The translations under genes were made by a program, and so were the position numbers. The notes under the pieces are model-generated. The model did no database searches. It saw only the letters and a program-made list of their open reading frames with translations, and was not told the origin of the DNA. A stretch of DNA of 32,459 nucleotides from Clostridiaceae bacterium HSG29 (GTDB taxonomy: Bacteria; Bacillota; Clostridia; Peptostreptococcales; Acidaminobacteraceae): the NCBI GenBank assembly GCA_030377915.1, contig JAUCFZ010000011.1:1-32459 (forward strand), in the 5' to 3' direction. Positions 1-32,459 of the stretch are shown piece by piece (the first letter of the stretch is position 1; each line of letters opens with the position of its first letter).

Positions 1-2
1 AT

Positions 3-1751
3 AGAAATTCTATTAACAGAAAATCTGTAAAATTTATATATATATCTTTAATTACTAGTTTGTTTTTTATAATTATTTTAATTAAAAATATTGAAAATTT
101 ATATTTTCTTTTATTAAGTATTATAGTTTTATATATTATTAATAATCAATTATTAGATTTTTATATTAATAGAATTGAGAATGCATTATTAACTCAATTT
201 GAAGTGTTTTTATCAGAAGTTAAGCATTACTATCATGAGCATAAAATGATTGATGAAGCAATATATGATACCACAGTTAATGTTAATAAAAATAATTTTG
301 AAATGTCTCTTCATGCAAAACGAATGTATGAGATATTAACTTCGGAAGATGTAGAAAATGAAATTGATAAATATTATGATATTGCTCCAAATAGATTTTT
401 TAAGAATTTTATTGCTCTAGCAAATTTAGTTCAGAAATTTGGAGATAGAGAAGTTGAAAATAAATCAATATTTTTAACTAATGTGAATTATTTAAAACAA
501 GAAATTAAATATGAGCTATTAAGAAAAGAAAGGCTAGATCACTTATTTAAAAGTTTATCATTGATTTCTGTTTCACCAATATTTTTTATAAAGCCATTAG
601 AAAAATGGGCAATAGTAAATCTCCCAGAATTAGGATATTACTATGAAGGAGCTTATGGATTTATAATTCAAATTTTAGTTTTTATATTAGTGATAGGATC
701 TTATATCTTTATTAATAAAATGAAAAACCAGAAAAAATTAACGGCTTATCATGAAAAAACGATTGTAGGAAAAATACTAGAAAAACAAAAAATTAAACGC
801 GTAATAAATTACTTAATATCTAAAAGATACAGTAAATATTTAAAAACTAAAAAACAATTAAAAAAAGCTGGTTATAATAAGAGCATAGAAGAATTTTACT
901 TTAAAAGATTAATATTAGGAATTTTATTATTTGTTATGACAGTATTTATTTTCCTTAATGTTATTGCAATGAATAAACAACAAATTATGAATCCGATGGG
1001 TATTGATAAAGAGGTTGTTGAGTTTGACGAAAAATATTTGAAAAAACTAAATGTTGAAAAATTTTCAAAATTAGAGTTTAAAGAATATTTTTCTGAAACC
1101 GAAAAATTATCAAAAAAAAATTCAAATATAATTTCAGATAGAATTTATGATAAATATATAAAATATCAAAAGATATATTTTAAATGGTGGTATTTGATAA
1201 TTGCAATTATGAATTCATTTATTGGATATAATTTTCCACTTATTTTAATTGAATTTAAGAAACGAGTAATGAAAATGAATATTGAGGATGAAGTAATACA
1301 AATGCATACTATAATATTGATGCTTATGTATTTTGAAAGAATATCTGTGGAAGAAGTTCTTAAGTGGATGGAACAATTCGCGGTAATATTTAAGCAATCT
1401 ATTGGTCAGTGTTTAAATGAAATGGATAGTGGAGATATAGAAGCTCTTGAAAAATTAAAACAAGAGGAACTTTTCCCGCCGTTTGTAAAAATTGTTGATA
1501 ATTTAATAAATGCTAGTGAAAGAATACCATTAGCGTTAGCATTTGATGAATTAGTTCTTGAAAGGAAATATTTTCAGGATAAAAGGAAACAAGATACTGA
1601 AATATTAATTGAAAAAAAGGGTGTTCTTGGCAAACTTATAGCATTTTTACCTATGGCTTTCACAATATTTTTTTATTTATTAGTACCATTTTTATTATTA
1701 AGTTTTAATCAGCTACAAAATTTTTCTAATCAAATTAATAGTGTATTATAA
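3..1751 (+). CDS. TadB/GspF-like membrane protein of a pilus or secretion system (5' partial)
   Basis: The reading frame is open to the left edge with no stop, so the 5' end lies outside the window. A TTG at 60 is only an internal candidate and has no ribosome site before it. The 582 visible residues hold hydrophobic segments near residues 16-45, 210-240, 295-320, 395-425 and at the C-terminus. Two soluble charged regions between them, the later one ending in a conserved-looking helical stretch before the last membrane segment, resemble the duplicated layout of T2SF/TadB-TadC inner-membrane platform proteins. Such proteins anchor the assembly ATPase of tight-adherence and type II/IV pilus systems. 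Next come four tightly packed small proteins with single N-terminal membrane segments, which fits a pilus operon. The family call rests on topology and context; sequence similarity is weak to the eye. Confidence 0.5.
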   Translation, partial: RNSINRKSVKFIYISLITSLFFIIILIKNIENLYFLLLSIIVLYIINNQLLDFYINRIENALLTQFEVFLSEVKHYYHEHKMIDEAIYDTTVNVNKNNFEMSLHAKRMYEILTSEDVENEIDKYYDIAPNRFFKNFIALANLVQKFGDREVENKSIFLTNVNYLKQEIKYELLRKERLDHLFKSLSLISVSPIFFIKPLEKWAIVNLPELGYYYEGAYGFIIQILVFILVIGSYIFINKMKNQKKLTAYHEKTIVGKILEKQKIKRVINYLISKRYSKYLKTKKQLKKAGYNKSIEEFYFKRLILGILLFVMTVFIFLNVIAMNKQQIMNPMGIDKEVVEFDEKYLKKLNVEKFSKLEFKEYFSETEKLSKKNSNIISDRIYDKYIKYQKIYFKWWYLIIAIMNSFIGYNFPLILIEFKKRVMKMNIEDEVIQMHTIILMLMYFERISVEEVLKWMEQFAVIFKQSIGQCLNEMDSGDIEALEKLKQEELFPPFVKIVDNLINASERIPLALAFDELVLERKYFQDKRKQDTEILIEKKGVLGKLIAFLPMAFTIFFYLLVPFLLLSFNQLQNFSNQINSVL

Positions 1752-1767
1752 AAGAAATGGAGGAAAT

Positions 1768-2235
1768 ATGGAAAATTCTTTAAAAATGTTAATGATTGGT
1801 GCAGCGGTTGTAATAACTTTAGCGGTAATAACTTCAGGTTTTTTTATTTTAAGACAGGGACAGGGAATTTTAAAAAATTCTACTGAGAAAATTGGAGAGA
1901 TAAGTTCAGATATTGAGGAATCAGAATTTACTATGTATGATGATCAAAAAGTGTCTGGATCTGAAGTGGTTAATTTAGTTAGAAAATATGATGATAAAAG
2001 AATGGGAATCTATGTTGAAACTGGCAAAGATACAAATGGTGAATGGTATATTAACAATATATCAGGAATTACTTCAAACGACTATATTGGTGAAATAAGT
2101 TCAAGTGGTGAAAAAATATCTAAAATGATAGATGAAAATAATAATGAATATGTAAATCCTAGTGGTAAATTTTTAGGGAAAGTTATTAGGAATGAAAATG
2201 ATTCAATTATTGGATTGTATTTCGTTCAACAATAG
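1768..2235 (+). CDS. Small pilin-like protein, single N-terminal membrane helix
   Basis: The protein has 155 residues. The ATG at 1768 is chosen because AATGGAGG lies just upstream; the upstream GTG at 1741 in the same frame overlaps the previous gene and has no ribosome site. Residues 5-28 form one hydrophobic helix, followed by a polar, probably extracytoplasmic domain rich in Ser, Gly, Asp and Asn. A short charged N-terminus, a hydrophobic helix and then a soluble domain is the plan of pilins and pseudopilins. No clear prepilin peptidase site is visible. It starts 16 bases after the upstream gene ends. The exact family is not recognised. Confidence 0.6.
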   Translation: MENSLKMLMIGAAVVITLAVITSGFFILRQGQGILKNSTEKIGEISSDIEESEFTMYDDQKVSGSEVVNLVRKYDDKRMGIYVETGKDTNGEWYINNISGITSNDYIGEISSSGEKISKMIDENNNEYVNPSGKFLGKVIRNENDSIIGLYFVQQ

Positions 2236-2237
2236 TT

Positions 2238-2615
2238 ATGTATAATAATTTAAGTGATTTTATTTTTAAAATTAGTTTAATAGTATTTTTTATTATTGCA
2301 ATAATGCTTTTTTTAAAAACGAATGAAAATATTGATGGACTATTGGATTTGGTTGAAAGAAGTTATATTAATAATGAAGTGATAACAGTTAAGGAGAGTG
2401 AGGAAGATTATCTTATTTATAAAGGTTATGAAGTAATAAGTAAGATAATTTCTGGATTACAGTATGATATTGAAATAGAAAATGTTTTAGTTAGAGTAAA
2501 TGATGATTTTAAAGATATTGATTTATCAATAATTGATGATGATAAATTATATGTTTTGGAATTAGAAATTGATAATACAGGTAGTATTATTAAAGAAATA
2601 TATAAGGGGAAATAA
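2238..2615 (+). CDS. Small membrane-anchored protein of the pilus-like operon, unknown family
   Basis: The protein has 125 residues, with one hydrophobic segment at about residues 10-28 and then an acidic soluble domain containing a YKGYEVISKI stretch. The ATG follows the previous stop codon by two bases and no strong ribosome site is visible, so translation is probably coupled. Its last base is shared with the start codon of the next gene. Size, anchor and operon position suggest a minor pilin or TadE/TadF-like component. No catalytic motif is seen. Confidence 0.55.
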   Translation: MYNNLSDFIFKISLIVFFIIAIMLFLKTNENIDGLLDLVERSYINNEVITVKESEEDYLIYKGYEVISKIISGLQYDIEIENVLVRVNDDFKDIDLSIIDDDKLYVLELEIDNTGSIIKEIYKGK

Positions 2616-3154
2616 TGGGTGAGTCATTAAGTAAAATTGTATCGATAATTATAGCGGTTATTTTGTTATTTGTTTTTCCGATTATGAATATGTTTGAAAA
2701 ACAGGATGATATTTCCAGAAACCTTGTTTTTAATGAAACAACTAAATTTGTAGATTCAGTTAGAAATTTGGGATATATTACACCTAAAATGTATAATGAT
2801 TTTATGATAAAAATTGAAGCGAGTGGAAATGTCTATGAAGTTTCTATGACGCATATGCATTTAGTAGTTTATCCTGTTTATACTGATGTCACTGATTTGT
2901 CTTCTTTCCAGGATAAAGCTAGTGAGAACTATGAAAATTATTATAATCATGAAATTCTAAATGAATTATTCCCAGAAGTATTAAGTGGTGATGAAATATA
3001 TAGATTAAGTTGTGGTGATTATTTTTTAGTTGAAACAGTAAATGAAAATAAAACAATGGGAACAAAAATAAGAGAACTTCTTTTAAATGTAGATTTACCT
3101 GATAAAAATATTATAGTTAATTATGGAGGGATGATCAGAAATGAAAATTACTGA
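2615..3154 (+). CDS. Membrane-anchored protein of the pilus-like operon, unknown family
   Basis: The protein has 179 residues. AAGGGG sits five bases before the ATG, and the start overlaps the previous stop in a TAATG junction. Residues 6-24 are a hydrophobic anchor. The rest is predicted soluble and outside the cell, beginning with a segment like the N-terminal helix of pseudopilins (FVDSVRNLGYITPKMYNDF). There are no recognisable enzyme motifs. The 14-base overlap with the next gene shows co-translation. A structural or assembly role in the surface appendage is inferred from context. Confidence 0.55.
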   Translation: MGESLSKIVSIIIAVILLFVFPIMNMFEKQDDISRNLVFNETTKFVDSVRNLGYITPKMYNDFMIKIEASGNVYEVSMTHMHLVVYPVYTDVTDLSSFQDKASENYENYYNHEILNELFPEVLSGDEIYRLSCGDYFLVETVNENKTMGTKIRELLLNVDLPDKNIIVNYGGMIRNENY

Positions 3155-4127
3155 TTTAGCTTTGGTTTTTATTTTATTTACAGTACCGTTTTTATTGCTT
3201 CTAGAAATTAAAGAAGAAAATTTGAATTATGTTTCTTATAAGCAAGTGGAATTAAATCGATATTTTGATACTGCTATTGAAGATGGAGCTTCAGTAATTT
3301 TTGATAATGGCAAAATTAATAAAAATAGAGCAGTTGATACGTTTTTAAAAACACTTTTTATGAATTTTAAAATAAGTGAGGGTGTTTATTTGAAAACAAA
3401 TTTAACTAATTATATTCCTGCTATAGTTATAATTGAAAATGATGGATTTGAAATTTTATCACATAGTGAATTTATTAACTCTGAGAATATGAAAGAAATT
3501 AAAATGATTTGGAATCCAAAAGTTTTTTATAGTTATTCTGATAATAAATATATTTATCAGTTTTATATTGATGATAATCTTAGAGTATATGAAAAAGCTA
3601 CAAAAAAAATTTATAAAGGATCATATGAATTTATTATAAATAAGATTGATATAACTAATTCGATTTTAGAAAATGAAGATGAATATAAAGTTATAAAACA
3701 AAGAGAGATTGTTAAGTTATTACAAAACGATATAAACTATGAAATTAATAGACATAATGATATTATTAAGAATTTAGGAATTGATTATCAATTTACATTA
3801 CCTTCAATTTCTGATGATAACTGGGCAAATAGTATTACTGATATTGGAATGATGGTGTTTTTTCAAGGAATGCCAATTGGTAGTTTAGGAAATAGATATT
3901 CAAATTTTGTATTAGGTGGTTCAAAAGTATTAAAAGGTAGGAAATACTATGTTGTAATAAATAGTCTTAATAATAAAAAGAAATATTATGCTGAAGGTTC
4001 TATAGTTTTAGAAAATATAAAAGATGATATTAAAAATAATCCTGAAACAACAATATATAAAATTGAGGAATATAGTTCTAAGCATGAAGCGGCAAAAACA
4101 GGAGCATTTCCTTTTGAAATTCATTAA
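3141..4127 (+). CDS. Membrane-anchored extracytoplasmic protein closing the pilus-like operon
   Basis: The protein has 328 residues. GGAGGG lies about eight bases before the ATG, inside the end of the previous gene. Residues 4-22 form one hydrophobic segment and the remainder is soluble. It has no Cys motif for lipidation and no enzyme signature. Near residues 17-60 the stretch with AVE-like register and NRYFDTAIEDGA resembles the helical stalk of TadE/G-type minor pilins, but that is a weak impression. It is the last gene before a clear terminator. Function is unknown; participation in pilus or secretion assembly is inferred from position only. Confidence 0.5.
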   Translation: MKITDLALVFILFTVPFLLLLEIKEENLNYVSYKQVELNRYFDTAIEDGASVIFDNGKINKNRAVDTFLKTLFMNFKISEGVYLKTNLTNYIPAIVIIENDGFEILSHSEFINSENMKEIKMIWNPKVFYSYSDNKYIYQFYIDDNLRVYEKATKKIYKGSYEFIINKIDITNSILENEDEYKVIKQREIVKLLQNDINYEINRHNDIIKNLGIDYQFTLPSISDDNWANSITDIGMMVFFQGMPIGSLGNRYSNFVLGGSKVLKGRKYYVVINSLNNKKKYYAEGSIVLENIKDDIKNNPETTIYKIEEYSSKHEAAKTGAFPFEIH

Positions 4128-4148
4128 AGAAATATAATAATAAAAATT

Positions 4149-4176
4149 GCTTAAGTTTAAAACTTGAGCTTTTTTT
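4149..4176 (+). terminator. Rho-independent terminator of the pilus-like operon
   Basis: GCTTAAGTTT pairs with AACTTGAGC (one G-T pair), followed by seven T. It lies 21 bases after the last stop codon of the operon. Confidence 0.85.
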
Positions 4177-4214
4177 GTGTTTGAAAATTTGAAATACTAG
4201 AATTAATGAATAGT

Positions 4215-4229
4215 AAATATCAGAAAATT
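4215..4229 (+). promoter_or_regulatory. CodY-like box upstream of the opine dehydrogenase
   Basis: AAATATCAGAAAATT matches the CodY consensus AATTTTCWGAAAATT at 13 of 15 positions. It lies 21 bases before the -35 element. The match is direct; regulation by CodY is inferred. In such AT-rich DNA a 13/15 match can occur by chance, so confidence is moderate. Confidence 0.4.
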
Positions 4230-4249
4230 CAAATTTTTTAAATTAATTC

Positions 4250-4278
4250 TTGAAATATTTAAAAAGATATGCTACTAT
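4250..4278 (+). promoter_or_regulatory. Sigma-A promoter for the opine dehydrogenase operon
   Basis: TTGAAA, a 17-base spacer, then TACTAT preceded by TGC (extended -10). Just downstream, two CTGTAG copies eight bases apart (4283, 4291) and a CTGAACAG at 4302 sit where a repressor could bind in the leader. Confidence 0.65.
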
Positions 4279-4337
4279 ATGACTGTAGAGCTGTAGGATA
4301 GCTGAACAGAGAATGGTATTTGTGAAGGAGTGATGAT

Positions 4338-5426
4338 TTGAAAAAATTAAAATGGGCTGTTATTGGTGGCGGAAACGGTGGACAGTCTTCTGCGGGACAT
4401 ATTGCTTTACTTGGGCATGAAGTAAGATTATATGATATTTCTGAAAAAACTGTTGAAATACTAAATGAAAAAGGTGGAATAAATTTAACTGGTGAGGTTG
4501 AAGGTTTTGGAAAATTAAAATTAGCAACTACTGATATTAAAGAAGCTGTTGATGGTGTTGATATTATTATGATTGTGGCTCCTGCATTAGCACATAGAGC
4601 TATTGCTAAATCTATATTGCCATATGTTGAAGATGGACAAATTATTTTTGTACATCCCGGAGCAACTGGTGGAGCATTAGAATTTATGAGTATTTTAAAA
4701 AAGGAAAGACCAGAAGTAAGTGTAATAATTGCTGAAGCAATGTCATTGATTTATGCTTGTAGAGTAAGCGAAGTTGGTGAAGCGCAAATTTTTGGAATTA
4801 AAGAAAAATTAATGGTTGCTGCATTACCAGCAAATAAAACACAAGAAGTTCTAGATAAAATCAATTTGGTTTATCCAACGATGTATGCAGGTAAAAATGT
4901 TCTTCAAACAAGTTTAGAAAATTTGAATTCTATAATGCATCCAGGGCCAACTCTTTTAAATACTTCAATGATTGAATCTGGAAGAGAATGGAAATACTAT
5001 TGGGATGGAATTACACCATCTATTGGGAAATTTGCTGTAGGAATAGATAAAGAGCGAGTTGAAATAGGTAAAAAATTAGGAATTGAATTACTTGATGTAA
5101 AAACTTGGTATAATGTACTTTATAATTCAAAAGGTGAAACTCTTTCTGAAATTGTAAAAGATACAAATGCATATTCAGGAATTAGTGGGCAAAAAGAAAT
5201 TCGAACTAGATATATTTTAGAAGATATACCAATGGGTTTAATTCCAATGGTTGAACTTGCTAAAGTCTTAGGAATAAAAACAAAAAGAATGGAAACGGTT
5301 ATTTCATTAGGGGAAATTTTATTAGATACAGATTTATATGAAAATGCTAGAACAATAGATAGATTAGGACTTGAAGGAATGAATAGAGAGCAGATTTTGG
5401 ACTATGTTCAAAAAGGGGTGAAATAA
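4338..5426 (+). CDS. NAD(P)-dependent opine/octopine-type dehydrogenase
   Basis: The protein has 362 residues, the usual length for the opine dehydrogenase family (octopine, nopaline and N-carboxyethyl amino acid dehydrogenases). These enzymes reversibly join or cleave an amino acid and a 2-oxoacid through reductive amination. Residues 8-15 form the Rossmann loop VIGGGNGG with an Asp at the end of strand 2. His201 in NSIMHPGPTLLN matches the conserved catalytic His region, and the segment with YYWDGITPSIGKF matches the C-terminal domain signature. The start is TTG at 4338, supported by AAGGAG seven bases upstream; the nearby ATG at 4334 meets a stop at once. It is followed after three bases by an enolase-superfamily gene. 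Substrate cannot be read from sequence. The family call is firm, the direction (synthesis or catabolism) is inferred. Confidence 0.85.
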   Translation: MKKLKWAVIGGGNGGQSSAGHIALLGHEVRLYDISEKTVEILNEKGGINLTGEVEGFGKLKLATTDIKEAVDGVDIIMIVAPALAHRAIAKSILPYVEDGQIIFVHPGATGGALEFMSILKKERPEVSVIIAEAMSLIYACRVSEVGEAQIFGIKEKLMVAALPANKTQEVLDKINLVYPTMYAGKNVLQTSLENLNSIMHPGPTLLNTSMIESGREWKYYWDGITPSIGKFAVGIDKERVEIGKKLGIELLDVKTWYNVLYNSKGETLSEIVKDTNAYSGISGQKEIRTRYILEDIPMGLIPMVELAKVLGIKTKRMETVISLGEILLDTDLYENARTIDRLGLEGMNREQILDYVQKGVK

Positions 5427-5429
5427 ATA

Positions 5430-6551
5430 ATGAAAATACAAAAAATTGATGTGTTTCATTTAAAAATAAAGCTTGCTAAACCTTATAAATTATCGAAGCT
5501 ATATGGAACTTTAGAGGATACTGAACCTATAGTTGTAAAAATCACAACGGATACAGGTATAGTAGGGTTTGGTGAAACTGATCCGATGGGTTTATTTACA
5601 GGTGAAACGGCTGAAACTGTTATAGAGGTAATTAAAAAATATATTGGTCCTGCTGTAATTGGAGCTGATCCATTAAATATTGCAACGATTCATAAATTGA
5701 TGGATGGTAAAATAAAAGATATGCATGTAGCAAAAGCTGCAATTGATATTGCTGTTTATGATATTATAGGAAAACACTTAGGCGTATCTGTTTCAAATTT
5801 ATTAGGTGGAACTTTAACAAAAAGTTTGCCTATTATGGGCTCAATTGGAGGAGGAACTCCTGAAGAAAACGCAATTGAAGCTCAAAATATGATTGAAATG
5901 GGATATGGTTCAATTATGATAAAAATTGGTGGAGATGTTCATTTAGATATTGAAAGAACAAAAGCAATTAGAAAGAAAGTAGGAGAAAAATTTGTTTTAA
6001 TTGTAGATGCTAATCAAGGGTGGGATGCATCAACTGCTATTTATTATTCAAAGCAGGTAGAAGATTGCAATATTGATTTATTTGAGCAACCTGTTCCATT
6101 TTGGGATATTCAAGGCTTAAAAAAAGTTAGAATGAATACAAATATGAAAATTTCTGCCGATGAAAGTTTGATGTCAATTCATGAAGCAAAACGATTAATT
6201 TTAGAAGAAGCTGTTGATGTTTTTAGTATAAAGGTTAGCAAGAATGGTGGGATATATAGATCAAAAGAAATTATAAGTCTTGCAAATAGTTTTGGAATAG
6301 AGTGTTTATTTAATTCAATGATAGAAGAAGGAATTACTCAAGCTGCGAGTTATGCACTTGGAAGTTCGACTGATAATCTGTATCCATATGGGCACGCATA
6401 TTTCTCGCCTTTAAGATTAGAAGACGATATTACTAATTATTCTAAAAAAATTGTTAATGGAAAAATTATGATTGATGAAGCAAAAGGGTTAGGAATAGAA
6501 GTTGATGAAAAGAAACTTGAAAAGTATTGTATAAATTATATAAGTATTTAA
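5430..6551 (+). CDS. Mandelate racemase/muconate lactonizing enzyme family protein (epimerase or racemase-like)
   Basis: The protein has 373 residues, standard for the muconate-lactonizing subgroup of the enolase superfamily, which also contains dipeptide epimerases, N-succinylamino acid racemase and o-succinylbenzoate synthase. An N-terminal capping domain (about 1-125) precedes the barrel. Metal ligands are visible: Asp193 (VDANQGW), Glu219 (FEQPV) and Asp244 (ADES). The acid/base lysines are Lys165 and Lys268 (SIKVSKNGG). The usual K-x-K motif reads M163-I-K165, so its first Lys is absent while the catalytic second one is kept. It is the second gene of an operon with an opine-type dehydrogenase, which suggests stereo-inversion of an N-substituted amino acid or dipeptide-like substrate. 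The exact substrate is unknown. CDS confidence is high. Confidence 0.85.
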   Translation: MKIQKIDVFHLKIKLAKPYKLSKLYGTLEDTEPIVVKITTDTGIVGFGETDPMGLFTGETAETVIEVIKKYIGPAVIGADPLNIATIHKLMDGKIKDMHVAKAAIDIAVYDIIGKHLGVSVSNLLGGTLTKSLPIMGSIGGGTPEENAIEAQNMIEMGYGSIMIKIGGDVHLDIERTKAIRKKVGEKFVLIVDANQGWDASTAIYYSKQVEDCNIDLFEQPVPFWDIQGLKKVRMNTNMKISADESLMSIHEAKRLILEEAVDVFSIKVSKNGGIYRSKEIISLANSFGIECLFNSMIEEGITQAASYALGSSTDNLYPYGHAYFSPLRLEDDITNYSKKIVNGKIMIDEAKGLGIEVDEKKLEKYCINYISI

Positions 6552-6589
6552 TATAAATATATGTAATTGCGAAACAGAATATTAACAAC

Positions 6590-6617
6590 TTGGTATTAAA
6601 ATAACGTATTATATAAG
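6590..6617 (+). promoter_or_regulatory. Possible promoter for the symporter gene
   Basis: TTGGTA, a 16-base spacer, then TATAAG. It would give a leader of about 125 bases carrying the palindrome at 6653. There is no terminator between the preceding gene and the symporter, so read-through is also possible. Confidence 0.35.
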
Positions 6618-6652
6618 AACACCGATTAATTGAGTTATACCAGTAAATAAAA

Positions 6653-6671
6653 ATTTTGAATAATTCAAAAT
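6653..6671. promoter_or_regulatory. Perfect 9-1-9 palindrome, candidate operator
   Basis: ATTTTGAAT and ATTCAAAAT flank a single A. Perfect dyad symmetry over 19 bases in the leader of the symporter gene suggests a dimeric regulator site, perhaps for the GntR protein encoded at 8660. The link to that regulator is inference. Confidence 0.4.
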
Positions 6672-6690
6672 AAACGAAAAAAGTTACTGA

Positions 6691-6720
6691 TTGCAATAGT
6701 TTGTATAGTTTTGCAATTAG
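6691..6720. repeat. Direct repeat TTGCAAT(T)AG, two copies 20 bases apart
   Basis: TTGCAATAG at 6691 and TTGCAATTAG at 6711 start two helical turns apart, just before the ribosome site of the symporter gene. TTGCAA is itself palindromic and recurs at 8600 in the promoter region of the GntR gene. This may be a shared operator element or chance in AT-rich DNA. Confidence 0.3.
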
Positions 6721-6750
6721 CAAAAGATTATATTATATAAGGAGGAAAAT

Positions 6751-8175
6751 ATGAGCAATAATATTTTAATTTTATTAAGCAGTTTATTTATAATGTTTGT
6801 TCCATTTTTGTATTCATTTATTCAAAGTAAAAAGCAAGGAGTTTCTGCTGACGATTGGGCAGTTGGAGGTAGAGATCTTCCTACCTATGTAATCGTAGGT
6901 ACTCAGTTTGCAAGTGCAATGGGTGGAGGAGTATTGGTTGCATTGGTAGGTAGAGGGTACAGCCTTGGATTATCTACAGTTACATATGGAATAGCAGCAT
7001 CAATTCCATTCTTTGTATTGATGCTTTTAGCACCATGGATTAGAAGTAGGAATTTTACAACAATTCCTGATATTCTTGAGGATTTTTACGGAGAAAATAA
7101 AGTGTTGTCTATATTGGGAGCTTTTTTTGCACTAATAGTACCTTTTGGATGGATTACATCGCAACTTGGAGCTTTCGGAATACTTTACTCTGGTATAACA
7201 GGAATTCCTGCTCCAATTTTGATTATCAGCATTTCGGTTATAAGCTTGTTCTTTATTATGCCGTCAGGACTTAAAACAGTTGCATGGACAGATTTTATTT
7301 TTGCATGTTTCATGATTATTGTTTGCGGAATTAGTATTTATTTTGCAATCAGAATGGGTGGAGGAACGAGCGCTATCTTTAATAGCCCAAATGTACCAAT
7401 TGAGAATATCTCGATTCCGGGTGGTTTTGTAAGTGTTGGATGGGTTACAGTTGCCCTTTGGTTTACTTCTGCTCTTCCAGGTGGTTGTACAAATCAGATT
7501 TACTACCAAAGAATTTGTTCAATTAAAGATCCTAAGAAAGTAAATCTTTCTTTATTCTTATCTGGTATTTCGCTTATTGTAGCGATTGTATGGGCATATT
7601 TAATGGGTACTGCTGTAAGATCTTTAAATCCAAACCTTCCGAATGGTGAGGGTGCAACAGCTTGGTTTATGGCGCAGCTACCAACTTGGCTACTTGTATT
7701 ATTCGCAGGTTTAGTTTGCGCAGTAATTATGTCTACAATAAGTAGTGCAGCTCAGACAACTGTAACAAACATGACAACAGACATATATAAGAAATCTATA
7801 AATCCTAAAGTAACAGACAAACAGATGATTAAGATGTCAAGAATTCTTACAGTTATACTTATGGCGGTTACTTCTATGCTATCTATAGCTTTCCCTAATG
7901 TTCTTGGGTGGTTAGTGTACACATACGCTTTCTCAGCTGCTGGCCTTTTTGGTCCTATATTTGTAGGTTACTTCACTAAAGAAACGAAGCCATTTAATGC
8001 AACAACTGTATTGGCTTCAATGATTATCGCTATGGTAGTATGTGTTATAGCAAAACTTACAGGTAGCTTTGGAACACCAATTCCTTTTACTATTTTCGGA
8101 CTTATTGCATCTGTATTAACAATGCTTATTGCTAAGCCTTATCAGAAAAATGATGAAATGAAAAAAGCTGTATAA
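6751..8175 (+). CDS. Sodium:solute symporter family (SSF) transporter
   Basis: The protein has 474 residues and about 13 hydrophobic segments, typical of the SSF/LeuT-fold symporters that take up amino acids, sugars or carboxylates with sodium. The N-terminal region has the family pattern DDWAVGGRDLP, and the core has the small-residue stretches typical of the first helices (FASAMGGGVLVALVGRGY). A second signature-like region is MSTISSAAQTTVTNMTTDIYK. The ATG at 6751 follows AAGGAGG by five bases. Genes on either side encode the opine-dehydrogenase pair and a FadR-type regulator, so it probably imports the substrate of that module. Its base composition is higher than its neighbour: 38-40 % GC in lines 7561-7620 and 7921-7980 against 22 % at 5941-6000. 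The substrate is unknown. Confidence 0.9.
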   Translation: MSNNILILLSSLFIMFVPFLYSFIQSKKQGVSADDWAVGGRDLPTYVIVGTQFASAMGGGVLVALVGRGYSLGLSTVTYGIAASIPFFVLMLLAPWIRSRNFTTIPDILEDFYGENKVLSILGAFFALIVPFGWITSQLGAFGILYSGITGIPAPILIISISVISLFFIMPSGLKTVAWTDFIFACFMIIVCGISIYFAIRMGGGTSAIFNSPNVPIENISIPGGFVSVGWVTVALWFTSALPGGCTNQIYYQRICSIKDPKKVNLSLFLSGISLIVAIVWAYLMGTAVRSLNPNLPNGEGATAWFMAQLPTWLLVLFAGLVCAVIMSTISSAAQTTVTNMTTDIYKKSINPKVTDKQMIKMSRILTVILMAVTSMLSIAFPNVLGWLVYTYAFSAAGLFGPIFVGYFTKETKPFNATTVLASMIIAMVVCVIAKLTGSFGTPIPFTIFGLIASVLTMLIAKPYQKNDEMKKAV

Positions 8176-8255
8176 TGAGAAAACACAATTTCAGATAGTT
8201 TAATAAAAAAATTTAAAGAAGTATGGTTATATGTTATTTGTTTTGGATTAGAATG

Positions 8256-8287
8256 AAATAACAAATAACAAATAACAAATAACAAAT
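8256..8287. repeat. Tandem AAATAAC repeat (about 4.6 copies) with an upstream complementary arm
   Basis: Four perfect copies of the heptamer AAATAAC start at 8256, 8263, 8270 and 8277, then a partial AAAT. GTTATTTGTT at 8233-8242 is the reverse complement of a repeat junction, so the transcript can fold into several alternative 10-bp hairpins. It is probably a slippage-prone tract; no function is assigned. Confidence 0.8.
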
Positions 8288-8303
8288 ATGTGATAATTAT
8301 CTT

Positions 8304-8339
8304 AAGCGGTTTGGAGAGTAAAATTTCTAAGCCGCTTTT
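8304..8339 (+). terminator. Strong hairpin terminator after the symporter gene
   Basis: AAGCGGTTTGGAGA pairs with TTTCTAAGCCGCTT over 14 positions, with three G-T pairs, around a loop of about six bases. A short TTTT run is read at the end of the stem. The T-tract is weak but the stem is long and GC-rich for this genome. Confidence 0.7.
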
Positions 8340-8345
8340 AAGGTT

Positions 8346-8537
8346 TTGAAACTATATTTAAAGTATCTAGTATTAGGATATACACTAACTTCTATAGGAT
8401 TATTTTCACTAGTACCTTTACTTAAAGTATTAAGTATACCAGCAATAAGAGCTAGAGTAATTACATTATTTATTGCTTTCGTGATTGTTTCATTAATGAC
8501 AAAATCATATAGACTAGAAAATATTAAAGAAGAATAA
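8346..8537 (+). CDS. Possible small hydrophobic protein, 63 residues
   Basis: The frame starts with TTG directly after a terminator hairpin, with no visible ribosome site and no clear promoter. The product would have two hydrophobic segments (about residues 5-27 and 35-52) and a charged tail ending in ENIKEE. Leucine is often CTA and isoleucine often ATA, unlike the neighbouring genes. It could be a small membrane protein, the 3' remnant of a larger gene, or a chance frame. The family is not recognised. Confidence 0.3.
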   Translation: MKLYLKYLVLGYTLTSIGLFSLVPLLKVLSIPAIRARVITLFIAFVIVSLMTKSYRLENIKEE

Positions 8538-8617
8538 ACTAAATTAAGTTTATTGAGAGCTTTATCGTGTTAAATAAATAACACAATTTTATTAGTTTAT
8601 TGCAAATGTTGTATGAA

Positions 8618-8626
8618 TGTTATAAT
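8618..8626 (+). promoter_or_regulatory. Extended -10 promoter of the GntR regulator gene
   Basis: TGTTATAAT forms an extended -10. A TTGCAA at 8600 lies 15 bases upstream and could act as a short-spaced -35. The transcript would begin near 8633, which supports the downstream ATG at 8660 as the start of the regulator. Confidence 0.55.
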
Positions 8627-8659
8627 ATAGACGTAGATTATAGAAAGCGTGGAGAAAAT

Positions 8660-9358
8660 ATGATAAAACCAGCTAAAAGAAAGAATTTATATCAAGAAGT
8701 GTCACAGCAGATTATTGGCTTTATAAAAGAGGGAATATGGGTACAAGGGGAAAGAATTCCATCAGAAAGTGAACTTTCAAAAAGTTTTGAAATTAGTAGA
8801 AATTCAATGAGAGAAGCAATTAAAGCTTTAGAATTAACTGGGGTTTTATCTTCAAAATCGGGAACAGGAACTTTTGTTGCAGAATTTGCTCTTCAAAATA
8901 TTTCTAAATTAGAATTAGTAAATGATATTCAAAATAATTATAATGTTTTAGAATTAATGGAAACTCGTTTAATGATTGAACCAGAATTAATTTATAAAGC
9001 TATTGAAGTGGCAAGCGAAGAAGATATTCGAAAATTGGATAATGTTCTTGATGAAGTTAATAATTATATTGAAAAAAATGGATATACAGTAGATGTAGGA
9101 TTATCATTTCATATGGAAATTGCTAAGATTTCAGGAAATAAAATTCTTTATAATTTTATTCAATCTCTTAAAAATCAATTGATTGCACAAAGGGGAGATT
9201 TTATTTTGAAGCATATTGATGAAGAATTATTAGATTCAGAGTTACGTGAACATGGCGAAATGCTAGAGTGTTTTAAAAAGAAAAATCCTCAAGAAGGGTA
9301 TGATTTGATGAAAAAACATTTAAAAAATTCTATTGAATCTATAAAATTAATAGAATAA
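8660..9358 (+). CDS. GntR family regulator, FadR subfamily (FCD domain)
   Basis: The protein has 232 residues. The ATG at 8660 is preferred over in-frame codons from 8600 on because the likely promoter overlaps those, and GTGGAG lies just before 8660. Residues 10-75 form the winged helix, with helix-turn-helix around 37-56 (SELSKSFEISRNSMREAIKAL) and the wing GTGTFV. The C-terminal all-helical FCD ligand domain shows the conserved His of HMEIAKISGN, LREHGEML and MKKHLKNSI, which usually hold a metal and a carboxylate ligand. FadR-type proteins generally repress local catabolic or transport genes until a small organic acid binds. Its position beside the symporter and opine-dehydrogenase genes suggests it controls them. 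Confidence 0.88.
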   Translation: MIKPAKRKNLYQEVSQQIIGFIKEGIWVQGERIPSESELSKSFEISRNSMREAIKALELTGVLSSKSGTGTFVAEFALQNISKLELVNDIQNNYNVLELMETRLMIEPELIYKAIEVASEEDIRKLDNVLDEVNNYIEKNGYTVDVGLSFHMEIAKISGNKILYNFIQSLKNQLIAQRGDFILKHIDEELLDSELREHGEMLECFKKKNPQEGYDLMKKHLKNSIESIKLIE

Positions 9359-9384
9359 AATAATAGCGATTGATGAATATTAAT

Positions 9385-9399
9385 AATATTCAGAAAATT
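9385..9399 (+). promoter_or_regulatory. CodY-like box upstream of the leuCDB-cimA promoter
   Basis: AATATTCAGAAAATT matches AATTTTCWGAAAATT at 14 of 15 positions and ends one base before the -35. CodY represses branched-chain amino acid synthesis in Firmicutes when isoleucine, valine or GTP are plentiful. The site position would block RNA polymerase. Confidence 0.7.
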
Positions 9400-9400
9400 C

Positions 9401-9429
9401 TTGACATTTAGACTAAGATAAATTAGAAT
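9401..9429 (+). promoter_or_regulatory. Promoter of the leuCDB-cimA operon
   Basis: TTGACA, a 17-base spacer, TAGAAT. Transcription would start near 9436, immediately before the T-box leader. Confidence 0.85.
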
Positions 9430-9435
9430 CTTTAA

Positions 9436-9730
9436 CAATAAACAAAAACTTTGAAAAGGCAAGTATGTTACTGATTTTTACTACAGAGAACTGGATTAGC
9501 TGAGAACCAGGTGAAAATAATGACTGAAAATCTCCTTTGAGTTGATAGCTGAAAATAAGTAAGCTAATTCGGGTTAGTATCCGTTACAAATGCTTGAGTA
9601 TAAAATAATTTATTATTCGTACTTAATAAGATAGTTATTGTGAAGTAATTATAAAAATGAGTGGTACCACGAGAAAAATCTCGTCTCAGCAAATAGAAAA
9701 AATTCTGTTTGTTGAGACGAGATTTTTAGT
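9436..9730 (+). ncRNA. T-box leader, leucine specifier (leuCDB-cimA)
   Basis: The 388-base gap before leuC is occupied by a T-box riboswitch. The AG-rich start of stem I (CAGAGAACTGG near 9484) is followed by the specifier region, where CTC at 9532-9534, a Leu codon, sits after TGAAAAT and before CTTTGAGTT. The T-box itself is GAGTGGTACCACGAG at about 9659-9673. It folds with CTCGTCTC into the antiterminator: GAG/CTC, the seven-base bulge TGGTACC, then ACGAG/CTCGT. Bulge TGGT would pair with a tRNA ending ACCA, as tRNA-Leu does. Uncharged tRNA-Leu should allow read-through into leuC. The specifier assignment comes from position and agrees with the genes. Confidence 0.92.
9677..9727 (+). terminator. 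T-box attenuator terminator before leuC
   Basis: AATCTCGTCTCAGCAAA pairs with TTTGTTGAGACGAGATT (one G-T pair), then a T-rich run. The 5' arm includes the CTCGTCTC used by the antiterminator, so the two structures exclude each other. Confidence 0.9.
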
Positions 9731-9747
9731 TTATAAAGGAGAAAAAT

Positions 9748-11010
9748 ATGAGTATGACAATGGTAGAAAAAATTATTGCAGCGCATGCAGGCAAAGAGAA
9801 AGTAGAACCGGGTGATTTAGTAGCAGTAGATTTAGATTTAGTATTAGGTAATGATGTTACTACTCCAATGGCAGTAAATGAATTTAAAAAAATTGGTTTT
9901 AATGATGTTTATGATAAGAATAGAATTGCAATTGTTCCTGATCATTTTGCACCTAATAAGGATATTAAATCTGCAGAGCAGTGTAAAATTATTAGAGAAT
10001 TTTCTTATGAAAAAGAAATAAAAAATTATTTTGAAATTGGAGAGATGGGAATAGAACATTGTTTACTTCCTGAAAAAGGTCTTGTATTGCCTGGAGATAT
10101 TATTATTGGAGCTGATTCTCATACATGTACCTATGGTGCTTTTGGTGCATTAGCAACGGGAATTGGATCAACAGACATGGCTGTTGGAATGGCAACTGGA
10201 AAAGCTTGGATGAAAGTACCTGAAACAATAAAATTTAATTATACTGGAAAACTTAATAAATGGGTGGGCGGAAAAGATTTAATATTATATACAATTGGAG
10301 ATATTGGTGTTGATGGAGCTCTTTATAAAGCAATGGAATTTACTGGTGAAGTTGTTGAAAATTTAAGTATGGCCGGAAGAATGACAATGTCAAATATGGC
10401 GATTGAAGCAGGTGGAAAATGTGGATTGATTGAACCTGATGAAACTACATTTGAATATATTAAGGATATTGCTCAAAGAGATTATAAAGTATTTAAAAGT
10501 GATAAAGATGCAAAATATCTTAAATGTTATGAATATGATGTTTCAAAAATAGAACCACAAGTTGCGTTTCCGCATTTGCCTGAAAATACAAGAGGAATTA
10601 GCGAAGTTGGAGATATTAAAATAGATCAAGTTGTAATAGGATCTTGTACAAATGGTAGACTTGAAGATTTAAGATTAGCAGCAGAAGTATTAAAAGGAAA
10701 GAAAAAAGCGAAACATATCAGACTTATTGTTTTTCCTGGAACACAAAAAATTTATTTAGATGCAATGAAAGAAGGAATAATTGAAACATTGATTAAAGCA
10801 GGAGCAGCTGTAAGTACACCAACATGTGGACCTTGTTTAGGAGGACATATGGGAGTATTAGCAAAAGGCGAAAGAGCTGTATCAACTACTAATAGAAATT
10901 TTGTTGGAAGAATGGGACATCCAGAAAGTGAAGTATATTTAACAAATCCAGCTGTCGCAGCTGCATCAGCTATTATGGGAAAAATTGCAGGTCCTGAGGA
11001 GGTAATGTAA
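9748..11010 (+). CDS. leuC: 3-isopropylmalate dehydratase large subunit
   Basis: The 420-residue protein is the iron-sulfur subunit of isopropylmalate isomerase, which with LeuD converts 2- to 3-isopropylmalate and citramalate to 3-methylmalate. The three [4Fe-4S] ligands are Cys300 (GSCTNGR), Cys360 and Cys363 (TCGPCLGG). The active-site stretches [11 protein letters not shown] and FPGTQ are present. Its length fits the shorter archaeal/clostridial form that works with a separate small subunit. The ATG at 9748 follows AAAGGAG by seven bases. It is first in leuC-leuD-leuB-cimA, under CodY-box and T-box control. Confidence 0.95.
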
Positions 11011-11508
11011 ATGATTTTAACAGGTAAAGTTTGGAAATATGGTGATGATGTAGATACTGATGTAATAATTCCTGCGAGATATTTAAATACTTCTGTTCCT
11101 TCAGAACTTGCAAAGCATTGCATGGAGGATATTGATGAAACTTTTGCAACAAATGTTAAAAGTGGAGACATTATTGTAGCGGAAGACAATTTTGGTTGTG
11201 GTTCATCAAGGGAACATGCGCCTATTGCTATTAAAGCTTCTGGAGTTTCATTAATTATTGCAAATACTTTTGCTAGAATATTTTATAGAAATTCAATAAA
11301 TGTTGGATTGCCTATTTTAGAATGTGCTGAAGCAGTAGAAGATATTAAAGCTGGAGATAAATTAGAAGTTAATATTGAAACTGGTGTGATTAAGAATTTA
11401 ACAAAAAATAATGAATATCAAGCGAATGGTTTTCCTGAATTTATGAAAGAAATTATTGATGCAGGTGGATTAGTAAATTATGCTAGAGAAAATTGGGGGA
11501 ATAAATAA
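11011..11508 (+). CDS. leuD: 3-isopropylmalate dehydratase small subunit
   Basis: The 165-residue swivel-domain subunit completes the active site of LeuC. The N-terminal [13 protein letters not shown] and the [10 protein letters not shown] loop (about residues 62-71), which binds substrate carboxylate, are intact. The length is that of the short clostridial/archaeal LeuD. The ATG follows the leuC stop directly, with GAGGAGG inside the end of leuC as ribosome site, so the two subunits are co-translated. Confidence 0.95.
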
Positions 11509-12560
11509 TGGCTTTAAAAATTGCAGTAATTGGTGGAGACGGAATTGGCCCAGAAGTAGTAGATGAAGGTGTAAAAGTATTAAATAAACTTATTGAAATA
11601 ACTGATTTAGAAATAGAATTTAAAAATTTTGATTTAGGTGCAAATCATTATTTAAAAACAGGAGAACTTGTTACTGATGATGTTAAAGAAGAGCTTCGAG
11701 GCTATGATGCAATTTATTTAGGAGCAGTAGGAGATCCGAGAGTAAAACCAGGGATATTAGAACATGGAATTTTATTAGACCTTAGGTTTTCATTTGATCA
11801 ATATATTAATTTAAGACCTATAAAATTATTAGATTCAAAATATACACCATTAAAAAATAAAGAACCTAAAGATATTGATATGATGATTATTAGAGAAAAT
11901 ACAGAAGGATTATATGCAGGAGTGGGTGGATTCTTTAAAAAAGGAACTAAAGATGAAGTTGCAACACAACAGATGGTTAATACTTATAAAGGTGTTGAAA
12001 GAGTTGTTAGATATGCATATGAATATGCTAGTAAAAGAAATAAATCGAAAAAACTTACTCTTTGTGATAAAGCTAATGTATTAACATATGGACATGATTT
12101 ATGGAGAAGAGTATTTGAATCTGTTGGAGAAGATTTTGATACAGTAGAAAAAAATTATTTATTTGTAGATGCTATGGCTATGAAAATGGTAAGAAATCCT
12201 GAGGAACTTGAAACTGTTGTTACTTGCAATATGTTTGGCGATATTATTACAGATTTAGGAGCGGAAATACAAGGCGGAATGGGAATGGCAATTTCAGGTA
12301 ATATTAATCCTAATGGGGTTTCAATGTTTGAACCTGTTCATGGTTCTGCACCTGATATTGCGGGTCAGAATAAAGCTAATCCGATTGCTGCAATAATGGC
12401 TGCATCTATGATGATAGATGTTTTAGGATATACTGAAGAAGCGAAAAAAATTGATAATGCGATTAGACTTGCAATAGATGCAAATATGCTTACAGTTGAT
12501 ATGGGTGGAAAGTTAAAAACCAGTGAAGTTGGAGATTATATTTGTTCTAAATTAGTGTAG
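11508..12560 (+). CDS. leuB: 3-isopropylmalate dehydrogenase
   Basis: The 350-residue beta-decarboxylating dehydrogenase oxidises 3-isopropylmalate to 2-oxoisocaproate. It can also act on 3-methylmalate to give 2-oxobutyrate in the citramalate route. Visible motifs are the N-terminal GGDGIGPEV, RENTEGLYAG near 129-138, the catalytic Lys188 in DKANVL, the metal-binding GDIITDLGAEIQGG near 244-257 and the cofactor loop EPVHGSAPDIAG. The ATG shares one base with the leuD stop. Context in leuCD-cimA separates it from tartrate or isocitrate relatives. Confidence 0.93.
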   Translation: MALKIAVIGGDGIGPEVVDEGVKVLNKLIEITDLEIEFKNFDLGANHYLKTGELVTDDVKEELRGYDAIYLGAVGDPRVKPGILEHGILLDLRFSFDQYINLRPIKLLDSKYTPLKNKEPKDIDMMIIRENTEGLYAGVGGFFKKGTKDEVATQQMVNTYKGVERVVRYAYEYASKRNKSKKLTLCDKANVLTYGHDLWRRVFESVGEDFDTVEKNYLFVDAMAMKMVRNPEELETVVTCNMFGDIITDLGAEIQGGMGMAISGNINPNGVSMFEPVHGSAPDIAGQNKANPIAAIMAASMMIDVLGYTEEAKKIDNAIRLAIDANMLTVDMGGKLKTSEVGDYICSKLV

Positions 12561-12571
12561 GAGGTAAAAAT

Positions 12572-14164
12572 ATGCTGAAAATATATGATACTACTTTGCG
12601 TGATGGAAGTCAGAAACAAGGAATATCATTTTCAACTGAAGATAAAATTAGAATTACAAAAGAGCTTGATAAATTAGGTGTAGATTATGTTGAAGGTGGT
12701 TGGCCAGGGTCAAATCCTAAAGACATAGAATATTTTAATAAAGTAAAAGATATGAAATTTAGAAATATAAAAATTGCTGCTTTTGGATCAACTAGAAGAG
12801 CAAATATTGAACCGGAAGATGATCATAATTTAAAAGAAATTATAAAATCTGGTGTTAAAGTTGCAACAATATTTGGAAAAACATGGGATTTACATGTTAC
12901 AGTTGCACTTAATACAACTTTGGAAGAAAATTTAAAAATGATTGAAAGTTCAATTAAATATCTAAAAGATCGTGGACTGGAAGTTATTTTTGATGCAGAG
13001 CATTTCTTTGATGGATATAAAGCAAATAAAGAATACGCTTTAAAAGTAATAGATGTAGCAGTTAAAGCAAATGCCGATTCAATTGTATTTTGTGATACTA
13101 ACGGGGGAACTCTTCCGTGTGAGGTAAGAAATATTATTAAAGAAGTTAAACCATTTGTTACTTGTGAAATGGGAATTCATGCTCATAATGATTCTGAGGT
13201 TGCTGTTGCAAATTCATTAATAGCATTTGAAGAAGGAATCACTCAAATACAAGGAACTATCAATGGTTATGGAGAAAGATGTGGTAATGCAAGTTTATCA
13301 TCAATAATTCCAAATATTATTTTAAAATATGATGGAGATTTACTTGAGAAAATCAAGCTTAGAAAAATAACAGAAGTTTCTAGATTTGTTAGTGAACTAA
13401 TTAATGCTAGTCATCCTAGTAATTTACCTTTTGTAGGAAGTGATGCTTTTACACATAAGGGTGGGATTCATGTAAGCGCAATACTTAAGGATATTGCAAC
13501 TTATGAACACATTAATCCAATTCTAGTAGGTAATGATAGAGAAGTTGTAATATCTGAATTATCTGGAAAAGCAAATATTATATATAAAGCTAAGCAATTA
13601 GGAATTGATATAGATGAAAAAGGCGATGGAATTAGGAATGTTGTAAATAGAATAAAAGAACTTGAATATCAGGGATATCATTTTGAAGGAGCAGATGGTT
13701 CGTTTAGATTGTTAGTTGAAAAGGCACTTGGAAGATTTAAAGAGTTATTTAAATTAAAAAATGCTAGGATAATTACTGAGAAACTAAATAATGATGGATC
13801 ATATTCTGAGGTTTCGATTAAAGTAAATATAGAAGGCAAAGAAGTTCATACCGCTGCTAGTGGAAATGGCCCTGTAAATGCTCTTGATAAAGCTTTAAGA
13901 AAAGCATTGATTGATTTCTATCCTGAGATTGAAAAGTTCTATTTAGTAGATTATAAGGTTAGAGTACTAGATAGTAATGATGGAACCGAAGCGAAAGTAA
14001 GAGTACTTATAGAAACGACAGATGGTAATAATAATTGGGGAACTGTTGGAGCATCAACTAATATTATTGAAGCAAGTTGGAAAGCGTTAGTTGATAGTAT
14101 TGAATTTGGTATTTTATATAGAGAGGGAAAGAAGGAAATTACTGAAAAAAAAATGATTAATTAA
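12572..14164 (+). CDS. cimA: (R)-citramalate synthase
   Basis: The 530-residue protein condenses pyruvate and acetyl-CoA to citramalate, the first step of the threonine-independent isoleucine route. The barrel begins with DTTLRDGSQKQGISF (residues 6-20), the form typical of the citramalate synthase family, where LeuA has DGEQSPG. The metal-binding HAHND is at 203-207, followed by the GTINGYGERCGNA loop. The C-terminal domain after about residue 400 matches the LeuA dimer regulatory domain that binds the inhibiting amino acid. AGGAGG lies seven bases before the ATG. It is last in the leuCDB operon, which supplies the enzymes to finish 2-oxobutyrate. Expression would respond to leucine-tRNA even though its end product is isoleucine. 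Confidence 0.93.
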   Translation: MLKIYDTTLRDGSQKQGISFSTEDKIRITKELDKLGVDYVEGGWPGSNPKDIEYFNKVKDMKFRNIKIAAFGSTRRANIEPEDDHNLKEIIKSGVKVATIFGKTWDLHVTVALNTTLEENLKMIESSIKYLKDRGLEVIFDAEHFFDGYKANKEYALKVIDVAVKANADSIVFCDTNGGTLPCEVRNIIKEVKPFVTCEMGIHAHNDSEVAVANSLIAFEEGITQIQGTINGYGERCGNASLSSIIPNIILKYDGDLLEKIKLRKITEVSRFVSELINASHPSNLPFVGSDAFTHKGGIHVSAILKDIATYEHINPILVGNDREVVISELSGKANIIYKAKQLGIDIDEKGDGIRNVVNRIKELEYQGYHFEGADGSFRLLVEKALGRFKELFKLKNARIITEKLNNDGSYSEVSIKVNIEGKEVHTAASGNGPVNALDKALRKALIDFYPEIEKFYLVDYKVRVLDSNDGTEAKVRVLIETTDGNNNWGTVGASTNIIEASWKALVDSIEFGILYREGKKEITEKKMIN

Positions 14165-14187
14165 GACATGAAAGTGTCTTTTTTTTT
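14163..14187 (+). terminator. Terminator of the leuCDB-cimA operon
   Basis: AAGACAT pairs with GTGTCTT around a GAAA loop, followed by a run of T. The stem starts inside the cimA stop codon. Confidence 0.85.
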
Positions 14188-14196
14188 GAAAAATAA

Positions 14197-14211
14197 TGAG
14201 AATGATTTTCA
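14197..14211 (+). promoter_or_regulatory. Fur-like box upstream of the small Cys-rich protein gene
   Basis: TGAGAATGATTTTCA matches the 7-1-7 Fur consensus TGATAATNATTATCA at 12 of the 14 fixed positions. It ends eight bases before the -35. The dyad is nearly perfect. PerR and Zur boxes are similar, so the exact Fur-family member is uncertain. Confidence 0.65.
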
Positions 14212-14219
14212 ATTTCATC

Positions 14220-14248
14220 TTGACTTCTTATTATTAGCAAGATATAAT
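14220..14248 (+). promoter_or_regulatory. Promoter of the small Cys-rich membrane protein gene
   Basis: TTGACT, a 17-base spacer, TATAAT; close to ideal, and a typical target for repression by a site beside the -35. Confidence 0.85.
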
Positions 14249-14274
14249 CAAACTAGAAATAGAGGAGGTTTTTT

Positions 14275-14463
14275 ATGGGACTTTTTTTTACAACTATTAT
14301 ATCAATAATTATATTTACTTTTACAGTATTTCAAATAAAGAGATTATTAAATGAGTTTAAAAGTGGTAAATGCGCAACTTGTGCACAAAAAAACACATGT
14401 CAATTGAATCCAAAGACATGTGATATAGTGCTTGATATGAATGATATTATACCTCCAAAATGA
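14275..14463 (+). CDS. Small Cys-rich single-pass membrane protein, FeoB-associated-like
   Basis: The protein has 62 residues. AGAGGAGG lies before the ATG. Residues 3-22 form one membrane helix, then a basic patch, then a compact Cys cluster (C-x2-C-x5-C-x6-C, about residues 33-49) and an acidic tail. The layout, one helix followed by KSGK-C-x2-C, resembles the FeoB-associated Cys-rich membrane proteins. Those lie next to ferrous iron transporters, but no feo gene is in this window. A consensus promoter with a Fur-like box suggests expression under metal limitation. A metal-handling role is inferred. A damaged second copy of its Cys cluster lies at 15818-15893. Confidence 0.7.
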   Translation: MGLFFTTIISIIIFTFTVFQIKRLLNEFKSGKCATCAQKNTCQLNPKTCDIVLDMNDIIPPK

Positions 14464-14506
14464 ACAGTCTAATTATTAAAATTAGATTATCACTTGGAGG
14501 TTTTTT
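14451..14506 (+). terminator. Terminator of the small Cys-rich gene
   Basis: ACCTCCAA, within the last codons of the gene, pairs with TTGGAGGT at 14494, followed by more T. A second inner hairpin (TCTAATT with AATTAGA) sits in the loop. Confidence 0.75.
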
Positions 14507-14568
14507 ATCAAAATATTCCAATAAATAGCAAAAAAACATAAGTTTTAAGAATGAATTGACAAAACTTG

Positions 14569-14597
14569 TTGAAAAATACATCTTTTTTGTTTATAAT
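14569..14597 (+). promoter_or_regulatory. Promoter of the AAA_14/DUF4143 ATPase gene
   Basis: TTGAAA, a 17-base spacer, TATAAT. A TTGACA at 14556 is too far from any -10 to serve. Confidence 0.7.
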
Positions 14598-14620
14598 GAT
14601 AAAAAAGGGTGAGTGATTTT

Positions 14621-15817
14621 ATGATAATTCGTGAAGATTATTTAAGAAAATTAATTAAGCTTAAAAATAAAGATATAATTAAAGTAGTTACTGGAATTAG
14701 GCGATGTGGAAAATCTACATTATTTAAGCAGTATATGGAGTATCTTTTATCAAATGGTATCGAAGAAAATCAGATAATAAGTATAAATTTTGAAGATATG
14801 GATTATTATGAACTATTGGATGCAAAAAAATTATATGAATATATAAAAGAAAGATTGTTAAAAGAAAAAACAATGTATATATTTTTAGATGAAATTCAAC
14901 AGGTTAATGAGTTTGAAAGAGTAGTGGATAGTTTATATATCAAAGAAAATATAGATATATATATAACAGGTTCTAATGCTTATTTATTGTCTAGCGAATT
15001 GGCTACATTGCTTTCAGGTAGATATATAACTATAGAGATGTTACCAATATCATTTAAAGAGTATATAGGTTTTTTGGGTGATAAAACAGATTTGAATAAG
15101 AAATATTCTGATTATTTATTATATAGTTCCTTTCCGTATTCATTAAAGTTAAATATGGATTTAGAGCTTATACAAAATTATTTAGAAGGTATATTTAATA
15201 CAGTGGTACTTAAAGATGTTGTAGGTAGAAGGAATATTTCGGATGTTTTCATGCTTGACAGTGTTATTAAATTTATGTTTGATAATATTGGAAATATAAC
15301 ATCAACAAAACGAATTGCAGATACTATGACTTCTAATGGAAGAAAAATCTCAACAAATACTGTGGAATCATATCTTTTAGGGTTGGTAGATAGTTATATA
15401 TTATATAGAGTTAATCGATATGATATAAAAGGTAAGCAGCATCTTAAAACATTGGAAAAATATTATGCAGTAGATATAGGTTTGAGATACTTTTTATTAG
15501 GAAATAAAAAAGTTGATTATGGTCATATACTTGAAAATATTATTTATTTAGAATTAAAAAGAAGAGGATATACAGTTAATATTGGTAAAGTAAATGAGTA
15601 TGAAGTAGATTTTGTAGCAACTAGGTTGGGAATAGTTGAATATTATCAAGTAGCATTAACAACTAGAGATGATGTCACTTTAGAAAGGGAGTTGCGACCT
15701 TTGAAAAAAATATCTGACCACTATAAGAAAATTCTTTTAACATTGGATGTAGAGCCTGATTCTTATTATGATGGAATTTTAAAAAGAAATGCGTTGGAAT
15801 TTTTAATAGAAGAGTAA
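14621..15817 (+). CDS. AAA_14 ATPase with C-terminal DUF4143 domain
   Basis: The protein has 398 residues from ATG 14621, which follows GGTGAG by seven bases; the GTG at 14609 is less likely. Walker A is GIRRCGKST (25-33), Walker B is FLDE with Asp90-Glu91, and ITGSNAYLLSSELATLLSGR is the family's sensor region. The C-terminal DUF4143 part shows the restriction-endonuclease-like layout E(N)IIYLELKRRG, then EVDFV (328-332) and YYQVA, with Gln where active nucleases have Lys. The family is abundant and often patchily distributed in Clostridia, and its function is not established. The gene stands alone with its own promoter. It lies between an intact and a broken copy of a Cys-rich small gene, and its heavy use of ATA differs from the neighbouring leu genes, which suggests insertion. 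No partner gene is seen. Confidence 0.85.
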   Translation: MIIREDYLRKLIKLKNKDIIKVVTGIRRCGKSTLFKQYMEYLLSNGIEENQIISINFEDMDYYELLDAKKLYEYIKERLLKEKTMYIFLDEIQQVNEFERVVDSLYIKENIDIYITGSNAYLLSSELATLLSGRYITIEMLPISFKEYIGFLGDKTDLNKKYSDYLLYSSFPYSLKLNMDLELIQNYLEGIFNTVVLKDVVGRRNISDVFMLDSVIKFMFDNIGNITSTKRIADTMTSNGRKISTNTVESYLLGLVDSYILYRVNRYDIKGKQHLKTLEKYYAVDIGLRYFLLGNKKVDYGHILENIIYLELKRRGYTVNIGKVNEYEVDFVATRLGIVEYYQVALTTRDDVTLERELRPLKKISDHYKKILLTLDVEPDSYYDGILKRNALEFLIEE

Positions 15818-15893
15818 AATTTACAATGTTCACAAAATAATACATGTCAATTGAATTAAAAGACATGTATTATGTATATGTGAATGATGTTTA
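15818..15893 (+). pseudogene. Decayed partial copy of the small Cys-rich protein gene
   Basis: Directly after the ATPase stop codon, 15827-15868 matches 14380-14421 at 37 of 42 bases, in the same codon register. The copy reads C-S-Q-N-N-T-C-Q-L-N, then a stop where the intact gene has Pro, then K-T-C. Weaker similarity continues to about 15893. The membrane-helix half is missing, so this is a 3' remnant of a paralogue. It begins where the ATPase gene ends. Confidence 0.75.
15837..15873 (-). terminator. Possible terminator of ilvB-ilvN formed by the Cys-gene remnant
   Basis: ATAATACATGTC pairs perfectly with GACATGTATTAT around a 13-base loop. Read on the minus strand it lies 20 bases after the ilvN stop and is followed by TTTTG. 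The symmetry comes from the two Thr-Cys codon pairs (ACATGT) of the remnant. The weak T-run limits confidence. Confidence 0.4.
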
Positions 15894-16367
15894 TTATCTG
15901 AGTAATCCTACGGATCCTGTTCGAGTTAACTCTTTTACTCCGTAACTAGAAAGTACAGATGTAAATGCATCAATTTTGGGTTTGTCGCCAGTTAGTTCAA
16001 TTATGATTGATTTTTTATTGTAACTAATAATTTTGGCTCTGAAAGTATCTACAATATCGATAATATCTCTTTTATTATTTGAATTTGTGTCTACTTTTAT
16101 TAAAACAAGTTCTCTTGATATTGAAAGATCTTTCGATAAATCAACTACTTTAATAACATCAATTAATTTGTTTAATTGTTTTTTTACTTGTTCTAAAGTA
16201 TTTTCATCGCCATTAAATACTATTGTCATTCTTGATAGAAATTCGCTATCAAGAGTACCTACTGATAAACTGTCGATATTGTATCCGCGTCTTGTAAAAA
16301 GCCCTGCAATTTTTGATAATACTCCTGATTGATTATTTACAACTAATGCGATTGTATATCTACTCAT
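15894..16367 (-). CDS. ilvN: Acetolactate synthase small (regulatory) subunit
   Basis: The 157-residue regulatory subunit activates IlvB and usually confers valine feedback inhibition. The N-terminal ACT domain is clear: YTIALVVNNQSGVLSKIAGLFTRRG with the Asn-rich effector loop, then NIDSLSVG. The ACT-like C-terminal half ends in a GVKELTRTGSVGLLR stretch typical of the family. ATG 16367 is chosen because AAAGGGA precedes it; upstream in-frame starts at 16376 and 16397 would have poorly placed ribosome sites. It overlaps the end of ilvB by eight bases, so the subunits are translationally coupled. Confidence 0.93.
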   Translation of the reverse strand: MSRYTIALVVNNQSGVLSKIAGLFTRRGYNIDSLSVGTLDSEFLSRMTIVFNGDENTLEQVKKQLNKLIDVIKVVDLSKDLSISRELVLIKVDTNSNNKRDIIDIVDTFRAKIISYNKKSIIIELTGDKPKIDAFTSVLSSYGVKELTRTGSVGLLR

Positions 16368-17943
16368 AAAAATCATCCCTTTGATTAATTCTTCCAAGAC
16401 ATAATGAATTATAATTTATAAATTCTTCTGTATCCTTTAAGCTATTTAAATTAAAATATTTAACATTGTTTGCACTACAAATTTTATGAAAATCTGGATT
16501 ACTTTTAAAATTAGTTGAAAAAGTTTCATCATATCTATTTTTTTGTAAATCTCTTACCATTCCTAATGAATTATCATCCATAAGTATTATTTTAACATTT
16601 AAGTTGTTTTCATATAGGGTTATTAATTCGTTCATTACCATTTGAAAACCTCCGTCACCGATTATTACGACGATTTCATTAGTAATATCACTTGCTTGCG
16701 ATCCGATTGACGCTGGAAGACTAAATCCCATGGTACCAAGTCTACCTGAAGTGAAAAATTTTCTGTTTTTATACATTTTAATATTATGTGCTGCACATAT
16801 TTGGTTGTTACCAACATCAGCGATGAATACAGCATTATCACCTAATTTATCTGTAATAGCTGCTAATTTTAAATCAATAATTTTATTTTTACCTAAATAA
16901 ATATTGTTATTTTCTTTTTCAAAATTAATAATGTTTATCCAATTTTCATAGGCTGAATTATATTTATAATTTGATAATTCTTTTAAAATGTTTTTAGCAT
17001 CGCCAATGATTGGTATATTAGAAACAAGATTTTTTCCTACCTCAGCTGGATCAATATCAATATGAATAATACTTTTTTCATTTGTTGAAAAATTTGCAGT
17101 AGTTCTATTTGAAATACTCATTCCAATAATTATTAAAAGATCTGATTTTTCAATTAAATTATTAGCAAATTTATGGCCGTGCGAACCTATCATTCCAATA
17201 TAATGTGGGTCTTTTTCATCAAGCGCACCTTTCCCTAGAAGTGTATGAACGACAGGAATTTCAGTTAACGAAATAAAGTCTTGAAGTTCTTTTCTTGCAT
17301 TACTTGATAAGATACCATTTCCAATACACAATAATGGTTTTTCTGATTTGCATATTTTTTCATATGCTTTTTTTATTTGATTTTTATTTCCGTTAAAAGT
17401 TGGTTTATATCCTAAAATATCAATTGTTTCAGGATAGTTATATTCAACAATTTTATTTTGAATATCTGTTGGTATATCTATTAAAACTGGACCTTTTCGA
17501 CCTGTATTAGCAATGTGAAAAGCTTCTTTAAAAATTTTTCCTATTTCATTCTCATTTTTTACTAAAAAATTATATTTCGTGAAAGGTTCTGTGGCTCCAA
17601 TAATATCAGCTTCTTGAAAAGAGTCGTAACCGATAATATTAGTGTTTACTTGTCCAGTTATTATAACAACGGGAATTGAATCCATGTAAGCATTCGCTAT
17701 ACCTGTTATTAAATTTGTTGCTCCAGGGCCACTAGTTGCAAGGCATACTCCGACTTTATTTGTATTTAAAGCATAACCACTTGCTGCATGTATTGCTGCT
17801 TGTTCATGACGAACTAAAATATGATTTATAGTTGAAGTTTTTAGACTTTTATAAAGTGGCAGGACGGCACCACCAGGATATCCAAAAATTGTTTTTACAT
17901 TTTCTGATTCAAGAAATTTAATTATTGCTTCTGCTACTTTCAT
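16360..17943 (-). CDS. ilvB: Acetolactate synthase large (catalytic) subunit, short C-terminus
   Basis: The 527-residue thiamine diphosphate enzyme condenses two pyruvates, or pyruvate with 2-oxobutyrate, for valine, leucine and isoleucine. The catalytic Glu47 lies in RHEQAAIHAASG, GPGATNLITGIANAYMDSIP follows, and the diphosphate-binding motif GDGGF...N runs from 429. AGGTG precedes the ATG. The end is unusual: after KDTEEFINYNS the last 15 residues are LCLGRINQRDDFYE with its stop inside ilvN. Family members generally continue some 15-30 residues to a PPGK-type tail, and have an acidic residue where GR stands. It may be a natural short form coupled to ilvN, or may carry a small indel. Activity cannot be judged from sequence. 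Confidence 0.92.
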   Translation of the reverse strand: MKVAEAIIKFLESENVKTIFGYPGGAVLPLYKSLKTSTINHILVRHEQAAIHAASGYALNTNKVGVCLATSGPGATNLITGIANAYMDSIPVVIITGQVNTNIIGYDSFQEADIIGATEPFTKYNFLVKNENEIGKIFKEAFHIANTGRKGPVLIDIPTDIQNKIVEYNYPETIDILGYKPTFNGNKNQIKKAYEKICKSEKPLLCIGNGILSSNARKELQDFISLTEIPVVHTLLGKGALDEKDPHYIGMIGSHGHKFANNLIEKSDLLIIIGMSISNRTTANFSTNEKSIIHIDIDPAEVGKNLVSNIPIIGDAKNILKELSNYKYNSAYENWINIINFEKENNNIYLGKNKIIDLKLAAITDKLGDNAVFIADVGNNQICAAHNIKMYKNRKFFTSGRLGTMGFSLPASIGSQASDITNEIVVIIGDGGFQMVMNELITLYENNLNVKIILMDDNSLGMVRDLQKNRYDETFSTNFKSNPDFHKICSANNVKYFNLNSLKDTEEFINYNSLCLGRINQRDDFYE

Positions 17944-17975
17944 TTTTTCACCTCATTAATTATATTTTATCCATA

Positions 17976-18004
17976 AGAATACAGAAAAAAGGAAGAATTG
18001 TCAA
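17976..18004 (-). promoter_or_regulatory. Promoter of ilvB-ilvN
   Basis: On the minus strand TTGACA (18004-17999), a 17-base spacer and TATTCT (17981-17976). The leader would be only about 25 bases, so no T-box precedes ilvB. Its -35 lies 24 bases from the -35 of the divergent leuA promoter. Confidence 0.75.
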
Positions 18005-18026
18005 TGAAAAAGAAAAAAATAAAAAT

Positions 18027-18041
18027 AGTTGACAGAAAATT
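18027..18041 (+). promoter_or_regulatory. CodY-like box overlapping the leuA -35
   Basis: AGTTGACAGAAAATT matches the CodY consensus at 12 of 15 positions, with the whole right half intact, and covers the leuA -35. It could also influence the divergent ilvB promoter. This is a weaker match than the one at 9385. Confidence 0.35.
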
Positions 18042-18057
18042 CAAAAAACAGTATTAT
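18029..18057 (+). promoter_or_regulatory. Promoter of leuA
   Basis: TTGACA, a 17-base spacer, TATTAT. Transcription would start near 18064, at the beginning of the T-box leader. Confidence 0.85.
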
Positions 18058-18063
18058 AAGATT

Positions 18064-18290
18064 TAAATATTTATATTGAAAATGATGGAGAGCATAGATT
18101 AACTTATTTATAGAGAGTTGATGGTTGGTGAAAATCAATAATAAGTTTTTTTATTTCTCGCTCCTGAATTTAAATTTTGAAATTAGTAGGAATTTATGGG
18201 TAGTTCCATTATAGACTTTAAGTGATCGTAGATAACAAAGGTGGTACCGCGGAATAATATTCGTCCTTTAACAAGGGCGTTTTTTGTTTT
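18064..18290 (+). ncRNA. T-box leader, leucine specifier (leuA)
   Basis: The gap between ilvB and leuA holds a T-box. TAGAGAGTTGATGGTTGGTG gives the stem I start and apical part, and CTC at 18157-18159 (Leu) precedes GCTCCTGAATT, the usual context of a specifier codon. The T-box AAGGTGGTACCGCGG is at 18238-18252, with bulge TGGT matching the ACCA end of tRNA-Leu. A terminator with a run of T follows. Confidence 0.92.
18262..18286 (+). terminator. T-box attenuator terminator before leuA
   Basis: CGTCCTT pairs with AAGGGCG (one G-T pair) around TAAC, then six T. The 5' arm overlaps the sequence pairing with the T-box in the antiterminator. Confidence 0.85.
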
Positions 18291-18317
18291 TTGAAAAGAA
18301 TTTGTAGGAGGGAAAGA

Positions 18318-19814
18318 ATGGATAGGAGAATAAAGTTTTTTGATACAACATTAAGAGATGGTGAACAATCGCCAGGATGTTCAATGAATTTAAAAGAAAA
18401 AGTTAAGATGGCTAAAAGATTAGAAAAGTTAAATGTTGATGTAATAGAAGCTGGATTTGCAATTTCATCGGATGGAGATTTTGAATCTATTAAAGCTATT
18501 GCAGAAGCTGTAGAGAAACCTGTAGTTGCTTCTCTTGCTAGAGCGTTAAAGAAAGATATTGATCGAGCATATGATGCTGTAAAGAGTGCAAAACACCCCC
18601 GTATTCACACTTTTATAGCAACTTCAGAGATACACAGAAAATATAAATTAAAAATGACAAAGGAAGAAGTTCTTAAGAGAACATATGAAATGGTAAAGTA
18701 TGCAAAAGATAAATGTGAAGATATTGAATTTTCCGCTGAAGACGCTACAAGAACTGAAAAAGAATTTTTAGTCGAAGTTTTTAATAAAGCGATTGAAGGA
18801 GGAGCTACAGTTTTAAATATTCCAGATACAGTTGGTTATACTACACCTGATGAATTTTATAAACTTGTGCAATATGTAAAAAATAACATTATAAAAGATG
18901 TGGATATATCTGTTCATTGTCATAATGATTTGGGTTTAGCAGTTGCAAACTCTCTTTCAGCAATAAAAGCTGGAGCAAATCAAGTTGAATGTACTATTAA
19001 TGGAATTGGTGAAAGAGCAGGAAATGCTGCATTAGAAGAAATTGTAATGATATTAGATACAAGAAAAGACCATTTTAATTATTCATATCAAATTAATACT
19101 GAGGAGATAATGAAAGTGTCTAAGAAACTTATTTCGATTACTGGAGTTGACGTACAGCCAAATAAAGCAATTGTTGGCAAGAATGCTTTCTCGCATGAAG
19201 CGGGAATACACCAACATGGAGTTTTAGAAAATAAAAGCACATATGAAATTATGACCCCTGAAAAAATAGGTTTAAAAGAAAATAAAATGGTGTTGGGTAA
19301 ACATTCTGGTAAACATGCATTTGAAGAGAAAGTTATTAATTTAGGTTATAATTTAAATGAGGAAGAAATATTAAAAGCTTTTAAAATTTTCAAGGATGTT
19401 GCTGATAAGAAAAAAGAGGTTTACAATTCAGACATCGAAGCAATAATAAGAGATGACATTTACGAAATGATTGATAAAGTTAAGTTGGAAAGATATGTTG
19501 TAAATTGTGGAAATACAATAAATCCAACAGTTACAATTAAAGTTAATTATGATGATGAAATATTTGAGGAAGTTGCGAGTGGAGATGGTGTAATAGATGC
19601 AGCATTTAATGCAATAGAAAAAATATTTAAGATTAATTTTATTTTAAAAGATTATAAAATAAAATCAGTTTCAAAAGGAAAAGATGCTTTAGGCGAAGCA
19701 AGGGTACAAATAGATTACGACGGAAAAATTATTAATGGTAAAGGATTGTCTACAGATGTTATTGAAGCAAGCATAAAAGCATATATAAATGCAGTAAATA
19801 AAGTGCTTGTATAA
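18318..19814 (+). CDS. leuA: 2-isopropylmalate synthase
   Basis: The 498-residue enzyme condenses acetyl-CoA with 2-oxoisovalerate, the committed step of leucine synthesis. ATG 18318 follows TAGGAGGG; an in-frame TTG at 18291 lies in the terminator tail and is rejected. Motifs are DTTLRDGEQSPG (9-20), the metal ligands in HCHND (200-204), NGIGERAGNA, and the flexible linker GKHSGKHAFEEK. The C-terminal LeuA dimer domain with the leucine-binding site ends in GLSTDVIEASIKAYINAVNK. It matches the shorter LeuA1-type form. It lies apart from leuCDB and has its own T-box. Confidence 0.95.
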   Translation: MDRRIKFFDTTLRDGEQSPGCSMNLKEKVKMAKRLEKLNVDVIEAGFAISSDGDFESIKAIAEAVEKPVVASLARALKKDIDRAYDAVKSAKHPRIHTFIATSEIHRKYKLKMTKEEVLKRTYEMVKYAKDKCEDIEFSAEDATRTEKEFLVEVFNKAIEGGATVLNIPDTVGYTTPDEFYKLVQYVKNNIIKDVDISVHCHNDLGLAVANSLSAIKAGANQVECTINGIGERAGNAALEEIVMILDTRKDHFNYSYQINTEEIMKVSKKLISITGVDVQPNKAIVGKNAFSHEAGIHQHGVLENKSTYEIMTPEKIGLKENKMVLGKHSGKHAFEEKVINLGYNLNEEEILKAFKIFKDVADKKKEVYNSDIEAIIRDDIYEMIDKVKLERYVVNCGNTINPTVTIKVNYDDEIFEEVASGDGVIDAAFNAIEKIFKINFILKDYKIKSVSKGKDALGEARVQIDYDGKIINGKGLSTDVIEASIKAYINAVNKVLV

Positions 19815-19887
19815 ATAACTAAAAAGCAGTTTGAAAATTTTAATAATGGGTATAAATATTTAACTAAGTAGTCGAAAGGAGAGGCTA

Positions 19888-20793
19888 ATGAAGAAAATTA
19901 TATCCATTATGTTAATGATTTTATTAATTGCAAGTTTTGTAACTGGTTGTGGAAATGATAAGAAAGAGGAAGAAAGTGGAAAAGTCGATATAGAAACTAG
20001 TGGCAATGAAATGACAATAAAAGATGAGGATAACGAAATGGTTGTATCAACGAATCTTAAGAAAAGTGTTGATTTGCCAGAAGGATATCCTGATGATATC
20101 GTTCCAATTTATAATGATTTATTTTTAATGGCAGCTTCAAAAAACTCAGATGAATCATATATGGTTGTTGGACTTACAAATGATGATTATAGTAAAGTTG
20201 CAAAGTTTTATGATAATGCGTTAGAAGATGCAGAAGTTATAATGAATTTTTCAGATGAAAATGGCTATAATAATATGGGAGAATATAAAGGTTATACTTA
20301 TACAATACTTGCAAATGATGAACAAAGCGATGATCTAGATTATAAAACAACAGTTAATATAATTTTAGTTCCAGGAAGTACTAAAATGGAGATACCATCT
20401 GATGACGAAAAACCTGATCTTTCTACTGAAACAAATAATAGTAGTGCTTCGAATGAGATAGTTATTCCTGAGGGCAAAGAAATACCAAAAGATTATCCTG
20501 AAGATATATTGCCTTTTGAAAATGGTGAGGAAACTGAATTAGCTAGAATAATGAATCAAAATGGGCAAAAAATGCTTGGATATATGTCTACAAGTGAAAT
20601 TGAAGATGTACATTATTATTATGAAAATTTATTGAAAGATAGTTCAACTTATCTAGTTTTAAATGATTCAGAAAATGATAAAGAAATAGTAGTTGCCGTT
20701 GATGATTATCAATTTAGAATATTACTTCATAGGAATGATAAATCAACAGGTGAAGATTTAAAATTTAAAACATTGATTCAGATTATATATTAA
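19888..20793 (+). CDS. Lipoprotein with two tandem homologous domains
   Basis: The protein has 301 residues. A lipid signal peptide is clear: two Lys, a hydrophobic core and the lipobox VTGC with Cys21, followed by GND. An acidic linker leads to two similar halves, about residues 63-165 and 196-301. Both begin with a DYPEDILP-type motif (EGYPDDIVP and KDYPEDILP), continue through a tyrosine-rich helix (KVAKFYDNAL, DVHYYYENLL) and end in strands closing with YKTTVNIILV or FKTLIQIIY. It should sit on the outer face of the membrane. GAAAGGAG precedes the ATG. No terminator separates it from leuA. The family is not recognised and no enzyme motif is seen. Confidence 0.85.
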   Translation: MKKIISIMLMILLIASFVTGCGNDKKEEESGKVDIETSGNEMTIKDEDNEMVVSTNLKKSVDLPEGYPDDIVPIYNDLFLMAASKNSDESYMVVGLTNDDYSKVAKFYDNALEDAEVIMNFSDENGYNNMGEYKGYTYTILANDEQSDDLDYKTTVNIILVPGSTKMEIPSDDEKPDLSTETNNSSASNEIVIPEGKEIPKDYPEDILPFENGEETELARIMNQNGQKMLGYMSTSEIEDVHYYYENLLKDSSTYLVLNDSENDKEIVVAVDDYQFRILLHRNDKSTGEDLKFKTLIQIIY

Positions 20794-20835
20794 AGGATTG
20801 TAATTCGAATGACATCGTTTTCACATAAAAAGCAA

Positions 20836-20864
20836 TTGACTTCCAAATGCATTAATTATATTAT
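20836..20864 (+). promoter_or_regulatory. Promoter of the methyltransferase gene
   Basis: TTGACT, a 17-base spacer, TATTAT, ending 28 bases before the ATG. Confidence 0.75.
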
Positions 20865-20892
20865 TAAAATACAATTGGAAGGGGATAAATAG

Positions 20893-21540
20893 ATGCAGAA
20901 GTGCAAGATATGTGGTTCGGAGTGTTTGAAGCACTTATATAATGAAAAGAGTAATACGAATTACTATTTTTGTGAAGTTTGTGAATTTGTTTTTCAAGAT
21001 GATAATGAGATAGTATCTTTAGAAAAGGAAAAAGAAATTTACGATTTGCATGATAATAGTTTCGAATCCAAAGGTTATGTAGATATGTTTGAAAATTTCA
21101 TTGATAAAGCAATAAAGCCTTTTATTCAAAATAAAGGCAATGTATTAGATTTTGGAAGTGGTCCAGGACCTGTGTTAGCAAAAATTCTTGAAAATCAAGG
21201 ATGGAATGTTAAAATATTTGATCCTATTTATGATGACAATGATGATTATTTAAATTATAAATATGATTTGATTACATCTACAGAAGTTTTTGAACATTTT
21301 TCGAATCCGCTAAAGGAATTAGAAAAAATTTCGAAATTATTAAATAAAAACGGTGTTTTGGCGATTATGACTATATTAAGACCCAAAACAATGGATGAAT
21401 TTAAAGAATGGTGGTATATTAGAGATGTCACTCATATTAGTTTTTATTCACAAAAAACGTTATATTTAATGGGAAAGATTTTTGGATTAAAAATGGTATA
21501 TAATGATAATAAAAGATTAATTACATTTAAAAAGTTATAA
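20893..21540 (+). CDS. Class I SAM-dependent methyltransferase with N-terminal zinc ribbon
   Basis: The protein has 215 residues. Four Cys (CKICG near residue 4 and CEVCEF near residue 28) form a likely zinc ribbon. The Rossmann methyltransferase core follows, with motif I VLDFGSGPGPV (about 84-94), an acidic residue after strand 2 (IFDPIYDD) and the STEVFEHFSNPLKEL segment typical of the Methyltransf_23 group. Near the end, WWYIRDVTHISFYS is also common in this group. Substrate unknown; small molecules, sugars or proteins are all possible. GGAAGGGG precedes the ATG, and the gene has its own promoter and terminator, so it is a single-gene unit. Confidence 0.85.
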   Translation: MQKCKICGSECLKHLYNEKSNTNYYFCEVCEFVFQDDNEIVSLEKEKEIYDLHDNSFESKGYVDMFENFIDKAIKPFIQNKGNVLDFGSGPGPVLAKILENQGWNVKIFDPIYDDNDDYLNYKYDLITSTEVFEHFSNPLKELEKISKLLNKNGVLAIMTILRPKTMDEFKEWWYIRDVTHISFYSQKTLYLMGKIFGLKMVYNDNKRLITFKKL

Positions 21541-21564
21541 AAGCCTCCCCCCGAGGCTTTTTTT
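21540..21564 (+). terminator. Terminator of the methyltransferase gene
   Basis: AAAGCCTC pairs with GAGGCTTT around five C, then a T-run to 21564. It starts in the stop codon. Confidence 0.92.
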
Positions 21565-21565
21565 G

Positions 21566-21595
21566 TTGTCTAGAAAAGTGTATTAATGATATAAT
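21566..21595 (+). promoter_or_regulatory. Promoter of the sigma-54 activator gene
   Basis: TTGTCT, an 18-base spacer, then TATAAT preceded by TGA (extended -10). Confidence 0.65.
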
Positions 21596-21628
21596 TCATA
21601 GAAAAGAGACGGTAACGGAGGAGATATT

Positions 21629-23488
21629 ATGGGAAACAAATTAGGAATAATTGCAACGGATGTTGAGATGAAAAAGGCTATAGAAAAATTGTATCCCGAC
21701 GAAACTCAATCCGGGAAATTTATTATTGAAATTTTAGATCAGGAGCAAATAGATGAACAAGGGAAGTGGCTTGAAAATAAAGGTGCTAGTGTAATTATTG
21801 GGCGAAGCGGAACTTATGATAGAAGTGTTGAAAATGTTTCGGTTCCTCTTTTAAGGTTAAGAGTTACTACAGCAGACATTTTTAATGCTTTAATAGAAGG
21901 AACTAAATTTAAGAAGAAAATAAACCTTATTATTTGGGAAGGTATATTTTTTGACAAATCATGGCTTAAGATGATTTCGGATGAAGTAGAGATTTATAGC
22001 TTTAAAAACGGAGGGGATATTGAAAAAATTTATATTGAAGCAATAAGTGGCGATTCTGACTGTGTTATAGTTGGAGGCGGCGTTGTTTGTTCTTTTGCTA
22101 GACGTGATGATATTTCTTCTGTGTTTTTGAATGCATCCGATGAATCGATTATAGAAATTATTAATCATGCAGAGGAAGTTTTAGTTAATCTTAAAAATGC
22201 TCAATATCAACATGAATTATTGTCAAAAATGTTAGATAATGTGAGAGATGCAGTTATAGCAATTGATGAAAATGAAGAAGTTCAATTATTTAATGAACGT
22301 GCTCAAAATATTTTAAAAGTTGGAATGGTACGTATAATAGGGAAAAAACTTTCTGAAGTACTGCCTTATTTTAGTTTTTTAAAAGATGATTTAATGCTTC
22401 ATAAAGAGACAAAAGACGAACTTTTACGAATTAGATCTTTAGTAATAACTTATAGTACATCGTTAATATGGGAAGATCATAAAATAAAGGGGATATTGCT
22501 AACTTTTCAAGATACTACAAGACTTCAAATGCTTGAACAGAAAATTAGACGAGAACTTAATAAAAAAGGGTTAGTGGCAAAATATAATTTTAAAGATATA
22601 GTTTATGTTGATGAAACTATGAGTGAGATAATTAGAAAAGCTAAAATGATTGGAAGAAGTGAATCTGCTGTTGTAATTTATGGTGAGAGTGGTACTGGGA
22701 AAGAATTAATGGCTCAAAGTATTCACAATATTAGTGATAGAAATAAAGCACCATTTGTTGCTATTAATTGCGCTGCATTGTCCGAATCGCTTTTAGAAAG
22801 TGAGCTTTTTGGATATGAGGAAGGTGCTTTTACTGGAGCGAGAAAAGGTGGAAAACCTGGTTTATTTGAATTAGCACATGGTGGAACAATTTTTTTAGAT
22901 GAAATTAATTCTATTTCTAAAGGTTTGCAAGGGAAACTTCTTAGAGTAATTGAAGAAAAAGAAGTTATGCGCTTAGGTTCGGATTATATTATTCCGTTAA
23001 ATGTTAGAATAATTAGTGCTTCTAATGAAGATTTAAAAGCGATGATACAGGAGAAAACTTTTCGTAGCGATTTATTTTATAGATTAAATAGCTTTGAGAT
23101 TATTATTCCGCCGCTTAGAGAAAGAAGAACGGATATTGAGCCTTTATTTAGATTTTTTCTTAAGGAGTTTCAATTAGATGAAAAAATCAAATGGCCTAGC
23201 AAAGAAGATTTTGATAAATTGATATTACATGATTGGTTAGGGAATGTTAGAGAACTTAGGAATGTTGCTGAGCGGTATGTTTTATTTAATGAGATTGATT
23301 TATTTCAACCTAATGAAAGTCAATTAACAAAAGTATACGATGATACAATAGATTTAAAAGAAATCTATAATCTGATTGATGAAAGGATAATTTCACAATT
23401 GATTAGGAGCGGTCTTACAAAAAATGAAATTGCTAAAAAATTGGGAATTAGTAGAGCAACACTGTGGAACAAAACGAAAAATGTCTAA
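21629..23488 (+). CDS. Sigma-54-dependent transcriptional activator (PrpR_N, PAS, AAA+, Fis-type HTH)
   Basis: The protein has 619 residues. The N-terminal PrpR_N-type sensor (about 5-190) is followed by a PAS domain (about 196-300). The AAA+ core has Walker A GESGTGKE (352-359), the sigma-54 contact loop GAFTGA (399-404) and Walker B with Asp424-Glu425. The DNA-binding helix-turn-helix is at 599-614 (NEIAKKLGISRATLWN). All key residues are present, so it should remodel sigma-54 polymerase. GGAGGAG precedes the ATG. The next operon starts from a consensus -24/-12 promoter 93 bases after this gene, with a candidate enhancer palindrome overlapping its stop codon. It is very likely the activator of that operon, responding to a small acid or acyl-CoA-type signal. 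Confidence 0.93.
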   Translation: MGNKLGIIATDVEMKKAIEKLYPDETQSGKFIIEILDQEQIDEQGKWLENKGASVIIGRSGTYDRSVENVSVPLLRLRVTTADIFNALIEGTKFKKKINLIIWEGIFFDKSWLKMISDEVEIYSFKNGGDIEKIYIEAISGDSDCVIVGGGVVCSFARRDDISSVFLNASDESIIEIINHAEEVLVNLKNAQYQHELLSKMLDNVRDAVIAIDENEEVQLFNERAQNILKVGMVRIIGKKLSEVLPYFSFLKDDLMLHKETKDELLRIRSLVITYSTSLIWEDHKIKGILLTFQDTTRLQMLEQKIRRELNKKGLVAKYNFKDIVYVDETMSEIIRKAKMIGRSESAVVIYGESGTGKELMAQSIHNISDRNKAPFVAINCAALSESLLESELFGYEEGAFTGARKGGKPGLFELAHGGTIFLDEINSISKGLQGKLLRVIEEKEVMRLGSDYIIPLNVRIISASNEDLKAMIQEKTFRSDLFYRLNSFEIIIPPLRERRTDIEPLFRFFLKEFQLDEKIKWPSKEDFDKLILHDWLGNVRELRNVAERYVLFNEIDLFQPNESQLTKVYDDTIDLKEIYNLIDERIISQLIRSGLTKNEIAKKLGISRATLWNKTKNV

Positions 23489-23520
23489 TTATTAAAACAT
23501 AGTGTTTAATAAAGTAGACA
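23482..23520. promoter_or_regulatory. Inverted repeat, candidate enhancer site for the sigma-54 activator
   Basis: TGTCTA at 23482 mirrors TAGACA ending at 23520; over the two 18-base arms 14 positions are complementary around a TAG centre. The centre lies about 82 bases upstream of the -24 GG, a normal distance for an enhancer-bound activator. Confidence 0.5.
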
Positions 23521-23554
23521 AAAATGTTTAAAAATTAAAAAATATCGTGACGAA

Positions 23555-23578
23555 AACGGGCTTAAAGCCTGTTTTTTG
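23555..23578 (+). terminator. Terminator of the activator gene
   Basis: ACGGGCT pairs with AGCCTGT (one G-T pair), followed by a T-run. It sits immediately before the sigma-54 promoter, isolating the two units. Confidence 0.8.
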
Positions 23579-23580
23579 TT

Positions 23581-23597
23581 TTGGCACATAACTTGCT
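23581..23597 (+). promoter_or_regulatory. Sigma-54 (-24/-12) promoter
   Basis: TTGGCACATAACTTGCT matches the consensus TTGGCAC-N5-TTGCT at every defined position; GG at 23583 and GC at 23595 have the required 12-base phase. It drives the operon beginning at 23630. Confidence 0.95.
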
Positions 23598-23629
23598 TTA
23601 TTAATACTTAGAATATAAGGAGGAAAGTA

Positions 23630-24283
23630 ATGAAAAAAGGAGATTTTATTTGGGGTGGGCTATTTTTAGCTTTTTGTATTATTTTAATTATACCAAGCAC
23701 TCGGGAAGCTTTTATCACTTTTACGGCAACTTATAAGTTAATTGGAGGATTTTTAAAATTTTCAGTATTAGCATCTATGGGTGAATTATTAGCTAGACGT
23801 GTGGGAAGTGGAGAATGGACTTTTCCAAGTTATTTTGTTACACGTGCGGTAATTTGGGGCGTGCTTGGAATGGTAATTACCATAATATTTACTATTTTTG
23901 CAACTGGTGTTACAAAAGCACAAGCTATTCACTTATTACCATTTGATGGCGTGGCAGTTGGATTTGCTTTCTTTACAGCTACATTGATGAACGCAACATT
24001 TGCTCCTACATTTATGTATACGCATCGTATTTCGGATACATATTTAGATATGAAGCATGAAGGAGTAAAAGATATTACGCTTACAAAGGTTGTTAAACGT
24101 ATCGATACCGCAGGATTTGTTACATTTGTTGTTGTGAAAACGATTCCATTTTTCTGGATTCCAGCTCATACATTAACATTTTTATTACCTAGTGAATATC
24201 GTGTTCTTGCAGCTGCAATGTTATCAATTGCGCTTGGTTTGATTTTAACAATTTCAAAGAGAAAACAGTCAAAAACAGCTTAA
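23630..24283 (+). CDS. Integral membrane protein of unknown family, first gene of the sigma-54 operon
   Basis: The protein has 217 residues with about six hydrophobic segments (near 8-25, 33-52, 67-95, 102-125, 155-178 and 185-205). Loop features include MGELLARRVGSGEW, the TFAPTFMYTHRISDTYLDMK segment with His, Arg and Asp, and a basic C-terminus. AAGGAGG precedes the ATG. I do not recognise the family. As first gene of an operon for 2-oxoacid oxidation and acyl-phosphate energy conservation, it could move the starting amino acid or the organic acid product, but nothing in the sequence proves transport. It is 15 bases from butyrate kinase. Confidence 0.85.
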   Translation: MKKGDFIWGGLFLAFCIILIIPSTREAFITFTATYKLIGGFLKFSVLASMGELLARRVGSGEWTFPSYFVTRAVIWGVLGMVITIIFTIFATGVTKAQAIHLLPFDGVAVGFAFFTATLMNATFAPTFMYTHRISDTYLDMKHEGVKDITLTKVVKRIDTAGFVTFVVVKTIPFFWIPAHTLTFLLPSEYRVLAAAMLSIALGLILTISKRKQSKTA

Positions 24284-24298
24284 TTAGGAGGTTTTATT

Positions 24299-25369
24299 AT
24301 GAAAAGAATTTTAGCAATTAATCCAGGGTCGACTTCTACAAAAGTAGCTTTGTATGCTGACAAACAAGAAATGATTGTAGAAACATTAGATCATCCTGTA
24401 AGTGAAATTCAAAAGTTTGAACATGTACAAGATCAATTTGAATTTAGAAAGAATGTAATTACTGATTTATTAAAGGAAAATGGAATATCATTTGAATCGC
24501 TAGATGCTGTGGTTGGTAGAGGCGGTTTGTTGCCACCGGTTAAATCGGGCGCTTACAAAGTAAATGATGTAATGGTGGATCGATTAAAAAATAATCCTGT
24601 AGTAGAGCATGCTTCTAATCTTGGAGCGCTTATTGCTTATGAAATTGCTGAAGAAGTAGGTATTCCAGCATTTATTTATGATTCGGTTGCTGTTGATGAA
24701 CTAACTGATGTTGCTAGAATATCAGGTATGCCTTTAATTTCTAGAGCAAGTCTTTTACATGCACTTAATGCAAGAGCTATGGCGCATAAAGTTGCTGAAA
24801 AACACGGTAAAAAATATAATGAAATGAATATGATTGTGGCACATCTTGGTGGAGGAATTTCGGTTAGTGCTCATGAAAAAGGCCAAATGATTGATTTGAA
24901 TTCTGATGATGAGGGTCCTTTTTCACCAGAACGTTCTGGTAGAGTACCATGTAATAAATTAATAGATCTTTGTTATAGTGGAAAATATGATAAAAAAACT
25001 ATGAAAAAAATGCTTAGAGGGAAAGGTGGACTTTCTGCTTATCTTGGAACAGTTGATGTTCGTGAAGTTGAGAAAATGATTGAACAAGGTGATAAAGAAG
25101 CAAAATTGGTTCATGAAGCTATGACTTATCAAGTTGCAAAAGCAATTGGAGAACTTGCTACTGTTTTAAAAGGAGATATAGATGTTATTGTTTTAACTGG
25201 TGGGATTGCATATTCAAAAATGATTACTGATTTGGTTTCTGAACGCGTATCATTTATGGCACCTGTTGAAATTATGGCGGGAGAAAATGAATTGGAATCA
25301 TTAGCATTTGGAACTTTAAGAGTTTTGAATGGTGAAGAAGAAGCTAGAATATATACTGAAGAAAACTAA
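24299..25369 (+). CDS. buk: Butyrate (branched-chain fatty acid) kinase
   Basis: The 356-residue protein has the usual length for butyrate kinase. It makes ATP and a free acid from an acyl phosphate. The acetokinase-family phosphate motif NPGSTSTK is at residues 8-15, VGRGGLLPPVKSGAY follows, then HLGGGISVSAH and the C-terminal LTGGIAYSK loop. Butyrate and isobutyrate/isovalerate kinases are not separable by eye. Beside a 2-oxoacid:ferredoxin oxidoreductase and an aminotransferase, a branched-chain acyl phosphate is the likelier substrate. The phosphotransbutyrylase normally paired with this gene is absent here. TAGGAGG precedes the ATG. Confidence 0.92.
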   Translation: MKRILAINPGSTSTKVALYADKQEMIVETLDHPVSEIQKFEHVQDQFEFRKNVITDLLKENGISFESLDAVVGRGGLLPPVKSGAYKVNDVMVDRLKNNPVVEHASNLGALIAYEIAEEVGIPAFIYDSVAVDELTDVARISGMPLISRASLLHALNARAMAHKVAEKHGKKYNEMNMIVAHLGGGISVSAHEKGQMIDLNSDDEGPFSPERSGRVPCNKLIDLCYSGKYDKKTMKKMLRGKGGLSAYLGTVDVREVEKMIEQGDKEAKLVHEAMTYQVAKAIGELATVLKGDIDVIVLTGGIAYSKMITDLVSERVSFMAPVEIMAGENELESLAFGTLRVLNGEEEARIYTEEN

Positions 25370-25385
25370 GAATGGGGGAAATGAT

Positions 25386-25595
25386 ATGAAGAAAGTTCTT
25401 ATCAGAGAAGAAAGATGTAAGCAATGCGGTATCTGTGTAGATGCTTGTCCTAAAAATGCTATTTCATATAGTAGTGAGATAAATTTAAATGGATATCAAC
25501 CTGTAGTTATTGATGATGATTTATGTATTGGATGCGGAATTTGTTATACAATGTGTCCTGATTGGGTGTTTGAGATTTTAGGAGATAGGGGGTAA
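25386..25595 (+). CDS. vorD: 2-oxoacid:ferredoxin oxidoreductase delta subunit (2[4Fe-4S] ferredoxin)
   Basis: The 69-residue protein has two complete [4Fe-4S] motifs: Cys11, 14, 17, 21 followed by Pro, and Cys47, 50, 53, 57 followed by Pro. ATG 25386 follows TGGGGGAA; upstream in-frame codons overlap the end of buk. It passes electrons from the TPP site to ferredoxin. Order delta-alpha-beta-gamma is that of four-subunit VOR/KOR enzymes. The symbol assumes a branched-chain substrate. Confidence 0.85.
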   Translation: MKKVLIREERCKQCGICVDACPKNAISYSSEINLNGYQPVVIDDDLCIGCGICYTMCPDWVFEILGDRG

Positions 25596-25599
25596 TTAT

Positions 25600-26658
25600 A
25601 TGGAAGATATGATTAAAGGTAATCACGCGTTTGCAGAAGCTGCAATTAGAGCAGGTGCAACATTTTATGCTGGGTATCCAATTACACCATCTTCAGAGAT
25701 TATGGAATATCTCTCTGTTAGATTACCTGAAATAGGTGGAGTATTTATTCAAGCAGAGAGTGAAGGCGCATCAATGAATATTTTAACTGGTGCATCTGCA
25801 TCAGGAGTTAGATGTTTTACTGCATCTTCAAGTGTAGGTATGACATTAAAACAAGAAGGTATTTCTCATATGGCTGATTCATATTTGCCATTTTTAGCAA
25901 TTAATGTAGTTAGATATGGTACAGGTTTAGGAACTCTTGATACAGGGCAATCTGATTATTTAAGAGATACTAGAGGTGGCGGAAGTGGAGATTATAGAAC
26001 GTTTGTATTATCACCATATAGCCTTCAAGAAGCTGTTGAATTAATTGATCGTGGTTTTGAACTTGCTGATAAATATGGAATGGGTACTATTTTGCATACC
26101 GAAGCAGCATTAGGTCAAATGATGGAACCGTGTACTTTTCCTGAAATGAAAAAAGTTGAAAGAAGACATGGATCTATAGATGGAACATATAGTTTTGAAA
26201 GAATATCACCTCTTTATAGAGATAGACTTAAGGAAGCAATAGATGAAAAAGCAAAATATGATAGTATTAAAGAAAATGAACAAATGTGGGCAGAGGAATC
26301 TTTAGAAGATGCTGAATATGTAATAGTTGCTTATGGATTAGCTGGAAGATCAGCAACGGGAGCTGTTAAACAGCTTAGAGCAGAAGGACATAAAGTAGGA
26401 TTAATTAGACCAATAACACTTTGGCCATTTCCTGAAAAAGCTTTTGCAAAAGTGAATAAAGATGTAAAAGGATTTATTTCTGTTGAAGAAAATGCTACTG
26501 GACAAATGGTTGAAGATATTGCACTAACATTAAAGAAATCAGATAAAAGTTCAAAACCTGTTTATATGTTTGTAGACGCATTTGGTGTTCCAACAATGAA
26601 GAAAATAAAAGCTAATTTCATTAGAGTTAAAAATGGTGAAATAAAGGAGGTATATTAA
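25600..26658 (+). CDS. vorB: 2-oxoacid:ferredoxin oxidoreductase alpha subunit
   Basis: The 352-residue subunit holds the pyrimidine-binding and transketolase-C-like domains. The start NHAFAEAAIRAGATFYAGYP, the segment ESEGASMNILTGAS and DTGQSDYLRDTRGGG are typical of the VOR/KOR alpha subunit, and GRSATGAVKQLR marks the C-terminal domain. GGGGG lies before the ATG, four bases after vorD. The complex decarboxylates a 2-oxoacid to acyl-CoA with reduced ferredoxin. Branched-chain 2-oxoacid is preferred from context (kinase, aminotransferase); 2-oxoglutarate oxidation is the main alternative. Confidence 0.88.
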   Translation: MEDMIKGNHAFAEAAIRAGATFYAGYPITPSSEIMEYLSVRLPEIGGVFIQAESEGASMNILTGASASGVRCFTASSSVGMTLKQEGISHMADSYLPFLAINVVRYGTGLGTLDTGQSDYLRDTRGGGSGDYRTFVLSPYSLQEAVELIDRGFELADKYGMGTILHTEAALGQMMEPCTFPEMKKVERRHGSIDGTYSFERISPLYRDRLKEAIDEKAKYDSIKENEQMWAEESLEDAEYVIVAYGLAGRSATGAVKQLRAEGHKVGLIRPITLWPFPEKAFAKVNKDVKGFISVEENATGQMVEDIALTLKKSDKSSKPVYMFVDAFGVPTMKKIKANFIRVKNGEIKEVY

Positions 26659-26659
26659 A

Positions 26660-27403
26660 ATGGCAATAGCAAAAAAAGTACCTGAAATGCTTAGTAAGCA
26701 AATCTCTTTTTGCCCTGGTTGTGGGCATGGAGTTGTGGTAAGACTTTTAGCTGAGTGCGTTGAAGAGCTTAAAATGGAAAAAAATGTTATTTTCAATGTT
26801 GGAGTAGGTTGTTATTCTTTAGCAACGCCATCTATAGAAGCTGATAAGTTTGATACTCTTCATGGTAGAGCTTCAGCAGTTGCAACAGGATTTAAAAGAT
26901 GTAATCCTGATACTTTAGTAATTTCTTATCAAGGCGATGGAGATGCATATAGTATTGGAGTAGGCGAAAGTTTTAGTGCTGCTTATAGAAATGAAAATAT
27001 TACTGTTATTACAGTTAATAATACGAATTACGGTATGACTGGTGGACAAATGAGTGCTACTACTATGCCTGGACAAAAGACAACTACATCACCTCATGGA
27101 AGAGATTGTAATACAACTGGAATGCCAATTAAATTTCCTGAAATGGTAGCTGCTACTTTTCCTAACGCTGCTTATGTAGCAAGAGGTTCGGTAACAACAC
27201 CAAAATATGTTAATCAATTAAAAAAATATATTTTGAACGCATTTAAAGCACAGTTAAATAATGAAGGATATTCATTAATAGAGGTATTATCACCATGCCC
27301 AACAAACTGGAAAATGACTCCGCTTCAATCTCTTGAAAGAATTAATAAAGAACTAGTGGATTATTATCCTTTAGGTGAATTTAAAACAAGGAAGGAGAAA
27401 TAA
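26660..27403 (+). CDS. vorA: 2-oxoacid:ferredoxin oxidoreductase beta subunit (TPP-binding)
   Basis: The 247-residue subunit binds thiamine diphosphate through GDGDAYSIG (Asp93) and NNTNYGMTGGQ (about 120-130). Cys18, Cys21 (FCPGCGHG), Cys51 (GVGCYS) and Cys213 (PCPTNW) should hold its [4Fe-4S] cluster. AAGGAGG, inside the end of the alpha gene, precedes the ATG, one base after that gene's stop. It is complete, with no missing key residue. Confidence 0.9.
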   Translation: MAIAKKVPEMLSKQISFCPGCGHGVVVRLLAECVEELKMEKNVIFNVGVGCYSLATPSIEADKFDTLHGRASAVATGFKRCNPDTLVISYQGDGDAYSIGVGESFSAAYRNENITVITVNNTNYGMTGGQMSATTMPGQKTTTSPHGRDCNTTGMPIKFPEMVAATFPNAAYVARGSVTTPKYVNQLKKYILNAFKAQLNNEGYSLIEVLSPCPTNWKMTPLQSLERINKELVDYYPLGEFKTRKEK

Positions 27404-27405
27404 TT

Positions 27406-27945
27406 ATGAAAGAAATATTATTTGCTGGTTTAGGAGGACAAGGTATCCTTACTTCAGGTCTTGTTATTTCTCAGATTGCTGTTTCTAAAGATTTAAATGC
27501 AACATGGATTCCTCAATATGGTGCTGCAATGAGAGGTGGTACTGCGAATTGTACTGTGAAATTTGGAAATGAAATGGTTTATAATCCTGCACAAGAAGAA
27601 CCAGATATTCTTTTAGCAATGAATAATCCATCTTTTCAAAAATTTGTTGGTATGGTTGCACCAGGTGGAACTGTAGTAATAGATAGTAGTCTTGTTACTT
27701 GTGATACTAATGTGCGTGAGGATATTACTGTAATAGGTGTACCAAGTTCTGAAATGGCAATTGAAATGGGACATGCTAAAGGTGCTAATATCATAATGGT
27801 TGGTGTTATTGCAAATGTTTCAGGAGATATTACTGAAGAAGAAGGAATTAGTGGAATGAATGAAATGTTTAGAAAAAAAGGAAAAAGTAAATTTGAAGAG
27901 ATGAATACTAAAGCATTTAAATTAGGTTATAATTTCAAAAAATAG
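27406..27945 (+). CDS. vorC: 2-oxoacid:ferredoxin oxidoreductase gamma subunit
   Basis: The 179-residue subunit begins with FAGLGGQGILTSG and has the MRGGTANCTVKFG core typical of the gamma domain that binds CoA-side elements. It completes the four-subunit enzyme. AAGGAG precedes the ATG, two bases after the beta stop. No terminator follows, so transcription probably continues into the aminotransferase gene 57 bases on. Confidence 0.9.
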   Translation: MKEILFAGLGGQGILTSGLVISQIAVSKDLNATWIPQYGAAMRGGTANCTVKFGNEMVYNPAQEEPDILLAMNNPSFQKFVGMVAPGGTVVIDSSLVTCDTNVREDITVIGVPSSEMAIEMGHAKGANIIMVGVIANVSGDITEEEGISGMNEMFRKKGKSKFEEMNTKAFKLGYNFKK

Positions 27946-28002
27946 AAAAATCATGTATAATGGTTTTAAATTAAAAGAATTTATGTATTGGAGGAATTAA
28001 TT

Positions 28003-29190
28003 ATGATATCTAAAAAAATGAAGGCATCTCTTGCTAGTAGTTCTGTTATTCGAGAAATGTTTGAAGAAGGCCATAGGTTAGCTAAGATTCATGGTCCTGA
28101 GAATGTATTTGATTACAGTATAGGAAATCCAAATGTAAAGCCACCGGAAAGAGTTAAAACAGCTATTAAAGAAATTCTTGATGAAGAAGATGCAAATTTT
28201 GTTCATGGTTATATGAGTAATTCTGGTTATCCAGATGTGCGTGAAGCAATTGCTCAAGATCTTAATAAAAAACATGGTTTAAATCTTTCGTTTAAAAATA
28301 TTGCTATGTCTGTTGGAGCAGGTGGCGGTTTAATTGTTGTATTTAAAACAATTTTGGATCCAGGTGATGAAGTAATTACATTTGCACCATATTTTGGACC
28401 ATATAGAGCTTATATTGATGATTGTCAGAGCAAACTTGTAATTGCTGAATCTCATAAAGGTACTTTTGAACCAAATTTAAAAACACTTGAAGCAGCAATT
28501 ACTCCAAAAACGAAAGCTCTAATTATAAATAATCCGAATAATCCTACAGGAGTTATTTATAAAGAAGATGCAATTAAAGGAATAGCTGAACTTCTTACAA
28601 GGAAATCGGAAGAATATGGTCATACTATTTATGTTGTTTCTGATGATCCTTATAGAGAAATAGTTTATGATGATATTGAAGTTCCATATATGCTTAATTA
28701 TTATACAAGTACTTTTGCTGTTTATTCATATAGTAAATCGCTTTCTTTACCTGGAGAAAGAATTGGATATATTGCTTTTTCACCAGAGATAGAAGAAGCA
28801 GAAGAAATAGAGCAATGTTTAAGTAATGCAACAAGAAATATGGGCTTTACTAATGCACCGTCATTATTTCAAAGAGTAATTATTAAATGCTTAGATGAAA
28901 CTGTTGAAGTTGATGTTTATAAAAGAAATAGAGATTTGCTTTATAACCATTTATTGAGTTTAGGATTTGAGAGTGCAAAACCAGAAGGTGCATTTTACTT
29001 ATTTGCTAAATCATTAATTGAAGATGATAAAGAATTTGTAAAAGCTGCAAAAAAATATAATCTTCTTCTTGTGCCAGGATCAACATTTGGTTGTTCAGGA
29101 TATTTTAGAGCATCATACTGTATTTCGTATGATAAAATTGAAAAATCATTAGCAGCTTGGACTAAGCTTGCAAATGAATTTAAAAAGTAA
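28003..29190 (+). CDS. Class I/II pyridoxal-phosphate aminotransferase
   Basis: The 395-residue fold-type I aminotransferase starts at ATG 28003, seven bases after GGAGGA; an upstream TTG at 27988 is part of that ribosome site. NNPNNPTG at 176-183, the DDPY cofactor-ring motif and the Schiff-base Lys245 in YSYSKSLSLPGERIGY are present, and the conserved C-terminal Arg is likely in YFRASYCIS. As last gene of the VOR-buk operon it likely makes the 2-oxoacid for the oxidoreductase from an amino acid; substrate preference (branched-chain, aromatic or other) cannot be read. A poor TATAAT at 27956 may add a promoter. Confidence 0.9.
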   Translation: MISKKMKASLASSSVIREMFEEGHRLAKIHGPENVFDYSIGNPNVKPPERVKTAIKEILDEEDANFVHGYMSNSGYPDVREAIAQDLNKKHGLNLSFKNIAMSVGAGGGLIVVFKTILDPGDEVITFAPYFGPYRAYIDDCQSKLVIAESHKGTFEPNLKTLEAAITPKTKALIINNPNNPTGVIYKEDAIKGIAELLTRKSEEYGHTIYVVSDDPYREIVYDDIEVPYMLNYYTSTFAVYSYSKSLSLPGERIGYIAFSPEIEEAEEIEQCLSNATRNMGFTNAPSLFQRVIIKCLDETVEVDVYKRNRDLLYNHLLSLGFESAKPEGAFYLFAKSLIEDDKEFVKAAKKYNLLLVPGSTFGCSGYFRASYCISYDKIEKSLAAWTKLANEFKK

Positions 29191-29205
29191 ATAGAATTAA
29201 TATGA

Positions 29206-29253
29206 AATAGACTCTTTTAATGAATAATTAATCATTTTGAGAGTCTATTTTTT
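29206..29253 (+). terminator. Terminator of the sigma-54 operon
   Basis: AATAGACTCT pairs perfectly with AGAGTCTATT, followed by T, 16 bases after the aminotransferase stop codon. Confidence 0.88.
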
Positions 29254-29263
29254 AATTGGAAAG

Positions 29264-29292
29264 TTGACAGGTATAAACCTGAATGTTATAAT
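29264..29292 (+). promoter_or_regulatory. Full-consensus promoter with no gene behind it
   Basis: TTGACA, a 17-base spacer, TATAAT, also with TGT before the -10. This is the strongest promoter in the window. No coding frame follows for almost 400 bases. Confidence 0.85.
29268..29281. promoter_or_regulatory. Palindrome inside the promoter spacer, candidate operator
   Basis: CAGGT and ACCTG flank ATAA. It overlaps the end of the -35 and most of the spacer, where a repressor would block polymerase. Confidence 0.45.
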
Positions 29293-29298
29293 AAACTT

Positions 29299-29573
29299 GT
29301 AAATCAGAAAATTTAGGGGGAGTTTATGAGTGTAATTTTGTAATTAATAGTAAAAGAATATTTTAGAGTTCACTAGTTAGCAAAGCAGTATTATATACTT
29401 TTGTTGTTTTGTTGTGAAATCTATATTGACTATTAGATTATGAATTGCCATTTATATATTCCTTAATTATAAAAAATAATTTATGATTATATTGATTTTG
29501 ATTAACTATAAATGTTTTTGATAAGTTATTAAAAAAGGATTTGGCTGTGATTGTATGTAATCGCAGTTTTTTT
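29299..29573 (+). ncRNA. Candidate small RNA of about 275 bases
   Basis: The stretch between the consensus promoter and a good terminator has no open frame beyond a few codons. A well-placed AGGGGGAG precedes an ATG at 29326, but that frame stops after five codons (M-S-V-I-L). The unit may be a small RNA, a leader left by a decayed gene, or a short-peptide transcript. No known RNA family is recognised. Confidence 0.4.
29545..29573 (+). terminator. Terminator of the gene-free transcription unit
   Basis: CTGTGATT pairs with AATCGCAG (one G-T pair) around six bases, then seven T. From 29574 to the next gene I see only AT-rich sequence, with AAGGAG at 29675. Confidence 0.85.
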
Positions 29574-29689
29574 GTGTTAAAAATAATAATAATAAAATAA
29601 TAAGAATATATTTTGAGAATTAAGTTCATAATCTAAAACAAAAAAAGAAGTAGAAGCAAGGAAATCTTGTTATGAAGGAGAAATGAACA

Positions 29690-31612
29690 GTGAAAAATGA
29701 TAAAACACTAACCATATTGGGTTACAAAGAAATTATAGAATCAGTTAAACTAAGGACGTCAAGTAGTTTAGGCAAAAAATTAGCGGAAGAAATGATACCT
29801 AGTGTTGAACCGCATATTGTATTAGAAAGATATGAAGAGGTAAAAGAAGCAGTAAAAATTATTAATGAAGGAACTGGGCTTGGGTTAGGCGGTATTAATG
29901 ATATTACCCCATTTATTAAAAAGATTGAAAAAGGTGCTTTTTTACAACCGGAAGAATTGATTAAAGTTTCAGATTTCTTAAGAAGCATTAGAAACCTTAA
30001 AAAATCAATAAAGCGATATGAGTTTATTGCACCAGTACTTTTTTCTTATTCAACAAGTTTAGGATTATTTAAAACGATTGAAAATGATATTGAATATTGT
30101 ATTGGAAATGGTATTGTTCGTTCAAGAGCTAGTAGTACTCTTGGGAAAATCAGAAGAAAAATCGAATCACTACAGAGTAAAAGAATTGATAAATTAAATA
30201 AATTTTTATCAGCAAATAAGAATTCGAAATATCTTCAAGAAAATTATTATAGCCAAAGAGATAATCGTTATGTTGTTCCTATTAAGACGTCTTCTAGAAA
30301 ATTTGTTGATGGAACAATTATAGATTCATCAGCGTCAGGTTCAACCGTTTATATTGAAATAGATTCGATTAAAGATTTAACAGTAGAAATTATTATGTTA
30401 AAAGCTCAAGAGACTGAAGAATGTAATCAGATTCTAAGAAGGCTTTCAGAGGTGATTAATGAGCGTATTGATGAAATATGGAATGCAATTCATATTCTCG
30501 GGAAATATGATTTTATAATGGCAAAAGGAAAATATTCTGTTTCTATAGGTGGAAATGAAATTGAAATCAGAGATGACGAAACAATTAATTTAGTTAAAGC
30601 AAGACATCCTATGCTAGGGAAAGATGCTGTACCATTAAATGTACAGATAGGTACAGATTATAGAACACTTATTATTACAGGCCCTAATACTGGAGGTAAA
30701 ACAATTACGCTTAAAACAGTCGGATTAATGGTTTTACTTACTCAAAGTGGTATTTTGCCTCCTGTGGGTAAAGGCAGTAATATTTCTATTTTCAGACAAA
30801 TTCTTGTTGATATTGGAGATTCACAGAGTATTGAACAATCTTTATCAACTTTTTCAGGGCATATGAAGAATTTAGTTGAAATTATCAAAAAATCACAACG
30901 AAGAACGCTTGTATTGATTGATGAAATAGGTACTGGTACAGATCCTAAAGATGGTGCTGCATTAGGTATTGCAATTCTTGAAGAAATTTATAATAAAGGA
31001 GCAATTACTTTATCAAGTACGCATTATAGTAAAATTAAAGAGTACAGTGAAATTCATGAAGGTTTCATTAACGCGTCAATGGATTTTGATAGAGTAACAT
31101 TAAAACCTCTTTTTCGATTGATAGTTGGTATTGCTGGTAACAGTAATGCGCTTTGGATTTCAAAAGAATTAGGACTTGCTGATAAAATTATTGAACGTGT
31201 AAATAGAATTAATTCTACACATGAGATTATAGCTGCAAGAAAAATTTCAAAGTTCTCTAAAAAGAAGAGTAGAGTAGAAGAACTTCGAAAAGAAAAGGAG
31301 GTAATTGATACAGAACGTGTTTTTTATGAGAAGGGCGATCGTGTTATTGTTAATGAAACAAAAAATCATAGTTTAATTTTTGAACATAATGTTAAAGAAA
31401 AGAAAGTAATGCTATTCAGAGATGGTAAATACGAAGAAGTGAATGAAAAACGTGTAACTTTAGATAATAGGGCGGAAGTTCTTTATCCGGTTGGATATAA
31501 TTTAGATCAACTTTTCAAATCATTTAAAAGTAGAAAACTCGAAAAGGATATTAGTAAGGGAAGATTTAAAAACTTAAAAGAATTAAATGAACGTCTAAAT
31601 TCAATAAATTAA
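29690..31612 (+). CDS. MutS2-like ATPase lacking the Smr domain
   Basis: The protein has 640 residues, starting at GTG 29690, nine bases after AAGGAG. The N-terminal part (LGYKEIIESVKLRTSSSLGKK) and the central GTIIDSSASGSTVYIE match the MutS2 clamp region. Walker A is GPNTGGKT (331-338), Walker B ends in Asp411-Glu412 (LIDEIGTGTDP), and STHYSKIKEYS follows. Canonical MutS2 has about 780 residues and ends in a KOW-like region and an Smr nuclease domain. Here the chain ends about 100 residues after a KGDRVIV segment, with no Smr motifs. The usual PGKSNAF stretch reads AGNSNAL. It is probably a MutS2 paralogue acting on DNA or stalled ribosomes without cleavage. Confidence 0.85.
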   Translation: MKNDKTLTILGYKEIIESVKLRTSSSLGKKLAEEMIPSVEPHIVLERYEEVKEAVKIINEGTGLGLGGINDITPFIKKIEKGAFLQPEELIKVSDFLRSIRNLKKSIKRYEFIAPVLFSYSTSLGLFKTIENDIEYCIGNGIVRSRASSTLGKIRRKIESLQSKRIDKLNKFLSANKNSKYLQENYYSQRDNRYVVPIKTSSRKFVDGTIIDSSASGSTVYIEIDSIKDLTVEIIMLKAQETEECNQILRRLSEVINERIDEIWNAIHILGKYDFIMAKGKYSVSIGGNEIEIRDDETINLVKARHPMLGKDAVPLNVQIGTDYRTLIITGPNTGGKTITLKTVGLMVLLTQSGILPPVGKGSNISIFRQILVDIGDSQSIEQSLSTFSGHMKNLVEIIKKSQRRTLVLIDEIGTGTDPKDGAALGIAILEEIYNKGAITLSSTHYSKIKEYSEIHEGFINASMDFDRVTLKPLFRLIVGIAGNSNALWISKELGLADKIIERVNRINSTHEIIAARKISKFSKKKSRVEELRKEKEVIDTERVFYEKGDRVIVNETKNHSLIFEHNVKEKKVMLFRDGKYEEVNEKRVTLDNRAEVLYPVGYNLDQLFKSFKSRKLEKDISKGRFKNLKELNERLNSIN

Positions 31613-31623
31613 TTTTATTAGGA

Positions 31624-31665
31624 AACTAGTTATTATGTTATAGTATTGCATTATAACTAGTTTTT
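31624..31665 (+). terminator. Terminator of the MutS2-like gene
   Basis: AACTAGTTAT pairs perfectly with ATAACTAGTT, followed by a T-run; the stem begins 11 bases after the stop codon. Confidence 0.85.
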
Positions 31666-31707
31666 GTTTTAATAATAGTGAAAGAGATATTTCTTCCTTA
31701 GATTGTT

Positions 31708-31736
31708 TTGACAGTTGTATTATTTTATGCTAATAT
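31708..31736 (+). promoter_or_regulatory. Promoter of the ribU transcript
   Basis: TTGACA, a 17-base spacer, TAATAT with TGC before it. Transcription would begin near 31743, just before the riboswitch. Confidence 0.8.
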
Positions 31737-31759
31737 TACTTTGTAAACAAATGAAAATT

Positions 31760-31889
31760 CTTCAGGGTCGGGTTAATTTCCCAACCGGCGGTTATAGTCC
31801 GCGAGCTAACGCTGAACTGGTGTGATTCCAGTACCGACAGTAAAGTCTGGATGTGAGAAGATTATATATCCTTTTATTTTGCCCTGAAG
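31760..31889 (+). ncRNA. FMN riboswitch (RFN element)
   Basis: The closing stem P1 is CTTCAGGG at 31760 with CCCTGAAG at 31882. The family's conserved strings are present: AACCGGCGGTTATAGTCCGC, CTGGTGTGATTCCAG, and ACCGACAGTAAAGTCTGGAT followed by GAGAAG. It senses flavin mononucleotide and should terminate transcription of the riboflavin transporter when FMN is plentiful. Confidence 0.96.
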
Positions 31890-31908
31890 TTATTGACTTC
31901 AGTTTTTT
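31884..31908 (+). terminator. Riboswitch-controlled terminator before ribU
   Basis: CTGAAGT pairs with ACTTCAG around TATTG, then six T. Its 5' arm is the 3' arm of P1. As ordered here an extra antiterminator pairing elsewhere in the leader would be needed for a standard FMN-off switch; I did not identify it. Confidence 0.85.
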
Positions 31909-31927
31909 AATTTAAGGAGGAATTTTT

Positions 31928-32380
31928 ATGAATGATTCAAAGAAGTTATTATCAGTAAAAAATATGGCAAAGATTTCAATTTTATCAGTAATTGCATTTA
32001 TTCTAATGCAGATAGAATTGCCTTTACCAATATTTCCAAGTTTTTTAAAGGTTGATTTAAGTGATCTGCCTGCACTTATTGGTGGGTTTGCACTTGGACC
32101 TGCAGTAGGAATCTTAATTGAGCTATTTAAAAATTTAATGCATTTAACTAGAACAAGTACATCTGGTGTTGGAGAATTAGCAAACTTTTTAGTAGGAATT
32201 GCATTAGTTGTTCCAGCAAGTATGATATATTTTAAAAATAAGACTAAAAAAAATGCAATAATAGGATTATTAGTAGGTACAATTGTAATGGGAATAGTTG
32301 GTGGAATTTTTAATTATTTTGTATTATTACCATTTTATTTCGTTAATTACTTCATTCACGTTTTTTTCAAATTCATTTAA
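31928..32380 (+). CDS. ribU: Riboflavin ECF transporter S component, 3' end replaced
   Basis: Residues 1 to about 138 match RibU, the membrane S component that binds riboflavin and works with the shared ECF energizing module. LPLPIFPSFLKVDLSDLPALIGGFALGP, ELFKNLMHL, the SGVGELANFLVG segment and NYFVLLPFY are all in place. AAGGAGG precedes the ATG, and an FMN riboswitch lies just upstream. RibU proteins usually have about 180-200 residues with further helices after NYF-LLP. Here the match stops near base 32340 and 12 unrelated residues lead to a stop. The downstream DNA looks coding on the other strand, so the gene is broken by a rearrangement or an assembly join. Confidence 0.85.
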   Translation: MNDSKKLLSVKNMAKISILSVIAFILMQIELPLPIFPSFLKVDLSDLPALIGGFALGPAVGILIELFKNLMHLTRTSTSGVGELANFLVGIALVVPASMIYFKNKTKKNAIIGLLVGTIVMGIVGGIFNYFVLLPFYFVNYFIHVFFKFI

Positions 32381-32459
32381 CAACTCATCAAATTTTAATT
32401 CAAAAGTTTCATTAGAATGCTTTTCACTTATAGCTCTATTGCTATCATTATCATTATAT
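32327..32459 (-). CDS. 3' end of an unknown minus-strand gene (partial)
   Basis: From the right edge an open minus-strand frame of 43 codons runs to a stop at 32329-32327. The peptide is hydrophilic and helix-like, with heptad-type Leu/Glu spacing (FELKFDELLNEFEKNVNE), and ends EIKW. The last few codons overlap bases that belong to ribU, so this gene may itself have lost its true end. Its identity is unknown. Confidence 0.4.
   Translation of the reverse strand, partial: YNDNDSNRAISEKHSNETFELKFDELLNEFEKNVNEVINEIKW

Follow-up and report, generated by a model that had tools for sequence, protein, structure and literature searches.

A chimeric join, rather than a broken gene, very probably ends the ribU contig of a Clostridiaceae draft genome

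Inverted chimeras formed during multiple displacement amplification (MDA) are the closest described counterpart of the join considered here, and they were described from individual reads of a single-cell E. coli reaction (Lasken and Stockwell, 2007; PMC1855051). As reported there, 85% of the MDA chimeras were inverted (406/475), 337 of the 406 inverted chimeras joined segments less than 10 kb apart, and complementary bases were present at 93.5% of the inverted junctions within this distance. In Illumina sequencing of amplified C. elegans DNA, fragments have been reported whose two ends are inverted versions of each other (PMC4060946). The gene in which the join lies encodes RibU, the S-component of the ECF riboflavin transporter, for which solved structures exist (PDB 3p5n, 5kbw, 5kc0).

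In the present work, we have analyzed a window of 32,459 nucleotides, which is the whole of contig C235 in the draft genome of Clostridiaceae bacterium HSG29 (G000; 2.09-Mb, 266 contigs, estimated completeness 86.3%), and the edge of the window is a contig end. The original prediction offered two readings of this end: in one, ribU lost its 3' end to a true inversion or insertion, and in the other, the final 120 bases stem from a chimeric join. The recurrence of such tails at other contig ends of the draft, together with comparisons with the nearest relative compared, a genome of the same genus (G001), supports the latter, and we consider it about 93% probable that the join between ribU and the terminal tail is an artefact of some making, whether of the laboratory or of the assembly, and not a broken gene. 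The features at the contig end are the following.

31754..31866, plus strand: FMN riboswitch (RFN element) 5' of ribU (Rfam RF00050, 105.4 bits, E 9e-24, full-length)
31928..32338, plus strand: residues 1-137 (5' part) of ribU, which encodes the S-component of the ECF riboflavin transporter (Pfam ECF_trnsprt PF12822, E 9e-33; colinear with G001)
32333..32338: junction microhomology (from the junction alignment; G001 has TTTTA on either side, and the final T is presumed)
32333..32459, minus strand: probable chimeric tail, a reversed internal piece of a downstream gene, the orthologue of a 612-aa ORF of G001 (DNA and protein matches to G001)

The ribU fragment and the origin of the tail

The similarity to RibU, which was said to stop abruptly near base 32340, ends at 32338 (residue 137). 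Window positions 31706-32338 are 94.8% identical in DNA sequence to contig C19 of the relative (G001:C19 90842-91474) and the alignment stops at 32338, in agreement with alignments to seven further relatives (G013, G003, G039, G034, G012, G008, and G025), which stop at window 32337-32339 (query 638-640). The breakpoint can thus be refined to 32338/32339, with 32333-32338 common to both sides. The fragment covers 130 of the 169 positions of the PF12822 profile, short of full length, and the intact orthologue in G001 (196 aa) matches the Riboflavin uptake protein of PDB 3p5n (E 3e-33). The locus therefore resembles the known RibU proteins in its residues 1-137, in the FMN riboswitch upstream and, through G001, in a full-length orthologue, but differs from them in that the contig is without the C-terminal part, where we consider that the assembly departs from the gene. 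Among the 80 homologues listed out of 402 confirmed GTDB loci, no such truncated form is found and none ends naturally with the sequence of the tail; their matches reach at most residue 141 of the 150 in the query and mostly end at exactly 137, by which a naturally truncated or fused RibU is ruled out. The residues that the tail adds to the ribU frame (32339-32377, followed by a stop) are spurious, and ribU is best annotated as a gene left incomplete by the contig end; the cell itself would probably carry an intact copy.

The tail is 121 bp long after 32338, or 127 bp when counted from the first shared base at 32333, and its bases are open on the minus strand for a charged peptide, as originally described, of 43 residues. 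The tail is no random sequence: positions 32333-32412 match G001:C19 95473-95394 in the opposite orientation (89% over 80 bp, E 8e-22 to 3e-23), and the peptide is in frame with the 612-aa ORF of G001, to which it is identical at 20 of 27 residues. For the final 47 bases of the tail no alignment to G001 was obtained, though the frame stays open. In G001, the matched stretch is internal to this ORF, which lies on the same strand as ribU and 4.0 kb downstream, and the genes in between encode an HI0933-like flavoprotein, an EamA transporter, and a C_GCAxxG_C_C protein. Because ribU and the source of the tail share one strand at this distance, the tail of the window is both inverted and local. Fusibacter tunisiensis (L029) and the MAG SMBSF52 (L034) likewise have a homologue of the ORF on the ribU strand, downstream of that gene, and a partial one lies at the edge of locus L032. 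This gene order makes it very probable that both genes ancestrally lay on one strand and that the window joins the second of them reversed, with about 4 kb missing. A mobile-element insertion is ruled out, since the tail is part of a chromosomal ORF that lies 4 kb away in the relative. The ORF itself (L022:8767-10605) has no Pfam or NCBIfam match above cut-off, and its homologues at L029 and L034 are 26-27% identical to it.

No second copy of the window's tail was found in the draft by DNA or protein searches, and duplication is therefore not directly demonstrable for this end. A comparison of L022:5400-12800 with the draft (40 of 545 candidates scored) returned two pieces of the window and three weak short matches (C66, C236, and C136), and a protein search of the draft with the 612-aa ORF matched the tail alone at E up to 1. 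As neither the rest of ribU nor the rest of the ORF was found in these searches of the draft, the region appears to fall in an assembly gap.

Tails at other contig ends of the draft

Our survey covered 66 readable contigs of G000 (638,350 bp) and 589 kb of G001, including ~4.6 kb of N. The 66 contigs are not a random sample: they consist of the window, 20 contigs that make up C226-C246 without C235, the 12 readable contigs of C1-C20 (the other 8 consist of N alone), and 33 contigs matched by pieces of G001. Of these 33, C221, C222, and C195 were taken into the survey after their tails had been seen in G001 matches, and C199 and C162 entered it through an unrelated weak repeat match. Three contigs (C87, C188, and C135) were covered in part only, which leaves 129 true ends. 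Tails at contig ends were compared by 21-mers, with masked contigs (reading N) left out. Forty ends were anchored in G001, and three of these (C230 3', C9 3', and C130 5') were dropped because the G001 stretch ends there.

Twenty-six of the 37 ends that could be tested against G001 are colinear with it to within 6 bases, and the other 11 carry tails of 24-132 bp. Four of the 11 tails have their match within 15 kb on the same G001 contig, in reversed orientation or in a different order, as listed here.

C235 3' end (window): inverted, 4.0 kb
C195 5' end: inverted, 6.6 kb
C222 5' end: inverted, 12.9 kb
C221 5' end: direct, 7.1 kb

The remaining 7 have no placement as a local rearranged join. Two (C15 3' and C130 3') map slightly further out on the same strand and look like plain indels or a repeat; four (C2 3', C5 3', C6 3', and C222 3') have no placement in G001; and the C166 5' tail, an end in common with C226 and C190, maps to a different G001 contig.

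Two further contigs, C199 (span ~4.2 kb) and C162 (~0.7 kb), end in inverted copies of their own interior. Exact inverted self-copies of at least 50 bp occur in the 66 surveyed contigs only at C222:1-81, C199:1-127, and C162:8920-8989, and the 589 kb of G001 contain none. As counted by ends, 3 of 129 in G000 vs 0 of 48 in G001, the contrast is weak and is not a clear difference by itself; the argument is that all three inverted self-copies lie flush with a contig end, while the direct repeats in G000 are all interior. The terminal 119 bases of C195 are an exact reverse copy of C204:3154-3272, followed by one differing base and then a short match to ~127, so that this tail, which differs from C204 by one base, is not an exact shared node. 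The tails of C195, C222, C199, and C162 are extra copies, since C204 is colinear with G001 through the site copied by the C195 tail and the other three contigs each hold both copies. For C199 and C162, which were judged without comparison to G001, a real inverted duplication may be present. When the local tails are taken together, 5 are inverted (C235, C195, C222, C199, and C162) vs 1 direct (C221), a proportion that points in the direction expected of MDA but comes from a small sample. Apart from the window, the tips that look chimeric are C195:1-132, C222:1-77, C199:1-127, C162:8920-8989, and C221:1-121.

Another regularity is seen in the length of the sequence that contig ends have in common. 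Exactly 127 terminal bases are shared flush between the ends of C229 and C213, C242 and C3, and C221 and C167; the ends of C226, C166, and C190 share 127 bases with an offset of 1-4 bases; and the 3' end of C5 has 127 bp in common with the interior of C149. Values of k of about 127 are commonly used in assembly, and a de Bruijn assembly whose largest k is 127 leaves shared ends of this length. The tail of the window, at 127 bases from the first shared base, would then correspond to one graph node, and if it is read in this way, the normal path of the downstream gene is probably also present in the reads.

Chimeric artefact or genuine rearrangement

The join at 32338/32339 resembles the inverted MDA chimeras, as these are described in PMC1855051, in having an inverted second segment, an intervening deletion, a span of less than 10 kb, and a few complementary bases at the junction. 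Joins of this type have a second segment inverted relative to its genomic orientation, which is what the G001 reference indicates for the tail; their segments are typically less than 10 kb apart, compared with 4.0 kb here; and they have 2-21 complementary nucleotides at the junction, where the window has TTTTA(T), 5-6 bp. Among random junctions simulated in the corresponding 75% AT stretch of G001, at least 4 shared bases were seen in 3.8%, at least 5 in 1.5%, and at least 6 in 0.6%; the microhomology at two other junctions is 6 bp for C221 and 4 bp for C222. The window differs from the described chimeras, which were seen in single reads, in that its tail of 121 bp stands on an assembled contig, for which we infer the amplification.

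An MDA-like mechanism is in our analysis the most likely form of the artefact, at roughly three quarters. A strand copying through ribU would leave its template at TTTTAT, re-prime on the same 5-6 bases of the displaced strand ~4 kb further on, and be extended backwards, giving an inverted chimera with an intervening deletion, as in phi29 multiple displacement amplification. Where true coverage is low, as it may be here, the assembler would continue along the chimeric reads across a single graph node of 127 bases, and the contig would stop at the point at which the downstream gene's normal copy enters that node too. Counting against this account are the tail of the window, of which no second copy was found in the draft and whose last 47 bases are unaligned; the one-base difference between the C195 tail and C204; the join of C222, with a span of 12.9 kb, beyond the usual 10 kb, and 4 bp shared; and the seven tails not placed as local joins.

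Within the range of artefacts, and thus overlapping in probability with the main reading, a chimera made in another way, by library preparation or ligation, or a pure mis-join by the assembler, is an unlikely but appreciable alternative. Joins between sequences 4-13 kb apart would need molecules longer than a short-read insert, which speaks against such an origin, as do the microhomology at the join and the 5:1 proportion of inverted local tails, both of which fit priming on a displaced strand. In its favor, the MDA origin of G000 is itself our inference, and inverted chimeras are reported to arise in ligation-based nanopore preparation too (PMC13141652).

The genuine rearrangement that comes nearest to the observed geometry is a true inversion of the 4-kb segment that separates ribU from the downstream gene; it would cut ribU and could be fixed or polymorphic in the population. 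Inverted, local, and with microhomology, the join does fit a microhomology-mediated inversion, and a node that joins two paths is also expected from a mixed population. However, the beginning of the join and the end of the contig are 127 bp apart; a reciprocal junction, which an inversion requires, was recovered from the draft neither by the DNA search (40 of 545 candidates scored) nor by the protein search; and similar tails are present on several other ends, four of them as extra copies. As an inversion moves sequence and does not duplicate it, these duplicated tails argue against it, and the inversion or insertion envisaged in the original prediction is not supported. We regard it as highly improbable that ribU is cut by such an inversion, and give an equally small chance to its more limited form, in which a microhomology-mediated 4-kb inversion disrupts the riboswitch-controlled ribU in some cells of the source population. 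An invertible element giving phase-variable on/off switching of ribU would likewise be inverted and local, at a riboswitch-controlled gene, and both orientations would coexist, but we consider it scarcely credible. Such a switch would require longer repeats at its boundaries and a recombinase. The breakpoints have only 5-6 AT bases in common, none of the 25 longest (at least 17 nt) of 81 inverted-repeat pairs in the orthologous segment (L022:5375-9575) flanks them, and the ten G001 proteins scanned, from ribU to gatC, include none named as a recombinase.

The reading of the join as an artefact averts a false claim of a destroyed riboflavin transporter, and it implies that the draft probably has several chimeric contig tips, of up to ~130 bp. 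Because such tips recur, truncations, odd fusions, and inverted fragments at the contig ends of G000 should not be taken as biology without a check.

Other differences between the draft and its relative

A larger difference in arrangement is found in contig C6 of the draft, in which positions 20081-29002 (loci L173 and L269) are inverted relative to G001:C7 57729-48809, and C6:2-18684 is colinear with 27084-45714 of the same G001 contig. A genuine inversion of ~12 kb or a chimera on a larger scale would account for this arrangement.

From its base 1 onward, the window runs colinear with C19 of G001 (64964-91474), apart from small indels and two blocks, at 4130-9384 and at 29254-31705. The first block, of 5.2 kb, has no match in G001 at this place, where ~1.7 kb of other sequence is found instead, and it contains octopine/nopaline dehydrogenase-like and mandelate racemase/enolase-like genes, a sodium:solute symporter, and a GntR/FCD regulator. 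Within the second lies a gene of the MutS2 family (29690-31612, 640 aa; TIGR01069, E 6e-174, over profile positions 1-540 of 790 only), which is placed between an aminotransferase gene and the FMN riboswitch; G001 is without this gene at the site, where the matching flanks (C19 90830 and 90842) are ~12 bases apart. The window also has two T-box leaders, at 9442-9691 and 18076-18271, with the start of an aconitase-family gene at 9748 by the former and that of an HMGL-like gene with a LeuA dimerisation domain at 18291 by the latter.
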